This document shows, in pieces, positions 1-64,000 of a DNA stretch of 64,000 nucleotides. The DNA lies in contig NZ_ATMR01000128.1 of the NCBI RefSeq assembly GCF_000427335.1, positions 124,001-188,000 on the forward strand, read 5' to 3'. This DNA is from Winogradskyella psychrotolerans RS-3. Its GTDB lineage: Bacteria > Bacteroidota > Bacteroidia > Flavobacteriales > Flavobacteriaceae. The stretch's first letter is position 1, and each line of letters begins with the position of its first letter. A program made the translations under genes and the position numbers. The notes below the pieces were generated by a model. That model saw nothing but the letters and a program-made list of their open reading frames with translations, did no database searches and had not been told where the DNA came from.

Positions 1-949
1 AGCATTTGTACAAGATCAGTTTGTAGGAACAGCACCAGATGCATCCTACTATTTGTTTAGAACGGAAGATTCGGGAAGTGAAAATCCAGTAGAAGAAAGT
101 TATTGGGTAGAAGCTGCAGAGCGAGCAGATAGTTTAGGGGTAGATCTAATTAATACGTCTTTAGGGTATACCACTTATGACAATTCTAATTATAGTTATT
201 CGCCAGCAGATATGAATGGGCAAACCGCTTATATTTCAAAAGGGGCTTCAATTGCTGCTGAGAAAGGCATTTTAGTGGTTGTAAGTGCAGGTAATGCTGG
301 TGCAACCGATTGGCAGACTGTTGGTGCACCCGGAGATTCTCCAGATGTGTTATCAATTGGAGGTGTAGATGGAAATGGAGATTATGTGTCGTTCAGTTCA
401 CAAGGTGGAATAGCACAAATAGGATATCAAAAACCAGATGTGGTGGCTAGAGGTGGAGCTGCTTATGTCGTCAGTGAATTTAATAGTATTGTCCAAAATA
501 ATGGGACATCGTTCAGTAGTCCAATTCTTTGTGGAGGTATCGCGTCATTATGGCAAGCGTTACCAAATGCTTCACCAACCGAAATAAAGGACTACGTTAG
601 GCAATCAGCCTCACAGTTTAATACCCCGGATGACTTTTTAGGGTACGGTATTCCGGATTTAGATCTAGCAAAGAACTTAGCATTATCACTGGATGAAGAA
701 CAGCTTGGCGATTTTATATTTTATCCCAATCCGGTAAAATCGAATTTGAACATCGTCTTACCCTCAACTGTAAATCAATTAGAGGTTTCAGTTTATAATC
801 AATTAGGTCAAGAAATTTTGAATCAGGTTATAACCGAAAATTCTAAAACGATAAATGTTTCAAGTTTTACAGCTGGAATTTATTTGATTAGATTTTCGAC
901 TCAGAACATTTCAAAAACATTAAAATTCATTAAAAGTTCTAATGAATAA
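1..949 (+). CDS. Subtilisin-like serine protease (S8), T9SS-secreted, 3' part
   Basis: The frame is open from base 2 to the left edge, so the gene starts outside the window; the TTG at 53 is not a real start. What remains is the second half of a peptidase S8 domain: the oxyanion-hole region SAGNAG and the catalytic serine motif NGTSFSSP are present, while the catalytic Asp and His must lie upstream. The last ~75 residues (from FIFYPNPVKSNLNI to the basic end) form a type A type IX secretion sorting domain, so the enzyme is exported across the outer membrane and either released or anchored to the surface. It would degrade external protein. Family and sorting domain are secure; substrate is unknown. 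Confidence 0.93.
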   Translation, partial: AFVQDQFVGTAPDASYYLFRTEDSGSENPVEESYWVEAAERADSLGVDLINTSLGYTTYDNSNYSYSPADMNGQTAYISKGASIAAEKGILVVVSAGNAGATDWQTVGAPGDSPDVLSIGGVDGNGDYVSFSSQGGIAQIGYQKPDVVARGGAAYVVSEFNSIVQNNGTSFSSPILCGGIASLWQALPNASPTEIKDYVRQSASQFNTPDDFLGYGIPDLDLAKNLALSLDEEQLGDFIFYPNPVKSNLNIVLPSTVNQLEVSVYNQLGQEILNQVITENSKTINVSSFTAGIYLIRFSTQNISKTLKFIKSSNE

Positions 950-950
950 T

Positions 951-1006
951 GTACGTCAGTTCGAGTGATTTCGAGTAACGAGAAATTGTATAGAGAACAG
1001 AGTGAA
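951..1006. repeat. REP-like intergenic palindrome
   Basis: The stretch after the protease stop contains GTTCGAGTGATTTCGAG followed by TAACGAGAAATTGTAT, alternating TCGAG/CGAGA half-sites of the type scattered between genes in many Flavobacteriia. A related CTCGAT/CTCGAAG hairpin occurs at 21520-21563. Its function is not known; it may act as a transcript-end structure. Confidence 0.5.
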
Positions 1007-1110
1007 CTATAATTCCCTTAGAACAATAAAAATTATCCTCATTTTCAATCGTGAAATTCACTTGAATTGCCGAAATTTATACGTTTTTACAACAGATATA
1101 ATTTCAAACT

Positions 1111-2052
1111 ATGGCAAATAGAATCACATCACTTTTCAATATAAAATATCCAATTATTCAAGCAGGAATGATTTGGAACAGCGGCTGGAAACTAGCTTCT
1201 GCAGCAAGTAACTCTGGAATATTAGGATTAATTGGAGCAGGTTCTATGTATCCTGATGTTTTACGAGAACACATTCAAAAATGTAAAGCGGCAACCGACA
1301 AGCCATTTGGTGTTAACGTGCCAATGTTGTATCCTAATGTTCAAGAAATTATGGATATCATTGTTGAAGAAGGTGTGAAAATTGTTTTTACGTCTGCCGG
1401 AAATCCGAAGACATGGACCAAATGGTTACAAGACCAAGGGATTACAGTAGTGCATGTGGTAAGTAGTGTAAAGTTCGCTTTAAAAGCACAAGACGCTGGA
1501 GTCGATGCTATTGTAGCCGAAGGTTTTGAAGCTGGTGGCCATAATGGAAGAGATGAAACCACCACATTAACATTGATACCAATGGTAAAAGAACAACTTG
1601 AGATTCCTTTAATCGCAGCAGGAGGTATTGCCACAGGTAAAGCGATGTTAGCCTGCATGATTTTGGGTGCCGATGGCGTGCAAATTGGTAGCCGATTTGT
1701 AGCTAGTGTAGAATCCTCAGCACACCAAGCTTTTAAACAGGTGGTCGTTGATGCTAAAGAAGGTGACACGCAATTAACTTTAAAAGAATTAGCTCCTGTT
1801 AGATTAATAAAGAATAAATTCTACAACGACTTACAAGAGCTCTATAAAACGGGTCCAACACCAGAACAACTCAAAGACTTATTAGGAAGAGCTAGAGCCA
1901 AACGTGGTATGTTTGAAGGTGATTTAGACGACGGTGAATTAGAGATTGGACAAATTGCAGGCTTGATTCATGATGTAAAATCGGTTTCTGAGATTGTTAA
2001 TGAAATGGTGACTGAATTTAAGGAAGCCAAGAAGGCTTTGATTACATTATAG
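1111..2052 (+). CDS. NAD(P)H-dependent flavin oxidoreductase, nitronate monooxygenase-like
   Basis: A 313-residue TIM-barrel flavoprotein of the nitronate monooxygenase / FabK-like family. The N-terminal PIIQAGMIWNSG, the central GGHNGRDE with its catalytic-type His, and the FMN-phosphate loop AAGGIATGKAM...GADGVQIGSRF are all in their usual order, and the length is normal. Members use FMN to oxidise alkyl nitronates or act as enoyl-ACP reductases; sequence alone does not choose between the two. It stands alone between the protease and the antiporter, with 161 bp upstream that contain a REP-like repeat. Confidence 0.88.
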   Translation: MANRITSLFNIKYPIIQAGMIWNSGWKLASAASNSGILGLIGAGSMYPDVLREHIQKCKAATDKPFGVNVPMLYPNVQEIMDIIVEEGVKIVFTSAGNPKTWTKWLQDQGITVVHVVSSVKFALKAQDAGVDAIVAEGFEAGGHNGRDETTTLTLIPMVKEQLEIPLIAAGGIATGKAMLACMILGADGVQIGSRFVASVESSAHQAFKQVVVDAKEGDTQLTLKELAPVRLIKNKFYNDLQELYKTGPTPEQLKDLLGRARAKRGMFEGDLDDGELEIGQIAGLIHDVKSVSEIVNEMVTEFKEAKKALITL

Positions 2053-2228
2053 TTAGCTTTATATTTACGGATAATTAAAACGCGTTTATGCAACTATAGA
2101 TATAGTAATTATAGTGGTTTAGTTTTATCAAAATTGTTGAATTTAACCCTGTTTATTAGAAGTTGATAATTAATTGAAGGACTACGTTTTAAAACTCTTA
2201 TTTAGTCACTTTTTTTTAATAAAAAACC

Positions 2229-2236
2229 TAAATTTG
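2229..2236 (+). promoter_or_regulatory. Putative -7 promoter box (TAAATTTG)
   Basis: TAAATTTG matches the Bacteroidota -7 consensus TAnnTTTG and lies 26 bp before the antiporter ATG. No clear TTG -33 element was seen at the usual distance, so this rests on the -7 match alone. Confidence 0.45.
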
Positions 2237-2262
2237 TATTTGCTAATTTTAGCTAGTAGCGT

Positions 2263-3735
2263 ATGAATTTAACCACTGAAAACATCCTCTTAATAGGTTC
2301 TTTATTACTTTTTATAAGTATTATAGTCGGAAAAACATCTTATAAATTTGGAGTCCCAACATTAATACTCTTTTTAGCTATAGGAATGTTAGCCGGTTCA
2401 GACGGTATTGGTGGTATTCGTTTTGATGATCCTAAATTAGCGCAGTTTATAGGGATTGTATCTCTTAACTTTATATTGTTTTCTGGTGGTCTAGATACCA
2501 ATTTTAAAGCCATAAAACCCATTCTTAGAGAAGGACTTGTTTTATCCACGCTAGGCGTTTTTCTTACAGCAGCAACACTTGGTATATTTGTTTGGTTTGT
2601 TACAGATTTTACTATTTATGAAAGTCTATTATTAGGTTCCATTGTGTCTTCTACAGATGCAGCTGCCGTATTTTCTATTTTACGTTCGAAAAATTTAGCA
2701 TTAAAAACGAATTTAAGACCAACATTAGAGTTAGAAAGCGGAAGTAATGATCCTATGGCTTATGTGCTAACGTTAGCGTGTTTAAGTTTAGTAATAAATC
2801 AGGATCAAAGTATTCCCACTATGATTTTCATGTTTTTTCAACAGATGATCTTAGGTGGTATTGCTGGTTTTGCCTTTGGTAAATTGAGTAGGATTATTAT
2901 TAATAGAATTAAGTTAGGTTTCGAAGGACTTTACCCTGTTTTAGTAATTGCGCTGATGTTTATTACATTTTCGGCGACTGATTTTGTCGGTGGAAATGGA
3001 TTTCTAGCCATTTATATATGTGCCGTGTATTTAGGAAATCAAGATTTAATACATAAATCTACAATTCTAAAAATGTTTGATGGAATAGCATGGTTAATGC
3101 AAATTGTATTATTCCTTACTTTAGGTTTACTTGTGTTTCCGTCTCAAATTATTCCTTATATGGGAATCGGATTGTTAATCTCCGTATTCCTTATTCTTGT
3201 CGCACGCCCAGCAGCAGTGTTAATAAGTCTCATGTTTTTCAAAATGAAAATGAGAAGACGCTTTTATATTTCATGGGTTGGTTTACGAGGTGCCGTTCCG
3301 ATAGTATTTGCGACCTATCCACTTTTGGCAGGCATTGATAAAGCAAATATGATATTCAATATTGTATTCTTTATTTCAGTGACTTCTGTTTTAATTCAAG
3401 GAACAACCTTATCGCTTTTTGCAAAATGGTTAAATGTGGCTTTGCCAGAAGAAGTAAAACCTATTGCAGAGAATGATCGCTATATTCTTAATTTGCCTAA
3501 ATCAGCAATGGAAGAAATCTTAATACCTCCCAATAGTTTTGCCGTAGACAAACGAATTATAGACTTACATTTTCCTACGTCGGCATTTATTGTAATGATT
3601 AAGCGAAATAATAAATTTGTACGTCCAGGAGGTTCTACAGTTATTGAAGCTAATGATACGTTAGTACTTCTATTAGATACTGAAGATAGTTTAAATGAAG
3701 TAAATATGATACTCGATAAAACGCTGATAGGTTAA
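2263..3735 (+). CDS. Potassium/proton antiporter (CPA1, NhaP2/CvrA type)
   Basis: A 490-residue inner-membrane antiporter. The first ~390 residues hold about 12 hydrophobic helices of the Na_H_exchanger fold, with the ion-binding-type motif ESGSNDPMAY and SSTDAAAVFSILR. The last ~90 residues are soluble and resemble a TrkA_C regulatory domain (AVDKRIIDLHFPTSAFIVMI...LVLLLDTEDSL). NhaP2 proteins exchange K+ (or Na+) for H+ and protect against excess cytoplasmic potassium. A TAnnTTTG box lies 26 bp upstream. It is followed by an unrelated lipoprotein gene and is likely monocistronic. Confidence 0.92.
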   Translation: MNLTTENILLIGSLLLFISIIVGKTSYKFGVPTLILFLAIGMLAGSDGIGGIRFDDPKLAQFIGIVSLNFILFSGGLDTNFKAIKPILREGLVLSTLGVFLTAATLGIFVWFVTDFTIYESLLLGSIVSSTDAAAVFSILRSKNLALKTNLRPTLELESGSNDPMAYVLTLACLSLVINQDQSIPTMIFMFFQQMILGGIAGFAFGKLSRIIINRIKLGFEGLYPVLVIALMFITFSATDFVGGNGFLAIYICAVYLGNQDLIHKSTILKMFDGIAWLMQIVLFLTLGLLVFPSQIIPYMGIGLLISVFLILVARPAAVLISLMFFKMKMRRRFYISWVGLRGAVPIVFATYPLLAGIDKANMIFNIVFFISVTSVLIQGTTLSLFAKWLNVALPEEVKPIAENDRYILNLPKSAMEEILIPPNSFAVDKRIIDLHFPTSAFIVMIKRNNKFVRPGGSTVIEANDTLVLLLDTEDSLNEVNMILDKTLIG

Positions 3736-3868
3736 AATGAGTATTGCACTTCAGCTTAACTAATAATATTGTTTAAGTTTTATTTGTAACTTTATAATTT
3801 ATCAGTATCATTAAGTGTTTAAAATAATGCGAATCAATAAGTTTTATAAGCAATCAAATTATCACATC

Positions 3869-4378
3869 ATGAAAAGAATAATAGTTTTATTAGTCGTGTT
3901 TTATAGTTTTTATTCTTGTAATGAAGCGTTCAATGATGACGGGTATGAAAAAATTAATTGGAGTGCAAGACAAGCAAATATTAAACTTACAGATTCTTTA
4001 GAATCAGGTAAATCATATCTATCCGTTTATTCTCAAATTTATAGCTATTCTCAGCATAAAATGTATAATCTCACTGCTATGATTAGTATTAGAAATACAA
4101 GCGCTAAAGACACTATGTACTTATCTAAAGTAGATTACTTTGATACGCATGGCACCTTATTAAAAACGTATTTTGATAAGCCTGTTTACTTAACTCCAAT
4201 GGAAACTTTGGATATCGTTATTAATGAGGTTGATATAGCAGGTGGTACAGGTGGTAATTTTATTTTTGATTGGAAAACACCTAAAAATTCTCCAGAACCT
4301 ATTTTTGAAGGAGTCATGACATCCACATCTGGTCAGCAAGGTTTATCTTTTTTAACTCAAGCGAAAAGAATTGATTAA
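3869..4378 (+). CDS. DUF3124 domain lipoprotein
   Basis: I start the gene at ATG 3869 rather than the upstream in-frame ATG at 3815, because MKRIIVLLVVFYSFYSC is a proper lipoprotein signal with a lipobox ending in Cys17. The mature part (YLSVYSQIYS...LTAMISIRNT...VDYFDTHGTLLKTYFDKPVYL...DIAGGTGGNFIFDW) follows the DUF3124 pattern closely and fills the whole chain, 169 residues. Members are periplasmic or outer-membrane anchored and have no known function. The gene lies alone between an antiporter and a MATE exporter. Confidence 0.8.
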   Translation: MKRIIVLLVVFYSFYSCNEAFNDDGYEKINWSARQANIKLTDSLESGKSYLSVYSQIYSYSQHKMYNLTAMISIRNTSAKDTMYLSKVDYFDTHGTLLKTYFDKPVYLTPMETLDIVINEVDIAGGTGGNFIFDWKTPKNSPEPIFEGVMTSTSGQQGLSFLTQAKRID

Positions 4379-4474
4379 TAGCCTTTAATTTTAGATGTTA
4401 ATAGCGTCCTATTAAAATTTTAAAGACACCTATTATTTACTAAATAATTCATTCTTAAAACTAAATGGAAGTAT

Positions 4475-4482
4475 TACTTTTG
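4475..4482 (+). promoter_or_regulatory. Putative -7 promoter box (TACTTTTG)
   Basis: TACTTTTG fits TAnnTTTG and ends 4 bp before the MATE ATG at 4487, implying a leaderless or very short-leader transcript if it is used. Confidence 0.4.
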
Positions 4483-4486
4483 CGCC

Positions 4487-5866
4487 ATGGTTTTAAGCAA
4501 CTACACTAAAGAATTTAGATATAATCTTAAACTCGCATCTCCTGTGATGTTGGGGATGCTTGGTCATACTTTTGTGAGTTTTATAGATAACATCATGGTT
4601 GGCCAATTAGGGGCAACAGAATTAGCAGCAGTATCTTTAGGTAACAGCTTTATTTTTATAGCTATGTCTATAGGAATTGGATTTTCTACAGCAATTACAC
4701 CTTTAGTGGCAGAAGCCGATACGGAAGGGAATTTCGAAAAAGGAAAATCAATGTTTAAACATGGTCTTTTTCTTTGCACGGTTTTAGGTTTAGTTTTATT
4801 CGGGATCTTATTATTTGCTAAGCCTTTAATGTACATTATGGATCAGCCAGAAGAAGTGGTAGATTTAGCTATTCCGTATTTAGATTTGGTAGCGTTTTCA
4901 TTAGTACCATTGATAATTTTTCAGGCATTTAAGCAATTTAGTGATGGTTTATCGCTAACAAAATATCCAATGTATGCTACAATAGTTGCTAACTTACTCA
5001 ACGTTGCGATTAATTATGTTTTGATTTTCGGAAAGTTTGGTTTTCCTGAAATGGGAATTGTTGGTGCTGCCGTTGGGACTTTAGTTTCCCGTTTCGTTAT
5101 GGTGGCTTATTTGTGGTGGTTACTAGCTAAACGAGAAAAATCAAAAGCCTATGTAACTAACATAAAGTTCTTTGAATTAAGTAAAGAACCTATGAGAAAA
5201 CTAAGCAATTTAGGATTGCCAAGTGCGATGCAAATGTTTTTTGAAGTCGGTATTTTTACGGCAGCCATTTGGTTGAGTGGAACTCTAGGAGCTAATGCAC
5301 AAGCTGCTAATCAAATCGCATTAAACCTATCGTCAATGACGTTTATGGTAGCAACCGGATTGAGCGTTGCGGCAATGGTTAGAGTCGGAAACCAAAAAGG
5401 ATTAAAAGATTTTACAGCTTTAAAACGTATTGCTGAATCTATATTTTTTGTTGGGTTTATTTTCGCGGTAATTTTTGCTTTACTCTTTGTGGCGTTTCAT
5501 CAATTACTTCCAGATTTATATGTGGATTTAGATGATCCTGAAAATGCAGTAGATACAGCAGAAGTGGTTAAAATTGCAGCAACATTATTATTAACAGCAG
5601 CCGTTTTTCAGATAAGTGATAGTCTTCAAGTTATTGCTCTAGGTGCTTTGCGTGGTTTACAAGATGTAAAAATACCAACTATAATTACCTTTATTTCGTA
5701 TTGGGTTGTTGGTTTTCCTATTAGTTATTATTTAGGAAAAGCAGAAGCTTATGGAAGCCTTGGAATTTGGATTGGACTCATTGCAGGTTTAACTGTTGCT
5801 GCTATTCTTTTGTTTATTCGGTTTAATCTACTGACTAAAAAACTTATAATGAAATCATCAAATTAA
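4487..5866 (+). CDS. MATE family multidrug/Na+ efflux transporter
   Basis: A 459-residue inner-membrane protein with about 12 helices in two homologous halves, starting with the family signature SPVMLGMLGHTFVSFIDNIMVGQLGATELAAVSLGNS and repeating the pattern as LGANAQAANQIALNLSSMTFM in the second half. NorM-type MATE proteins export cationic drugs and dyes in exchange for Na+ or H+. Length and organisation are normal. It is preceded by a -7-like box almost touching the start codon. The substrate cannot be predicted. Confidence 0.94.
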   Translation: MVLSNYTKEFRYNLKLASPVMLGMLGHTFVSFIDNIMVGQLGATELAAVSLGNSFIFIAMSIGIGFSTAITPLVAEADTEGNFEKGKSMFKHGLFLCTVLGLVLFGILLFAKPLMYIMDQPEEVVDLAIPYLDLVAFSLVPLIIFQAFKQFSDGLSLTKYPMYATIVANLLNVAINYVLIFGKFGFPEMGIVGAAVGTLVSRFVMVAYLWWLLAKREKSKAYVTNIKFFELSKEPMRKLSNLGLPSAMQMFFEVGIFTAAIWLSGTLGANAQAANQIALNLSSMTFMVATGLSVAAMVRVGNQKGLKDFTALKRIAESIFFVGFIFAVIFALLFVAFHQLLPDLYVDLDDPENAVDTAEVVKIAATLLLTAAVFQISDSLQVIALGALRGLQDVKIPTIITFISYWVVGFPISYYLGKAEAYGSLGIWIGLIAGLTVAAILLFIRFNLLTKKLIMKSSN

Positions 5867-5928
5867 GGCCTAATCTTTATGAGTATTTCGATATTTCAAT
5901 ATTACTCGAGTAGCTCATTCAAAATCTA

Positions 5929-5936
5929 TATATTTG
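5929..5936 (+). promoter_or_regulatory. Putative -7 promoter box (TATATTTG)
   Basis: TATATTTG matches TAnnTTTG, 49 bp upstream of the small acidic gene at 5986. It would drive the two-gene unit 5986-6782. Confidence 0.45.
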
Positions 5937-5985
5937 CAGCTTAAGTTGAAAAACTGAAGACTTTCAAACACAAAATTCAAAAAAA

Positions 5986-6213
5986 ATGGAATTACCAAAA
6001 TTCATATTAGGAGACAATACAGATTATCCTAATGCCATATTTATCATACATACTGAATTTCCTCGTTTTATCATTAATCTAGAAGATGATGAAGTCGAAT
6101 GGTTTGAAGAATTTGATCAGCACGATGAAAAGGAATTAGAAACTGAAACTGAAAACTATATTCAGCAAGCTACAGACTTTTACGATAGAGAAATTGCGAG
6201 ATACGACGATTAA
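5986..6213 (+). CDS. Small acidic conserved hypothetical protein
   Basis: A 75-residue cytoplasmic protein, strongly acidic (for example NLEDDEVEWFEEFDQHDEKELETETENY), with no signal peptide or membrane helix. I do not recognise a named domain. Its TAA stop overlaps the ATG of the following PAP2 gene by one base (TAATG), so the two are translationally coupled; such small acidic partners commonly precede this PAP2 gene in flavobacteria as far as I recall, but I cannot verify that here. Confidence 0.75.
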   Translation: MELPKFILGDNTDYPNAIFIIHTEFPRFIINLEDDEVEWFEEFDQHDEKELETETENYIQQATDFYDREIARYDD

Positions 6214-6782
6214 TGCTTGAACAAATTTTACAGTACGATAAAGAACTTTTTATATACCTCAATAATTTAGGGTCTGATACATGGGACGGTTTATGGTTGG
6301 TAATCACCAATAAATTCACTTCAATACCATTGTACGCTGTATTGTTATTTGTAATTTACAAGAGATTTGGTCTAAAAGCCTTGTTGTTAATGGTATTTGT
6401 AATTGCAGGTATGATTGCTTTTACAGATCAAATGACCAATCTTTTTAAGGATACGTTTCAACGACCAAGACCTTGTAGAGCAGAAGGTGTTATGGATTTA
6501 GCCCGTTATATAGCACCACGCTGTGGTAAATATGGCTTTTTCTCAGGCCATGCTTCTAACTCAATGTCAACCGCAATTTTTGCAGGCTTGTTATTAAGGC
6601 CATATTTTAAGAACCTTATCTATGTGCTAATTATTTGGAGCCTAATTGTTGCTTATAGCCGTATTTATGTTGGAGTTCATTACCCTTTAGATTTAATCTG
6701 TGGCTTAAGCTTTGGTGCTATTGCTGGCTTTGGATTTTATAAGTTAAATCTATATCTGATAAATAGATTTATTTCAAAGTAA
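6213..6782 (+). CDS. PAP2 family lipid phosphatase
   Basis: A 189-residue membrane protein with five or six helices and the three phosphatase motifs: KDTFQRPRP (KxxxxxxRP), FSGH in place of PSGH, and SRIYVGVHYPLD (SRxxxxxHxxxD). Family members dephosphorylate undecaprenyl pyrophosphate, phosphatidylglycerol phosphate or lipid A 1/4' phosphates. It is coupled to the small acidic gene by a 1-base overlap and its 3' end overlaps the converging glycosyltransferase by 14 bases. Next to an ArnC/ArnT-like operon, a role in polyprenyl-phosphate recycling or lipid A dephosphorylation is reasonable, as inference. Confidence 0.9.
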   Translation: MLEQILQYDKELFIYLNNLGSDTWDGLWLVITNKFTSIPLYAVLLFVIYKRFGLKALLLMVFVIAGMIAFTDQMTNLFKDTFQRPRPCRAEGVMDLARYIAPRCGKYGFFSGHASNSMSTAIFAGLLLRPYFKNLIYVLIIWSLIVAYSRIYVGVHYPLDLICGLSFGAIAGFGFYKLNLYLINRFISK

Positions 6783-8378
6783 GCTTGTATAGTTGATTTA
6801 CTAATCGCGATTTGTGACCTCTATCAGAAAAATTCAGATCGTAAGTAGCCATAAATTCAATAGTATAAAGCTTCGCTAATTCGTCAATATTTTCAGGGTT
6901 TGTTGTTGACGTTAGTAGTCTGAATTCCTTTTCTTTCGGAAGTTCTATACCTTCTTCAGTTTTAATACTCGGAATTTTTTTACCATAATTATAAATGGCT
7001 TCAGGTGAGAGACCATCTAAGGTGTATAGCGAAATGTTATCTGATGCTAATTCAGAAAGTGGTTTGTAATCTGCTTGCGACTGCACTTGTGCTAAAGGTA
7101 AAACCAAAACACCTATACTAAGCATAAACGCTATGATTAAATAGAACGTCGTTTTAATGTTTTTAGCCCTTAGATGCTTAAAGATGAAGAAACCGATAAT
7201 GGCTAAAACGATAGCTGAAACGATAAATCTTGCTAGAACAATTCCTGTTAAAAACGGTCCTAAGAAGAAACCAGCTATCCAAAAAAGTAGAGCTATAGTA
7301 CCTATTAAACCAAATTGAAAATATACAGGAATCGTTTCTTTTTATCCTTTAAATTCTTGAATTCCCGAATTAAATACTCCATATAAAATCCAATATTTAA
7401 GGCTAGTGGAATTAATACGGGCATTAAATAACGCGATTTCTTTTCAGGAATTACAGATAATAAAATGACGGCAAAAATCGTCCAAAAGAAAGTGAAACGA
7501 TACGCTTTTAGATTAGTGACTCTTGTTTTTAAATAAGGATACAATAAACTAATAAATGCAGGAACTGTCCACAAACCACTCTGAATAAAGAAGCTCCAGT
7601 AATAATAAAACGGCCTTACATTGTAACTGTGCCAATTTGAAGTTTCGCGTTGTGCAATGGCAGAAAAGGTTTCAGGGTCTGCAACTCTAACATGCAGGTA
7701 CCACCATCCTCCTAAAACAATTCCAAAAACTAAAAGGCTAAATAATTTTAAAAAATGAAGCGTTCCTCCTTTAAATTTAAAAGCTACACCATACGCAATT
7801 ATAAAAGGTAAGAAAAGTACATAAAGCGAAACAGGCCCTTTAGATAACACCGAACCCGCTAAAAACAATACAAAGAGTAAACTTCTTAGAATTGTAGTTT
7901 TTTGATTTTGGAACAGAAGAAATAGTTGATACAAAGCCATCAACATAAAACCATGTGTATAAATATCCCAAGGTGCCTCAATCGTAATACCTATGATATA
8001 AAAAGACGTCAATGCTATAAATCCATTGATTAAACTATGGGATTTAGTTAGCTCTAATTTTTTTGATAGAAGGTAAGTTGAAATCCCAATACTTGCCACA
8101 AAAAGTAGTGCTGGCCAGCGTAAAGCCAAAACAGATGTTATACCAAATATATAACCAAAAACAGCTGTAATCCAAGTGGGTAATGGTGGTTTTTGATAAC
8201 GGGCTTCACCATTCATTGTGGTTAAAATCCAATTATTATCAGAGAGCATTTCTCTTGCAGAAATAAAATTTCGGGCTTCCATAATGGTTACCGGAATTGC
8301 ATCTATAGTAAAACCAAGCATTACAATTACAAAAAGTAAAAGACTGAGTATCGGATATTTTTCAATGAGCTTAATCAT
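6769..8378 (-). pseudogene. ArnT-like GT39 glycosyltransferase, one frameshift
   Basis: The first segment (8378-7305) is the membrane half of a GT39/PMT-type transferase: about ten helices, EARNFISAREM near the N-terminus (the acidic EAR motif) and RYQKPPLPTW. It stops at 7305, but the -1 frame runs on from about 7320 as QFGLIGTIALLFWIAGFF through the C-terminal soluble part to 6769. Adding one T (coding strand) to the T run at 7318-7321 gives one 536-residue protein, the usual ArnT length. ArnT enzymes move a sugar from undecaprenyl phosphate to lipid A in the periplasm. The start overlaps the stop of the upstream LAB_N gene by 8 bases. Sequencing error is as likely as true inactivation. Confidence 0.85.
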
Positions 8379-8994
8379 TCGTATGTCTAATTAAATAAGC
8401 GTTACGAGCGTAGATCACTAAACCAAACAAATGACCTACAAACAGTACGGGATCTTTTCTTATAATAGCATAAGTTAATATTAAACCTGCACCAATTAAG
8501 CTCAAAACCCAAAATCCCATTGGTAAAGTCGATTCTTTGTTGCGTTCAGAATGAATCCACTGATACACAAAACGCAGTGTGAATATGACTTGTGCTACAA
8601 TTCCTAAAACCAATAACCAAGTTGGAATATCGGCATTTTGAAAGAGTAGTTCTACATCTATTTGATTGTTATTATAATAGAATACAACAATTAAAATGGG
8701 AACAATAAAAAGCAGATACTGTACAATCTTTGGGAATTTTTGCCACTGACCTTGTAGTTGTAAATTCCGAATGTATATGAAATACGTTAAACTCTGACCT
8801 AACATAATAGCAAAGTCTAAACGTAAATAACCATAGATAAATAATAAAAATGAAGCAATTAAACTCAGCGTCCAAAAGGTTTTTGGAGTGATAACTTTTC
8901 GTTGCTTTTCAGAAGTTATCCATTGTATAATAAGCCGCGAAGAAAATAGAATCTGGGCTAAAAATCCAATACTGTAAATTATCCAGTCTTTCAA
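8371..8994 (-). CDS. Lipid A biosynthesis LAB_N domain protein, duplicated domain
   Basis: A 207-residue membrane protein built from two tandem copies of the LAB_N (lipid-A-disaccharide synthase N-terminal-like) domain. Each copy has the pattern ...AQ(I/V)(L/I)FxxRxxxQW...SE(K/R)...FWxLSLI..., at residues ~10-85 and ~120-200, with about six helices in all. The fold resembles half-transporters of the PQ-loop/SemiSWEET type, so moving a lipid-linked sugar or lipid A precursor is a reasonable guess. It lies 1 bp after the GT2 gene and overlaps the GT39 gene, clearly one operon. Confidence 0.87.
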   Translation of the reverse strand: MKDWIIYSIGFLAQILFSSRLIIQWITSEKQRKVITPKTFWTLSLIASFLLFIYGYLRLDFAIMLGQSLTYFIYIRNLQLQGQWQKFPKIVQYLLFIVPILIVVFYYNNNQIDVELLFQNADIPTWLLVLGIVAQVIFTLRFVYQWIHSERNKESTLPMGFWVLSLIGAGLILTYAIIRKDPVLFVGHLFGLVIYARNAYLIRHTND

Positions 8995-8995
8995 A

Positions 8996-9721
8996 TTAGA
9001 GCTTTTGTTTGCTTGATTTTGCTACCTCGTAATTGATATACTTTTTCTTCATCCACAGATAAGCAAAACAATCCATTAATGGTCCAAGCAATCGATTCCA
9101 AACGCCAAATTTTGCTGTACCAGCCATTCTAGGAAAATGTTGCACCGTAATCTGTGTGACACGTCCATGTTGTAGCATAATCATTGCTGGTAAAAAACGA
9201 TGTAACCCTCTAAACATAGGAATGCGTTTTGCATAATCGGTTCTTATAACTTTAAGAGGACAGCCGGTATCGTCCATACCGTCGTGTGTAAAAGCGCGAC
9301 GTATTCCGTTGGCAATTTTAGAGGACATATTCTTAACAAATGAATCTTTTCGGTTAGAGCGTACCCCTGTAACCAATTCATAAGAATTTATATGTTCTAA
9401 AAGGATATTAAAATCTTCAGGCGCCGTTTGTAAATCGGAATCGATATAACCAACTAGTTCTGAATCCACATGATCAAAACCTGCTTTTATAGCAGCACTT
9501 AAGCCCCTATTTTCTTTAAATAAGATGTATTCAAAAGCGTCGTTACGTTCGCAAATAGCTTCAATTAAAGCTTGACTATTATCGCTAGAGCCATCATTTA
9601 CAAAAAGTATAGACGTACTAACCGTAGCGATTTTAAGATATTTTAAAAGTTCCGATTCTACACGTTCTAAATTTTCTTCTTCATTATAAACGGGAACTAT
9701 AATAGTGAATTGATACGTCAT
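8996..9721 (-). CDS. GT2 polyprenyl-phosphate glycosyltransferase (DPM1/ArnC-like)
   Basis: A 241-residue cytoplasmic GT-A enzyme: FTIIVPVYNEEENLERV, LFVNDGSSDNS, KAGFDHVDSELVGYIDSDLQ (DxD-type motif) and HFPRMAGTAKFGVWNRL near the end. It lacks the two C-terminal helices of full ArnC, so it resembles soluble DPM1. The reaction is transfer of a sugar from a nucleotide donor to a polyprenyl phosphate on the cytoplasmic face. As first gene of the operon, it would make the lipid-linked sugar that the LAB_N protein moves and the ArnT-like enzyme attaches. Confidence 0.92.
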   Translation of the reverse strand: MTYQFTIIVPVYNEEENLERVESELLKYLKIATVSTSILFVNDGSSDNSQALIEAICERNDAFEYILFKENRGLSAAIKAGFDHVDSELVGYIDSDLQTAPEDFNILLEHINSYELVTGVRSNRKDSFVKNMSSKIANGIRRAFTHDGMDDTGCPLKVIRTDYAKRIPMFRGLHRFLPAMIMLQHGRVTQITVQHFPRMAGTAKFGVWNRLLGPLMDCFAYLWMKKKYINYEVAKSSKQKL

Positions 9722-9800
9722 GCGCTATATTGCTTTGTCGGCACAAAAATATCGTTTTTTTGTGTTACAGCGCAAATCTTATGATTTAAAGTAAATGGTA

Positions 9801-10391
9801 TTACTCTGTGGATTCCATTTTTAGTCTTACCTTATCTGTTATTTCCTGTAATTCTAAATTCTCAGGATCTTTCATTTCGTTTTTTACCGCTTCAACATAC
9901 TCTGGGGAATCTCTGAATTTTAGCTCTAAAAGTGTTTCCGGTTTTATGAAGAAAAACAAGATGCCAACGGCAGAAATTATGGAAAGATGAATTAGAAGTG
10001 TTTTGTAAAATCTGTTTTTATGTGTGAAAAATTTAAAAATGACAATAGCAATTATTGGTAATAAGCTGACTAATCCTATCAATAATATGATATTACCATA
10101 AGGCCAACCTTGAAACTTAAATAGAATACTTATTGGAAGTATTGATAAAATAAGGCCAGTTCCGATAGCACCAATTAAGCGTAATATGCTAATGTCTTTA
10201 TAAGATTCCTTTTTAAATAAATTTCTAAATCTAATTTGATTTAAAAGACCGAAGCTAAAAACAAAGTAAAGTATTGATAATAGTAGCGTCAATAGCGTAA
10301 TAAGTAGAGCGGCATAAGGGTACGTAAAACATAATCGCAATACCATTAATAGGAGTATCGCTAAACCAATACTAATCTCAGTCTGTTTCAT
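9801..10391 (-). CDS. Conserved hypothetical membrane protein
   Basis: A 196-residue protein with six predicted helices: two near residues 8-50, then clusters at ~65-90, 95-118 and 130-150. The last ~45 residues are soluble and charged (SPEYVEAVKNEMKDPENLELQEITDKVRLKMESTE). The FKFQGWPYGNIILLIG segment resembles helices in many flavobacterial GldL-type or DUF membrane proteins, but I cannot assign a family. It sits between the GT2 operon and meaB, 29 bp from the end of meaB on the same strand, so it may be cotranscribed with meaB. Confidence 0.7.
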   Translation of the reverse strand: MKQTEISIGLAILLLMVLRLCFTYPYAALLITLLTLLLSILYFVFSFGLLNQIRFRNLFKKESYKDISILRLIGAIGTGLILSILPISILFKFQGWPYGNIILLIGLVSLLPIIAIVIFKFFTHKNRFYKTLLIHLSIISAVGILFFFIKPETLLELKFRDSPEYVEAVKNEMKDPENLELQEITDKVRLKMESTE

Positions 10392-10420
10392 TATTTTCAG
10401 TAGTTGTTTTGATACGCTAA

Positions 10421-11467
10421 TTAAAGAGAAAGCAAGTATTCTGCAGCAGCAAATGGCGTTGTTTTTCCAACTTCAACCAGTTTGATTTGTTGAGGTAATT
10501 CCATTTTAATTTTGGAAGCGTTGTAGAAATCAGATTTTAAGCGGTCTTCAATAGTTTGAAGCAACCAAAATTTATTCTGATTGTTTCTATTGGTGTCAAA
10601 ATACTTATTTTCTGATGTGGTTTTGATATAATCTTCAATCATGTTCCAAACTTCAGCTATGCCTTCGCGTTTTAGTGCACTACATAACGATACTTTTGGA
10701 GACCATTCAGAATACTTAGCAGGATATAAATGCAACGCCCTATTAAATTCTACCTTAGCTAATTTAGCGGCTTTTAAATTTTCACCATCAGCTTTATTAA
10801 TCACAATAGCATCGGCCATTTCTATAATACCGCGTTTAATGCCTTGTAATTCATCTCCGGCACCAGCTAATTTTAGTAACAAAAAGAAATCGACCATGCT
10901 ATGCACAGCGGTTTCACTTTGTCCAACTCCAACAGTTTCAATGACAATGGTATCAAAACCTGCTGCTTCACATAAAATGATAGTTTCGCGTGTTTTTCTA
11001 GCGACACCTCCTAAAGAGTTTCCGGAAGGGGAAGGGCGTATAAAGGCATTTTCGTTCTTAACCAAATCTTCCATTCTAGTTTTATCTCCTAGAATACTAC
11101 CTTGACTTAGACTACTACTAGGGTCTACGGCTAAAACGGCTACCTTTTTTTGTAAAGATGTGAGGTGAATTCCAAAAGCTTCAATAAAGGTGCTTTTGCC
11201 CACTCCAGGAACACCTGTAATCCCTATTCTAATAGATGTATTAGAATAAGGCAAGCATTTGGTTATGATCTCGTTTGCTTTTTTAGTATGTGAAGGATTG
11301 GTACTTTCAATTAAGGTAATAGCTCTGCTTAAAGCCGTTATATTTCCTGAGAGAATACCAGAAACCAAATCATCGACTGAAATGGTTTTTTTTCGATTCG
11401 CTTTTATGATTTTAGCAACATTAGGACTTAAACTATCTGGTGATTGAACACCATCTTGTTCATGCAA
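10421..11467 (-). CDS. meaB: Methylmalonyl-CoA mutase-associated GTPase MeaB
   Basis: A 348-residue SIMIBI-class GTPase. Walker A ITGVPGVGKSTFIE lies near residues 82-95, followed by VLAVDPSSSLSQGSILGDKTRM, the switch region FDTIVIETVGVGQSE and the guanine-specific NKAD. These are all typical of MeaB/ArgK. MeaB loads and protects adenosylcobalamin on methylmalonyl-CoA mutase, in propionate or branched-chain catabolism. The mutase genes are not in this window. The length is normal. Confidence 0.95.
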   Translation of the reverse strand: MHEQDGVQSPDSLSPNVAKIIKANRKKTISVDDLVSGILSGNITALSRAITLIESTNPSHTKKANEIITKCLPYSNTSIRIGITGVPGVGKSTFIEAFGIHLTSLQKKVAVLAVDPSSSLSQGSILGDKTRMEDLVKNENAFIRPSPSGNSLGGVARKTRETIILCEAAGFDTIVIETVGVGQSETAVHSMVDFFLLLKLAGAGDELQGIKRGIIEMADAIVINKADGENLKAAKLAKVEFNRALHLYPAKYSEWSPKVSLCSALKREGIAEVWNMIEDYIKTTSENKYFDTNRNNQNKFWLLQTIEDRLKSDFYNASKIKMELPQQIKLVEVGKTTPFAAAEYLLSL

Positions 11468-11510
11468 AGCAGATTTGTATGTCTTGTTTTTTTTGTCACC
11501 TAAAGTCCGT

Positions 11511-12080
11511 TTATTTCTCTGTTCTTGCCTTTTTTAGTTCAATAGGAACTTCAATTAGCGTATTATCCCAAGCCATGGTTAAATTGAGATGCCCTGTTTT
11601 ATTATCAAAAGCAATGGTAAAACGCTCTACGGTAACACCTATTTCTTGTGTTGGAACTTGAAACTCAAGCGCATCGTAATTAGGATCCCACATTGGTTCC
11701 ATTTTTTCATCAACTCCCCAATCATACTGCTTAGAGTTAAACATTACTTTCCACTTGTCTTTCATTGGTACGGTCCAAATCGTATATTTTCCTTTCTTTA
11801 ATTCTAAACCATCAATTATTAGTGATTGGTTAGTTTCAAAAGTAGTTGCTTCATTTGCTCCTGTTCTCCAAACTTTATCGAATGGCACCAATGCTCCAAA
11901 AACATCACGATCGCGTTTAGAAGGTCTGTTGTACTCAACCTTTAAATTTAAATCGTTAAGTGTTATTTCTGCTGAATCTTTCGGACTCAATCGCGGTGAA
12001 AAAATGTTTTCAACAAATGCAGAATATAATAGCAAGCCTAATGCTAAAATGGATAAGATAATCAGGAGGCGTTTTAACAT
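11511..12080 (-). CDS. DUF2911 domain protein
   Basis: A 189-residue protein with an N-terminal hydrophobic segment (LLIILSILALGLLLYSAFV) that may be a membrane anchor or uncleaved signal. The rest is a DUF2911 domain: VEYNRPSKRDRDVFGALVPF...WRTGANEAT, and later KGKYTIWTVPMKDKWKVMFN. It is a common periplasmic beta protein in Bacteroidota, of unknown function. A TAAGTTTG box (12119-12126 on the complement) lies 38 bp upstream. It runs in the same direction as meaB, 43 bp apart. Confidence 0.86.
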   Translation of the reverse strand: MLKRLLIILSILALGLLLYSAFVENIFSPRLSPKDSAEITLNDLNLKVEYNRPSKRDRDVFGALVPFDKVWRTGANEATTFETNQSLIIDGLELKKGKYTIWTVPMKDKWKVMFNSKQYDWGVDEKMEPMWDPNYDALEFQVPTQEIGVTVERFTIAFDNKTGHLNLTMAWDNTLIEVPIELKKARTEK

Positions 12081-12560
12081 AGTTGTTAATCTTAAATAAT
12101 TTGGGTTAAATTATAATGCAAACTTATGCATTCAATATTTAAAGATAATTCAAATCCCTAACTTTATAGATGTCAAACGTTGAATTTTATGGAAATCTTA
12201 TAATATTGAAAATATTTTGAAGATTCTTGCAACACTTCAATTTTTGTGTCGTCTTTAATGTGTAACCAATCAAAAACCAAAACCAAAATCAGTACGTTTC
12301 AAATTCATATTGTTGAAAAATGCAAACAGAATAATGAACGTCCATAAAGGCAATTGTAAAATTGATCTCGCAATGGTGTGACTTGTGTGACTTTTAGTAA
12401 CGTGATTATTAATTAAGGCGTAATTATAATGTCAGGTTGAGCGCAGTCGAAACCTAATTGCTTATTGACTACAACGAATCTTCGATTTTTAAATTATTAT
12501 TAAACTCACTTTCAGTTTTCCATGAGATAGATTTTCTATTTTTATGGAAATTTTGTTTTT
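12081..12560. other. 480 bp intergenic region
   Basis: This gap separates the divergent DUF2911 and M23 genes. It holds a -7-like box for the former (12119-12126) and a REP-like hairpin with arms AGGTT and AACCT around 12430-12452, within GTCAGGTTGAGCGCAGTCGA. I see no coding potential or RNA gene in the rest. Confidence 0.6.
12119..12126 (-). promoter_or_regulatory. Putative -7 promoter box (TAAGTTTG)
   Basis: TAAGTTTG on the minus strand fits TAnnTTTG, 38 bp upstream of the DUF2911 start at 12080. Confidence 0.4.
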
Positions 12561-13247
12561 ATGTCATTTCTCACTTTCGAAGCCTTTTTAAAATCACTCC
12601 AACCACATTCGCTGTTGGACGCTGATCGTACTTCTAACGATTTTATTACACTCGATTTATCAATTCATAATCCGGAATTAAATGCCGTTAACGTATCTTC
12701 TTCAGATGATTTAGAACATTTTATTTGGAATCATATTAAAACTAATACTGCCAAAATCGCTTATGGAGGTTATTTGGAAACGCGTGGCATCTACCAACGT
12801 AGCACCTATTTTAATCAACAAAATTCTGAGGAAGAACGCAATATTCATTTAGGTATGGATTTATGGATAGAAGCCCATACGCCAATTTACGCTCCTTTAA
12901 ATGGGACAATCCATAGTTTTAAAAACAATACCAATCATGGTGATTATGGACCAACGATTATTTTAAAACATCATATGGAAGGGGTTGAATTTTATACCTT
13001 GTATGGGCATTTAAGCTTGGCATCAATTCAAGATTTAGAAGTTGGAGTAGAAGTAATCCAAGGAGACCAAATCGCAACACTGGGAACCGCTGAGGTTAAT
13101 GGCGATTATCCACCACATTTACACTTTCAGATTATAAAAGATATTCAAGATTTTAGCGGAGATTATCCAGGCGTGAGTAATCAACTCGATTTAGCCTTTT
13201 ATAAAGATAATTGTCCTGATCCTAATTTGCTCTTAAAGTTGTCTTAG
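12561..13247 (+). CDS. M23 family zinc peptidase (LytM-like)
   Basis: A 228-residue protein with a peptidase M23 fold from about residue 85: first zinc ligands in HLGMDLWIEA (HxxxD), later TLYGHLS and the HLHF motif near residue 190. M23 enzymes cut peptidoglycan cross-links. No signal peptide is visible, which is unusual for a cell-wall enzyme and suggests either a cytoplasmic fold-relative or non-classical export. Homologues of this shape also occur fused to phosphotransferase domains. Its 3' end overlaps the convergent permease by 4 bases. Confidence 0.85.
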   Translation: MSFLTFEAFLKSLQPHSLLDADRTSNDFITLDLSIHNPELNAVNVSSSDDLEHFIWNHIKTNTAKIAYGGYLETRGIYQRSTYFNQQNSEEERNIHLGMDLWIEAHTPIYAPLNGTIHSFKNNTNHGDYGPTIILKHHMEGVEFYTLYGHLSLASIQDLEVGVEVIQGDQIATLGTAEVNGDYPPHLHFQIIKDIQDFSGDYPGVSNQLDLAFYKDNCPDPNLLLKLS

Positions 13248-14530
13248 CTTTTTCTTCGCTTTTCAGAAGATTTATAAATCCATTCCACAATAAAGCATAA
13301 AGCAATAATTGCCCCAGAAACGAGCACGCCTGTAAGGTTGGATTTGTACTGTTGATTAATTAAAATCACCAAAGCTAATACGCAAAGCGTACAACCCACT
13401 AACGGAATTATTTTATTGCTACTCGTGTCTTTAGAGGTTTTAAAACCCACAAAATTAACGATGCCAAAAATGATGATGAATCCAACACTTCCGGCTGTGG
13501 ATATACTTTCTAAATCTAAAATATTCACTAAAACTAAAGTTGCAATAGCTGTAATTAATAAACCAATAGGTTGATTCCAAAGTTTAGATGTAAAGTGATG
13601 TGGTAATTCATCATCTTCAGCAATTTCAAAATTAACACGACTACCTCCATACAACGATGCATTGATGGCAGAAAATGTAGAGATGAGTGCTGCAACCGTA
13701 ATAATGGTAAATCCTATTTCTCCTAACATCGGTTTTGCTGCTTCTGCCAACACGTAATCTTCTGCCGTGGCAATGGTGTCAAAAGGCAATGAGCCAACGG
13801 TGACTATAGCAATGATAATGTATAATACAATAACAAAAATAACAGAGCCATAATATGCCCTTGGGATGTTCTTTTTTGGATTGATAATATCTGGAGCTGC
13901 ATTCGCAATAAGTTCAAAACCTTCGTAGGCTACGAAAATCACCATGCCTGCAGCAAATAGTTGTACTGGAGATTCCCAATGCGAAATGGCCAATTGTGAT
14001 AGGTTAGGGTTTCCTATGAGACCATAAGCTCCAACAGCTATAAAACCGAAAAGTATAATTAGTTTTATGATGACGGCGTAGGATTCTATCTTTCCAACGA
14101 CGGCAATACTATAATAATTTATGGCAGTGGCAAGGATGATAATGGCACTGGCATAAATATGAAAATCGACTGTTTTGTTTGATGTCAGTTCTAATAAATT
14201 AGGTGCGTAAGAGCCAAAAGCAGAAGCGTAGAGCGAGAGCATAATTATATAACTGACCCAGAGTAAGTTATTAATGGCACCACTAAAAATAGACACCCCA
14301 AAGCCTTGGTTTATAAACTTTACGGTGCCACCTCGGTCAGGATAGTGTTGCGATAGTTTGACGTAGCTATAGGATGTAATTAAAGCCAAAAGGCCAGCAC
14401 ATAAAAAGGCTACAGGTGTTCCGCCATGTGCGATAGAAACGGCTAATCCGAGAACGGCAAAAATACCACCACCAACCATACCACCTATACCAATAGAAAT
14501 CGCGTCCTTTAAACTTATTTTATCTGCCAT
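13244..14530 (-). CDS. APC superfamily amino acid permease
   Basis: A 428-residue protein with about 12 helices. The helix-1 motif GIGGMVGGGIFAVLG is the substrate-binding GxG signature of APC transporters, and FVAYEGFELIANAAPDIINPKKNIPRA is the typical helix 6/7 region. It would import or exchange an amino acid using a proton gradient; the substrate cannot be read from the sequence. It stands alone, with 4 bases of convergent overlap with the M23 gene. Confidence 0.9.
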   Translation of the reverse strand: MADKISLKDAISIGIGGMVGGGIFAVLGLAVSIAHGGTPVAFLCAGLLALITSYSYVKLSQHYPDRGGTVKFINQGFGVSIFSGAINNLLWVSYIIMLSLYASAFGSYAPNLLELTSNKTVDFHIYASAIIILATAINYYSIAVVGKIESYAVIIKLIILFGFIAVGAYGLIGNPNLSQLAISHWESPVQLFAAGMVIFVAYEGFELIANAAPDIINPKKNIPRAYYGSVIFVIVLYIIIAIVTVGSLPFDTIATAEDYVLAEAAKPMLGEIGFTIITVAALISTFSAINASLYGGSRVNFEIAEDDELPHHFTSKLWNQPIGLLITAIATLVLVNILDLESISTAGSVGFIIIFGIVNFVGFKTSKDTSSNKIIPLVGCTLCVLALVILINQQYKSNLTGVLVSGAIIALCFIVEWIYKSSEKRRKS

Positions 14531-14608
14531 GGAAATATGCTAAGGTGTTTGTAATAACATCAAAATTAAGGATAAAACCGTAGTTCTTGTATTCTCGTAA
14601 GTATTTGC

Positions 14609-15565
14609 ATGAATATACTACGAATTATCATCCTTCTTTTACTTCCATTAGGTCTGTGTGCTCAAAAAATAGACCATGCAGTTTCATACAGATCTATAGA
14701 GAAAGAGCGTTATTTCAGGTTTCATTATGACAATGATTATTTTGCTGCTACCGATGAGAATTATACTCAAGGCTATAGTTTTGAATTGGTGTTGCCTAGT
14801 TTAGAAACGAATCCTGTGAATCATTTATTCCTTAAGCCTAAAGATGTTACTACTAAGTATGGCTTGGCTATTGAACATATTGGGTTTACACCAAATGATT
14901 ATGTCAGTGAAGCGATTCAAGTTGGGGATCGTCCGTTTTCATCTGCCATTATGTTGAAGAGTTTTACCATGGCCACAGACCGAAGTCGTAAGACTAAACT
15001 TTCTCAAGCTTTGAGCTTAGGATTAATTGGTCCAGGTGCTTTTGGTAAGGAGATGCAAGTTGGTATCCATGAAGCCACAGGAAACGATATTCCAAGAGGT
15101 TGGGATAACCAAATTAAAAATGATGTGGTATTGAACTACAGAATCGACTATGAGAAACAGCTGTATAACTATAATGATGTATTCACGTTTCAAGCGCAGT
15201 CGTCTTTACAATTAGGTACCTTATTTACAAACGCGTCTGTTGGGTTTCATAGTACCGTGGGAATTATAAACTCAACGTTTTCTTCCTCACCAAACACAAA
15301 GGGGTTTCAACTCTATGCTTACGCACATCCGATGGTTAGTGTTGTTGGATATGATGCCACTTTGCAAGGTGGTTTGATTACTACAGATAGTCCATATTCG
15401 ATTGCCTCTGGTGACGTGGAGCGATTTACAGCACAATTCAATTATGGGCTCGTATTAAAAACGAAAAGCCTATATTTTGAATATACCAGATCTGCCATCA
15501 CTAGAGAATTTGAAACTGGATCCTCAGCAAAATGGGGTGGAATTAGAATTGGGTTTACATTTTAA
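14609..15565 (+). CDS. Outer membrane lipid A 3'-O-deacylase, LpxR family
   Basis: A 318-residue outer-membrane beta-barrel with a signal peptide (MNILRIIILLLLPLGLCAQ). The N-terminal motif HYDNDYFAATDENYTQGYSFEL carries the conserved ND...TDxxYTxG of LpxR (DUF2219), and the chain ends in an aromatic residue (IGFTF), as expected of a barrel. LpxR removes the 3' acyloxyacyl chain of lipid A in a Ca2+-dependent reaction. With the ArnC/LAB_N/ArnT genes and PAP2 nearby, several lipid A remodelling functions lie within 10 kb. Confidence 0.88.
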   Translation: MNILRIIILLLLPLGLCAQKIDHAVSYRSIEKERYFRFHYDNDYFAATDENYTQGYSFELVLPSLETNPVNHLFLKPKDVTTKYGLAIEHIGFTPNDYVSEAIQVGDRPFSSAIMLKSFTMATDRSRKTKLSQALSLGLIGPGAFGKEMQVGIHEATGNDIPRGWDNQIKNDVVLNYRIDYEKQLYNYNDVFTFQAQSSLQLGTLFTNASVGFHSTVGIINSTFSSSPNTKGFQLYAYAHPMVSVVGYDATLQGGLITTDSPYSIASGDVERFTAQFNYGLVLKTKSLYFEYTRSAITREFETGSSAKWGGIRIGFTF

Positions 15566-15596
15566 ATAAGCGTATAATTCTGATAGTACGCGTCTA

Positions 15597-16007
15597 TTAA
15601 AAATTCTTGTTTATCTGTTTTTTAGTCAGAATATGTCCCAAAATGAAGCCTACTATAGCAAATACGCCATCTGAAAGCGTAAACCATAGTTCTTTTGGTA
15701 ACATAATAATATTAAAAAATGTAGCAGCAAGCATTAGCGCTCCAACAATATAACTTGGTACCATACTTTGCTTAGAAATTTTAGCAGCGACTAGCATGCC
15801 GACGATAACACCTGCAAAATGTGCAATAACAACACATATTTTTATGCCAACAGGAATCAAATTCATGTTGTTGCTTAGCCATTCCATATTTAAAGGATCT
15901 GCACCAACTGGTAACGGAAATAAATTATGACCAATAAGATTTTCAATAATGTAAACGGTTAGTGATGCTGCAATAAAACCAATTATGGTTGCTACTATAT
16001 TTCTCAT
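15597..16007 (-). CDS. Small four-helix membrane protein, unknown
   Basis: A 136-residue inner-membrane protein with four clear hydrophobic helices (residues ~5-22, 52-75, 85-102, 112-130) and a short loop PLPVGADPLNMEWLSNNMN between the first two. I do not recognise a characterised family; similar small proteins are annotated only as hypothetical in flavobacteria. It lies between the LpxR gene and the S9 peptidase with no sign of coupling. Confidence 0.7.
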   Translation of the reverse strand: MRNIVATIIGFIAASLTVYIIENLIGHNLFPLPVGADPLNMEWLSNNMNLIPVGIKICVVIAHFAGVIVGMLVAAKISKQSMVPSYIVGALMLAATFFNIIMLPKELWFTLSDGVFAIVGFILGHILTKKQINKNF

Positions 16008-16084
16008 TATGGACGTTGGTTAGTTATAATAAATTCAGTTTATGCTTAAAAGGTAAGACATATTATAAGGTTTCCTTCAACCAC

Positions 16085-17970
16085 TTAAAAAAATTCGTGT
16101 TGCCAAACTAGTGCATTTTGAGGGTTTAATACCCAATGGTTTTCTTCAGGGAAATATAATAACTTACTTTTTAAACCGAGCAGTTGTGCCGTTTGGTAAG
16201 CAGCTAATCCTTGCTCAATTGGCACACGATAATCTTTTCCTCCTTGAATAATTAACATCGGAGTATTCCATTCTGCCACCTTGTTTACAGGATTAAATTC
16301 ATTATAAGCCTTTTGTGCAGCGTCATTGGTTGTATCCCAATAGTTACCTCCAAAATCGTGGTTAACGAAGAATAATTCTTCTGTTGTACCATACATGCTT
16401 CTGGTATCAAAAACACCATCGTGAGAAATGAATGTTTTAAAGCGATTGTTGTGAATTCCTGCTAAATAAAAAACCGAATACCCACCAAAACTAGCACCAA
16501 TGGCTCCCAATCGGTCGTTATCTACATACGGTTCTTTTGCGATAGCATCAATAGCAGACAGGTAATCGTCTATGACTTGGCCTCCCCAATTTTTACTAAT
16601 ATCTTCATTCCATTTTACTCCATGTCCTGGCATACCACGACGGTTAGGTGCTACGACAATATAGCCTTGTGACGCCATGAGTTGGAAATTCCAACGGTAC
16701 GAATAAAACTGAGATAATGGAGATTGTGGACCACCTTGCGCATATAATAAGGTTGGGTATTTTTTTGTCGCATCAAAATTAGGAGGTAAAATAACCCAAA
16801 CTAACATTTGCTTGCCGTCTGTTGTGGTGACGTAACGTTTCTCAACTTTAGGTAAATCGACACTAGCGTATAAGTCTTTATTGATGTCAGTTAATTGCTT
16901 AAAGTTGTTGTTCTTTAAGTTGAAACTAAAAATATCAGCAGCATGGTTCATGTCTGTTCTTGTCACTAAAAGCGTATTATCTTTTTGAGCGATAATACTG
17001 GTGACATCAAACTGACCTTTAGAAAGTTGTTCTACTACCGGAGCGATACGTTTTTTACCCGGATAATTCACTTTAAAAAGTTGAATAGTCCCATCTACAG
17101 CTGCTGTAAAATACACATGATTTCCGTCGTTACTCCATGTAAAGCTTCTTACCGTGCCATCCCATTGTTGAGTTAAATTCTGTTTTATGCCGTTGTTTAA
17201 AACAATGATGTCGTTTTTATCGCTTTCGTATCCATCGGTTTTCATTTGTAACCACGCCAATGCACCAATTGATGAGAACGCGGGATTGGTATCGTAGCCT
17301 TTGTTATCTTCTGTAATGTTCTCCGTGGTTTTAGTGGCTAAGTTGTATTTGTAAATGTCCGTATTGGTACTGGTAGAATAGGCTTTACCTTTAGTTTTTT
17401 GCTGACGTAGTAAATCGCTTTGCTGTCTGGCGACCAGATATAATCTTCATCACCACCAAACGGTTTTTGAGGTGTGTGGTAAGGTTCGTTAGGCATAATG
17501 TCGATTCCTGTGGCGTCTTCTGATCCTACTTTTTTATAAAACAAATGGTTGAAGCTACCATCGCTCCAAGTATCCCAATGGCGAATGTCTAAGTCTGAAA
17601 ATATATACACATCAGACTTGTCTAGATTCTTATAAACGTCTGTGCCTTTAATAGCTTCAATTTGAACTTCAGCATTATATAATTCATGGTTGCCATCTGT
17701 CGATACATTTTTGTCGGTCGCTTTAACATCTTCCTTTTTAATTTCGACGATCGTGCCACCATCTACAGGCATTTTAAAGTATTTGGAATCGTAACTATTG
17801 TCGCTTATGTTTGGTGTTTTTACGATGAAAAATAGGGTAGACCCTTCGCTATCTAAACCCATAACACTAAGGCGTTCTACTTGCCATAATAATTCTGGAG
17901 TCATCGTTTTTTGTGCGTTTATAAAGTTGCTGGTCAGTATTAAACTTAGAATAAGGAGGGTGTTTTTCAT
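16085..17970 (-). pseudogene. S9 family prolyl oligopeptidase-type peptidase, one frameshift
   Basis: The N-terminal segment (17970-17338) has a signal peptide ending in NFINAQ and beta-propeller repeats, then runs out of frame after YYVSKK. The next frame continues as TKGKAYSTSTNTDIYKYN into the rest of the propeller and the catalytic alpha/beta hydrolase. One extra base in the 6-T run at 17395-17400 gives a 628-residue protein, normal for the family. Catalytic residues: Ser in GASFGGYS (~494), Asp in GGKDYRVP (~579), His in EENHWV (~611). Such enzymes act in the periplasm and release dipeptides or cut oligopeptides. The TTG at 17260 is not a credible separate start. Confidence 0.88.
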
Positions 17971-18301
17971 AATGGCTATTTCAAGAATTCGTAAATGTAA
18001 AGTTAAGAAGATTTTTCCATTGCATCGAATCGTATTGTAAGACTTCTGTGGTTGTGTTACAGGTTGATGATTTGAGTTAGTGTGTGAATTATTTGTGATT
18101 TGGGGTAAAACCGTTCAAGACCTTTATATCACTCGCTTTAACCTTAGTTTAACCATAGTATAAGCATGCTATAACCACGCTATAACCTGTATTTTGAGAT
18201 GTGTTTTTTTTGCATGAAAAAGGGAGCATTTTAGTATAACGCTAGTTTGACTTGATGAGTTGAGGTATTAATTTGGAAAGGCGGTTTAACAGCTCATTTT
18301 A
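17971..18301. other. 331 bp intergenic region
   Basis: Upstream region of the S9 peptidase on the minus strand. The one clear structure is the 11-bp tandem repeat at 18137-18191. No gene was seen. Confidence 0.6.
18137..18191. repeat. Five imperfect 11-bp tandem repeats
   Basis: Five contiguous 11-bp units can be read: TTTAACCTTAG, TTTAACCATAG, TATAAGCATGC, TATAACCACGC, TATAACCTGTA. All share the T-x-TAA-(C/G)C core. The 11-bp period is about one helical turn, so a protein bound to each unit would face the same side. The array begins 167 bp upstream of the S9 peptidase start. Confidence 0.6.
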
Positions 18302-18860
18302 TTATAACGGAATTGTGATTCCTACCGCCATAGCTCCAACAAACTGCTTAACAGAAGGTTGAAAGTAATAGGTGAATCCTACATCAACATTATTGTTTTT
18401 TCCTAATTCTAGTCCGATTGCAAACGGGATGTGATAAATGATGCCGCCTTTATCAATATCATCGTAGTATGTGAAGGTTTGAAATTTACCGATGGACGTG
18501 CCTATTCCTAGTTCAAGATAGGGAGCTACCCAAGGAATTGGTGCTCTAAGTCGTGCTTTTCCTCCAAGTAAAAAGGCTTTGGATTCTGCTATTTCATCAG
18601 TGGGATTATTGTTTAAGTCTTCGCCATTGGAATTGGTTATGATCACACCAGCATAAGGTCTTAATTCAAACCAAGAACTGACTTTTAGTACGAATTCTCC
18701 TTGTAACAACAGACCGCCGATCAGCTACGTCATCTATGCTGTTATAAGGGACACTAATGCCGTATCCGATGAGGGCATTTATTGATTTTTCCTTTACAAA
18801 CTGTGCGCTTGCGATGTTTGAAGCGAGAAGTACTATGAGGAGTATGAGTGCTTTTTTCAT
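18302..18860 (-). pseudogene. Outer membrane beta-barrel protein, one frameshift
   Basis: The N-terminal segment (from 18860) has a signal peptide MKKALILLIVLLASNIASAQ and reads into NALIGYGISVPYNSIDDVAD. It then leaves the frame that continues as GGLLLQGEFVLKVSSWFELRPYAG to 18302. Removing one base near 18719 joins them into a 185-residue protein. Strand-like alternation, repeated G-x-aromatic pairs and a final IPL fit a small OmpW/OmpA-like 8-strand barrel. The function is unknown. Unlike most shifts in this window it is not in a homopolymer. Confidence 0.72.
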
Positions 18861-18881
18861 GAGGTTTGGTTAGGTTTTAGG

Positions 18882-18990
18882 GTATGGATGGTTTATAAAA
18901 CTAATTTAAGGAATAAAAACCGATTAGAAAATCCGCGAAGATTTTTATAAGTAGGCTAGAACTAGCAATGAATTATATAGGGTATTGTAA
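18882..18990. repeat. Flavobacterial intergenic element, copy 1
   Basis: The block carries the shared core GCGAAGATTTTTATAAG, GTAGGCTAGAACTAGCAAT and TTATATAGGGTATTGTA, matching copies at 20037-20170 and 21631-21697. It lies between the barrel gene and the 19100-19851 gene. The arms CTAG and GGTATGG...TATAG suggest a folded DNA or RNA. Confidence 0.65.
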
Positions 18991-19099
18991 AACGATTTCT
19001 TTTAAATATGACGATTATACATTTAAAATTTGAGTACATTAAATTTTCTGAATTTCTATGATTCAATAGGGCTTCGTATTTTTTTTTTTTTACAAAAAT

Positions 19100-19851
19100 T
19101 TAACGTTTGATTATTTTTCTATTGGTGATTTTATCTTTTTCACAAATAATGCTTTCCTTTTTTGATTGGTTATATAAAAAAATATAATTTCTAGTTTCAC
19201 CAATATATTTTAAATTTTTGCATGTTTCAAGATTTATCTTTTGATATGAAAAATTGGTTTTCATAATTTCTTTGTCATAATTTTTAACATTATATGCTTT
19301 ATTAATTTGAAATAGTATCGGTACCAAGCTTAATATTAAAAGGTATACTATAGAAAAAGACAATAAGAAAAATTCAGGTTTATTTGATTTTTGACCAATT
19401 GTAAAGAGGTTCGCTAATTTATTAAAAAACAGTAGAAGAATAATGCCTAATGTTATTAAAACAGACATAGTAAAATACTCTTTAAATGCCAATCCATAAA
19501 TAGCTCCAACAATGATAATTACTATTCCGGCAATATTTTTGAACATCAGAATTCTCTTTATTGAGTTTTTTGTTTTTAATTTTTCTTCTGGTGTTTCTTT
19601 TTCATTAGACAATTCATCATTTTTACTTTGTTTAAAATCATAAAATTTTTAATACTTACAATTGAAGCAGCAGAAATTAACAAAACCGAATAATTAATAA
19701 ATAATAATAAGATTTCAGAAATATCTATATAATAAATAATATTAATTCCAAATATGATGTAATATGAGAATAGATATAAATAGCCTATTGCTGTTAGTAT
19801 TATTATGAAAATTGGTAATGCCTTTAAATATGTGTCTAGAACTTTTGGCAT
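19100..19851 (-). pseudogene. Unknown multi-helix membrane protein, probable frameshift
   Basis: Two overlapping minus-strand segments together look like one membrane protein. The first (19851 down) starts MPKVLDTYLKALP and has two long helices; the second (to 19100) starts inside ELSNEKETPEEKL and has three more helices plus a ~70-residue soluble tail. Adding one A to the run at 19646-19650 joins them as ...SIKKFYDFKQSKNDELSNEKETPEEK, 250 residues. No homologous family is recognised, so the junction is supported by frame logic only. Base composition is lower in G+C than the core genes around it, suggesting acquired DNA. Confidence 0.6.
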
Positions 19852-20172
19852 ATGTAATCTTGTTTATTTATTTTAGGTTAACTAAAAATCTCGACAAACG
19901 TCAAATTTAGTTAATTTTTATTCTTATCCATTTGTTCATAGCTAATTAACTCACTGTTTTTCTTTTTTTGCAAAAAACCTCAAAATTTGTCGTTAGCTCG
20001 AGGAATTAATCGAATTCTGATTGAGGGGAATGTTTTACAACGAGTTTGTATATGGTTTGTTGCGTGGTTTGAGCAACTAATTTAGTAAATAATTACCAAC
20101 CAAGAAAGTCTGCGAGGACTTTCGTAAGTAGGCGAGAAGCCAGCAATAAATTATATACGGTGTTGTGCCCAG
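19852..20172. other. 321 bp intergenic region
   Basis: Between the membrane-protein gene and the Fic locus. Its right part is the intergenic element 20037-20170; the left ~185 bp is AT-rich with no gene or clear signal. Confidence 0.6.
20037..20170. repeat. Flavobacterial intergenic element, copy 2 (full length)
   Basis: This is the most complete copy of the 'GCGAGGA...CTAGCAAT' type. It starts ACAACGAGTTTGTATATGG and ends ATTATATACGGTGTTGTGCCC; these ends form an imperfect terminal inverted repeat. Inside are TTGC/GCAA arms and GCGAGGACTTTCGTAAGTAGGCG. The terminal GTTGTGCCC is matched in inverse orientation by GGGCACAAC at 21205-21213, so the pair frames the Fic gene. Confidence 0.7.
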
Positions 20173-21126
20173 TTATTTTAAACGATAGATTGTTTTATTT
20201 TTTTCACCCATTTTTTCAAATAAATTCAATTCTGCTCCTTTCTTTAAATCTCTACTTGCAGTTGCTGAAGAAATATCTTTAAAAATATCCATATAATCTT
20301 TTCTTGTAAATTCAGTTTTATTTAATGAAACATAGTATTCTAATCTATCTTTTTCATTTAACGTTCGATTATTAAAATCTAATAGTTCACTTATTGAAAT
20401 GTCAATAACGTTTAGCATATATTCAATAAACTTAGTTGATTTTCCAGATTTATCACTTTCAGCTAAAGACTTGTAATATTTTTCCTGGTCTTTACTAATT
20501 AGAGTTTCAAAAGGTAAAAACTCAAAGATTGGATATTTTTCCATTAAAATTAAAGTTTGCCATAATCTTCCCATTCTGCCATTTCCATCCAAAAATGGAT
20601 GTATAAATTCCATTTCGTAATGGAAAACACAACTTTTAATTAATTCAATTTCATCAGAATTTTTCAAATACTCAAAAAGGTCTTTCATTAAGTATGGTAC
20701 ATTTCCAAAAGGTGGTGCTAAATGCTCAACTTTTGAACCTTTTACAATTCCGACACTTTGATTTCTATATTTTCCAGAATTTTCAATTAAACCTTCCATT
20801 AAGTTTTGATGTGCTTTTAGAAAGGATTTTTCATTAGAAGGATTGTAATCTTCTAAATTTTCATAGATTTTAATTGCATTTAAGACTTCAAGAACATCTT
20901 TTTTTGGCCCAATAACTTTTTGTTTTCAAGAAGTGCTGTTATTTGTTCTTCTGTAAGTGTATTTCCTTCAATTTTTTAAAGAAGAATGAATAGTTTTGAT
21001 TCTATTCTGTTTTCTCAATTTCGGTGAAGGTTTGTTTAATAAATTAGCATTTACTTCTCCTATTTTCTCTGAAATAGAAGTTATTAATTTTAAAATAGAA
21101 GATGTTATTTCGTAAGGTGGTTTCAT
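20173..21126 (-). pseudogene. Class II Fic family AMP-transferase, two frameshifts
   Basis: Corrected at two sites, the locus encodes 317 residues starting MKPPYEITSSIL at 21126. Extra A in the 6-nt run 20972-20977, missing A in the run 20917-20921; the net length is unchanged. Domains: an N-terminal helical part with the inhibitory motif SLKIEGN (S/TxxxE-G/N), TALLENKK-VIGPKKDVLEV, the catalytic HPFLDGNGRMGR near residue 172, and a C-terminal winged helix (DYMDIFKDISSATASRDLKKGAELNLFEK). Fic enzymes transfer AMP to protein hydroxyls; the wHTH suggests DNA binding. Two palindromes sit directly upstream of the start. It may be a toxin, regulator or housekeeping AMPylator. Confidence 0.85.
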
Positions 21127-21129
21127 TTG

Positions 21130-21153
21130 TGATACTATCATTTGATACTATCA
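21130..21153. promoter_or_regulatory. Tandem palindromic operator of the Fic gene
   Basis: Two identical copies of TGATACTATCA (21130-21140 and 21143-21153), each a perfect TGATA-C-TATCA palindrome, lie 2 bp apart and end 3 bp before the Fic start codon. The symmetry fits binding by a dimeric winged-helix protein, and Fic itself carries such a domain. Autoregulation is inference. The site would also cover the ribosome-binding region. Confidence 0.65.
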
Positions 21154-21240
21154 AAGGTACAATCATTTAATCTGAATTATGTTATGAAACGTGATTTTTT
21201 AATTGGGCACAACTTGTTATATAAGTACAATCACTCACGT

Positions 21241-21563
21241 TATCCCTTTTTTAATTCTGGATAACAAAAGCTATAGCACTCTATTCTTAGTTTATAAAAC
21301 TACGCAATACTTTGCAAAGTTTAGTATGTGACTTTACGTACATTTTGATAAAAATAAGGTAGTTATGAGACTTATGGTTACTGTTTTCCGTAATGCTGTA
21401 AAAAAATTAAGCGGTTGCTGAGCATTTTAGATGGTGTTTGTAGGCGTTGGGTGGTTTTTGAAGCTTTCTAAGTGATGGATGCGATCATTGTAAATAGATT
21501 GGTGCTTGGTTCTAATGCTTCTCGATACATGCCGACAGAAAGGTCGGCACACTCGAAGTGACG
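21241..21563. repeat. Long non-coding repeat, copy A (~320 bp)
   Basis: This block and 26375-26700 align over their whole length with roughly 80% identity by eye, e.g. CTTAGTTTATAAAACTA, TAGTTATGAGACTTATGG, GTAGGCGTTGGGTGGTTTTT and GATCATTGTAAATAGATTG. It ends with the hairpin TGCCGAC-AGAAAG-GTCGGCA (21530-21549). It is not coding in any frame. Both copies lie 115-133 bp upstream of a minus-strand start codon. Confidence 0.75.
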
Positions 21564-21630
21564 GTTTGGGAGGGTTTTATGTGCGTTGGTACATAAGTTA
21601 CAGATAGATCCGAGCACAGCGAATTGGTGA

Positions 21631-21697
21631 AGCTATATTCTGCGAGGATTTTGGTAAGTGGGCTAGGACTAGCAATGAATTATATACGGTGTTGTAA
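21631..21697. repeat. Flavobacterial intergenic element, copy 3 (core)
   Basis: Carries TGCGAGGATTTTGGTAAG, GGGCTAGGACTAGCAATG and TTATATACGGTGTTGTAAG, matching copies 1 and 2. It lies just 3' of the adhesin E-like gene. The left arm of a full element is missing or diverged. Confidence 0.65.
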
Positions 21698-21730
21698 GTA
21701 GTAGTTTCAACTAGTAGAATTATGATTCCT

Positions 21731-22108
21731 TTAATTACAAAATTTAAATAATATCATTTCTCCAAGTGAATCAGGAATAACATTTTCTAAATCTGCGTAT
21801 TTACCATAATCATTTGAATCTATTGTATCTCCATTTTCATCATAGCTTATTTCTGCTAAAGTTCCAATCATTTTATTTTCACAATCAAACTTATGAAGTA
21901 TAAGTATCTTTTTTATCTTTTGTTTATTACCAAATATTGTTTCATTAACTTTTATCTTTTTGTATTCAATCTTATACCAGGCTGCTTTGTCAGAATGATC
22001 TCTAGTAAAGAGTTTATATTCTTCATTTTCGTTTAGCAATTTCCAATCCGAAGTTTGTGAATTAGCGTTTAAATAAAAAGCAAAAAATAGGATTATTAAA
22101 TATTTCAT
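21731..22108 (-). CDS. Secreted adhesin E-like small protein
   Basis: A 125-residue protein with a signal peptide MKYLIILFFAFYLNANSQ. The mature part (DWKLLNENEEYKLFTRDHS...AWYKIEYKKI...ILHKFDCENKMIGTLAEISYDENGDTI...VIPDSLGEMILFKFCN) follows the surface-adhesin E-type beta domain: a W at the start, two cysteines (C in FDCENK and FKFC) that may pair, and a D-x-NG turn. These small domains are common and poorly understood in Bacteroidota. It lies between intergenic elements in the accessory region. Confidence 0.65.
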   Translation of the reverse strand: MKYLIILFFAFYLNANSQTSDWKLLNENEEYKLFTRDHSDKAAWYKIEYKKIKVNETIFGNKQKIKKILILHKFDCENKMIGTLAEISYDENGDTIDSNDYGKYADLENVIPDSLGEMILFKFCN

Positions 22109-22430
22109 ACTAGTGTTTTTGTCTTGTTTATCTCATCTAGAACAGTTTTTATTCTATTACTTAAAACGGATTGTATAAGAACAGTATGGCGGAAAAAACG
22201 CACGAACCCTTCGGTTGAACACAAGCCGAATTTTTAAATTTTTCTTATTACTTTTATTTCTCAATAAGCCAAATTTAAAAATTTGGCGACCTCGAAAAGC
22301 GCCTGAAACATTGGTTTAAGCACCAATTGCACTATTGATTTTATACGTTGTTGGCAACTGGCATTTTATTCGGTTAATTATTATGATAATATTGGGTTGA
22401 ACTGAAGTTCTATTAAAATTATACAAAACA
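22109..22430. other. 322 bp intergenic region with palindromes
   Basis: Contains a perfect palindrome GCCAAATTT-AA-AAATTTGGC (22268-22287) and an element-type right end TTTATACGTTGTTGGCAAC (22341-22359), the boundary form also seen at 28193-28201. I see no gene. Confidence 0.55.
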
Positions 22431-23812
22431 TTAATTATAATTTACTTTAAGACTAGGCAACGCTTTTACAAGTTTTTTAAGGCTACTTTCTACTTTTTTA
22501 TTACTGTATGGTTTGATTTCTAATCCTCCTATTTCAATAGTTTCAAGATTAGTAAGTTTTTTTAATTGTGAAGGTAATTCATGTATTGGGGTATTGTAAA
22601 GCCCTAACATTTTAAGATTTTTCAAGTTTTCTATGCTTTTAGGTAATTTCGTTACATAGCTATGACGTAAATCTAATATTTTTAGATTTGTTAAGAGTTC
22701 TATATGTTCGTGTAGCTCAAATGGATTATTCTTCGCAATACTCATAAGTTTGAGTGTCTCAAGTTGTCTTAAATATAAAACTTGAATAGGAAATTCTTGA
22801 AGCGGCATATTTATAAAAATAGATTTTAAATTAGTTAAACCCCTAATGTTTGGTAAAAAATAAAAATTGTTTATTGTAAATTCAAGAACTTCTAAATTTT
22901 TAAACATAGAAAAATCTTTAGGGACATTTTTAAGTTTTTGTTATGGCTGAGTAATATTCCAGTCAGGTTATTACATTTTATTATAAGTTCAGGAAGAGTA
23001 GTGATTTCCGTAGCTCTAACATAAATATTTATTAATTTACCACTCTCAAAAATTTCTTCAGGGATTATTTTTATTTTAGCACCACTTAGTGCTAGGTTAT
23101 TTAAGTTTAAGTGATACACTAAACTATTATATTTTTCTTTTTGTCTGCGTCGTCCATCTCATAGTTAAAGAGTTCAAAAGATTCAATATTCCAATATTTT
23201 ATGTAATTTTCAACAGCTTCAAATTTACTCACATATCTATCCTCTCTAAGATAATTTTTAAACTTTCTTTAGATGGATTTTTTAGTATTTGTTCCAAAAC
23301 TTGAGAAGCCTCATTTTTATTATTTTCTTGGATTTTTTCCATCCTGTTATCAAAAACCTCCTTTTTCTTTTAATCCTATCTTCTTTATAAGCGTTTCTAT
23401 CTTCGTATTTAGAATCATCATAAAGCGACTGCGTACTTTCGTTTTGTTTTTTCTCAAAAGCTGTTTGTATCTCAGCTAGTTTTTTGTCAAGTTGTTCTCC
23501 TGTGCTTTTGTATAACTGAAATGCATCTGAGTTTTCTACATTATCTGGCACCATTAATTTAAGGGTTTCGTAGGCTACTTTAGCTTTGGTGTAGTCTTCT
23601 GTTTTGTAATACGCCATAAATAAAAGGGCTTCTACTTTGGGGTTAGATTTGCCTAAGCTTTTTTTAACACTCTCGGTTTGCGTTACTGCTTCAGTAAAAA
23701 TGCCGTTTTTGTAAAACTCTTCTGCTTTAGTGAAGTCTTGTTTTGGGGATTGGGCTTTAAGATCCGTAGTAATAAAAAATATAGTTATGAGAAATGATAC
23801 ATATTTAATCAT
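22431..23812 (-). pseudogene. Secreted TPR and leucine-rich-repeat protein, four frameshifts
   Basis: Start chosen at ATG 23812 because it gives a signal peptide (MIKYVSFLITIFFITTDLKAQ); an upstream in-frame ATG at 23875 lacks one. Residues ~20-130 look like TPR helices (AEEFYKNGIFTEAVTQTESVKK, YKTEDYTKAKVAYETL). One missing A at each of 23362-23366, 23255-23259, 23132-23136 and 22927-22931 extends it through a charged helical linker into about ten leucine-rich repeats of the xLPxxIxxLxxLxxLxL type, 461 residues in all. LRRs bind proteins. It is the last gene of a three-gene unit of unknown function. A two-gene reading (TPR 23282-23812, LRR separate) cannot be excluded. Confidence 0.65.
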
Positions 23813-23900
23813 TTTAATTAAGTTTAGTTTTTTTACTTGATTATTATATTTAATATTTTTTTGAAATAAATACATATTACGTGCTTTTTTTTGTTCTATA

Positions 23901-25373
23901 TCAAAAATCAGAATAGCGATTTATTAACCCAGATACAACACTGAATGGCTTATTTTCATTGGGAAATGGACGATCGGATTTATCTAGTACAATTTCTAAA
24001 ATAATATTACCATCACTATCATAACCAACAATACCTTGTTTATTAACACCATATAATTCTGGACTGCAGCCTTCACAATTGTAAAATTTAAAAGGAGTTC
24101 CAATAGGATAAGTACAATAAAATATAGCATTTTCTGGTAGTATCTTATTTTTTGGCAAATCATAGATGCTTTTCTTACCTTTTTTCAAAAACTTAATAGA
24201 TGCATAATTGCGATTTCCAACCTGTTCTCCTTTATTATTATAAAGAGTTGCGTTATTTACATAGTCATAGGTTCTTTCAGCTTTATAAGCATCTTTACTA
24301 TTAAATTTACCATTATTCACAATAAAATGATCTGCAATTTTAGTTATATAAATATTGGTTGGTTCTAAAACTACTAATTCTGTTCCTTTGTATTTTAATC
24401 CATAATAATTCCCATATTCATTATTTGGTTTGGGTATTGAGAACACTTCAATTTCAGGCTCTACCAAATCAGGTAACTCACCCCATTCATCATTTCGATT
24501 ATATTCAGTGGTGCGTTGTACTTCAGCTAATTCTGCTTCCAATTTTTCCTGTGGGCTTAATTCTTTCTTTTCGTTTTTATAGCGGTCGTAGGTTTTAATG
24601 ATATCTATCATTTCATATTCTGGCCATTCTAACGTTTCTATAGAGGCACTAACGCTAATTTGCTTTACTTGTTTCCAAATGTTTTTAATTTTTGTAATTC
24701 GTTGTTTCTGTTCTTCTTGTGAAAGTCTTTTAAAGCTATCTTCTGTCACATTTAAATCTATGAGCGGGCCTTTAGGATCCGAGTATTGCCAATTAAAAAA
24801 CTCGTTCCAAGTAGGTGGACTTCCTGCAACTGTAGGCTCTCTAAACTCACCTTCTCTTGCAATAAGTAAATCAACGTCTTTAACTATATAGGTGTAGACA
24901 ACATTAACGGGTACACTAGATTCTTCGACCTTAATTTTTCCTACTCGATTTTTATCACTTGAGTTTCCATCACCCGCATATCCAAATATTTTAATATCTA
25001 CTTTTGTTGGTCTTATATCGAGAAAACGTTTTTGTAAGTCAGGATACTCTAGAAGTTGATCCAAAGACATACTTCTTGACGTATTATCTACTTTAACTGT
25101 ATAATAACCTTTTCGGTACCATTGAAAAGCATACATTTCTAGTGGTTCGCCTAGATAATCCCACACTTTCATTTTAAGTGTAAACTCATTTAGAAAATTT
25201 GTTTTATCTGCGGCATCAATAGTTGTCCTATTCCTAACGCCAAGTACTTTTATATCTCCTATGAAACGTCCTTTGGAGTCTTCTATTAATCTTCCATCCC
25301 TAAGGTCACTAAATTGAGCATTTACAGCAAAAGTTAATGAGAGTAATAAAATTAGAATGAATCTGTTTTTCAT
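23901..25373 (-). CDS. Secreted protein of unknown function (490 aa)
   Basis: A 490-residue protein with a signal peptide MKNRFILILLLSLTFAVNAQ. The N-terminal half is beta-rich (GDIKVLGVRNRTTID...FTLKMKVWDYLGEP...FQWYRKGYYTVKVDN); residues ~215-290 are charged and helical (RLSQEEQKQRITKIKNIWKQ, KKELSPQEKLEAELAEVQ); the C-terminal half is beta-rich again and has C-E-G-C in FYNCEGCSPELYG. I do not recognise a family. It lies 11 bp downstream of the 285-aa gene and 88 bp upstream of the TPR/LRR gene. Confidence 0.7.
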   Translation of the reverse strand: MKNRFILILLLSLTFAVNAQFSDLRDGRLIEDSKGRFIGDIKVLGVRNRTTIDAADKTNFLNEFTLKMKVWDYLGEPLEMYAFQWYRKGYYTVKVDNTSRSMSLDQLLEYPDLQKRFLDIRPTKVDIKIFGYAGDGNSSDKNRVGKIKVEESSVPVNVVYTYIVKDVDLLIAREGEFREPTVAGSPPTWNEFFNWQYSDPKGPLIDLNVTEDSFKRLSQEEQKQRITKIKNIWKQVKQISVSASIETLEWPEYEMIDIIKTYDRYKNEKKELSPQEKLEAELAEVQRTTEYNRNDEWGELPDLVEPEIEVFSIPKPNNEYGNYYGLKYKGTELVVLEPTNIYITKIADHFIVNNGKFNSKDAYKAERTYDYVNNATLYNNKGEQVGNRNYASIKFLKKGKKSIYDLPKNKILPENAIFYCTYPIGTPFKFYNCEGCSPELYGVNKQGIVGYDSDGNIILEIVLDKSDRPFPNENKPFSVVSGLINRYSDF

Positions 25374-25384
25374 ATTTTTAATTT

Positions 25385-26242
25385 TTAATCTTGTTTCGCT
25401 TCTTTAATGAATATTCTGGTCAGTAGGCCTTCGTTATTATCTGAATTAGTTTCTAAAAACTCATTCAAATAATTACTGGTAGTTCCGTGTGGGTTTACGT
25501 GCTTTACTTTGAGTTTAATTATTAAGGCGATAACCGTTACACCTTGCCCTTCTTTAGTTAATGATGGTAAAAAAAACTGTGCTTCATTTTTTGGTTTAGC
25601 CTTGCCTAACTGAAAACTTGGATTAACCATATGAATAGTTGAAGTGCCTAGATCAATAATTTTTTCTTGTACAGCTTCACTATCCTTAATATCTTCTCTG
25701 ACAAATGCGGTAATTGATAAATCAAAATTGTTCATAATAAGGTCGTAGTTCTTATGAATTTTTACAGGAGTATATATTTGTTCGATATTTGAAAGTTTAA
25801 CTTTTAGAAAATTATTTTCTATAAAAAAATCAAAATCATAAGTTGCCATATTATTTTCTTTTTTGCCGCCTTTTTTATAAAAAGTGTTTTTAACCTTGAT
25901 AATAGCTACACTATCCTTAAGTTTTTTAAAATCGATGGCTTGAGGATTTAAAACTTCACTTTCGAACGTATAATCCTCTGCTTTTTTGGAGGTTGCTTTT
26001 TTAAGAGCATTACTTCCATATTTGATTGCATAGGGAAGTATAATACCAACAACTGTGGTTGCGGAAAAAAACTCTTTGTCATTATCCACTTCTGGTTTTA
26101 TAATATATTCTGGTTTTTCCATTACAGTAATAATGCCTTTTACCTTTTCACAATCCAGGTTTGTGTTTTGTATTTTAAATTGAGCAAAAGTTGAACTGTA
26201 AACTAAGAATGTACAAACTGCTGTAATTATTGGTTTTTTCAT
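25385..26242 (-). CDS. Secreted protein of unknown function (285 aa)
   Basis: First gene of the three-gene unit. A signal peptide (MKKPIITAVCTFLVYSSTFAQ) is followed by a mature domain with one central hydrophobic stretch FFSATTVVGIILPYAIKYGSN (~62-82) and then mainly beta pattern (ATYDFDFFIENNFLKVKLSNI, LIMNNFDLSITAFVRED). No known family was recognised. Copy B of the 320-bp repeat lies 133 bp upstream. Confidence 0.7.
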   Translation of the reverse strand: MKKPIITAVCTFLVYSSTFAQFKIQNTNLDCEKVKGIITVMEKPEYIIKPEVDNDKEFFSATTVVGIILPYAIKYGSNALKKATSKKAEDYTFESEVLNPQAIDFKKLKDSVAIIKVKNTFYKKGGKKENNMATYDFDFFIENNFLKVKLSNIEQIYTPVKIHKNYDLIMNNFDLSITAFVREDIKDSEAVQEKIIDLGTSTIHMVNPSFQLGKAKPKNEAQFFLPSLTKEGQGVTVIALIIKLKVKHVNPHGTTSNYLNEFLETNSDNNEGLLTRIFIKEAKQD

Positions 26243-26811
26243 TGTGTTTAGGTTTTAGCTTTCAAAGATTGAGTTTAATATTAATTCAATCAATACCCAT
26301 TAATAGGTTTATTTTTTTTGTTTTTTTTTTTTTGTCTTATTTCCAGCTAATTACGAGAGTAAAATCAGTTTTTTTATCCTCTTTTTTAATTAGGGATATC
26401 AAGCGCAATAGTATTCCATTCTTAGTTTATAAAACTAAGCAATACTTTGAAAAGTTTAGTACGTAACTTCATGTTCATTTCGTTAAAAATAAGATAGTTA
26501 TGAGACTTATGGTTACTGTTTTTCGTAATGCAATAAAAAAACGAAGCGATTGCTGAGAGTTTTAGGTGGTGGTTGTAGGCGTTGGGTGGTTTTTGGAGCT
26601 TTCTAAGTGCTGTATACGATCATTGTAAATAGATTGATGCTTGGTTCTATTGCTTCTCGATACATTCTGACAAAAAAGTCGGAACACTCGAGGAGACATA
26701 AAGGAAGCTGTTAATTTTTTGTTCTTTGAAGACCTAACAACTACCGTTAGTTTTAGTGCTTTGAGTAGGTGAGAGCAAGTACTTACGAATCGCCATTGTT
26801 AAAAATGGCTT
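26243..26811. other. 569 bp intergenic region
   Basis: Upstream of the three-gene secreted unit. It holds copy B of the long repeat (26375-26700), poly-T tracts around 26310-26340, and nothing that codes. Confidence 0.6.
26375..26700. repeat. Long non-coding repeat, copy B (~325 bp)
   Basis: Partner of 21241-21563, in the same orientation. The terminal hairpin is TTCTGAC-AAAAAA-GTCGGAA: compared with copy A, a G-C pair became T-A, which keeps the stem. It is placed before the start of the secreted three-gene unit, as copy A is placed before Fic. Confidence 0.75.
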
Positions 26812-27450
26812 TTACAAGTTATATTCAATTCCGAAATTGAAAACAAAAGATTTAATATCTTCTCTTTCTATTAGCCCAGTAAATGCTCTTATGTTTAATG
26901 ATAACGCATCTGATACATCATAGCCCGTACCTAGGCATACGCCAAAATCGAAATTAGCATTTCCTTTTTTTATAAAACTGCTATCGTTGCCATCTAAAAG
27001 AATTTGAGACGACTGCAAATTTCGGTCTATAATAAACCCAAATTGCGGGCCACTTTCCATATAAAATGCCTCTGAAAAATAAAGTTTTACGGGTAGGGGA
27101 ATTGAGATGGTTAACTCATAGACCTGATATTCAAAATCAAATGTGCCGGTGTATGGTAATGGGTTTCCATTAAAATCTGTGATTGGATTATCTTTCGTAT
27201 TTATTTTACTTCCCTGTAGCGCAAATAGAAGTTCGGGTTGGAATTTCATTTTGTCGGTTATTTCAATTTTATAGAAGCCACCAACATAAAAACCAACTTG
27301 ATAGTCGTAGTTTCTTAAATTTTGATTTGGGGTATATTTCCCATAGTTTATACCTCCCTTGATGCCGAAATTGGCAATTTTGTCTTGAGCGACAATAGTG
27401 GCATATGAAAAAATGAAAAGAACTAAGAGGACTGCTTGTAGTTTGTTCAT
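26812..27450 (-). CDS. PorT-like outer membrane beta-barrel protein
   Basis: A 212-residue protein with a signal peptide ending in TIVAQ and the start of an outer membrane beta-barrel domain of the PorT type (NFGIKGGINYGKYTP...VGFYVGGFYKIEITDKMKFQPELLFALQGSK). Eight amphipathic strands can be followed to the C-terminal FNFGIEYNL. Such barrels are abundant in flavobacteria; function is unknown. It lies between copy B of the repeat and intergenic element copy 5. Confidence 0.82.
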   Translation of the reverse strand: MNKLQAVLLVLFIFSYATIVAQDKIANFGIKGGINYGKYTPNQNLRNYDYQVGFYVGGFYKIEITDKMKFQPELLFALQGSKINTKDNPITDFNGNPLPYTGTFDFEYQVYELTISIPLPVKLYFSEAFYMESGPQFGFIIDRNLQSSQILLDGNDSSFIKKGNANFDFGVCLGTGYDVSDALSLNIRAFTGLIEREDIKSFVFNFGIEYNL

Positions 27451-27470
27451 TTGTAGTGTTGATTAATTGG

Positions 27471-27601
27471 TTGTGACGGTTTGTATATGGAAAGTTGCGT
27501 GTTTGTGTGCGAGGATTTTCCGAAGGAAAATCAGAAGCTAGCAAACGAGCAACTTACTTTGGTTTAGCTAAAACCAACAATTTTTTATATACTCTGTTAA
27601 C
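27471..27601. repeat. Flavobacterial intergenic element, copy 5
   Basis: Starts GACGGTTTGTATATGG, contains GTTGC/GCAAC arms and the hairpin ATTTTCC-GAAGG-AAAAT, and ends TTTTTTATATACTCTGTTAAC. Same architecture as the copy at 28067-28201, with about 75% identity by eye. Confidence 0.65.
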
Positions 27602-28058
27602 TATAGTTTTTTTAATATTATTCTTGGATTAAATTCAATGTCTTTACAGCCATTCAGGTTTTCATTGAATTTACTGTTTTTCTCTGCATTATAGTCAGTT
27701 TTATAGGATTCATATCCTTCTTTTGAAACCTCAAAATTTGCATAACACCAAACAAATGGCAAATCAATAGGCGTATGCAACCAATTAATTTCGGATTTTT
27801 CGGTAAGCACAAAATTCCCATTTATGTCAGTCTTAATGATTTGTGATTTGAATTCTTCGCCCTCATAATATCCGAATTTCTTATTTTTATTTCATTTTCC
27901 TCAATTCGCGCGACTATTGCGTTTTGGATTGGGTTTCCATTTCGGTCAACTACTTGTCCAATGATTTTTGGTTCATATATGACTTTTTTAGGATGAATAA
28001 ACAAACCAACCAAAAATATCAGCACACAAATCAAAATAATATTTCCGGCTTTTTTCAT
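27601..28058 (-). pseudogene. Carboxypeptidase regulatory-like domain protein, one frameshift
   Basis: The N-terminal part starts with a single membrane anchor or signal (MKKAGNIILICVLIFLVGLF) followed by VYEPKIIGQVVDRNGNPIQNAIVARIEENEIKIRNS, the typical first strands of a transthyretin-like CarboxypepD_reg domain. After NS it leaves the frame; the adjacent frame continues GYYEGEEFKSQIIKTDINGNFVLTEKSEINW to 27601. One base is missing near 27870-27876, giving 152 residues. Such domains serve as adaptors on surface proteins; alone its role is unknown. Confidence 0.7.
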
Positions 28059-28066
28059 ATATTATA

Positions 28067-28201
28067 GCGAACGTTTATGTATATGGAAAATTGCGGGTTT
28101 GTGTGCGAGGAATTTCCGAAGGAAATTCAGACGTAACAAAACAAGCAACGATCTTGGTTTAAGCCAAATACCAGCAATTTTTTATATACTGTGTTGGCAA
28201 C
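28067..28201. repeat. Flavobacterial intergenic element, copy 6
   Basis: Starts CGAACGTTTATGTATATGG, has the hairpin GAATTTCC-GAAGG-AAATTC, GCAAC arms, and ends TTTATATACTGTGTTGGCAAC. Its terminal GTTGGCAAC has the inverted counterpart GTTGCCAAC at 28577-28585, so the pair frames the 28210-28551 gene. Confidence 0.68.
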
Positions 28202-28209
28202 TGTATTTT

Positions 28210-28551
28210 TTAATTTTCCACTAATTCTTTTTCGTGAGTTTCATCTGGTGAGAATCGTGCAATAAGCATTGGTGTCAAAATACAGACAATTCCGATTATT
28301 GATTTTAGTCCAAAGTTGCCAATGAAATTCATCGCAATCAAATAAATTCCACAAATCAGAAAAATTACATTAGTCATTTTTTTGTCCCAAATAAACCCTC
28401 CAACTAAATATGCAATTCCGATTAGAGTAAACATTCCAGCGTTTAGAATTTGATTCGTTTCGTCACTATAATTCAGAAACCAATTCGATATTTTACCGAT
28501 TAATACAATTCCAATTAAAACTCTAAAAATTGTAAATAATGTTTTTTTCAT
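28210..28551 (-). CDS. Small four-helix membrane protein, unknown
   Basis: I use ATG 28551 (MKKTLFTIFRVLIGIVLIGK); the longer frame back to 28584 would begin inside the GTTGCCAAC boundary with a TTG. The 113 residues contain four helices (~3-20, 30-48, 55-70, 76-96) and end in a short acidic tail SPDETHEKELVEN. No family recognised. The gene is enclosed between inverted 9-bp boundaries, like the Fic gene. Confidence 0.65.
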   Translation of the reverse strand: MKKTLFTIFRVLIGIVLIGKISNWFLNYSDETNQILNAGMFTLIGIAYLVGGFIWDKKMTNVIFLICGIYLIAMNFIGNFGLKSIIGIVCILTPMLIARFSPDETHEKELVEN

Positions 28552-28720
28552 TCCTTTTGCGTTTTGTTTAGATATTGTTGCCAACTAGTGATTTAACCAA
28601 AAAAGTAACTGTTATCCTATTTTAATTTTAGGGTAAGAATACTATTAAGCTTATTTACGTTTATAAAAATAACCAAAACAAATTAAACTTCTATACGTAA
28701 AGTCACGTATGATTTTACAC

Positions 28721-28755
28721 AAAAAAACCACCAAGTTTTTCACAAGGTGGCTTTT
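28721..28755 (-). terminator. Rho-independent terminator of the sigma/anti-sigma operon
   Basis: Read on the minus strand: AGCCACCTTGTGAAAAACTTGGTGG followed by seven T. The stem pairs CCACC with GGTGG and CTTG with the bases next to the loop. It lies 28 bp after the anti-sigma stop. Confidence 0.75.
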
Positions 28756-28782
28756 ATATGTTATGTGTAAAAATACTTTGGC

Positions 28783-29577
28783 TTATGGCGCACTCGCCAC
28801 AACACCAAGTGTGTAGAGTTGTTCCATTGTAGGACCATCGCTTCCACCTTCGGGTTCTAAAGTAATACCAAAGGCCTGGCTTTCGTTAGCATTGGCAATG
28901 GTAAATATTTTATTGTCGTCGGTATTAAAATCGTCTATAGTTCCTAAACTCGTTGGTGTTAATGGATTTAAGGTTAACGACCATACTTGCCATACTTTTC
29001 CTTCTGGTGCATTAGGTAAACCTTCTGCATCTAAATAAATCGTATTGTCGGCTTTGTTCCAATACACTTTTGCAAAGCTAGAGGCAAAATCACCTTGGCC
29101 ACCAAGTGGTACCGCAATAATGTCTTTATCTCTTATAACGTTTAATAGATTTTTAGTAGCTGCCAAATCGGTTCTGGCATCTTCTATTTGTGTTTCGAGA
29201 TATTGGTTTTCTATATCAGCGGTTTGTAATTGTTGTTCTAAATCGGTGTTCTGATTTAAAGTCCAAAATAAACCTGCAGCTAATAGAATTGAGGCTGCCC
29301 AACCTGTATAACTTATCCAATTGGTTTGTCTAGGTTGTAGTTGTACAACTTTAGTGTCTTCTGCTTCTAATCGCGCCTTAATAGACTCAAAACCTTTCGC
29401 TCTTGGCGATACTGCTGCTGTTAATTTAAGGACAGCTCCTTCTATCTCTATAACTTCTTGTAACAGTTTTGGGTGCTGTTGTAAAAGTTCATAGATTTCC
29501 TGATTTTCTGTTTCAGAAAGTTTCCCAGCTACGTATAGCTCTAAAATACCTGATTCTATGTATGCGTTTATATCCAT
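28783..29577 (-). CDS. Anti-sigma factor, RskA-like
   Basis: A 264-residue single-pass membrane protein. The N-terminal ~75 residues (YIESGILELYVAGKLSETENQEIYELLQQHPKLLQEV) form the anti-sigma domain of the zinc-less type (no HxxxCxxC). A helix WISYTGWAASILLAAGLFW lies near residue 85-103, then a coiled coil (~108-145) and a periplasmic RskA C-terminal domain (DAEGLPNAPEGKVWQVWSL). It would hold the adjacent ECF sigma factor at the membrane until released. It starts 1 bp after the sigma stop. Confidence 0.88.
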   Translation of the reverse strand: MDINAYIESGILELYVAGKLSETENQEIYELLQQHPKLLQEVIEIEGAVLKLTAAVSPRAKGFESIKARLEAEDTKVVQLQPRQTNWISYTGWAASILLAAGLFWTLNQNTDLEQQLQTADIENQYLETQIEDARTDLAATKNLLNVIRDKDIIAVPLGGQGDFASSFAKVYWNKADNTIYLDAEGLPNAPEGKVWQVWSLTLNPLTPTSLGTIDDFNTDDNKIFTIANANESQAFGITLEPEGGSDGPTMEQLYTLGVVASAP

Positions 29578-29578
29578 A

Positions 29579-30107
29579 TTACAATACCATATCTCTTAAT
29601 TGTTGTATACAGTTCCGGTTTCTCGTTTTAATGGTACCAATTGGCATTTGTAATTCTTCCGAAGCTTCTTTTTGAGTAAATCCTTTAAAATAAAGGAGCT
29701 CAATTACTGCTTTGCATTTTTCGCCTAATTGCGTTACAAATGTTTTAATACCAATGGCATCCGTACTGTCGTCTAAATTATCATGGCTGGCTATGATATC
29801 TACGAAATAATCAGTGTTTAGGTTTTGTTTTGACTGCTTAAACGCCTTAGAACGTGTTTTATCTATAGCAGCATTGCGTGCTATATTTAAAATCCACGTA
29901 AAAAAAGCGTCCTTTTTTTGAAGAGTAAGTTTCCGATTTATGCCATGCCTTTATAAAGACATCTTGCATAAGCTCGTCTGCAATAGCAGTATCTTTAACA
30001 ATATTGTAAACGACTCCATGTATGCTTTTGTGATACATGCCATAAAGCGTTTCAAAAGCAGCGTGATTTTTATCTTGAAACTGTTTCACCAGTAATTCTA
30101 ATTCCAT
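29579..30107 (-). pseudogene. ECF sigma-70 factor, one frameshift
   Basis: The N-terminal half (from 30107) is sigma region 2: LLVKQFQDKNHAAFETLYGMYHKSIHGVVYNIVKDTAIADELMQDVFIKAWHKSETYSSKKGRFF. It then runs into a nonsense tail. Dropping one A from the 7-A run at 29900-29906 restores TWILNIARNAAIDKTRSKAF and region 4 (LLYFKGFTQKEASEELQMPIGTIKTR), ending at 29579, 175 residues. The group is the SigK/RpoE-like ECF class paired with RskA-type anti-sigma factors. Likely targets nearby are SodC and YceI, as inference. Confidence 0.87.
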
Positions 30108-30203
30108 GTAATAGCGATTTTTATTTAGAATCTTTCGCAGTAATGGGGAAGAAGAATCGCTGCAATTGTTCTAACAATTTAATGTTATGTATGTATTCTG
30201 AGG

Positions 30204-30787
30204 TTATTCAATAATTCCTGCACACCCAACACGTGCACCAGCGGCACCAGTAGGCTGTGTGGTTAAATCATCGACTCCAATATGTACAATAACTGCTTTT
30301 CCTAAAATATCTTTGGTATCATCTCCGCAACCAATACACCACTCATCTGTAGTTTTTGTAATTGTAGCACGTCCGTTAACATTAGCAGTGAGATTACCAA
30401 TATCACCTTTGTGATAACCAGTCTCAGCTCCCCAAGCACCATGTGGTTGACCTGTAGGGTTCCAATGACCTCCAGACGATGTACCGTCTTCTGCAGAACA
30501 ATCTGCTTTTTCGTGGATATGGATGGCATGGTCACCTTCTTCTAAACCGGTAACTGAACCGACCATAGTTACAAAACCATTTTTTTCAGTAAAGTTAATA
30601 GTACCATCTACGTTACTACCACTTTTTGGATACAATAAAACTGATAATTTCTTCTCAGTAGCATCTTCTTTTACAATCTCTTCAAAGTCACTTTCAACAG
30701 TCGTTTCAGTTTCTTTTTTTGTGTCTTTACATGATGTAGCTGCAGATATGACTACAAAAGAAAATAGTATTAATTTAAATTTTTCAT
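30204..30787 (-). CDS. sodC: Cu/Zn superoxide dismutase lipoprotein, start frame broken
   Basis: The catalytic part is complete: metal ligands in HAIHIHEKADCS, GGHWNPTGQPHG, the zinc Asp region GDIGN, and VIVHIGVDDLTT, plus the final GARVGCAGI with its disulfide Cys. In frame upstream lies the lipobox region ISAATSCKD. The only good start, ATG at 30787 (giving MKKFKLILFSFVVISAATSC), is one base out of frame; adding one A to the run at 30780-30784 restores it, 194 residues. The enzyme removes superoxide in the periplasm. A TTG at 30635 would remove the signal and is rejected. Confidence 0.88.
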
Positions 30788-30991
30788 GATATGCTCAAAT
30801 TTTTAGTTGGAATTAATATGTTTAACAGTGTTATAATCCGTCTCTATTGGCTATGGTTTATAGCACTAAGACGACTAACAATGGGCACAAATTAATGAAG
30901 TAAAAAATGCTTCAAGTGCTCAATCACAATTAATATTAATTCATTTGAAACTATTTAAGATCAGGTTATCAGTTTGGAAAATAATAGCAGT

Positions 30992-31621
30992 TTACTTGTC
31001 ACGTAAAAAAGTGCTCACTTCAATAGCAACATCTTCCCATGTTTTACTCACACCATCAGCACCTTTATGCAGATCAAAACATACTTTATTTAAAGATTCT
31101 AATGCACCCAATGCGTCCCAATCTTTAAGATCCATGGTGCCTTTCATACTTACACGTCTTTCATCTGTAATGTTAACGTCTAATGGTAAGTCTTTAGTCA
31201 CTCCATTCATTGTAATTTCAGCAGAGTAGGCGTTGTTAGCATATTTAATTTTACCTTTTAATAATTCAGGATCTAACATCGCTCCAAAAAACGAAGCCTT
31301 TAACTTTTCATCTCTAGTCTCATCTTTAGTAAATAAACTACTTACCGGAATTGAAAATTCTAAATTATTTAAAGCTTCTTCTGGCGTTGCACCTGCTTTT
31401 TCTTCAAAATTTAGCGTTGCAAATTCTCCACCTACTGGTACTTTGTCGGTGGTTTTATAAGCCGTCCATTTTACATTGGTTGCTTCAGGTTTAACAACAT
31501 AGGAAATAGTGTTTTCAATGGTTTCAGTAGTTGTAGTCTCTTCTGCCTTTTTATCGTCTTTACAAGATGTGAAAACTAAACAAACAATAACTAATAGTGA
31601 TAAGAATTTTATGCTTTTCAT
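30992..31621 (-). CDS. YceI family lipoprotein
   Basis: A 209-residue lipoprotein (signal MKSIKFLSLLVIVCLVFTSC, lipobox FTSC). The mature part has a YceI lipocalin-like beta-barrel: YVVKPEATNVKWTAYKTTDKVPVGG...LEFSIPVSSLFT...SAEITMNGVTKDLPLDVNI. YceI proteins bind long isoprenoids such as polyprenyl pyrophosphate and are often induced by base or oxidative stress. It follows the sigma/SodC genes on the same strand. Confidence 0.88.
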   Translation of the reverse strand: MKSIKFLSLLVIVCLVFTSCKDDKKAEETTTTETIENTISYVVKPEATNVKWTAYKTTDKVPVGGEFATLNFEEKAGATPEEALNNLEFSIPVSSLFTKDETRDEKLKASFFGAMLDPELLKGKIKYANNAYSAEITMNGVTKDLPLDVNITDERRVSMKGTMDLKDWDALGALESLNKVCFDLHKGADGVSKTWEDVAIEVSTFLRDK

Positions 31622-31705
31622 GATGTTTTTATTTTAAGTAAAATTAATCATATAACGGCGTTAATGCAAGTAACGAGCGATTCATAATCTAAAAGTTTTA
31701 ACCAT

Positions 31706-31719
31706 ATGATAAAAATCAT
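31706..31719. promoter_or_regulatory. FNR-type box upstream of hemN
   Basis: ATGATAAAAATCAT is a perfect FNR-like palindrome. A -7 box TAATTTTG lies at 31742-31749, exactly 22 bp after the palindrome. The box centre is therefore about -40 from the expected start, the classical activating position of FNR (class II). Confidence 0.8.
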
Positions 31720-31766
31720 ATTTTAAGAGTTGGCTTACTAGTAATTTTGACTATGAATTTAAAGCT

Positions 31767-33131
31767 ATGAGTCAATCGTTAATTACAAAATATAATGTTT
31801 CAGGTCCTCGTTATACGAGTTATCCAACGGTTCCGTATTGGGATTTGGACTCCTTTTCTTTAGCCCAATGGAAAACGTCTTTAAAACGTGCTTTTAACGA
31901 AAGTAATACATCTGAAGGCTTAAGTTTATACATTCATTTACCATTTTGCGAAAGCTTATGTACGTTTTGTGGTTGCCATAAACGCATTACAAAACGGCAC
32001 GAAGTAGAGTCTCCATACATTAAAGCGGTATTAAAAGAATGGGGTCTGTACTTGGATTTATTAGGAAGCAAACCAAAGATTAAAGAATTACATCTTGGTG
32101 GAGGTACACCTACATTTTTTTCGCCAGAACATCTTCATTATTTAATTTCTGAATTATTAAAGGATGCAGAATTGGCAACAGATTATGAGTTTAGTTTTGA
32201 AGGTCATCCAAACAATACCACAGAAGCACATTTACAAACCTTATATGATTTAGGATTTAGACGTGTCAGTTATGGCGTTCAGGATTATAATCTCAGTATC
32301 CAAAAAGCCATCAATCGTGTTCAACCTTTTGAAAACGTAAAACGTGCGACAGACTTAGCGCGTAAAATCGGTTATACCTCTGTCGGACATGATATTATTT
32401 TCGGATTACCATTTCAAACCGAAACCGATGTTATTGAAACCATCAATAAAACGAAGTCTTTAATGCCAGACCGTATTGCATTTTATAGCTATGCGCATGT
32501 GCCTTGGATAAAAGGAAATGGTCAGCGTGGTTTTAGCGACGCAGATTTACCAACACCAGATTCTAAGCGTCAGCAATACGAAACAGGAAAACAGCATTTT
32601 GAAGCTGCAGGTTATGTAGAAATAGGCATGGATCATTTTGCCTTAAAAACGGATTCACTTTATAAAGCGATGGAAAATGAAACCTTACATCGCAATTTCA
32701 TGGGGTATACTGCTTCTAAAACACAAGCTATGATTGGTTTGGGAGTGTCGTCTATTAGTGATAGTTGGTATGGTTTTGCTCAAAATGTAAAATCGAATGA
32801 AGAGTACTACCATTTGTTAGAGCACAATATTATTCCGGTGTTTAAAGGTCATATTCTAAATGCCGAAGATTTGGCGATTAGAAAACACATCCTTAACCTT
32901 ATGTGTAATTTTAAAACGGATTGGGAGGATGACACCTTAGAATTTGAAGAATTACCAGAAGTGCTCATAAAATTAAAAGAGTTTGAATTGGATGGTTTAC
33001 TTCAGTTTGAATATAAACAAGTCATTGTAACCGAGAAAGGAAAAGCTTTTATAAGAAATATATGTATGGCTTTCGATTTGTTATTACAACGCAAAAAACC
33101 GGAAACTCAGTTGTTTTCAATGACTATTTAA
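31767..33131 (+). CDS. hemN: Oxygen-independent coproporphyrinogen III oxidase
   Basis: A 454-residue radical-SAM enzyme. The 4Fe-4S motif is FCESLCTFCGCHK (CxxxCxxC) near residue 61, followed by the SAM-binding GGGTPTF and HemN motifs (SFEGHPNNTT, GIDHFAL-like GMDHFAL). It decarboxylates coproporphyrinogen III to protoporphyrinogen IX without O2, in heme synthesis. The FNR box at 31706 predicts low-oxygen induction, matching the neighbouring cbb3 oxidase that needs extra heme. Confidence 0.96.
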   Translation: MSQSLITKYNVSGPRYTSYPTVPYWDLDSFSLAQWKTSLKRAFNESNTSEGLSLYIHLPFCESLCTFCGCHKRITKRHEVESPYIKAVLKEWGLYLDLLGSKPKIKELHLGGGTPTFFSPEHLHYLISELLKDAELATDYEFSFEGHPNNTTEAHLQTLYDLGFRRVSYGVQDYNLSIQKAINRVQPFENVKRATDLARKIGYTSVGHDIIFGLPFQTETDVIETINKTKSLMPDRIAFYSYAHVPWIKGNGQRGFSDADLPTPDSKRQQYETGKQHFEAAGYVEIGMDHFALKTDSLYKAMENETLHRNFMGYTASKTQAMIGLGVSSISDSWYGFAQNVKSNEEYYHLLEHNIIPVFKGHILNAEDLAIRKHILNLMCNFKTDWEDDTLEFEELPEVLIKLKEFELDGLLQFEYKQVIVTEKGKAFIRNICMAFDLLLQRKKPETQLFSMTI

Positions 33132-33187
33132 TATAAAAAAAATGAAACACGCCTATTCAAAATTTAATCGCCTTAAGGGCTAATTAA

Positions 33188-33231
33188 TAGCGAACAGCAT
33201 GTGACAATTAAAAAATAATAAATAAAAACTC
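33188..33231 (+). promoter_or_regulatory. 44-bp leader shared with the vWA gene, copy 1
   Basis: The 44 bp directly before the uspA ATG starts TAGCGAACAGCATGTGACAA and matches 44909-44952 base for base except seven substitutions, with no gap. The last ~20 bp are A-rich, as in Bacteroidota ribosome-binding regions; the first ~25 bp carry the distinctive GCGAAC-n-GCATGTG-n-CA. Confidence 0.75.
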
Positions 33232-34065
33232 ATGAAAAAAATAATTGTACCAGTAGATTTTTCAGAACATTCCGAATTTGCGCTCGAAGCTGCGGCCAGC
33301 TTAGCCCAAAAGTATGGATCTGAACTTATTGTATTACACATGTTAGAGTTGTCTAATGCAATTATTTCGACTGCAAGCGAAGCTTTAAATCAAGAAGCTG
33401 TTTTTTATTTAAAACTTGCTGAGCAAAAATTTGAAAGCTTCTTAGATAAACCCTATTTAGAAGGCCTTAAGCTAACACCAATTGTGAAACATTTTAAAGT
33501 GTGGAGCGAAGTGAATTTGGTGGCTACAGAACATCATGCAGATTTAATAATTATGGGCTCTCAAGGAGCTAGTGGGATTAAAGAAGTGCTTGTAGGTTCT
33601 AACACAGAAAAAGTAGTACGCCATTCTGAAATCCCTGTTTTAGTCATTAAACATAATCCGATTTTAATGGATTTTGAAAATGCTGTTTTTGCTTGTGATT
33701 TTTCTGAAGAAACTGTGGCGCCTTACTTAAAAGCAAAAGAGATTTTCAACTTGCTTGGTACAAAATTACACTTGGTATATGTGAATTCACCTGATGGGAA
33801 TTTTAAAAGTTCTTCTGAAATAGATAAACGTGTGTCTGATTTCTTAGGAAAAGCAGAAGGGAATTTAGACAACTTAAACCAAGTTAATATTGTGTCAGAT
33901 TATTCTATAGAAAAAGGGATTCTTAATTTTGCTAATGTTATTGGTGCAGATCTAATTGCGGTGGCAACACATGGTAGAAAAGGTTTATCGCATATATTTG
34001 AAGGTAGTGTTTCTGAAGATATTGCAAACCATTCGACCTTACCAGTCATGACATTTAAAATATAA
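33232..34065 (+). CDS. Universal stress protein, two UspA domains
   Basis: A 277-residue cytoplasmic protein with two tandem UspA folds (~1-142 and ~145-277). Domain 1 has the full ATP loop GSQGASGIKEVLVGS (G-2x-G-9x-G-S). In domain 2 the first Gly is replaced by Ala (ATHGRKGLSHIFEGS). Such dimeric-tandem Usp proteins respond to oxygen limitation and stationary phase. It lies between hemN and the cbb3 operon and shares its leader with the vWA gene at 44953. Confidence 0.93.
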   Translation: MKKIIVPVDFSEHSEFALEAAASLAQKYGSELIVLHMLELSNAIISTASEALNQEAVFYLKLAEQKFESFLDKPYLEGLKLTPIVKHFKVWSEVNLVATEHHADLIIMGSQGASGIKEVLVGSNTEKVVRHSEIPVLVIKHNPILMDFENAVFACDFSEETVAPYLKAKEIFNLLGTKLHLVYVNSPDGNFKSSSEIDKRVSDFLGKAEGNLDNLNQVNIVSDYSIEKGILNFANVIGADLIAVATHGRKGLSHIFEGSVSEDIANHSTLPVMTFKI

Positions 34066-34109
34066 CTGATGATGTTATTATAATAGTTAGTGTTATTAAT
34101 CATCGTCCT

Positions 34110-34145
34110 AAAAACGCCATCGATTCTCTCTTTGGCGTTTTTTTA
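34110..34145 (+). terminator. Rho-independent terminator after uspA
   Basis: AAAACGCCA, an ATCGATTCTCTCTT loop, then TGGCGTTTTTTTAT; stem of 9 bp and a T run, 45 bp after the uspA stop. Confidence 0.82.
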
Positions 34146-34232
34146 TTTACATGATGTTTTAAACTCGATACTTTAGTAGTCGTAGAAAAACGAGACAAGA
34201 AAGGAGCCCAACTGAAATAATTAAGAGACTAG

Positions 34233-34274
34233 AAAAAAAAGACTTAAAATTCTCATTATGAAGTTTAAGTCTTC
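34233..34274 (-). terminator. Rho-independent terminator of the 34280 gene
   Basis: On the minus strand AAGACTTAAA pairs with TTTAAGTCTT around an AT-rich loop and is followed by eight T; it starts 6 bp after the stop of the barrel protein gene. Confidence 0.82.
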
Positions 34275-34279
34275 TTCTG

Positions 34280-34843
34280 CTAAAAACGATAGCCAAGTCT
34301 TAAATGTAGATTTAATGCGAAATCATTCTTATTGTTTATATAGACATTTTTTTCTTTAATATAATGTATGTATCCTATTCCGATGCCTGTTTCATAAGTG
34401 AAATGCTTACCAACATTACGTCTAATTCCCCAAGTTGGTGTGATGGAAATATCACTAATAAAATTAATGTTATCAGCGAAAGAGCCTATTACGATATCGG
34501 GATGGTAGGTGGTTTTTATTGAAATAAAATTACCACTGTTTCCATCTATGCGTCGCGATTTAGAAACTCTTTTGTTAAGATTGTAATACCAACGTGGTTC
34601 TAATGTAATTGCAGGAACCAGAATAAAGCCACGGCTACCGACAAAGCTGTTGCTGAACAAGCCTGCGTCCAATCCAAGCTCACTTCGTAATGCTATGGAG
34701 TTTGAGAGTTTAGATTCATTGTGTCCCCAAATACCAAGAAAACCAGTTTGTAGGCCGTAAGTGGATTCTTCTACACTAGCATCTTGTGCGGTTAATGTTG
34801 TAATTGAGAGACTGAAAATGAATAAAAAGAATAGATTTTTCAT
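34280..34843 (-). CDS. Outer membrane beta-barrel protein, unknown
   Basis: A 187-residue protein with a signal peptide (MKNLFFLFIFSLSITTLTAQ) and amphipathic beta strands through the chain (LQTGFLGIWGHNES, GFILVPAITLEPRWYYNL, ISDISITPTWGIRRNV, HFTYETGIGIGYIHYI), ending in LHLRLGYRF, a C-terminal Phe as in barrel proteins. About eight strands. The function is not known. It lies after the cbb3 operon end but has its own terminator. Confidence 0.78.
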   Translation of the reverse strand: MKNLFFLFIFSLSITTLTAQDASVEESTYGLQTGFLGIWGHNESKLSNSIALRSELGLDAGLFSNSFVGSRGFILVPAITLEPRWYYNLNKRVSKSRRIDGNSGNFISIKTTYHPDIVIGSFADNINFISDISITPTWGIRRNVGKHFTYETGIGIGYIHYIKEKNVYINNKNDFALNLHLRLGYRF

Positions 34844-34925
34844 GTTTTTGATGGATTGATGATGTTGATTTATAGAGAGCTAATATATGAATTATCATTC
34901 CACGTTGTAAGAATTTATTTGTGTA

Positions 34926-35627
34926 TTAATGGCATTCTATAGCACTAACGGCTGTTTCTATGATTGGAGCAGGAGAGAGGTATGGAATTCCGAGACCTAA
35001 TCCACGAAGAATAAATAATAAACCAATAACCACCACAAAAACAGGAATCGCTTTTTGTATGCGTTGTTTAATGGTTGAATTTAGAAATTTTCCTAAATAG
35101 ATAGCTGTGGTCATTAAGGGGATTGTACCAAGTCCAAATAATACCATATATAAACTGCCCTCTAATAAACTGCCAGTAGCAACAGCTCCAAATACAGCCA
35201 TATAGACTAAACCACAAGGTAGAAACCCGTTGAGAAAACCAATAGTTAAAAATGTATCTGCAGTTTTCTTTTTTAAGGCTTTTCCTAAAGATGTTTTTAC
35301 TTTAGAAATACCTTTGTAAAGAGGTTTTGAAAGGTTGTATTTGCCAATAATTTTATGAGGAAGAAGAATCACAACAATCATTATTACACCTATGATTATT
35401 GAGAGTTGTTGTTGAATACCAAAAATATAAAGACTTTTTCCAACGAGTCCAAACACCAAACCGATAATGCTATAAGCCAATAACCGACCAAAGTGGTATA
35501 GGCTAATCTGACTTACTTTTCTAAACGAGTTAGACCGATCTACAGGGAGCATAAAGGCAATTGGTCCACACATACCAACACAGTGCAAACTACCTAATAA
35601 ACCTAGTATGAGCGCCGAGACTAACAT
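34926..35627 (-). CDS. SafE/TauE-type membrane protein of the cbb3 operon
   Basis: A 233-residue protein with six helices of the sulfite exporter TauE/SafE, UreH-like type. Near the N-terminus SLHCVGMCGPIAF holds the HCxGMCGP motif that suggests metal or thiol handling, and a second half repeats it as GFLNGFLPCGLVYMA. In Bacteroidota cco operons this gene follows ccoH and probably helps oxidase assembly, perhaps copper delivery (inference). It starts 1 bp after the ccoH stop. Confidence 0.85.
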   Translation of the reverse strand: MLVSALILGLLGSLHCVGMCGPIAFMLPVDRSNSFRKVSQISLYHFGRLLAYSIIGLVFGLVGKSLYIFGIQQQLSIIIGVIMIVVILLPHKIIGKYNLSKPLYKGISKVKTSLGKALKKKTADTFLTIGFLNGFLPCGLVYMAVFGAVATGSLLEGSLYMVLFGLGTIPLMTTAIYLGKFLNSTIKQRIQKAIPVFVVVIGLLFILRGLGLGIPYLSPAPIIETAVSAIECH

Positions 35628-36074
35628 CTAATATATGATTTCGGTTTTATAGATATAAGAATTTGTGTTATATTTCCAATCTACAGTAATGTTCCAACGA
35701 CCACCTAATAAACGTTTGTCAGGTATGAGCAAATTTTGGTTTGATAGAGAAATTGGAATTTCAAAATCAAATTGTTTATCAGATGGTCTGTATAGGAACA
35801 CTTTTCCTTCAATTTTATTGATATCTATATCTTCAGGAAAAATGAGGTTAACACCTTCGTCACTCTTTTTCCAAGTAATATTCGTTTTTAATGTTTTAGA
35901 ATGTTGTTCTTTATTTAAATCCTCTTGAAACTCTAGTTCTTGACCATAATAGTCTTCTGTTACTAAATCAAAATCATACTTATCATCTGTACTCATTGTA
36001 ATAATAAAGTACATGATAAAGCTCATGAAAGCTATAAACGCGATTACAATACCTGTTCCCCAATTTATTTTCAT
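35628..36074 (-). CDS. ccoH: FixH/CcoH-like cbb3 assembly protein
   Basis: A 148-residue protein with one N-terminal helix (GTGIVIAFIAFMSFIMYFII) and a periplasmic beta domain: YDFDLVTEDYYGQELEFQEDLNKEQ, INLIFP-type strand, and GGRWNITVDWKYNTNSYIYKTEI at the end. This is the FixH pattern. FixH/CcoH stabilises the early cbb3 subcomplex. It follows ccoG after a 296 bp repeat-bearing gap. Confidence 0.88.
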   Translation of the reverse strand: MKINWGTGIVIAFIAFMSFIMYFIITMSTDDKYDFDLVTEDYYGQELEFQEDLNKEQHSKTLKTNITWKKSDEGVNLIFPEDIDINKIEGKVFLYRPSDKQFDFEIPISLSNQNLLIPDKRLLGGRWNITVDWKYNTNSYIYKTEIIY

Positions 36075-36077
36075 AAT

Positions 36078-36350
36078 TCAACTTCCTGCGAAAGCAGGAA
36101 TCTCTTTTTAGTTAATATACTTCCTGCTATGGCAAGAATCTTTATTTTTTCATGCCTACAAGGTTTTAGAAACCTTGCAGGGTTAATCAATTGAGAACTG
36201 CTAGGTTTTTATTACACTTCCTGTAAAGGAAAGTATCTTCCGGTTTTTTTAACCAGCAAAGTTTTAAAAAAAACCTAAAGTCCCTTCAAGGGAACACTAC
36301 TCATAACTAATTACGCTTATGCAACACCTAACTAACGTCGTGCTTCCAAC
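36078..36350. repeat. Cluster of REP-like hairpins inside the cco operon
   Basis: The 296 bp between ccoG and ccoH have no gene but several hairpins: TTCCTGC-GAAA-GCAGGAA (36083-36100), CAAGGTTT-TAG-AAACCTTG (36159-36177), and looser copies CTTCCTGCTATGGCAAG and CTTCCTGTAAAGGAAAG. The first recurs in diverged form at 48894-48911. Confidence 0.65.
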
Positions 36351-36370
36351 TTCTCACTTCTAGCTCTTTT

Positions 36371-37795
36371 TTAATTATAACTCCGAGGTCCTAAAAAGTT
36401 AACTGCTGTGGTCTCAATTAATTCATCCTTACTATAAACCTCAATGATTAATTTTATTCTATCGTCGGACAATTCACTTTTATTAATTTCAATAAATAAA
36501 GTGCCTTGTTCTAATTCTTGAGCAGGAACTTTAAAATTTTCAGTTGTTGAAACCATTTTAATAGTGCCTTTAAATTTTCTAAGTTTAAAACTAATGTTAT
36601 TGATGTCTTTTGTGGTTTTATTCACTAATTTGTATGTAAATACATTACTTATCATGTTATTTTCTTTGGTCTCGTAAAGTTGACCAGGAAGCCTAAGTAT
36701 AGTCGCTTCAACATCATTTCTAAGAAAGAGTAAGCCAATAAAAATACCAGTTAGAATAGATAAAACGGCTATATAGCCTTTCATTCTGGGAGTTATTTTG
36801 AACTTCTTTTTTCTTTCAATTTCATCTTCACTCGCAAATCTAATCAACCCTTTAGGAAGATTGATGCTTTCCATAATATGATCGCACTCATCAATACAAG
36901 CCGTACAATTTACACATTCTAATTGTGTTCCGTTTCTAATATCTATACCTGTTGGACAGACATTAACACATTGTAAACAATCAATACAATCTCCATGACC
37001 TAAAGCGTCTCGATCTTCATTTTTTCTGAATTTCTTTCTGCCATTTTCCGCTTCTCCACGTTTATGATCGTAAGCAACAACTATAGACTTATCATCTAAT
37101 AATACACTTTGCAGTCTGCCATAAGGACAAGCTATAATACAGACTTGTTCTCTAAACCATGCAAACACAAAATAGAATACCGCTGTAAAAATAATCAGAG
37201 GAAAAAGTGTTCCTACATGATCTAATGGATTACCAGTGATGTATTTTATTAGTTTATCACTTCCAATTAAATAGGCTAAAAACACGTTTGCAATTAAAAA
37301 CGAAATGATTAAAAAGATAAACCACTTAAATCCTTTCTTTCTAATTTTCTCCGCATTCCACTCTTGCTTATCTAATTTTCGTTGTTTATTTCTGTCACCT
37401 TCAATCCAATATTCAATACGTCTAAAAACCATTTCCATAAAAATGGTTTGTGGACAAATCCAACCACAAAACACACGACCAAAACTGACCGTAAATAGAG
37501 CGATAAATACAATACCAATAAGCATTGATATCACCACTAGATAAAAATCTTGAGGCCAAAACGGTAAGCCAAAGACATTAAAGCGACGCTCTAAAATGTT
37601 GAATAATAAAAATTGGTTGCCATTTATTTTTATAAATGGAGCAGCGAGTAAGAAGATGAGTAAACCATAACTTACAAACTTGCGATATTTATAAAGCTTG
37701 CCACTTGGTTTTTTGGGATATACCCATGCGCGTTTACCATCTTCGGTTACTGTACCTATCGTATCTCTAAATGATTCGTGTTCTGATGGTTCCAA
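36371..37795 (-). CDS. ccoG: Cytochrome c oxidase accessory protein CcoG (RdxA/FixG)
   Basis: A 474-residue membrane Fe-S protein: six helices, the CGWICPQTIFMEMVFRRIEYWIEG motif, CIIACPYGRLQSVL, and two ferredoxin-like clusters CIDCLQCVNVCPTGID and CVNCTACIDECD. The C-terminal ~130 residues are a periplasmic Ig-like domain. CcoG reduces Cu(II) to Cu(I) for insertion into the cbb3 active site. It lies 16 bp after ccoP. Confidence 0.95.
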   Translation of the reverse strand: MEPSEHESFRDTIGTVTEDGKRAWVYPKKPSGKLYKYRKFVSYGLLIFLLAAPFIKINGNQFLLFNILERRFNVFGLPFWPQDFYLVVISMLIGIVFIALFTVSFGRVFCGWICPQTIFMEMVFRRIEYWIEGDRNKQRKLDKQEWNAEKIRKKGFKWFIFLIISFLIANVFLAYLIGSDKLIKYITGNPLDHVGTLFPLIIFTAVFYFVFAWFREQVCIIACPYGRLQSVLLDDKSIVVAYDHKRGEAENGRKKFRKNEDRDALGHGDCIDCLQCVNVCPTGIDIRNGTQLECVNCTACIDECDHIMESINLPKGLIRFASEDEIERKKKFKITPRMKGYIAVLSILTGIFIGLLFLRNDVEATILRLPGQLYETKENNMISNVFTYKLVNKTTKDINNISFKLRKFKGTIKMVSTTENFKVPAQELEQGTLFIEINKSELSDDRIKLIIEVYSKDELIETTAVNFLGPRSYN

Positions 37796-37811
37796 TTTTT
37801 ATTTGATTTTA

Positions 37812-38699
37812 TTAGTCTATTGATTCTTCTTTCCAAACATCGCCTTCGGCTGGTTTAGGTTGTGCAGGTGTTGTACCTTGAAATTGTAAAACATAACTCG
37901 CTACTTGTGCTATTTCAGCAGGTTTTAAGCTCTGTTTCCAGGCAATCATACCTTTTCCATCTCTACCACCTTCTGATACGGTTTTAAATACGTTTTTAAT
38001 ACCACCACCTAAAATCCAATGTGTATCGGTTAGGTTTGGTCCAATTCCACCACCACCATCAGCTTGGTGACAAGCAATACAATTTACTTCGAAAATTTTC
38101 TTACCGTTATTTAAATCTGAAGCTTCAGTTAATAATTCAACAGTATTAAAATCGACAAGATCTTTTGCTGTTCTCTTGTATTCTTCAATAGCTATTTTGG
38201 CTTCAGCATATTCTGTGTCTAGTTCATCAAATTGACTATCGCCATCAAATACTTCATATTTAAATAAATAGATTACAGCAAAAATGATAGACGCATAAAA
38301 CCCATACAACCACCATGGTGGTAAGTCATTATCTAATTCTTTAATACCATCATAATTATGGTCTAGAATAATTTCATGTTCTTCTTGTATCGGTTTTGAT
38401 CCTAGTAATTTGATATATTTCTCTTTTATCCAAACGACTAGTTTTGATTCTTTTTGATTACTAGCGTCATAACGTGCCTTACCAGCGTCGTCTAAACTTT
38501 GATAAAGAATATTAGATAGAGAACCTGCAATAGCTTCAATAGCTATTAATACTAAGAGTACTAATAATAGAAACAATAGTATGGCGGGTTGCTCCATAAA
38601 TGCTGGCTGGTCGCCAGATTCTACAAAATATTCTATTAGTAAGACAATGATGAAAAATACAACAGGTATTCTTAACCAAGATGGAATAGTGTTTCTCAT
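37812..38699 (-). CDS. ccoP: cbb3 oxidase cytochrome c subunit CcoP, monoheme
   Basis: A 295-residue protein. Two helices near the N-terminus (LRIPVVFFIIVLLIEYFV, ILLFLLLVLLVLIAIEAI), then LPPWWLYGFYASIIFAVIYL with the FixP N-terminal signature, then one cytochrome c domain with C-I-A-C-H near residue 208 and a later GKGMIAWKQSL giving the Met ligand. Proteobacterial CcoP has two CxxCH; here there is only one. It donates electrons to CcoO. Its start overlaps ccoQ by 4 bases. Confidence 0.94.
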   Translation of the reverse strand: MRNTIPSWLRIPVVFFIIVLLIEYFVESGDQPAFMEQPAILLFLLLVLLVLIAIEAIAGSLSNILYQSLDDAGKARYDASNQKESKLVVWIKEKYIKLLGSKPIQEEHEIILDHNYDGIKELDNDLPPWWLYGFYASIIFAVIYLFKYEVFDGDSQFDELDTEYAEAKIAIEEYKRTAKDLVDFNTVELLTEASDLNNGKKIFEVNCIACHQADGGGGIGPNLTDTHWILGGGIKNVFKTVSEGGRDGKGMIAWKQSLKPAEIAQVASYVLQFQGTTPAQPKPAEGDVWKEESID

Positions 38700-38887
38700 A
38701 GTTCTGTTTCGTTTTGGTTATCTAATTCTAATGGTAAATTGCTGACGCGAGTAATATATTCTTTTTTTGCTGTGAAAACCCACCAAAATAGGATTACAAA
38801 AAAGCTAAAAAAGATAATTAAGGATATAATTGGGTAGATTTCTATTCCAGAAATACTATCCATATGATTTTTTACAAATTTTAGCAT
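38696..38887 (-). CDS. ccoQ: cbb3 oxidase subunit CcoQ/FixQ
   Basis: A 63-residue single-helix protein (IEIYPIISLIIFFSFFVILFWWVFT) followed by KKEYITRVSNLPLELDN, the FixQ pattern. It stabilises the oxidase complex. It lies 4 bp after ccoNO and overlaps ccoP. Confidence 0.9.
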   Translation of the reverse strand: MLKFVKNHMDSISGIEIYPIISLIIFFSFFVILFWWVFTAKKEYITRVSNLPLELDNQNETEL

Positions 38888-38891
38888 AATA

Positions 38892-41108
38892 CTAGTTTTG
38901 AGTGGTTTCTAAATCTTTTACTTTTATATCAGTTCCTAATCGTTGTAGGTAAGCAATTAATGCTGTGATTTCACGATTCTTAACTTCAATGAATTTTTTA
39001 CCAGTGGCTTCAGCTTCTTTTTTACCAGCTGCAAATGATGTCGATAAATCAGAATCTTCATATAAGTTTTGTTCAATTTCAGATCCTTGCTTTAGCATGT
39101 GTTGTTGCGCATTTGCAATGTCTTCATCTGTATATGGAACTCCAAGTGCTACCATGGTTTTCATTTTGGCTTCAGTTTGAGATTTATCTAATTCATCTCT
39201 AATTAACCATTGGTATGCTGGCATAATCGATCCACTTGAAACACCTTGAGGATCATACATGTGCTTAAAGTGCCATGAATCTGGTCGTCCACCTGTCATT
39301 TTTCCTCCAACACCTTCTCTGGCTAAATCCGGACCAGTACGCTTACTTCCCCAAAGGAAAGGGTGATCGTATACAAATTCTCCGGCTTTAGAATATTCAC
39401 CATAACGTTCTACTTCACTTCTAAACGGACGAATCATTTGTGAGTGACAGCCCACACAACCTTCTCTAATGTAAATATCTCGACCTTCTAATTCTAAAGG
39501 CGTATAAGGTTTTACGCTAGACAATGTTGGGATATTAGATTTTATCATAATTGTTGGAACAATCTGAACGATACCTCCAATTAATATCGCTATTGTAGCG
39601 AAGATGGTTAGTTTTATTGGTTTACGTTCTAATACAGAATGCCAACCTTCTCCAGCAGTTCTGTGTTTTGAAACACGTTGTAAAGCTGGTGCTTCTGCTA
39701 ATTCGTCTTCTACAGCGCTTCCTTGTCTTATGGTAACAAAAACGTTATATATAAGTATTAACATACCGGTTATGTATAGCGTTCCTCCAATAGCACGCAT
39801 CCAATACATTGGCATAATCTCAGTAACTGTCTCTAAAAAGTTACCGTATTTTAATGTCCCATCTGGATTAAATTGCTTCCACATACTTGCTTGAGTAAAT
39901 CCTGCAACATATAATGGTAAGGTATAGAATATGATACCTAAAGTTCCTATCCAAAAGTGGGCATTTGCTAATTTGGTTGAGTATAATTTAGTTTTTACTA
40001 ATCTCGGAATTAACCAATAGATCATACCAAAGGCTAAAAAGCCATTCCATGCTAAAGCACCAACGTGTACGTGTGCAATAATCCAATCTGTAAAGTGACC
40101 AATGGCATTAACGTTTTTAAGTGATAAAAGAGGGCCTTCAAAAGTAGCCATACCATAACCTGTAAGTGCTACTACCATAAATTTTAAAACAGGGTCAGTA
40201 CGTACTTTATCCCATGCACCACGCAAGGTTAAAAGTCCGTTGATCATACCACCCCAAGATGGCATTAATAACATTACAGAAAAGGCAACACCTAAGTTTT
40301 GAGCCCATTCTGGTAAAGCAGTATATAATAAATGGTGAGGTCCTGCCCAGATATAAATAAATATTAAAGACCAAAAGTGAATGATAGATAGTCTATAAGA
40401 ATATACAGGTCTATTAGCAGCCTTAGGTACAAAATAGTACATCAATCCTAAAAACGGTGTTGTTAAAAAGAAAGCAACGGCATTATGTCCATACCACCAT
40501 TGTACTAAGGCATCTTGCACACCAGCGTAAACAGAATAACTCTTCATGCCTGTTAAGCTTACAGGAAGTGATAAACTATTAAATATATGAAGTACGGCAA
40601 CCGTAACAAATGTTGCTAAGTAAAACCATATAGCAACATACATATGGCGTTGACGACGTTTTAAGATGGTACCGATTAAGTTCCAACCAAAAACAACCCA
40701 TACCACAGCAATAGCAATATCAATAGGCCATTCTAGTTCGGCATATTCTTTAGAAGATGTGTAACCTAAAGGTAATGTAATAGCCGCAGAGACAATAATA
40801 GCTTGCCAACCCCAAAAATTAATTTTACTTAAGGTGTCGTTAAACATTCTAGCTTTTAGTAATCGTTGTGAGGAGTAGTAAACACCAGCAAATATGGCAT
40901 TACCTACAAAGGCAAAAATAACAGCATTGGTATGTAATGGTCTTAATCTACCAAAACTAAGCCATGAAACACCATCGGTTAGATTTGGGAAAACGAACAT
41001 AAATGCTAGTAATAATCCTACCAACATGCCTATTACACCCCAAAATATAGTGGCATAAAGGAAATTTTTAACGATTTTGTTATCGTAATAAAATTGTTGT
41101 ACATCCAT
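38892..41108 (-). CDS. ccoN: Fused CcoN-CcoO cbb3 cytochrome c oxidase
   Basis: A 738-residue fusion. Residues ~1-480 are the 12-helix CcoN catalytic subunit with the heme/CuB His motifs (LRPLHTNAVIFAFVGN, QWWYGHNAVAFFLT, HVHVGALAWNGF). After a linker, from ~500, comes CcoO with one helix (IFATIAILIGGIVQIVPTI) and the heme c site GCVGCHSQMIRPF near 551. The enzyme reduces O2 with high affinity at the inner membrane and pumps protons. The fusion is a known Bacteroidota feature. It lies 5 bp after ccoS. Confidence 0.97.
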   Translation of the reverse strand: MDVQQFYYDNKIVKNFLYATIFWGVIGMLVGLLLAFMFVFPNLTDGVSWLSFGRLRPLHTNAVIFAFVGNAIFAGVYYSSQRLLKARMFNDTLSKINFWGWQAIIVSAAITLPLGYTSSKEYAELEWPIDIAIAVVWVVFGWNLIGTILKRRQRHMYVAIWFYLATFVTVAVLHIFNSLSLPVSLTGMKSYSVYAGVQDALVQWWYGHNAVAFFLTTPFLGLMYYFVPKAANRPVYSYRLSIIHFWSLIFIYIWAGPHHLLYTALPEWAQNLGVAFSVMLLMPSWGGMINGLLTLRGAWDKVRTDPVLKFMVVALTGYGMATFEGPLLSLKNVNAIGHFTDWIIAHVHVGALAWNGFLAFGMIYWLIPRLVKTKLYSTKLANAHFWIGTLGIIFYTLPLYVAGFTQASMWKQFNPDGTLKYGNFLETVTEIMPMYWMRAIGGTLYITGMLILIYNVFVTIRQGSAVEDELAEAPALQRVSKHRTAGEGWHSVLERKPIKLTIFATIAILIGGIVQIVPTIMIKSNIPTLSSVKPYTPLELEGRDIYIREGCVGCHSQMIRPFRSEVERYGEYSKAGEFVYDHPFLWGSKRTGPDLAREGVGGKMTGGRPDSWHFKHMYDPQGVSSGSIMPAYQWLIRDELDKSQTEAKMKTMVALGVPYTDEDIANAQQHMLKQGSEIEQNLYEDSDLSTSFAAGKKEAEATGKKFIEVKNREITALIAYLQRLGTDIKVKDLETTQN

Positions 41109-41113
41109 AATAA

Positions 41114-41302
41114 TTAATTGTTCTTAGTCGTTTTTATAGTTGGTTTTGGTTCTTCTTTTACGAGTTCGTCTTCAAAAAGCATACGAACGGATGGAGTATA
41201 GTCGTCATCGTATTGCCCGGACTTTACTGCCATTATAAAAAAGACAAAGAAAATCACGCCAATAACAACGCTAACTGATAATAAAATATAAATAACACTC
41301 AT
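41114..41302 (-). CDS. ccoS: cbb3 oxidase assembly protein CcoS
   Basis: A 62-residue protein: one helix (MSVIYILLSVSVVIGVIFFVFFIMAVKSGQ) then GQYDDDYTPSVRMLFED, the CcoS signature. CcoS is needed for cofactor insertion into the oxidase. First gene of the FNR-controlled structural operon. Confidence 0.94.
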   Translation of the reverse strand: MSVIYILLSVSVVIGVIFFVFFIMAVKSGQYDDDYTPSVRMLFEDELVKEEPKPTIKTTKNN

Positions 41303-41351
41303 ACCTACTGAAGTTATGGCTCAAAAGTAATATTGAAGCCGGTTTGAAAAT

Positions 41352-41365
41352 ATGATAAAAATCAT
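41352..41365. promoter_or_regulatory. FNR-type box upstream of ccoS
   Basis: ATGATAAAAATCAT, identical to the hemN box. On the minus strand a -7 box TACTTTTG lies at 41322-41329, again 22 bp away. The box falls between ccoI and ccoS, so the structural genes have their own promoter. Confidence 0.82.
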
Positions 41366-41381
41366 GTTTCCTTATTTTTAA

Positions 41382-43772
41382 TCATTCTAACCGCTTTCCT
41401 AAAAGATTTGTAGCAATTGTTGTAAATATAACAATACTAATAGAGCTTAGAGGCATTAATATTGCTGCAATTACGGGTTCTAATTGTCCGGTTGTAGCAA
41501 AGTATAATCCAATAACATTGTAAAAAAATGATAATACAAAGCTCCACTTAATAATTTTTATGGCTGATTTAGACGCGGAAATAAATTGATATAATTGCTT
41601 AAACTTTGAAGCATCTAAAATAGCATCGCAAGCAGGAGAGAAGACGTTTACATCTTCAGATATCACTATACCTACATTGCTTTGTGCTAAAGCACCAGCA
41701 TCATTTAATCCGTCTCCGATCATTAATACTTTGGCTCCTTCAGATTGATGGTATTTAATAAACTCTAATTTATCTTCTGGTTTTTGGTTGAAAATTAATT
41801 TGGTTTTGGCCGGCAATAATTTTTTTAAATTTTCAAGCTCTCCTTCATTATCCCCCGAAAGAATAACCAAATCAAAATGCTTTTTTAGTTGATTAAATAG
41901 TTTTGAAACTCCTTTTCTATAGCTGTTATAAAAGGTGAATTTTCCTTTATAGACATTATTACTACTGACATGAACTGTAGTGTTAAGCAAAGTGCTAGTG
42001 TTGGGACTTCCAACAAAAGTAGCAGAACCAATCTTCATATTAACAGCATCGTGTTTGGCTTCAATGCCTTTGCCAATGTGTTCTTCAAAAGTATCAAGTG
42101 TAATGATATTATGTTCTTCTAAAATAGTATATAATGTTCTACTTAACGGGTGATTAGAACCTCTGAGTGAATTTTTAAGAACTATATTTTCAGAATCTGA
42201 AAGCAAATCACCATCATATTCTGCATTACTATCTTTATTAGACGTAATGGTTCCTGTTTTATCAAAAATCACCGTGTTTATTTCAGCCAATTGTTCAATA
42301 ACAGTAGCGTTTTTTACATAGAATTTTTGTTTGCCAAAGATTCTCAATAAGTTCCCAAAGGTAAAAGGAGCAGACAGTGCAATCGCGCAAGGACAAGCAA
42401 TTATCAATACAGCAGTAAATACATTCATCGCTTTACTAGAATCTACAAACAGCCAAAATGTAGTAGCGATAAAAGCAACAGCTAATATGGCAATGGTGAA
42501 GTGTTTACTAATGGTATTCGTAATATTGGTAAAACCGTCTTCTTTGTTTTTATTGAAAACATCATTACTCCATAATTGTGTGAGATAACTCTGCTCAACA
42601 GACTTTAGAGCTTCCATTTCAATAACACCATTGGTTTGTTTACCACCAGCAAATAATTTGTCTCCAGATTGTTTAGAGACCGTTTGCGATTCTCCCGTTA
42701 CAAAACTGTAATCTATTTTTGCTTTTCCATTGATTAAAATACCATCAACAGGAATTAATTCTTCATTCCGAATTAAAAGGCGATCACCTTTTTCGATATC
42801 GTAAACTTGAATGGAATTTTCGTTCCCTGATTTATCAATTTTGGTAATGGCAATCGGAAAGTATGATTTATAGTCGCGCTCAAAGGATAAGAAATTATAT
42901 GTTTTTTGCTGGAAGAACTTTCCGGTTAATAGAAAGAATATTAAACCAGCCAAACTATCAAAAAAGCCAGAGCCTAAATCGAACATAATTTCAATAGTAC
43001 TCCTAATAAAGAGCACAGAAACTCCAAGTGCGATTGGGACATCAATATTTAAAATTTTAGCCTTTAGACCTTTATATGCCGAAATGAAATAATCTTGAGC
43101 AGAATAAAAAACAATGGGTAAAGACATGGCAAACATTAGCCATCTAAAGAGCGGTTTGTATTGCTCTAACCAAAACTCGTTGACTTCAAAATACTCTGGA
43201 AAAGACAAAAACATAATATTACCAAATCCAAAAGCGGCAACGCCAAGTTTATAGATTAAACTTCGGTTAACATCCTTTTTACCAGAGTTAAAATCTTCTA
43301 AACTAATATAAGGTTCGTAACCAATAGCGCTTAATAGTAATACCACTGATTTTAAATTGGTAGTTTCAGAATTGTAAGTAACTCTTACCGTTTTTTTACC
43401 AAAATTGACTTGAGAATCTGAAATGCCTGGATTAAGCTTGTTTAAATTTTCGAGAATCCAAATGCAAGAACTGCAATGAATATGGGGAATGTAAAGCGTG
43501 GCAATCTCTAAAGCACCATCTTTAAACTCCGTGAGTTTTTCAATAATGTTTTCCTGAGAAAGAAAATCATATTTGCCTTCTATTTCCTTTGGAGTAGCTC
43601 CAGGGGAATTTTGTAAATCGTAATAACAAGTTAAATCGTTCTCATTAAAAATCTCGAAAACAGTTTTACAACCGTTACAACAAAAAGACTTTTCTTGAAA
43701 AGAAATAACATGATTACCACAGTTGTCACCACAGTGAAAACACGTTGCGTTTTCCATTTTTAATTTGCTCAA
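41382..43772 (-). CDS. ccoI: Copper-translocating P1B ATPase CcoI (FixI)
   Basis: A 796-residue ATPase. The N-terminus has a Cys-rich DUF2396 metal domain (CFHCGDNCGNH...CCNGCKTVFE) and then an HMA-type CSSC (~100). Later come the actuator TGES, the CPC ion motif CPCAIALSAP near 460, the phosphorylation site DKTGT near 504 and GDGLNDAGAL. It exports copper to the periplasm for cbb3 assembly. It has its own FNR-box promoter in the divergent region with the fnr gene. Confidence 0.95.
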   Translation of the reverse strand: MSKLKMENATCFHCGDNCGNHVISFQEKSFCCNGCKTVFEIFNENDLTCYYDLQNSPGATPKEIEGKYDFLSQENIIEKLTEFKDGALEIATLYIPHIHCSSCIWILENLNKLNPGISDSQVNFGKKTVRVTYNSETTNLKSVVLLLSAIGYEPYISLEDFNSGKKDVNRSLIYKLGVAAFGFGNIMFLSFPEYFEVNEFWLEQYKPLFRWLMFAMSLPIVFYSAQDYFISAYKGLKAKILNIDVPIALGVSVLFIRSTIEIMFDLGSGFFDSLAGLIFFLLTGKFFQQKTYNFLSFERDYKSYFPIAITKIDKSGNENSIQVYDIEKGDRLLIRNEELIPVDGILINGKAKIDYSFVTGESQTVSKQSGDKLFAGGKQTNGVIEMEALKSVEQSYLTQLWSNDVFNKNKEDGFTNITNTISKHFTIAILAVAFIATTFWLFVDSSKAMNVFTAVLIIACPCAIALSAPFTFGNLLRIFGKQKFYVKNATVIEQLAEINTVIFDKTGTITSNKDSNAEYDGDLLSDSENIVLKNSLRGSNHPLSRTLYTILEEHNIITLDTFEEHIGKGIEAKHDAVNMKIGSATFVGSPNTSTLLNTTVHVSSNNVYKGKFTFYNSYRKGVSKLFNQLKKHFDLVILSGDNEGELENLKKLLPAKTKLIFNQKPEDKLEFIKYHQSEGAKVLMIGDGLNDAGALAQSNVGIVISEDVNVFSPACDAILDASKFKQLYQFISASKSAIKIIKWSFVLSFFYNVIGLYFATTGQLEPVIAAILMPLSSISIVIFTTIATNLLGKRLE

Positions 43773-43814
43773 TTATACCTGTAACAAAAGTCATTAAACA
43801 GGTGCGTATATACT

Positions 43815-43828
43815 ATGATATTTATCAT
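43815..43828. promoter_or_regulatory. FNR-type box between ccoI and the fnr gene
   Basis: ATGATATTTATCAT. Towards ccoI (minus) a -7-like box GACTTTTG lies at 43785-43792, 22 bp away. Towards fnr (plus) the -7 box TAACTTTG is at 43837-43844, only 8 bp away, so the same palindrome would cover the -33 region of fnr. Confidence 0.82.
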
Positions 43829-43862
43829 GTTTTAATTAACTTTGAATTTAATAGTTTTTGTT

Positions 43863-44540
43863 ATGATGAAATGCGAACAATGTATCGTTAAACAATTTAA
43901 TGCTTTAAAATCTTTAGAGAAAGATGATTTGATTCGTATCTCTGGTTGTAAGACTTCTAAATTCATAAAAAAAGGTGAAATTTTATTTAGAGAAGGTGAA
44001 AGTATTAACGGTGTCTACTGCATTAAAGAAGGAGTTTGTAAGTTAACAAAGTTGAGTGCTAACGGCAAAGACCAAATTGTGAAACTTGTGGTGAGAGGTG
44101 ATTTATTAGGCCAACGTTCATTAGTTACCGATGAAAAATCTAACCTTACCGCTATCGCAGTAAATGAAATGGAAATTTGTTTTATTCCTAAAAGCGAAAT
44201 TTTACATGATTTATCAAAAAACGCCAATTTTTCTTTAGATATGCTTCAAGACATGGCTAAAGAACTTAGGATTGCGGATAATATCATTGTAGATATGGCT
44301 CAGAAATCTGTAAAACAACGTTTAGCAGATGTGCTTATTTATTTAGATCAGGCCTTTGATAAAGATGAGAGAGGTTATGTTGGTGTTATGTTATCTAGAG
44401 AAGATTACGCAAATCTTGTAGGAACAGCAACTGAATCTGCCATCAGAATTTTATCGCAATTTAAAAAAGAAGGATATATTTCTACCACAGGAAAACATAT
44501 AAAGATTATTGATTTGGAAGGTTTGAAACGTATTGAATAA
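43863..44540 (+). CDS. Crp/Fnr family transcriptional regulator (FNR-type)
   Basis: I start at ATG 43863; an in-frame TTG at 43842 overlaps the promoter. About 225 residues: MMKCEQCIV with a CxxC near the N-terminus, cyclic-nucleotide-fold FKKGEILFREGESINGVYCIKEGVCKL (approximate), and a C-terminal HTH ending SREDYANLVGTATESAIRILSQFKKEGYI, whose E-S-x-x-R recognition helix is FNR-like. Only a CxxC plus a later Cys in SGC and YC are visible, so a full 4Fe-4S site is possible, not proven. It probably activates ccoS, ccoI and hemN. Confidence 0.9.
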   Translation: MMKCEQCIVKQFNALKSLEKDDLIRISGCKTSKFIKKGEILFREGESINGVYCIKEGVCKLTKLSANGKDQIVKLVVRGDLLGQRSLVTDEKSNLTAIAVNEMEICFIPKSEILHDLSKNANFSLDMLQDMAKELRIADNIIVDMAQKSVKQRLADVLIYLDQAFDKDERGYVGVMLSREDYANLVGTATESAIRILSQFKKEGYISTTGKHIKIIDLEGLKRIE

Positions 44541-44952
44541 TACTATTAAATTACCTACAATTTTTACGTTTTAAGCGTATTGTGATTTTTAGGTCTCAAA
44601 TGATTTGAATCTCTATAGTTTTTAACACATCTCCATAAATGGATCCGTTAAAGGCTATTTTCGTTTGTAATAATTCCGAAAGTCCCAACCTTATTAAATG
44701 TGTTTTTTTTAGCAAAGCCATATTTGATTAGTCTTTCTACGTCTTTAATAGAATATCAGTTGTTTTTTAGTAACTAAAAAAACAGAAAGTGGATAACCAA
44801 TTTCTAAAAGTGGAGTTAATGCTTCGCACAGGAGTTGGAAAAGCATTATTTTTACATAGCTATGAAACGCACAGTCTTTAAATTTCATAAAAGAAAGACT
44901 GAGAATAGTAGCGAACTGCATGTGTCAGTTAAATAACAATAAAGAGAAACAC
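44541..44952. other. 412 bp intergenic region upstream of the vWA gene
   Basis: AT-rich, with a hairpin TTTTTTAG-TAA-CTAAAAAA near 44763-44781 and AGTCTTT...AAAGACT at 44873-44900. The last 44 bp are the leader shared with uspA. No gene seen; a small transcript cannot be excluded. Confidence 0.5.
44909..44952 (+). promoter_or_regulatory. 44-bp leader shared with uspA, copy 2
   Basis: Begins TAGCGAACTGCATGTGTCAG and aligns without gaps to 33188-33231, ending directly at the ATG of the vWA gene. The shared leader is also why I place the start at 44953 instead of the in-frame ATG at 44920, which lies inside the leader. Confidence 0.75.
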
Positions 44953-46083
44953 ATGAAAGAAAAAACGAACAAATCGGGTTTCGTCTTTAAAACCTACGAA
45001 GCTCCCAACCAATCTCCTTTCGAAAAACTTTTCGAAATTTTTAAGGAGCTTATTACACATACTTCAGGCGATTTTGATGAAGCCATTGAATGGTTGCGTA
45101 GTCTTGATAAAGAATATACATTAACGACTCCAGAGTATACCATTGATGATTTTATTGAAGACTTAAAAAATAAAGGGTATATCAGAGAAGAATTAGATCC
45201 TAACGGAACAGGTGAAGGAGGCATGACGATTACTGCGAAAACAGAACGCGCTATCCGTCAGCAAGCTTTAGATCAAATTTTTGGAAAAATAAAACGTAGT
45301 GGTTCTGGGAATCACAAGAGCAAAGGATTAGGACTTGGTGATGAGCATACAGGCGATTTAAGAGCCTATCAATTTGGTGATGGTTTAGATAAAGTATCCA
45401 TGACAGAGAGTTTGAAAAACGCTCAAATTAATAATGGTATTGGTGATTTTAGTTTAACCGAAGATGATTTGGTGGTTGAAGAAACCCTTCACAAAAGCCA
45501 AATGAGTACTGTTTTAATGATTGATATTAGTCACAGTATGATTCTTTATGGTGAAGATCGTATTACCCCAGCTAAAAAAGTAGCTATGGCTTTGGCAGAA
45601 TTAATTACGACACGCTATCCAAAAGATACATTAGAAATATTAGTCTTTGGAAACGATGCTTGGCCAATTAAAATCAAAGAATTACCCTATTTAAAAGTCG
45701 GTCCATATCATACCAATACCGTTGCAGGATTACAACTCGCGATGGATATGTTGCGTAGAAAACGTAATACCAACAAGCAGATTTTTATGATAACCGACGG
45801 TAAACCCAGTTGTTTGCGAATGCCAGACGGACAGTATTATAAAAATAGTAATGGATTAGATCCGTTTATCACTAACAAGTGTTATGCAATGGCGCAACAA
45901 GCAAGACGCTTACATATTCCGATAACGACCTTTATGATTGCTGAGGATCCGTATTTGATGCAATTTATTAGAGAATTTACGCAAGCCAATAGAGGAAAAG
46001 CATTCTATACAGGATTGAAAGGTTTAGGAGAAATGATATTTGAAGATTACGAGAATAACAGAAAGAAAAGAATTAAAGGATAA
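44953..46083 (+). CDS. vWA domain protein (chelatase-like partner)
   Basis: About 376 residues from ATG 44953. The N-terminal ~140 residues are helical and charged, with a Gly-rich SGSGNHKSKGLGLGDEHTGD. A von Willebrand A domain follows with the MIDAS motif DISHS and the later MITDGKPS. This is the metal-binding partner of MoxR/BchI-type ATPases, as in Mg chelatase subunit D/I or bacterial CbbQO. The AAA+ gene follows 83 bp downstream. Substrate unknown; a role in remodelling a metalloenzyme during low-oxygen growth is inference. Confidence 0.85.
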   Translation: MKEKTNKSGFVFKTYEAPNQSPFEKLFEIFKELITHTSGDFDEAIEWLRSLDKEYTLTTPEYTIDDFIEDLKNKGYIREELDPNGTGEGGMTITAKTERAIRQQALDQIFGKIKRSGSGNHKSKGLGLGDEHTGDLRAYQFGDGLDKVSMTESLKNAQINNGIGDFSLTEDDLVVEETLHKSQMSTVLMIDISHSMILYGEDRITPAKKVAMALAELITTRYPKDTLEILVFGNDAWPIKIKELPYLKVGPYHTNTVAGLQLAMDMLRRKRNTNKQIFMITDGKPSCLRMPDGQYYKNSNGLDPFITNKCYAMAQQARRLHIPITTFMIAEDPYLMQFIREFTQANRGKAFYTGLKGLGEMIFEDYENNRKKRIKG

Positions 46084-46087
46084 ATAA

Positions 46088-46162
46088 AGCTTTTAGCTCT
46101 TAGGTATTAGCCTTTAGCTCAAACGAGCTCGCTAATAGCTAAAGGCTAATAGCCAAAAGCTA
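46088..46162. repeat. TAGC/AAGCTA palindromic repeat, copy 1
   Basis: Made of TTAGCCTTTAGC and GCTAAAGGCTAATAGCC halves around GAGCTCG; the same halves occur at 62732-62820. It separates the vWA and AAA+ genes. Confidence 0.6.
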
Positions 46163-46166
46163 TAAA

Positions 46167-47630
46167 ATGAAAACAGAAAACATAAGTACACTCGGCGAAT
46201 TAAAAAAAGCAGGTTACCAATCAAAGTCTATTAAAGATGAATTGAGAGATAATCTTATTGACAATATAAAGAATAAGAAAACCACGTTTGAAGGTATTCA
46301 CGGTTATGAAAATACAGTGATTCCAGAATTAGAACGTGCAATTCTATCTAGGCATAATATTAATTTATTAGGATTAAGAGGACAAGCAAAAACACGTTTG
46401 GCAAGGATGATGGTGAATCTGTTGGATGAAAACATTCCAGTCGTAGCAGGCTCTGAAATTAATGACGATCCCTTAGCTCCAATTTCAAGATTTGCTGTAG
46501 AGTTAATTGCTGAAAAAGGAGATGATACTCCAATAACTTGGTTACATAGAAATGATCGTTTTGCTGAAAAATTAGCCACACCAGATGTGACTGTTGCTGA
46601 TATTATTGGTGATGTAGATCCAATAAAAGCAGCCAATTTAAAATTGAGTTATGCCGATGATCGTGTGATTCACTACGGTATGATTCCAAGAGCTAACCGC
46701 TGCATTTTCGTCATAAACGAATTACCAGATTTACAAGCACGAATTCAAGTCGCCTTATTCAATATTTTACAAGAAGGTGATATTCAAATTAGAGGATTTA
46801 AATTGCGTTTGCCTTTAGATATGCAGTTTGTATTTACGGCAAACCCTGAAGATTACACCAATAGAGGAAGCATTGTAACTCCTTTAAAAGATAGAATTGG
46901 TTCTCAGATTTTAACGCATTATCCTGAGGATGTAGAAACAGCAAGAACAATTACTGCACAAGAAGCGAAGCTAGATTCCAGACAATCAGAATCTGTTTAC
47001 GTCCCTGAATTAGCTAAAGATTTGTTAGAGCAAATTAGTTTTGAAGCTAGAGAAAGTGAATACGTAGATGTAAAAAGTGGAGTAAGTGCACGTATGAGTA
47101 TTACAGCGTTTGAGAATTTACTAAGCACCGCAGAGCGCAGAGCATTAATTGCTGGAGACGATACAACAGCAGTGCGATTATCTGATTTTACAGGAGTGAT
47201 TCCCGCAATTACAGGGAAAGTAGAATTGGTATATGAAGGCGAACAAGAAGGTGCCGATTTTGTAGCCAATGCTTTAATGGAAGCCGCCGTAAAAACCTTG
47301 TTTCCTAAATATTTTCCTAAAGTAGAGAAGTTAGAAAAGCAAGGTGACGAAACTCCTTATGATGACTTAATCTCATGGTTTTTCAATGGAGACGGTTTTG
47401 AATTGTTAAACGAATATGATGATAAGGCTTATAAAGCAAAATTAGATGAGGTGACTCCGTTAGATGCTTTAATTGCAGATTATCAACCAGAAATTGATCC
47501 AAGGGATGTCTATTTTGAAAAAGAATTTATTCTTTGGGGACTAACACAATTTAAAAAATTGAGCAAGTATAGTTATTCTGAAGGGATGCAGTTTAAAGAT
47601 CCTTATGGAAGTTATATTAGTGGTTTATAA
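46167..47630 (+). CDS. MoxR/Mg-chelatase-type AAA+ ATPase
   Basis: A 487-residue ATPase. Walker A is GLRGQAKTRLARM, near residue 70; Walker B is CIFVINELPDL, with Asn where most AAA+ proteins have Asp; then sensor 1 TANPEDYTNRG and arginine-finger region PLKDRIGSQI. Close relatives keep the INELPDL variant, as far as I recall. It is annotated in databases as magnesium chelatase or sigma-54 interacting; neither a chlorin pathway nor sigma-54 partner is visible. It works with the vWA protein upstream. Confidence 0.88.
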   Translation: MKTENISTLGELKKAGYQSKSIKDELRDNLIDNIKNKKTTFEGIHGYENTVIPELERAILSRHNINLLGLRGQAKTRLARMMVNLLDENIPVVAGSEINDDPLAPISRFAVELIAEKGDDTPITWLHRNDRFAEKLATPDVTVADIIGDVDPIKAANLKLSYADDRVIHYGMIPRANRCIFVINELPDLQARIQVALFNILQEGDIQIRGFKLRLPLDMQFVFTANPEDYTNRGSIVTPLKDRIGSQILTHYPEDVETARTITAQEAKLDSRQSESVYVPELAKDLLEQISFEARESEYVDVKSGVSARMSITAFENLLSTAERRALIAGDDTTAVRLSDFTGVIPAITGKVELVYEGEQEGADFVANALMEAAVKTLFPKYFPKVEKLEKQGDETPYDDLISWFFNGDGFELLNEYDDKAYKAKLDEVTPLDALIADYQPEIDPRDVYFEKEFILWGLTQFKKLSKYSYSEGMQFKDPYGSYISGL

Positions 47631-47654
47631 GTGAAATCAATATTTAATTTATGG

Positions 47655-47692
47655 CCTGTCAAGTTTTTAGAACCTGACAGGTCTTTTTTTAT
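47655..47692 (+). terminator. Rho-independent terminator after the AAA+ gene
   Basis: CCTGTCA-A-GTT / AAC-C-TGACAGG hairpin followed by seven T, 25 bp after the stop. Confidence 0.78.
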
Positions 47693-47727
47693 GTAATCAT
47701 TAATGATTTTTGGATCATCTAAAACGC

Positions 47728-48285
47728 TTACTTAATAAGCGTCTTATTCTTCTTAATCTGTTTTGGTTTCAACCATAACCAAAAACCGCTCAAAGAAATA
47801 AATAGTAGACCCAATGCTATTAAGGTAGAGTAGAAGAGTTTTGTTGGTGTTCCACTGGAATTGAAAAGAAAATCGATAATAGAACCATCATGAATCATTT
47901 CAATAATATCTGCTGTTCTTGTCTTTTGTGAGATGATTTCACCTGTATAACAATCGATTTGTAATTCTGTAAAATGATGATCAAAACGTACTTTGGCGAT
48001 GCCTTTTCTTGGTCGGTAATCGATTCTGTTTATGTCGTTTGAAAGTTCTAAGCTGTCCATATAATTAATAGCTTTCATTTCAATTTCTGATAAAGAAATC
48101 AAATGACGTCCATTAGAATTAATACTTGTGGTTGCAGGTTTAAAACCTAATTCATCTTTCCAAGTTAGGAGAAGTCCAGTAATACTCATTATAATAATAA
48201 AAATCAATAGCGGAATCGCAACAAAGCGATGTGCTTTGCGATACCAACGCGTTGACTTAGCTAAGGATTTATTTTTCTCTTTCAC
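47728..48285 (-). CDS. PepSY-associated membrane protein
   Basis: A 185-residue protein with a helix at ~22-42 (VAIPLLIFIIIMSITGLLLTW) and one near 155-175, and a periplasmic PepSY-like domain between them (RIDYRPRKGIAKVRFDHHFTELQIDCYTGEIIS). The RWYRKAHRF start is typical of PepSY_TM proteins, often linked to ferric siderophore reduction. It stands alone here. Confidence 0.86.
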   Translation of the reverse strand: MKEKNKSLAKSTRWYRKAHRFVAIPLLIFIIIMSITGLLLTWKDELGFKPATTSINSNGRHLISLSEIEMKAINYMDSLELSNDINRIDYRPRKGIAKVRFDHHFTELQIDCYTGEIISQKTRTADIIEMIHDGSIIDFLFNSSGTPTKLFYSTLIALGLLFISLSGFWLWLKPKQIKKNKTLIK

Positions 48286-48312
48286 GGAATAGGTTAACGT
48301 ATGAATCTAAAT

Positions 48313-48885
48313 CTATCTAACATCACGACTTTTAATATTAGCATCGCAGAGTTTAATAATGGCTTCGATTCTTTTTTGTTTGGTGTCTTCGCGTTTGGCC
48401 TGATTTAACCAGTATAAATAATGTTTTCTATAGCTAGGCGCAAAGTTGAGGTAATTAGCATACGCTGTTTTATTGGCATTAAAAGCTTGTTGAAGATTGC
48501 TCGGAATGATCCCTTTTTCTACATCATCTAATTCTGTCCAACTACCATTCTCTTTGGCTATTTTAATAGAATTATGACCGCTCTTGTGGATTAAGTTTTC
48601 TTTATGTAATTCAATAATATATTTTTTGTTAACCGCACTCCAAACACTTTTAGGTTTTCTTGGGCAAAAATATTGTCTACGTTTTCCATCTCCTAAACTT
48701 TTTACGGTAGAATCTATCCAACCAAAACAAAGCGCCACTTTTACGGCGTCTTCCCAACGCATAGAGTCCTTTTTATGATCAACTTTGTAGAAAATTAAAT
48801 GAACACCTTTTACAGAATCGTGATAGTCTAGCAACCATTCGCGCCATTCCGTATCTGTTTTAAAATATAATTCTTGTAGATCCAT
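48313..48885 (-). CDS. YdeI/OmpD-associated family protein
   Basis: Start at ATG 48885 (MDLQELYFKTDTEWREWL); the frame extends two codons to a GTG at 48891. The chain of ~190 residues has the YdeI motifs GVHLIFYKVDHKKDSMRWEDAVKVALCFGWIDS and RFCPRKPKS-like RQYFCPRKPKSVWS. This family, called bacteriocin-protection YdeI, has an unknown activity. It is 28 bp from the PepSY gene on the same strand and 51 bp after the M1 peptidase gene. Confidence 0.85.
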   Translation of the reverse strand: MDLQELYFKTDTEWREWLLDYHDSVKGVHLIFYKVDHKKDSMRWEDAVKVALCFGWIDSTVKSLGDGKRRQYFCPRKPKSVWSAVNKKYIIELHKENLIHKSGHNSIKIAKENGSWTELDDVEKGIIPSNLQQAFNANKTAYANYLNFAPSYRKHYLYWLNQAKREDTKQKRIEAIIKLCDANIKSRDVR

Positions 48886-48941
48886 GTTCACTTCCCGAGA
48901 AAGCAGGAATCCTTTGTTTTCAGACCTGACAGGTCTACTTT

Positions 48942-50582
48942 TTAAATTTCTTTTGATAGGATATAAAAATCTCTATCTATCTTAAAGTCTTTAGACGATA
49001 TTTTTTTAGTCTGCCATTCTGCTTTTGGAAATAGCCATTCGGATTTGCCATCAATGTTAACTTGAATTGGCATATCAAAACCCTCAACAATGTCCGTCCA
49101 ACGATACTTTAGTTCCCTCTTTTTAATTTCATATTCCAACGTCGGAATTTTAGTCGTTCTTAAATATTGATTAAAAAATTCAGTTAAATCAATTCCAGAG
49201 TGCTCACTTAAGTAATCTTCAATCTGCTTCGTCGTTACCGTCTGGTGATAAAATTCAGAATTTAAACCGCGAAGAATTTGTCTCCATTTTTCATCATCTT
49301 CTATGAGTTGACGGAGCGTATGTAGCATATTTGCACCTTTATAGTACATATCGCTAGAACCTTCATTATTCACATTGTAGGCTCCAATTAATGGTTTGTC
49401 GTTTTGAATATTAGCACGTGTGCCAATAACATAATCGGCAGAAGCCTCTTTACCGTAATAGTAATCTAAAAATAGATTTTCCGAGTAGGAGGTAAACCCT
49501 TCGTGAATCCACATGTCTGCGATGTCTTTGTTGGTAATATTGTTAGCAAACCATTCGTGACCAGCTTCATGAATGATAATAAAATCAAATTTTAAACCCC
49601 AACCTGTACCAGATAAATCTCGTCCTAAATAGCCTTGCTTATATTGGTTTCCGTAGGTTACAGAACTTTGGTGCTCCATGCCTAAATAAGGCACTTCAAC
49701 AAGTTTAAAACTATCTTCATAAAATGGATAAGGTCCAAACCAATGCTCAAAGGCTTTCATCATTTTTGGAGCATCTTTAAAATGATCTTTGGCGATTTCT
49801 AAGTTCTCTTTTAGAACATAATAATTCATATCTAAATCCCCTTTTTCACCTTTAAAGACTTCAGAGAAATTGGTATAGTCGCCAATATTCACATTAACGC
49901 CATAATTGTTAATTGGGTTGCTCACAAACCAATGTGAAGTGACGGTATTGTTATTATTTTCAACCAGTTTTCTAAGACGACCGTTAGACACATTCGTCAA
50001 CCCTTTTGGATTGGTAACGCTAATCAGCATACTATCCACTTCGTCATACATATGGTCTTTGTTTGGCCACCACACACTTGCTCCTAAACCTTGACACGAG
50101 GTGGCAATAAAATGTTTGCCGTTTTGATCTTTTTTCCATGAAAATCCACCATCCCAAGGAGCGCGTTTGGCTTCTCTTGGATAACCATTGTAATGAATTT
50201 CAATAGATTTGATGTAACCAATGTTTTGCTTTGTAGGAATTAAAATAAAATTAGCATTACCTTCAACTTGTACCTCTAATTCTTTGCCATCTTGAATCGC
50301 CTTGGTTATTTCCATGGGCTGTTGCAAATCGATTTGCATAAACTCATTAGGCTCTGAAACTACTTTATAATAAATAGTGTTTTTTCCTGAAATGAACTTG
50401 AGCTCTGGTTTTACTTCAATATCTAAATGATAATAGGTTAAATCCCACCATGCGCGCTCTGGAGTGATGCTTCCTCTTAGGGTATCTTGATGTGTAAATT
50501 TTTCTTTACCTTGAAGTAATCCTTGACTGTGACCCGTTGAAATCAAAAGTATAGCAGAAAATGCTAATAAAAAATTTTTCAT
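48942..50582 (-). CDS. M1 family metallopeptidase (secreted)
   Basis: A 546-residue aminopeptidase-type enzyme with a signal peptide ending in TGHSQ. Zinc site HEAGH followed 18 residues later by E in IHEGF, and the substrate motif YLGMEHQSS in place of GAMEN, plus the N-terminal beta domain. M1 peptidases remove N-terminal residues from peptides. The start overlaps the upstream M28 gene by 4 bases, suggesting joint translation. Confidence 0.93.
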   Translation of the reverse strand: MKNFLLAFSAILLISTGHSQGLLQGKEKFTHQDTLRGSITPERAWWDLTYYHLDIEVKPELKFISGKNTIYYKVVSEPNEFMQIDLQQPMEITKAIQDGKELEVQVEGNANFILIPTKQNIGYIKSIEIHYNGYPREAKRAPWDGGFSWKKDQNGKHFIATSCQGLGASVWWPNKDHMYDEVDSMLISVTNPKGLTNVSNGRLRKLVENNNNTVTSHWFVSNPINNYGVNVNIGDYTNFSEVFKGEKGDLDMNYYVLKENLEIAKDHFKDAPKMMKAFEHWFGPYPFYEDSFKLVEVPYLGMEHQSSVTYGNQYKQGYLGRDLSGTGWGLKFDFIIIHEAGHEWFANNITNKDIADMWIHEGFTSYSENLFLDYYYGKEASADYVIGTRANIQNDKPLIGAYNVNNEGSSDMYYKGANMLHTLRQLIEDDEKWRQILRGLNSEFYHQTVTTKQIEDYLSEHSGIDLTEFFNQYLRTTKIPTLEYEIKKRELKYRWTDIVEGFDMPIQVNIDGKSEWLFPKAEWQTKKISSKDFKIDRDFYILSKEI

Positions 50583-51940
50583 TTTAGAATGGTTGATCGC
50601 ATGATACTATTAGGAAAGACAACAACACTTTCATGGCCATCAGCACTTACCGCTGCGACTCCAAAAAAGAAATTATCAATTACGATACCATCTAAGGTAA
50701 ACTCGGTTATATCTTCTACATAGCGGCTGTGATCCCAAGTTGGTGATGTGGTATCTCTCCAATAGATTTTATAACCTTTGGCACCTTCAACATTATTCCA
50801 TTGTAATTTAGCAGAGGCTTCCACAATGCCACCAATACTAACTTCGGTTGGAGACGGTGGAGCAGAAGCAAGGCTTCCCATAGTAATGGCGTTGACAGCG
50901 GTTAGTTTTTTGCAATACGGAAAGTTAACATGTTCAAAAGTATCTCCGTATGCAATGCCGTTTTCTGTACGAATATCTTGATGCTGTTGTGTATAGTTTT
51001 CGTGAGCTTCCATAATTCGGATACCAGCAAAACCCGCATCATTAAAAGGTCTATGATGACCACCACGTCCAAAACGATCTAAGCGATAAACCAGCATTGG
51101 GTTCATCTCTGGCATGTATGTTTTTGTGGTTTTGTATATGAATCGAGCTAACTGACGCGAAATGCCATCAACTTCACCACCATAAAAACGTCTTGCTCTC
51201 GCTTGTTTTGCTAATGTTTCAGGATCTGTTTCCGACGTTGTAATTGGTTCTGAGAAAATTCGGAAAGTGCGATTATCAATCACACCATCCACTCCAGATA
51301 TATTTCCAATCATGTCATTATTTAAAACTCCAATGATGTCCCAATTATGGTCTTGTGCATATTTCGCCAAGCCTTGACCTCCAAACAAACCTTGTTCTTC
51401 ACCGGACAGTCCCACATAAATAATACTATTATCAAATTGATATTGAGATAACACTCTAGCAGCTTCAATAGCACCTGCCATTCCTGTGGCATTGTCATTA
51501 GCACCTGGTGCATCAGAAGTAAAATCATTTGGGTCAGAGACTCTAGAATCGATATCACCACTCATTATGATATACCGATTTGGATATTTTGTGCCTCGCT
51601 GAATGGCGACCACATTAACGACCATCACATCTTTAACGATACGTTGATTCTCTCCTTTTTTTACTAAATCCTTTTGGTAGAACACCTCTAAGCAATCGTT
51701 ACAATCTTTAGAAATGGTTTCGAATTCAGATTTTATCCAACGACGAGCGGCTCCAATACCACGCGTATTAGAAATGGTGTCGCTTAGTGTATGTCTTGTG
51801 CCAAAATCAGCTAAGGTTTTTACGTTATAACGTAAATTTTCTTCTGAGACCGCATCGATAATATCATAGATTTTCTGATCGGTTTGAGCAGCTACACTAA
51901 TCGTAAGAACTAGTGTGAATAATACTAAAAGTTTGTTCAT
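50579..51940 (-). CDS. M28 family zinc peptidase with C-terminal Fn3-like domain
   Basis: I start at ATG 51940 because MNKLLVLFTLVLTISVAAQ is a good signal peptide; the frame extends 12 codons further. 453 residues. The M28 core has PGANDNATGMAGAIEAARVL, LSGEEQGLFGG, LNNDMIGN and HHRPFNDAGF. The first ligand motif reads SGDIDSRVSD, with Asp where the usual form has His (SGHYDS). A fibronectin III-like domain (LQWNNVEGAKGYKIYWRD) ends the chain. It acts in the periplasm or outside, with the M1 enzyme. Confidence 0.9.
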   Translation of the reverse strand: MNKLLVLFTLVLTISVAAQTDQKIYDIIDAVSEENLRYNVKTLADFGTRHTLSDTISNTRGIGAARRWIKSEFETISKDCNDCLEVFYQKDLVKKGENQRIVKDVMVVNVVAIQRGTKYPNRYIIMSGDIDSRVSDPNDFTSDAPGANDNATGMAGAIEAARVLSQYQFDNSIIYVGLSGEEQGLFGGQGLAKYAQDHNWDIIGVLNNDMIGNISGVDGVIDNRTFRIFSEPITTSETDPETLAKQARARRFYGGEVDGISRQLARFIYKTTKTYMPEMNPMLVYRLDRFGRGGHHRPFNDAGFAGIRIMEAHENYTQQHQDIRTENGIAYGDTFEHVNFPYCKKLTAVNAITMGSLASAPPSPTEVSIGGIVEASAKLQWNNVEGAKGYKIYWRDTTSPTWDHSRYVEDITEFTLDGIVIDNFFFGVAAVSADGHESVVVFPNSIMRSTILK

Positions 51941-51941
51941 T

Positions 51942-54140
51942 TTAAATAATTTTCTTGAGTAATTCCCTAACCTCAATTGGGCCTTTAATTTGATATTTAG
52001 CTTTTGTTTTTACGTAACCAACTTTTATGGTAACCGCAGATTCTGGTGCAACTTCAAACATATATTCGTCGGTCCAGTCATCACCCATAATTAAAACGAA
52101 ATCATAATCGTCTTTCATTAATAGTTGGGTTGTTGCTCTACCTTTATTAACGTTACTACTTTTAATTTCTATAACCTTATTGCCTTGTAAAACCGATAAT
52201 TCATTGTTGGCGACCATACTTGTTAAAACAGTGTTGAGCTCCAAAGTGCGTATTTGTGCTAATTCAGGATCAGCAGTTCTGTAATGCCAAGCTAAAGAGT
52301 ATTCTTTCTCTTCAATAAACGTTCCTGGTGTTCTATCTACAAAAGTTTCGAGTATAGGTTTAATGTTAGACATCCATTCTGTTTTAAGAATTTCTAACGG
52401 AGTCCATTTTTTTTGTTCTCTCATCCAAACTCCATGATCTGTAATAAGGTCATAGTCTTTCTCTCCATACCATTCTTGAAATGTCGCTTTATCTCTTCCG
52501 CTAATTAAACAGAGTTTAGTGTCTTTTTTGTTTTCAAATTTATCTAAAAGCGCGTATAATTCTGTGTCAGGTTTAGCATCTTGAGGATTGTCCTTAAAGC
52601 CAACTAAGGTACCATCGTAATCTAAAAGAATAAGTCTGTTTTTGGCATTTTTAAAACGTTCAATGATTAGTTGCTCTTCTTCTTCATTCATTTTTTTTGA
52701 AATGCTAATATCTTGGATCTGGTTAGTCGCATCTAAAGTTTTAAAAAATTCTTCCGCCCATTTTTCTACATCATAGCGTTTTAAACGTTTTTGTAAAATT
52801 CTCATTCGGCTTTTTTGTTCTTCCAAAGGCATGGTTAATGCTTTATTTAGTGCTGTAGCAAAATCTTCGAAACTGTTAGGGTTAATAAGAATAGCTTCGT
52901 TCATTTCTTTTGCAGCACCTGCCATTTCACTTAGAATAAGGACACCATCTTGTTTTGTACGTGTAGCTACATATTCTTTTGCGACTAAATTCATACCATC
53001 TCTTACGGGAGTGATTAAAGCCACATCAGATGATGTATATAAATCGATAAGATTTTCAAAAGGCATAGATCTATAGAAATACCAAATTGGTGTCCAACTT
53101 ACTGTAGAAAATTCGCCATTAATACGACCGACTAATTCGTCTGTTTCACGTTTTAACTTTTTATATTGTGGCACGTTAGAACGCGAAGGAACGGCGAGCA
53201 TTACTAATCTTACTTTTTCTTTATATTGTGGATAGGTATTTAGAAAATACTCAAAAGCGCGCAATCGATTTGGAATTCCTTTTGTGTAATCTAAACGATC
53301 TATTGAAAGGATGAATTTTTGATTATCAGCTACATTTAAATGTGTATCTAAGCGTTTTTGGAGCTCAGATTTTTCAGTATTTGGATTGTCGTGCGCCAGT
53401 GCAGCATTGTAAAATTTGTCGTAGTCTATTCCCATAGGAAATGAATCGACTTTTATAATTCTATCGTGATACGTAATTTCATTAAAATTAACATCGAGAC
53501 GTAAAATACGTTTTACAGAACTTAAGAAATGACGTTCGTAATCATAGGTATGAAAACCAATAAGATCTGCACCAAGCATTCCTGTTAAAAGTTCTTCACG
53601 CCACGGAAATGTTCTAAATATCTCATAAGAAGGAAACGGAATATGCAGAAAGAAACCTACGGTCACATCTGGCCGGGCTTCTTTAATAAGTTGAGGTAAA
53701 AGCAATAATTGATAATCGTGAACCCAAACGGTATCACCTTCCTCAATGGTTTCTAAAACAACTTGAGCAAATTTTACGTTTACGCGCTTATAAGCTTCCC
53801 ATTGTGATTTTTCAAACTCAGTATATTCTAAAAAATAATGAAATAAGGGCCAAAGTGTACGATTACTAAAGCCTAAATAAAAATCTTCAACATCAGCTTC
53901 AGTAAGACCTACAGCTCTGCATTTTGCGTCTTCAATTTTAGCATTGACTTTAGATTTAAGGTTGTCGTTTAATTCTTCATCTGTAATTCCAGACCAACCA
54001 ACCCAAACGCCATTTCCATCTGCGTGAACAGACTTCATTCCAGTTGCAAGCCCACCAACACTAGGAGTTACGTTAAGTTTGTCGTCTTCTATCGAGATTT
54101 GAAGTGGTAATCGGTTTGAGACAATTATTGTTTTATTCAT
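51942..54140 (-). CDS. Bifunctional trehalose-6-phosphate synthase/phosphatase
   Basis: Start at ATG 54140 (MNKTIIVSNRLPLQ), 8 codons inside the longest frame. About 732 residues: GT20 synthase domain (~1-470) with SNRLPL, the phosphate-binding DRLDYTKGIPNR and the donor-binding DGMNLVAKE; then a HAD phosphatase domain with LLDYDGTLVGF (~525) and GDDWTDEYMF. It makes trehalose from UDP-glucose and glucose-6-phosphate. The divergent GH15 gene lies 82 bp away, and the M28 gene follows 1 bp after. Confidence 0.95.
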   Translation of the reverse strand: MNKTIIVSNRLPLQISIEDDKLNVTPSVGGLATGMKSVHADGNGVWVGWSGITDEELNDNLKSKVNAKIEDAKCRAVGLTEADVEDFYLGFSNRTLWPLFHYFLEYTEFEKSQWEAYKRVNVKFAQVVLETIEEGDTVWVHDYQLLLLPQLIKEARPDVTVGFFLHIPFPSYEIFRTFPWREELLTGMLGADLIGFHTYDYERHFLSSVKRILRLDVNFNEITYHDRIIKVDSFPMGIDYDKFYNAALAHDNPNTEKSELQKRLDTHLNVADNQKFILSIDRLDYTKGIPNRLRAFEYFLNTYPQYKEKVRLVMLAVPSRSNVPQYKKLKRETDELVGRINGEFSTVSWTPIWYFYRSMPFENLIDLYTSSDVALITPVRDGMNLVAKEYVATRTKQDGVLILSEMAGAAKEMNEAILINPNSFEDFATALNKALTMPLEEQKSRMRILQKRLKRYDVEKWAEEFFKTLDATNQIQDISISKKMNEEEEQLIIERFKNAKNRLILLDYDGTLVGFKDNPQDAKPDTELYALLDKFENKKDTKLCLISGRDKATFQEWYGEKDYDLITDHGVWMREQKKWTPLEILKTEWMSNIKPILETFVDRTPGTFIEEKEYSLAWHYRTADPELAQIRTLELNTVLTSMVANNELSVLQGNKVIEIKSSNVNKGRATTQLLMKDDYDFVLIMGDDWTDEYMFEVAPESAVTIKVGYVKTKAKYQIKGPIEVRELLKKII

Positions 54141-54222
54141 GCTAATATTTTGGATGGTTTTCAATATTTTCGTTAATTTAAAGAAATTAGAATTTTTATC
54201 ATCATTTTAAATAGAGAAATTA

Positions 54223-56022
54223 ATGAATAATTTAGATTACGGAATTATAGGAAATTGTAGAAGTGCCGCTTTAGTATCTAAAGAGGCATCCATTGATTGG
54301 TGTTGTTTGCCAAAGTTTGATTCCGCATCTGTATTTGCAAAGTTATTAGATGATGACATAGGAGGTAGCTTTGGTTTTATTGTTGACGAAAGTTACACTA
54401 CAAATCAATTTTATCTTGAAAACACAGCCATATTAATAACACGGTTTAGTAATGGTATTGATGTGTTTGAGGTTATTGATTTTATGCCACGATATCATAA
54501 ATCTAATGGTGGTTATCATTCGCCACCAGAATTTATTAGATATATAAAATACATTTCGGGAAAACCAGTATTAAAAGTCGCTTATAACCCGAAATTAGAA
54601 TATGCAAAAGGGGTGACTTCAACTTATGTTAAGGGCGATTTTATTGTGAGTCTTAATAATGAGCAGAGCTATGATACGTTATTTTTATATACTGATTTAG
54701 AAAAAAACGCAGTTTTAGAAGGCGAATCTATATCGCTAACGTCAGATCATTTTTTCTTGGTTGGTTATAACGAAAAGTTATTTGTACCAGACTTAAAATA
54801 TGCAAGTTTAGAGTTTGAGCGTACAAAGGTATATTGGCTCAATTGGATGGAGCGCACACCAACCTACAAAAAATATAACGAACAGATCTCCCGTAGTGCA
54901 ATGACATTAAAGTTGCTGAGTTATGATAAAACAGGTGCTGTTTTAGCTGCTGCAACAACATCTTTACCAGAAACTATTGGTGAAGTTAGAAACTGGGATT
55001 ATCGTTTTTGTTGGATTAGAGATGCCTCTATGGTAATAAAAGTAATGTCGCAATTGGGGCATAAAAACATAGCGAGACGTTATCTTGATTTTATTATCAG
55101 TTTAATGCCAGATAAGGATGAAAAATTACAGATAATGTATGGTATTAGTGGAGAAAAAATACTTACAGAGGAATCTTTGGATCATCTTTCTGGTTATAAA
55201 GGGTCTAGTCCAGTAAGAGTTGGAAACGCAGCGTACATGCAAAAACAGAATGATATCTATGGTATTTTAATGGATGTTATTCATCAGTTATTAGCTAAAT
55301 TTAGTAATGATATTGAAAATGGTGAAGAACTTTGGACAATGACTAAGGGCATTGTTTGGGTTGTAAGTAAACATTGGCAGGAACCAGATAAAGGTATTTG
55401 GGAATTTAGAGAAGGAGATCAACATTTTACTTTTTCTAAAGTACTCTGTTGGACAGCTATTGATAAAGCTTTAAAAGTAGCTAAACTCTTAGGTAAAACA
55501 TCGAAAATTGCTCGTTGGCAATTGCTAGAAGAAGCCATAAGAAAAGATATTATGGACAATGCTTGGAATGACAAAGTACAAGCATTTACGCAGGCTTATA
55601 ATTCTGAGGATTTAGATGCTTCTGTTTTATTGATGGAATCTTATGGGTTTATTGATGCTAAGCATCCTAAATTTGTGAGTACAGTAAAAGCTATTGAGCG
55701 CGATTTATGCCATGAAGGTTTATTATACAGGTATAAAACTAAGGATGATTTTGGATTGCCATCGTCTTCATTTACCATCTGTACGTTTTGGTTCATTAAT
55801 AGCTTATATAAAATAGGAGAGGAGCAAAAAGCAGCAGAACAATTTGAAAAATTATTGTCTTACAGTAATCACCTAGGTTTGTTCAGTGAGGATATCGATT
55901 TTAAAACCAAACGGTTACTAGGTAATTTTCCGCAAGCGTACTCACATTTAGCTTTAATTGAAACCGCAATCAACCTATCGAATGTTACTCCGGAAGAAAA
56001 AGTTAAAGACACGTTAGGTTAA
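54223..56022 (+). CDS. GH15 family glycoside hydrolase
   Basis: A 599-residue cytoplasmic enzyme (no signal peptide) with an N-terminal beta-sandwich (GIIGNCRSAALVSKEASIDWCCLPKFDSASVFAKLLDDD) and an alpha/alpha barrel carrying WDYRFCWIRDAS and the catalytic acid region GIWEFREG. GH15 members are glucoamylases or, in actinobacteria, trehalases. Its divergent pairing with the trehalose synthase suggests trehalose or alpha-glucan turnover, as inference. Confidence 0.92.
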   Translation: MNNLDYGIIGNCRSAALVSKEASIDWCCLPKFDSASVFAKLLDDDIGGSFGFIVDESYTTNQFYLENTAILITRFSNGIDVFEVIDFMPRYHKSNGGYHSPPEFIRYIKYISGKPVLKVAYNPKLEYAKGVTSTYVKGDFIVSLNNEQSYDTLFLYTDLEKNAVLEGESISLTSDHFFLVGYNEKLFVPDLKYASLEFERTKVYWLNWMERTPTYKKYNEQISRSAMTLKLLSYDKTGAVLAAATTSLPETIGEVRNWDYRFCWIRDASMVIKVMSQLGHKNIARRYLDFIISLMPDKDEKLQIMYGISGEKILTEESLDHLSGYKGSSPVRVGNAAYMQKQNDIYGILMDVIHQLLAKFSNDIENGEELWTMTKGIVWVVSKHWQEPDKGIWEFREGDQHFTFSKVLCWTAIDKALKVAKLLGKTSKIARWQLLEEAIRKDIMDNAWNDKVQAFTQAYNSEDLDASVLLMESYGFIDAKHPKFVSTVKAIERDLCHEGLLYRYKTKDDFGLPSSSFTICTFWFINSLYKIGEEQKAAEQFEKLLSYSNHLGLFSEDIDFKTKRLLGNFPQAYSHLALIETAINLSNVTPEEKVKDTLG

Positions 56023-56027
56023 TTTGT

Positions 56028-56819
56028 TTATTCTTTTAATAGAATGGTACCAAAGATGTTGGCATCAATCCAACCACGATTTTTATCTTTACCTTCAACA
56101 GGAATTGACCCTATAAAGTTTTCACGTTCTAAACTTTTGTCATTGTCACAGTAGGCAATGGCAAAACCTATTTTTTTATTGGCGCTTAAGTTTACAGGTG
56201 TATTTTCTCCATGATCATTGTATGAATCGTCGTAAAGTGACATTTTTACTTCCCAAATGGTTGTGTTGCCTGTGGTTATGTTTTTAGATTCGATATGCGA
56301 ATTATAAAGTTTACCTGTTTTTTCCGTAGACATGTCAACCACATTGCCATCTAAAGCGATGTGATAGGCGAAGGCATTATGATTAAATTGATGTTCGCCA
56401 CCACTATTGTCCTCATCTATAAAGATTTCTAAGCAATCGTCATCCCACCATCTCTCTAAAGGATCTTCTATTTTATCGATTAAAGTATCGTCTTTTATTT
56501 CGGCTAAAACATAAAGCGCATCATCTGTCCAGCTTAATTTAAAACGTCCAGAATAATCATCTTCAGTTAGTGAGTCGCCTAACCAAACTTGGTTTAAATC
56601 ATACCATTGGCTTTTTGCCCAAGCAGAATCGTTAGACACGCCATCAATAGTAATGGCGGTTTTGGATTTATAAACTTCTCGTAATTGCTTTTCAATTTTA
56701 GTTGATGCTATGTTTTGAGGTGCTTCTTTTAGAGAAGGTTCTTCTGCTTTTTTAGACGTTTCATTTTTACAATTGAAAACTAAAACTAAAAGAAATAGGA
56801 GGTAGGTTGCTTTTTTCAT
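56028..56819 (-). CDS. CBM9-like sugar-binding lipoprotein
   Basis: A 263-residue lipoprotein (MKKATYLLFLLVLVFNC). From ~50 a CBM9 beta sandwich: AITIDGVSNDSAWAKSQWYDL, SGRFKLSWTDDALYVLAEIKDD, WWDDDCLEIFIDEDNSGGEH, and IWEVKMSL. CBM9 modules bind sugar ends; a stand-alone lipoprotein would hold sugar at the cell surface or in the periplasm. It lies 3 bp after the DUF6265 gene on the same strand. Confidence 0.86.
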   Translation of the reverse strand: MKKATYLLFLLVLVFNCKNETSKKAEEPSLKEAPQNIASTKIEKQLREVYKSKTAITIDGVSNDSAWAKSQWYDLNQVWLGDSLTEDDYSGRFKLSWTDDALYVLAEIKDDTLIDKIEDPLERWWDDDCLEIFIDEDNSGGEHQFNHNAFAYHIALDGNVVDMSTEKTGKLYNSHIESKNITTGNTTIWEVKMSLYDDSYNDHGENTPVNLSANKKIGFAIAYCDNDKSLERENFIGSIPVEGKDKNRGWIDANIFGTILLKE

Positions 56820-56822
56820 GGG

Positions 56823-57287
56823 TTATTTTTTATAATTGAATTTTACGGTTTCTGCTATGCCATCTTCATTTTTTATATCCACATAGATATTCATTTCATT
56901 GGATGAAATTTTCTCGAAAGTCATGCCCTCAAAAATAACTTTATTTTCTGTAATTTCTTTTAAAGGAAAGTCTACGGTTTCGTCCTTTGTTTCCCAGCCT
57001 TTAAGATCTGGACCGAAATGTTTTAGTTGAAGGATTAATGAATTTTCGACTTCTCTTATGACTTCTATTTCGTAGAAAACTACTTTTCCGTCGTGAATTA
57101 ATTTAAACGTTGCCATCATGGAACCACCTGATGGTTCGCTCCAGATTTCTTCAGTAATACCACCAAAAGCTTCACCATGCCATGTGCCAGCAATCCATTT
57201 GATGTTTTCTAGTTTGGGCTCTAATGGTTTTGTTAGCTGTGCATGAGATGTTGTAAATATTAATAAGAAGATGATTACATATTTCAT
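56823..57287 (-). CDS. DUF6265 family secreted protein
   Basis: A 154-residue protein with a signal peptide (MKYVIIFLLIFTTSHAQ) and the pattern IKWIAGTWHGEAFGGITEEIWSEPSGGSMMATFKLIHDGKVVFYEIEVI, which matches DUF6265. The small beta-barrel-like chain may bind a hydrophobic ligand; there is no known activity. First gene of a unit with the CBM9 protein. Confidence 0.82.
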   Translation of the reverse strand: MKYVIIFLLIFTTSHAQLTKPLEPKLENIKWIAGTWHGEAFGGITEEIWSEPSGGSMMATFKLIHDGKVVFYEIEVIREVENSLILQLKHFGPDLKGWETKDETVDFPLKEITENKVIFEGMTFEKISSNEMNIYVDIKNEDGIAETVKFNYKK

Positions 57288-57381
57288 AGAATGATTGGTT
57301 TGAGATAGAGCAATTAATACTGTTTTTGTAATGAGTCTAAAGATATATTTTTTAAGCTGAATTTGGATAATTAAATTTTAT

Positions 57382-57397
57382 TACTACATTTGTAGTA
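57382..57397. promoter_or_regulatory. BlaI/MecI-type operator overlapping the -7 box
   Basis: TACTACATTTGTAGTA is a perfect palindrome with TACA-nn-TGTA at its centre, the MecI/BlaI operator core. The -7 box TACATTTG (57385-57392) lies inside it, so bound repressor would block RNA polymerase. It ends 14 bp before the GTG start. Confidence 0.85.
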
Positions 57398-57411
57398 TTA
57401 AAACTATAATT

Positions 57412-57798
57412 GTGGATATAAAACAACTAAATAAATCTGAGCTTCAAATTATGAAGTACTTATGGATGCTTGAAAAAGGATTTATGAAAGATATTGTAGA
57501 GAAATTTCCAGAGCCAAGACCAGCTTATACGACGATTTCAACTTTATTGAAACGTATGACAGATAAGGATTATATAGGTTTTGAACGTTTGGGTAGAGAT
57601 AAACAATATTTTCCAATTCTTAAAAAGAATGATTATTTTACAAAACAGGTTAACGGAATGATTCAGCATTTCTTCAACGATTCTAAAGCACAATTTGCAT
57701 CATTTTTTGCTAAAAATGCCGATTTATCGATGCAAGAGTTAGAAGAGCTTCAAGCGTTGTTAAAGCAAAAAATGGATCAAAAGAAAGCCAATGATTAG
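57412..57798 (+). CDS. BlaI/MecI/CopY family repressor
   Basis: A 128-residue winged-helix repressor starting at GTG 57412 (MDIKQLNKSELQIMKYLWMLEKGFMKDIVEKF). The recognition helix region is PRPAYTTISTLLKRMTDKDYI. The GTG start is supported by the operator-promoter just upstream. BlaI repressors are cut when the partner M56 receptor is activated by a cell-wall signal. Its last 8 bases overlap the M56 gene. Confidence 0.94.
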   Translation: MDIKQLNKSELQIMKYLWMLEKGFMKDIVEKFPEPRPAYTTISTLLKRMTDKDYIGFERLGRDKQYFPILKKNDYFTKQVNGMIQHFFNDSKAQFASFFAKNADLSMQELEELQALLKQKMDQKKAND

Positions 57799-59203
57799 TT
57801 ATTTCGTTTATACCATTATTAGTTTAGGCTGTTCGTACGCGGTTTATGTTTTGTTACTCAGAAAGCAAAAGACATTTCAGTTTAATCGCTTTTTCTTAAT
57901 AGGTTCTCTTCTTTTGTGTCTAGTTGCGCCATTTATGGAGATTGAACTCTTTAAGGCTGTGCCGAGTATTACTGAAATACCTTTAGAGAAATTTACTGCT
58001 TCGGTAGTGGAAACTCAGCCTATTGAAGACGTAACTTTTGGTGAGGCTCAGCAGGTCGACCACTCTCAAAAAAGTCCTTTTTTCTATGTCTACTTTATTA
58101 TAACATTGTTTTTAGTGTTCCGATTCTTAAAGAATTTATCTAAGATTTATGGATTGACAAGAAACGAATATGAATATGATGGAAAACTTAAAGTGATAAA
58201 GAGTACGGACTCTGATATGGTGTCTAGTTTTTTTAATTATATGTTTATTCCTAAACAGAACACGCTTTCTAGAGCGGATTACAAAAGCATTATTGCTCAT
58301 GAAACCGTCCATAGTGAAGAATTACATTCTGTAGATATTATCCTTTTAGAATTGCTCAGTTGCATCTTTTGGTTTAATCCATTTATTTGGTTGTACAAAA
58401 AATCCACTTTGCAGAATCACGAATTTAGAGCAGATGAAAAGTCTGTCTCATCAGGGATTGATATTGAGAATTACTCAAATACTATTATCAACTTAGGACA
58501 AAAGGAATACCGCGTTCCTCTAACTAGCGGATTTAATTTCATTCAAATCAAAAATCGAATTATTATGTTACATCAATCAAAATCATCAGTATTCAAACGA
58601 ACTTTAAACATTATATCTGTCAGCTTACTTCTTGCAGGCATCTTTGTATTAAGTTCTTACAAAGATTTAAAAGAACCGCTCGTAGTTGTTATAGATGCTG
58701 GACATGGAGGACATGATTCTGGTAATTTAGATGAGAAAAATATTGTTTTAAATATTTCTCATCAGTTATCTCTTTTGAGTAGTGATAATATCAGAATTAT
58801 TACCACAAGAACTGAGGATACATTTTTTACATTACAAGAACGTGTTGAATTTATTAGTACGCAAAATGCAGATCTAGTTGTAAGTTTGCATGCCAATGCA
58901 CATTCAAATCCATTGACAAATGGAGTAGAGGCTTACTACAACGACAAAGACGAGTTTAAGGATAAATCTTATGCATTTGGCAAGATTTTATTAGAAAACC
59001 AGATGGAATTATTTTCAACCAATCGCGGACTTAAAACAGTGCCTATGTATATTTTTAGACATATCAATAGTCCTGGTGTATTATTAGAACTCGGATTTAT
59101 TACGAATGAAGAGGATCATAAGGTTTTGATGAATGTGGATCGTCAAAAGCAAATAGCAGCTTCAATTTTTGAAGGATTAGAAGAAATTAGAAAGAGTAAC
59201 TAA
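57791..59203 (+). CDS. BlaR1-type M56 metallopeptidase fused to N-acetylmuramoyl-L-alanine amidase
   Basis: A 470-residue fusion. N-terminal helices (~1-20, 35-52, 95-112), the M56 zinc site HETVH at 170-174 and a fourth helix (~272-290), then a periplasmic Amidase_3 domain from ~298: VVIDAGHGGHDSG, VVSLHANAHSN and GVLLELGFITN hold the zinc ligands and catalytic Glu. BlaR1 proteins sense antibiotic through a C-terminal penicillin-binding domain; here the sensor is replaced by a cell-wall amidase. The partner BlaI overlaps by 8 bp. It likely senses muropeptides, as inference. Confidence 0.92.
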   Translation: MISYFVYTIISLGCSYAVYVLLLRKQKTFQFNRFFLIGSLLLCLVAPFMEIELFKAVPSITEIPLEKFTASVVETQPIEDVTFGEAQQVDHSQKSPFFYVYFIITLFLVFRFLKNLSKIYGLTRNEYEYDGKLKVIKSTDSDMVSSFFNYMFIPKQNTLSRADYKSIIAHETVHSEELHSVDIILLELLSCIFWFNPFIWLYKKSTLQNHEFRADEKSVSSGIDIENYSNTIINLGQKEYRVPLTSGFNFIQIKNRIIMLHQSKSSVFKRTLNIISVSLLLAGIFVLSSYKDLKEPLVVVIDAGHGGHDSGNLDEKNIVLNISHQLSLLSSDNIRIITTRTEDTFFTLQERVEFISTQNADLVVSLHANAHSNPLTNGVEAYYNDKDEFKDKSYAFGKILLENQMELFSTNRGLKTVPMYIFRHINSPGVLLELGFITNEEDHKVLMNVDRQKQIAASIFEGLEEIRKSN

Positions 59204-59205
59204 AT

Positions 59206-59255
59206 TAAAAAAGCCAACACAACCGAAAATCATGAATCGGAAGTGTTGGCTTTTA
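59206..59255. terminator. Bidirectional terminator
   Basis: AAAAGCCAACAC...GTGTTGGCTTTT with an inner CCGA/TCGG helix forms a long hairpin with A and T tails on both sides, serving the converging M56 and acyl-CoA dehydrogenase genes. Confidence 0.85.
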
Positions 59256-59278
59256 ACCATTCAACTTAACCTAAATTT

Positions 59279-61087
59279 TTAAAAGCAGTACTTGTTTTCT
59301 GCTTTTACTTTTTCTGCGATCTCAATACGTAAATCTACGATATCTGGATAGTTTGCATATTTTGTAAAACGCTTAAGTCCCATTAATAACATACGTTGTT
59401 CGTCTCCTTCAGCAAAAGAAATAATACTTTCTTTCCCTTTTTCTTCAACGATATCTACAGCGTGATATAAATATAATTTCGCCATTGCGATTTGTGCAGA
59501 TTGTTCTGCTTCGCTAGTACGCTTCACATTTTTCTCTGTTCTTAAAATTGCAGATTCTGCCATATAGATTTCAATTAAGATATCTGCAGCAGCAATTAAC
59601 AATTGTTGGTGTTCTTCTAGTTGCGGTCCAAATTTTTGAACAGCTCCACCAGCAACCATTAAGAATGTTTTCTTAAGTTTTGCAATCATTTGCTTTTCTT
59701 CTGAAAATAATTCAGAATAATCTGGAGTTTCAAAAGAAGGAATACCCATTAATTCTTCTTGTACTTTAGAAGCAGGACCCAATAAATCAACATGACCTTT
59801 CATCGCCTTTTTAACTAACATACCAACAGCTAACATTCTGTTTATTTCATTAGTGCCTTCGTAAATACGAGCAATACGAGCATCTCTCCAAGCAGACTCC
59901 ATTGGAGTTTCTTCAGAGAATCCCATACCACCAAAAATTTGGATACCTTCATCTGCAGCATTTTGTACATCTTCTGATACCGCTACTTTTAAGATAGAAC
60001 ATTCAATAGCATATTCTTCAACCCCTTTAAGTTCTGCTTCTTGATGCGAATTACCTGCAGCTTCTCGCATAGCAATTCTATCTTCAATATTTTTAGCAGC
60101 TCTATAGGTTGCAGATTCACCAGCATAAGCACTAGCCGCCATTTCAGCTAACTTTACTTTAATAGCTCCAAAGTCTGCAATAGGAGTTTTAAATTGTTTA
60201 CGTTCTTGAGCGTAATTTACAGCAGTCGTTAAAATACGACGCTGAGAATCTAAACAAGCCGCAGCCAATTTAATACGACCAACATTAAGAGCGTTCATGG
60301 CGATTTTAAAGCCTTCACCACGACCTGCTAACATATTTTCAACAGGCACTACAGTATCATTAAAAAATACTTGACGAGTAGAAGAGGCACGAATTCCTAA
60401 TTTGTGTTCTTCTTCACCTAAAACAATACCATTTGGATTTTCACCATTATATTCTACGATGAAACCTGTAATGTTTTTATCACCTTCAATACGAGCAAAA
60501 ACAATCATCAAACTACAGAAACCTGCATTTGAGATCCACATTTTTTGTCCGTTAATTTTATAAGACTTACCGTCTTCTGAAAGTGTAGCTGTTGTTTTAC
60601 CAGAATTGGCATCAGATCCTGCACCAGGTTCTGTTAAACAATACGCTCCAAACCACTCACCAGAGGCTAATTTAGGAACGTATTTTTGTTTTTGTTCTTC
60701 AGTACCATATAAGGTAATTGGCATAGTACCAATTCCTGTATGTGCACCAAAAGCAGTACTAAAAGAACCAGTTCCACTTGAGATATAATCACAAGTTAAT
60801 ACTGTAGATACAAAACCCATTCCCATTCCGCCATAAGCTTCAGGAACAGCAACACTTAAAAATCCCATGTCACCAGCTTTACGCATCACCTCTTCAGTTA
60901 ATGCATAATCTTTAGCTTCAAAACGTGCTTTATGAGGAATGATTTCACGATCATTAAATTCCTTTACGGATTCCTTCATCATGGTTTGTTCTTCTGAAAA
61001 ATCTTCAGGAGTAAACACATCGTCACAATTTGTTTCTTTTACTAAGAACTGACCTCCACGTAGGATGTCTTTTTCTGTATCTGCCAT
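59279..61087 (-). CDS. Acyl-CoA dehydrogenase
   Basis: A 602-residue FAD enzyme. FAD/substrate motifs AYCLTEPGAGSDANSGKTTA, KMWISNAGF, IQIFGGMGFSEETPMESAWRDARIARIYEGTNEI (catalytic Glu in YEGT). The ~200-residue C-terminal extension after that is typical of this flavobacterial subgroup. It performs the first oxidation of fatty-acid beta-oxidation. Third enzyme of the unit read on the minus strand, after thiolase. Confidence 0.95.
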   Translation of the reverse strand: MADTEKDILRGGQFLVKETNCDDVFTPEDFSEEQTMMKESVKEFNDREIIPHKARFEAKDYALTEEVMRKAGDMGFLSVAVPEAYGGMGMGFVSTVLTCDYISSGTGSFSTAFGAHTGIGTMPITLYGTEEQKQKYVPKLASGEWFGAYCLTEPGAGSDANSGKTTATLSEDGKSYKINGQKMWISNAGFCSLMIVFARIEGDKNITGFIVEYNGENPNGIVLGEEEHKLGIRASSTRQVFFNDTVVPVENMLAGRGEGFKIAMNALNVGRIKLAAACLDSQRRILTTAVNYAQERKQFKTPIADFGAIKVKLAEMAASAYAGESATYRAAKNIEDRIAMREAAGNSHQEAELKGVEEYAIECSILKVAVSEDVQNAADEGIQIFGGMGFSEETPMESAWRDARIARIYEGTNEINRMLAVGMLVKKAMKGHVDLLGPASKVQEELMGIPSFETPDYSELFSEEKQMIAKLKKTFLMVAGGAVQKFGPQLEEHQQLLIAAADILIEIYMAESAILRTEKNVKRTSEAEQSAQIAMAKLYLYHAVDIVEEKGKESIISFAEGDEQRMLLMGLKRFTKYANYPDIVDLRIEIAEKVKAENKYCF

Positions 61088-61116
61088 TTTTTTTGTTATT
61101 AGATTTTAAGATTTCT

Positions 61117-61140
61117 AGAACCAAGAATCAAGACAGCTTA
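61117..61140. repeat. Inverted repeat, left end of the four-helix-bundle gene
   Basis: AGAACCAAGAATCAAGAC, the inverse complement of copies in 61500-61537; it overlaps the gene's 3' end. Confidence 0.65.
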
Positions 61141-61484
61141 AGTCCGGATTTGAAACTTGAAATCATTTTTTGTATTTGTTTTATTTTGTCTTCTAGTTCT
61201 TTAAATTTTTCTTCTGAAATGTAGTCTTCATTAAAAGCAACATTCAGTTGTGTTTCCCATTCAAAAGCAGAACCTAAGCTATACTCTAAATATTGAGCAA
61301 AATGTTTGTTTGAACTTTTACTTGTTCCTTCTGATATATTTGAAGGAATAGAAACAGCACATCTATTCATTTGATTTATTATGCCATAAGTTTCAAACTT
61401 TGGAAAACTTCGCGTGATTTTATAAGATTCTGAAACTAATGCCATGCTTTCATTCCAAATTTTTAATTTCTTGAAATTATGCAT
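61128..61484 (-). CDS. Four-helix-bundle (23S rRNA-IVS / S23-like) protein
   Basis: A 118-residue four-helix-bundle protein: NFKKLKIWNESMALVSESYKIT, FPKFETYGIINQMNRCAVSIPSNISEGTSKSSNKHFAQYLEYSLGSAFEWETQL. The IxNQMxRxAVSIPSNIxEG motif is diagnostic. These genes are found as scattered single copies and in intervening sequences of 23S rRNA; their function is unknown. It sits between two beta-oxidation genes on the same strand, framed by inverted GTCTTGATTCTTGGTTCT-like repeats. Confidence 0.88.
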   Translation of the reverse strand: MHNFKKLKIWNESMALVSESYKITRSFPKFETYGIINQMNRCAVSIPSNISEGTSKSSNKHFAQYLEYSLGSAFEWETQLNVAFNEDYISEEKFKELEDKIKQIQKMISSFKSGLKLS

Positions 61485-61499
61485 AGTATCTGTTTTTTT

Positions 61500-61537
61500 G
61501 TCTTGGTTCTTGACTCTTTTAGTCTTGATTCTTAATT
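61500..61537. repeat. Inverted repeat, right end of the four-helix-bundle gene
   Basis: GTCTTGGTTCTTGACTC and GTCTTGATTCTT, 12 bp apart. Together with 61117-61140 they frame the gene; the outer end abuts the thiolase stop. Confidence 0.65.
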
Positions 61538-62725
61538 AAGAAACTCAAATACCCCACAAGCACCTTGACCTGTACCAACACACATCGTAACAGCACCATA
61601 TTTGCCTTGCATGTTTTGCTTACGCATTTCGTCAAAAAGTTGTACCGATAGTTTTGCTCCAGTACATCCTAATGGGTGACCCAATGCAATGGCACCACCG
61701 TTGACGTTTATAATATCTGGGTTAAGACCTAATTCTCTAATTACCGCTAAAGATTGCGAAGCAAAAGCTTCATTTAACTCAATTAAAGCTAAATCGTCTT
61801 GTTTTAAACCTGCTTGTTTTAAGGCTTTTGGAATCGCTTTTACTGGTCCGATACCCATAATACGAGGCTCAACACCTGCTGCAGCATAGTTTACCATTCT
61901 TGCAATTGGTTCTAAACCTAGTTCCTTTACCATGTCTTCACTCATTACCATTACAAAAGCAGCACCATCACTCATTTGTGACGAATTACCAGCTGTAACA
62001 CTTCCACCAGCAGCAAATACCGCTCTAAGTTTTGCTAAGGCTTCTTTACTTGTTCCAGCACGAGGGCCTTCATCTTTAGTAACTGTGTAAGATTTTGTAG
62101 CTTTCTTTCCGTTAGCATCAATGTACGTTTGTTCTACTTCAATAGGAACAATTTGATCCTGAAAACGGTTTTCAGCTTGCGCTCTTAAAGCTTTCATGTG
62201 TGAATTGTAGGCGAATTCATCTTGGTCTTCACGAGATACGTTGAATTGTTTTGCAACAGCTTCAGCCGTATTTCCCATGCCCCAATAATAGTCTTCATGA
62301 CCTGCTTTTACAATAGCGTCGTAATTCAATTCTGGCTTAAAACCTGTCATTGGCACCGCACTCATGCTTTCTGCTCCACCAGCAATAATACAATCTGCCA
62401 TCCCGGCTTGTATTTTTGCAGTTGCCATACCAATAGTTTCTACTCCAGAAGAGCAAAAACGGTTGACAGTTACTCCTGGAACATCAACAATCTCTAATCC
62501 CATTAAAGAGATTAACCGTGCCATATTTAATCCTTGAGAACCTTCTGGCATTGCGTTACCAACAATAACATCGTCAATACGCTTTGGGTCTAAACCTGGC
62601 AATTCCTTCATCATATACTTGATGGTTTCTGCTGCCAATTCATCTGTTCTTTTAAAACGGAACACGCCTTTTGGTGCTTTACCAACTGCGGTTCTATATG
62701 CTTTTACTATATATGCTGTTTTCAT
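61532..62725 (-). CDS. Acetyl-CoA C-acyltransferase (thiolase)
   Basis: A 397-residue thiolase. Catalytic Cys in NRFCSSGVET near residue 89, ELNEAFASQ, GGAIALGHPLGCTGAK (His) and the final CVGTGQGACGVFE (second Cys). It cleaves 3-ketoacyl-CoA with CoA, ending a beta-oxidation cycle. It follows the HCDH/ECH gene on the minus strand after a 101 bp repeat-bearing gap. Confidence 0.95.
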   Translation of the reverse strand: MKTAYIVKAYRTAVGKAPKGVFRFKRTDELAAETIKYMMKELPGLDPKRIDDVIVGNAMPEGSQGLNMARLISLMGLEIVDVPGVTVNRFCSSGVETIGMATAKIQAGMADCIIAGGAESMSAVPMTGFKPELNYDAIVKAGHEDYYWGMGNTAEAVAKQFNVSREDQDEFAYNSHMKALRAQAENRFQDQIVPIEVEQTYIDANGKKATKSYTVTKDEGPRAGTSKEALAKLRAVFAAGGSVTAGNSSQMSDGAAFVMVMSEDMVKELGLEPIARMVNYAAAGVEPRIMGIGPVKAIPKALKQAGLKQDDLALIELNEAFASQSLAVIRELGLNPDIINVNGGAIALGHPLGCTGAKLSVQLFDEMRKQNMQGKYGAVTMCVGTGQGACGVFEFLN

Positions 62726-62731
62726 ATTTTG

Positions 62732-62820
62732 TGCTTTTGGCTATTAGCTTTTGGCTATTAGCGTCTAAAAATTATACATTATCACTGCCAATAGCTATAT
62801 GCTAAAGGCTAATCGCTTAG
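62732..62820. repeat. TAGC/AAGCTA palindromic repeat, copy 2
   Basis: Contains GGCTATTAGCTTTTGGCTATTAGC and ATAGCTATATGCTAAAGGCTAA, the halves also seen at 46088-46162. It separates HCDH/ECH and thiolase genes of the same operon. Confidence 0.6.
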
Positions 62821-62826
62821 TAATTT

Positions 62827-64000
62827 TTAATTACGTAACGGTTTTCCTTTGGTTAACATATGTTGAATACGCTCTAAAGTTTTACGTTCTGTACATAAAC
62901 TTAAGAATGCTTCACGTTCAATATCTAGTAGATATTGTTCTGTTACTAAAGTTGGTTCAGATAAATCACCACCAGCCATAACGTATGCTAGTTTGTTTGC
63001 GATTTTCATATCGTGTTCAGAAATGTAATTAGAGTCTTCCATAGAATCTGTTCCTACCATAAACATACCTAAGGCTTGTTTACCAAGAACTAAAACATCA
63101 TTTCGTTTTACAGGTTGCGTATAACCAGCGTCTGCCATTAATTTAGCATGCTGTTTTGCGACTGCAATTTGACGGTCTTTATTAACCACTACAACATCTT
63201 TACCTTTTTGAAGTAATCCTAAATCGAAAGCTTCGTAAGCAGAAGTTGATACTTTTGCCATACCAATAGTTAAGAAATACTCTTGTAAAACATTTAACTG
63301 TACATCTCCTTTATGGAAAATATCCGATGCTCTTAAAGCCATTTCTTTAGAACCACCACCACCAGGAATTACACCAACACCAAACTCTACAAGTCCCATG
63401 TAAGTTTCTGCTGCTGCGACTACTTTATCTGCGTGTAATGACAATTCACATCCACCGCCTAAAGCCATACCGTGAGGAGCAGAAATTGTTGGTATTGATG
63501 AATAACGCATACGCATCATGGTATCTTGGAAATATTTGATAGCCATGTTAAGCTCGTCATATTCTTGTTCTGCAGCCATCATAAAAATCATTCCGATGTT
63601 GGCTCCAACAGAGAAGTTTGCGGCTTGATTACCAACTACTAAACCAGCGAAATCTTTTTCGGCTAAGTCGATGGCTTTATTTAATCCTGCGAGAACATCT
63701 CCACCAATGGTGTTCATTTTAGATTGGAATTCACAGTTAAGAATACCATCACCTAGATCTTCGATGACAACACCAGAGTTTTTAAACACTTCGTTTGTTT
63801 TTCTGATGTTATCTAAGATGATAAATGCATCTTGACCAGGAATTTTTTCTTGTGATTTTTTAGGAATGTCATAAGCATAAGTCGCTCCCTCTTTTACGGT
63901 ATAAAACGATGTGCTTCCCGATGCTAACATGTCGTTTACCCAAGCATTAGGCTCTAAACCTTCTGCTTTCATAATTTCGATTCCTTTTTCAACTCCGATA
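62827..64000 (-). CDS. 3-hydroxyacyl-CoA dehydrogenase/enoyl-CoA hydratase, partial
   Basis: C-terminal part of a bifunctional beta-oxidation enzyme; the frame is open to the right edge of the window (upstream of the ATG at 63972 it reads IGVEKGIEI), so the gene starts outside. The visible part holds the end of the HCDH region and a crotonase domain: GLVVGNQAANFSVGANIGMIF and the oxyanion hole HGMALGGGCELSLHADKV, then GVGVIPGGGGSKEMA. It hydrates enoyl-CoA and oxidises 3-hydroxyacyl-CoA. First visible gene of the operon. Confidence 0.93.
   Translation of the reverse strand, partial: IGVEKGIEIMKAEGLEPNAWVNDMLASGSTSFYTVKEGATYAYDIPKKSQEKIPGQDAFIILDNIRKTNEVFKNSGVVIEDLGDGILNCEFQSKMNTIGGDVLAGLNKAIDLAEKDFAGLVVGNQAANFSVGANIGMIFMMAAEQEYDELNMAIKYFQDTMMRMRYSSIPTISAPHGMALGGGCELSLHADKVVAAAETYMGLVEFGVGVIPGGGGSKEMALRASDIFHKGDVQLNVLQEYFLTIGMAKVSTSAYEAFDLGLLQKGKDVVVVNKDRQIAVAKQHAKLMADAGYTQPVKRNDVLVLGKQALGMFMVGTDSMEDSNYISEHDMKIANKLAYVMAGGDLSEPTLVTEQYLLDIEREAFLSLCTERKTLERIQHMLTKGKPLRN

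Follow-up and report, generated by a model that had tools for sequence, protein, structure and literature searches.

FNR is described here through its cysteines Cys20, Cys23, Cys29 and Cys122 (E. coli numbering) and its E--SR recognition helix, and −41.5 is the classical position of a class II activator. In the rhizobial pathway the receiver protein is FixJ, FixJ and FixK are separate proteins, and the distal Arg of FixL is residue 220 in B. japonicum. Bacteroidota are abundant in the sea, in soil and in the gut, and their promoter is unusual. According to the accessible portion of one report, the three-Cys cluster loop of FNR spans positions 17–29, the cluster of Bacillus-type Fnr lies in the C-terminal domain, and cluster ligands can differ among Fnr proteins (PMC12937710). 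The available text of another gives the rhizobial cascade as FixL, FxkR and FixK acting on fixNOQP (PMC7888657). For F. psychrophilum, the part of PMC9723704 at hand places TAnnTTTG at −12 to −5 and reports strong up-regulation of cbb3 oxidase and haem-synthesis enzymes upon oxygen limitation. MalR/Cur and HcpR2 are Bacteroidota Crp/Fnr regulators with described motifs (accessible parts of PMC8510549 and PMC1274295), and in that portion of PMC8510549 the flavobacterial homologues are assumed to be carbon-sensing, not oxygen-sensing. A literature search, mostly without subscription papers, brought up little on oxygen regulation in Bacteroidota, and among the titles and abstract beginnings listed none describes for the phylum the box discussed below, an Fe-S Fnr or a receiver-CRP oxygen pathway, which is no proof of their absence.

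The DNA analysed was a stretch of 64,000 nucleotides from Winogradskyella psychrotolerans RS-3 (the window). An earlier note had claimed three boxes at an invariant 22 bp from the −7 element, and this was right to the base: three ATGAT-N4-ATCAT boxes were found, before hemN, ccoS and ccoI, and the gap from each to a −7 element resembling TAnnTTTG is exactly 22 bp. The hemN box (ATGATAAAAATCAT, 31706–31719, + strand, centred at about −41.5) is followed after 22 bp by TAATTTTG (31742–31749, +). The box of the ccoS-ccoNO promoter (41352–41365, − strand) lies 22 bp from TACTTTTG (41322–41329, −, read from 41329 to 41322), and that of ccoI (ATGATAAATATCAT as read on the − strand, 43815–43828) lies 22 bp from GACTTTTG (43785–43792, −, read from 43792 to 43785). 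The ccoI box also faces a divergent fnr-like gene, whose −7 element TAACTTTG (43837–43844, +) is 8 bp away; with a centre at about −27.5 relative to that gene, it would occupy a repressing position. The fourth exact palindrome of the window (at 24598) is within an ORF and has no −7 element at 22 bp. When up to one mismatch was allowed, 13 palindrome sites were present in the window against 5.07 expected.

The gene hemN (31767–33131, +) encodes oxygen-independent coproporphyrinogen III oxidase (TIGR00538, 424.4 bits, cut-off 324.95). The cbb3 oxidase cluster begins with ccoS (41114–41302, −; TIGR00847, 42.4 bits, cut-off 28.35); ORFs named by inspection are a ccoN-ccoO fusion of the cbb3 oxidase (38892–41108, −), downstream in the same direction a ccoP-like cytochrome c subunit with a CxxCH motif (37812–38699, −), and a ccoG-like gene (36371–37795, −) whose upstream region served as a control. 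A P-type ATPase (41382–43772, −; TIGR01494, 171.4 bits, cut-off 62.3) was assigned as ccoI on the basis of its type and location; TIGR01525 (324.9) and TIGR01511 (297.3) outscored TIGR01494, yet were below their own cut-offs. The fnr-like gene (43866–44540, +) encodes a cNMP fold and a Crp helix-turn-helix (PF00027 and PF13545, both above cut-off).

The earlier note had put the box centres near −40; when the 22-bp gap was combined with the F. psychrophilum register of TAnnTTTG in the accessible part of PMC9723704, the operator centre was obtained at −41.5 instead. A sigma-70 promoter scan was uninformative (71 found, 60.6 expected). The 3′ edge of the box falls at −35, and positions −33 to −30, where the −33 element of a Bacteroidota sigma-A promoter would sit, form a T-rich tract. 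From the box position at −41.5 we infer that an activator bound there would take the usual place of the −33 element and would touch RNA polymerase in the class II manner.

Orthologous promoters were collected from loci of 80 ccoN-ccoO relatives (64–86 % identity) and divided by CcoN identity and record titles. The flavobacterial set consisted of L029–L078, L080, L087 and the window, with L097 also included in the ccoS, hemN, ccoI and ccoG orthologue counts, in the −7 base and fnr-promoter spacing counts, and in the base composition of the sites. By title, the set called 'other' includes some Flavobacteriales or Flavobacteriaceae (L085; L097 in the 44-bp tests and the 50-genome count; L104 and L106 where present) and three members outside Bacteroidota proper (L094, L102 and L107). 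Among flavobacterial orthologues, a box at 22 bp was observed in 48/53 ccoS promoters (two more at 21 and one at 23), in 36/46 ccoI promoters (three more at 21, two at 23) and, at exactly 22 bp and with the window included, in 17 of the 21 hemN promoters. Upstream of ccoG it was found in 0/52 flavobacterial and 1/25 other orthologues, which is a weak control because this region may be inside the operon. The earlier note had asked whether orthologous promoters carry the palindrome; it is present there, its geometry is conserved and occurs class-wide, and the objection that orthologues lack it therefore fails.

The first position of the hemN −7 element was T in 17/17 orthologous sites. For hemN and ccoS together it was T in 58/58, against 6/41 at ccoI, where the −7 element is imperfect. 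In 38 orthologous promoters of the fnr-like gene, the spacing from the box to its −7 element was 8, 9 or 10 bp in 18 and different in 10; no such element was found in the remaining 10/38. In Myroides (L068) the Fnr-like gene is present (E 1.2e-69), but the box is absent at ccoS and ccoI, and hemN is without a box in L041, L056, L058 and L060. The box was kept in L046, L080 and L082 though a search at E 1e-12 gave no regulator there, all three being MAGs that may be incomplete. An apparent loss of the ccoS box in the Maribacter/Arenibacter group was withdrawn: upon inspection the box was present, and the −7 element ended in A, not G.

The palindrome by itself is weak evidence, and the palindrome together with its spacing is strong evidence. 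The exact palindrome occurs 25 times in the own genome, compared with 16 for the reversed-pattern control, and was dropped as evidence alone since 18 of these copies sit in ORFs of at least 80 codons. The genome scan that the earlier note had called for recovered, among the seven intergenic exact copies, four with the 22-bp spacing, namely hemN, ccoS, ccoI and one before nirK (G000:C98:124270). With a relaxed box, 22 bp and NAnnTTTG, 17 matches were obtained against 1 control, and 16 of them precede ORFs (nirK, stress genes and others). The proposal of a small low-oxygen regulon was supported in part: cbb3, hemN and nirK belong among the usual low-oxygen genes, but a regulon with 16 sites before ORFs is not small. 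In 25 flavobacterial genomes there were 264 matches against 7 reversed controls (about 10 per genome), and in 25 other genomes 106 against 5. Across 198 class genomes, some of which overlap with the preceding 50, there were 667 against 17, spread over 158 genomes; these counts, like those at orthologous promoters, are not independent, because the species are related. Viral contigs yielded 78 pattern matches, with 0 confirmed as an Fnr relative.

At ccoS, several non-flavobacterial lineages carried a second box exactly 22 bp upstream of the first. Seven non-flavobacterial ccoS promoters have a box at 44 bp, and in six of them at least 7/8 letters agreed at 22 bp as well; the 44-bp spacing was for this reason reread as a tandem pair, and its interpretation as a class I site was dropped. 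Most of the flavobacterial ccoS counts at 44 and 45 bp were an artefact, in which the start-codon context TAGGTATG passes as a one-mismatch −7 element; when TAnnTTTG had to be exact, 21 flavobacterial cases at 44 bp were counted versus 11 controls (p 0.11).

The sites are AT-rich, with A and T tracts on their flanks, as would suit a promoter-curvature or AT-rich upstream element with no dedicated regulator. This explanation is scarcely credible: when 29 other palindromes of the same half-site letters were tried at the 22-bp gap, 81 cco loci gave 0/214 (both strands counted) against 24/98 for ATGAT, and in the same 50 genomes a spacing of 22 gave 370 matches whereas a spacing of 27 gave only 21. 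A classical FNR throughout, with a Cys20-Cys23-Cys29-Cys122 cluster and TTGAT-type sites, would agree with the Crp/Fnr fold of the window protein (AF2 model, mean pLDDT 91.3), whose PDB fold matches include FNR structures (TM 0.84 to A. fischeri FNR), and with its best NCBIfam match, PRK11161. Its C3, C6 and C105 moreover align with Cys20, Cys23 and Cys122. However, this match scored 92.8 bits against a cut-off of 228, and Cys29 has no equivalent in the window protein, where Asn takes its place, while C52 is invariant in 40/40 aligned Fnr-like proteins; C28 and C58 are less conserved in this alignment. In the AF2 model C52 lies in strand 49–55 and C105 in strand 102–108, which we take to be neighbours in the jelly roll. 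In L079, L089 and L142 an additional N-terminal Cys was found 9–11 residues past CxxC and could be a ligand in those proteins. The recognition helix is TATESAIR in the window protein and TE--IR as a class pattern; of 46 aligned proteins, six of them receiver-CRP fusions, 44 have I where FNR has Ser, and two have S. Helices of the form E--IR, with K replacing T before E, occur in L092, L096, L100 and L105, which have no site or one site each, so the E--IR pattern by itself is no predictor of the box. The outer box base was A or C; at ccoS, about one in 48 distinct sites had T. A classical FNR is thus highly improbable, and of the earlier label 'FNR-type' the fold stands while the ligand pattern and helix fail, although the function could still be FNR-like.

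A rival of more weight, though still unlikely, is that receiver-CRP fusions (REC-CRPs), not Fnr, mainly activate cco and hemN, with Fnr using its site mainly for itself and ccoI. Three such fusions, each with PF00072, PF00027 and PF13545 in one chain, were found in the own genome; their recognition helix is nearly identical to that of the Fnr-like protein, and two of them adjoin a FixL-like PAS kinase. The PAS domains of the two own-genome kinases match the haem PAS of FixL and DosP, with E values of 1.7e-13 and 5.1e-10 to FixL 1d06. In 11 further kinases beside REC-CRPs, aligned to the first own-genome kinase, the haem-ligand position was His in 11/11, and the FixL Arg position was Arg in 6/11 and M, M, I, T and L in the rest. 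In favour of this rival, eight flavobacterial genomes in which the only match found was of REC-CRP length (L032, L037, L040, L053, L055, L056, L059 and L076) keep the 22-bp box before ccoS (L032: before ccoI), and a REC-CRP with a FixL-like kinase was present in the fetched neighbourhood of 7/80 cco loci (L034, L056, L083, L090, L093, L103 and L108). On the other hand, an Fe-S-type Fnr gene, often sharing the ccoI box, was found in the fetched neighbourhood of 37/54 flavobacterial cco loci (window included), and the own-genome sites on the REC-CRP contigs belong to stress and transport genes.

We therefore prefer to regard the boxes as, quite probably, operators of Bacteroidota class II Crp/Fnr activators whose inputs would be an Fe-S sensor and a haem-kinase sensor. 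The box, its spacing and conservation, the helix similarity and the gene co-occurrence were observed, and together they point to protein binding, activation, an oxygen signal, an Fe-S cluster with its ligands, and autorepression. The activators would be of one DNA-recognition class with the TE--IR helix, and 22 bp would be the fixed length from operator to TAnnTTTG. The Fnr-like protein encoded nearby is the first candidate regulator of hemN, ccoS and ccoI in the own genome but not the sole one, given that three REC-CRPs share its helix and that the box persists in the eight genomes whose only match found was of REC-CRP length. When oxygen is scarce, an Fe-S cluster on C3, C6, C52 and C105 would render it active; bound at the ccoI box, it would repress the divergent gene that encodes it. 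The REC-CRPs, driven by FixL-like haem-PAS kinases, may recognise this operator or one much like it, working alongside Fnr or, in other species, in its place. A fuller version is offered tentatively, as slightly less than an even chance: Bacteroidota would have a two-input low-oxygen switch that differs from the one in proteobacteria. One input would be an Fnr with a relocated cluster ligand (C3, C6, C52, C105), the other a FixL-FixJ-FixK pathway collapsed into a haem-PAS kinase plus a receiver-CRP fusion. Both would act on a single class of operator fixed at 22 bp from TAnnTTTG, which is present once in the flavobacterial group and as a tandem pair 22 bp apart at ccoS in several other lineages.

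The same layout across the class points to a widespread, so far uncharacterised oxygen-response switch, as judged from sequence. If the 22-bp spacing holds as a rule, low-oxygen regulons of this lineage could be recognised in sequence, and the geometry of an activator at the TAnnTTTG promoter would be defined; the sensor question becomes testable by a few gene deletions.

Compared with FNR of E. coli and Aliivibrio, the present system has the same Crp/Fnr fold, N4-centred palindrome, TGAT...ATCA core and low-oxygen genes, as well as the operator centre of class II promoters at −41.5 (here from the F. psychrophilum register), but differs in the outer base (A/C, not T), the TE--IR helix, the TAnnTTTG −7 element of Bacteroidota sigma-A, the missing Cys29 equivalent and the invariant C52. 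The cluster proposed here would, unlike that of Bacillus-type Fnr, draw its ligands from the N-terminal half of the protein (candidates 3, 6, 52 and 105). The HcpR2 motif GTAACnnnnGTTAC, as given in the accessible part of its source, differs from the present box. With the Bacteroidota sigma-A promoter (−33/−7) the system shares TAnnTTTG and its register of −12 to −5 (available text of PMC9723704), but a Crp/Fnr box ending at −35 is found here. By analogy, a FixL-type haem-PAS kinase, a receiver domain, a Crp/Fnr-type activator and a cbb3 oxidase target would be common to the rhizobial Fix system and this one, whereas the receiver and the activator, separate there as FixJ and FixK, are fused in one protein in the three own-genome REC-CRPs.

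The earlier note held that the boxes (ATGAT-N4-ATCAT palindromes) before hemN (31706), ccoS (41352) and ccoI (43815) share one spacing to a TAnnTTTG-like -7 element. Direct reading confirmed the positions of all three boxes and -7 elements, with a gap of exactly 22 bp in each promoter; the observation was right, and understated. The fourth exact palindrome of the window, at 24598, was within an ORF. The whole RS-3 genome (4.34 Mb, 219 contigs) contained 25 exact palindromes versus 16 for the reversed pattern, 18 of them within ORFs and seven intergenic. The palindrome by itself is little proof, and it is the geometry that carries the evidence. Four of the seven intergenic palindromes had the 22-bp spacing, namely the three of the window and one upstream of a gene for a copper nitrite reductase-like protein with a cytochrome c domain (nirK). 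The nirK-like frame (L015 1542-3003, contig G000:C98) seemed to be split into a short lipoprotein-signal-like ORF and a 432-aa ORF in different frames, through either a draft-sequence error or a genuine break. Three more intergenic exact palindromes, at L018 3001 (G000:C126:81949), L007 1501 and L008 1501 (both G000:C81), had no -7 element at 22 bp, and are possibly repressor sites or chance occurrences.

In a start-site study of Flavobacterium psychrophilum (PMC9723704), TAnnTTTG is placed at -12 to -5. Counting back 22 bp from this register, the 14-bp box occupies -48 to -35, with its centre at -41.5. A centre at -41.5 is where class II sites for Crp/Fnr proteins lie. Under oxygen limitation of F. 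psychrophilum, the cbb3 oxidase is strongly induced and haem-synthesis enzymes are induced as well; neither Fnr nor Crp is mentioned in the main text of that study (PMC9723704).

Conservation was examined at 80 loci, the best matches among at least 590 from a single CcoN-O protein search, selected without regard to the box. The box was defined as TGAY-N4-RTCA, and one mismatch was allowed in the -7 element. Among these loci, with the window included, the box was kept at exactly 22 bp in 17/21 flavobacterial hemN, 48/53 ccoS and 36/46 ccoI promoters. Off-by-one spacings were found at ccoS (two at 21 bp, one at 23) and ccoI (three at 21, two at 23). No box at 21-23 bp was found for hemN in L041, L056, L058 and L060, for ccoS in L032 and L068, and for ccoI in L058, L066, L068, L080 and L097. 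Both Lutibacter loci (L070, L072) had 21 bp at ccoS and ccoI alike, a parallel one-base shift in a single genus. Upstream of ccoG, a weak control because this gene may be inside the operon, a box at 22 bp was found in 0/52 flavobacterial and 1/25 other loci. The spacing histogram of relaxed boxes in 81 loci peaked at 22 bp (77 sites), with 10 sites at 8 bp, 8 at 9 bp, 5 at 21 bp and 10 at 44 bp; for 29 other palindromes of equal composition, 0/214 were at 22 bp in these loci.

At genome scale, the relaxed box followed after 22 bp by NAnnTTTG gave 17 matches in RS-3 versus 1 control, 16 of them preceding ORFs. These encode HemN, CcoS, CcoI, NirK, two universal stress proteins, YceI, a ferritin/Dps-like protein, a pyridine-nucleotide oxidoreductase, a DHBP synthase (ribB type), triosephosphate isomerase, an amino-acid permease, a P-type ATPase, a PLDc_N protein and two proteins without a Pfam match; ten were assessed by Pfam search, and one universal stress protein and the P-type ATPase were named by inspection. 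Some start codons were uncertain or distant from the -7 element (up to 235 bases), so not all 16 sites need be real. With TAnnTTTG at 22 bp, 264 matches versus 7 controls were obtained in 25 flavobacterial genomes and 106 versus 5 in 25 others, and a spacing of 27 bp gave 21 matches and 10 controls in the same 50 genomes. In 198 genomes from the class, a sample partly overlapping with these 50, there were 667 matches versus 17 controls, with at least one match in 158. The small low-oxygen regulon of the earlier note stands in kind but not in size, given 16 sites before ORFs in this genome alone. In one genome of the scan (G068 C1:1468513-1468586), a single palindrome was flanked on both sides by TAnnTTTG at 22 bp, a candidate divergent promoter pair sharing one operator. 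A YceI-like ORF (30992-31621, by inspection), divergent to hemN, had no box at 22 bp in the genome scan; the YceI gene elsewhere in RS-3 (L110) had one.

The box at 44 bp from TAnnTTTG was enriched in the 25 other genomes (50 versus 8 controls; 21 versus 11 in the flavobacterial ones). It was present at ccoS in 7/24 loci of the other group (L082, L084, L089, L090, L093, L095, L101). Since the 22-bp position also scored at least 7/8 letters in 6/7 of these promoters, the class II site seems to have been kept and a second site added exactly 22 bp upstream. In several of them the outer box was a better match than the inner.

The first base of the -7 element was T in 58/58 hemN and ccoS sites versus 6/41 ccoI sites (Fisher 6e-21, for related species and hence not independent sites). 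The ccoI promoter (-7 element 43785-43792 in the window, and its orthologues) seems to be kept weak. The gap between the ccoI box and the -7 element of the divergent fnr-like gene (43866..44540, + strand) was also short, at 8 bp, and the box centre at about -27.5 there suggests that Fnr represses its own gene from this box. Among 38 orthologous fnr-type promoters, including one of a receiver-CRP fusion (REC-CRP, L056), the box was 8, 9 or 10 bp from the -7 element in 18, 22 bp in 4, 33 bp in 3 and at other spacings in 3; none was found in 10. In the four with 22 bp instead of 8 bp (L036, L039, L042, L049), the sign of autoregulation may have changed to self-activation.

The divergent neighbour of ccoI encodes a Crp/Fnr protein (PF00027, PF13545), whose AF2 model was confident, with 2GAU and other Crp/Fnr proteins including FNR as best PDB matches. 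In 40 orthologues C6, C52 and C105 were invariant and C3 nearly so, the exception being L097, where the start codon chosen may be wrong. By alignment, C3, C6 and C105 correspond to Cys20, Cys23 and Cys122 of FNR (E. coli numbering, as for Cys29); the Cys29 position is not cysteine in the window protein, and C52 is opposite a non-cysteine residue. The alignment also included six REC-CRP fusions, in which cysteine was absent from positions 3, 6 and 52 and present at 105 in one. We infer from these patterns that C3, C6, C52 and C105 hold a cluster. Counting against a certain ligand set are an extra N-terminal cysteine 9-11 residues past CxxC in L079, L089 and L142, and the presence of C28 and C58 in about half of the proteins. 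The recognition helix of the flavobacterial proteins reads TATES-x-IR; that of FNR is E--SR. The outer box base is A or C here, whereas it is T in FNR: position -48 in 48 distinct ccoS sites was A in 75 %, C in 23 % and T in 2 %. The FNR-type regulator proposed in the earlier note is of the Crp/Fnr kind, but does not qualify as a canonical FNR by its ligands, helix or family score, and that account of the regulator was incomplete; the protein may well work like canonical FNR nonetheless.

RS-3 has six HTH_Crp_2 proteins: Fnr, three REC-CRP fusions (PF00072-PF00027-PF13545; L222 2496-5050, L223 5584-8298, L224 11060-12121) and two others with different helices. The fusions' helices were TATETAIR, IATETLIR and IATETLIR, and these proteins are candidates for a second input beside Fnr. 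Two of the three sit after a PAS kinase gene, the first PAS domain of which matches the haem PAS of FixL and DosP; for the third (C81), no PAS kinase was found within the 17 kb examined. The island around this third fusion encodes BON-like proteins (by inspection) and a P-type ATPase and contains three relaxed boxes. A full REC-CRP was present at 23 loci, some of which are copies of one gene, and 11 of the 23 had a FixL-like kinase nearby; in 11 of the 12 without, only 3-4 kb of DNA, perhaps too short, was examined. The haem-His position was His in 11/11 kinases and the FixL Arg position Arg in 6/11. In the Fnr search, which covered 48 genomes from among the 80 loci, eight flavobacterial genomes (L032, L037, L040, L053, L055, L056, L059, L076) yielded a match of REC-CRP length (348-385 aa) and none resembling an Fe-S Fnr; the match was confirmed as REC-CRP in locus DNA for four and judged by length for four. 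L037, L055 and L076 are MAGs, so that an overlooked Fnr is possible there. All eight retained a box at 22 bp, at ccoS in seven and at ccoI in L032. In the 50-genome scan, no site at 22 bp was found in L096, L098, L100, L105 and L107. Genomes without the site had other helices where readable, some also E--IR with K replacing T before E, in a comparison that is incomplete because the helix pattern passed over several proteins.

Judged from these sequences, a low-oxygen Crp/Fnr regulon appears to be the right kind of interpretation, with FNR class II promoters and FixL-FixJ-FixK as its closest known counterparts.
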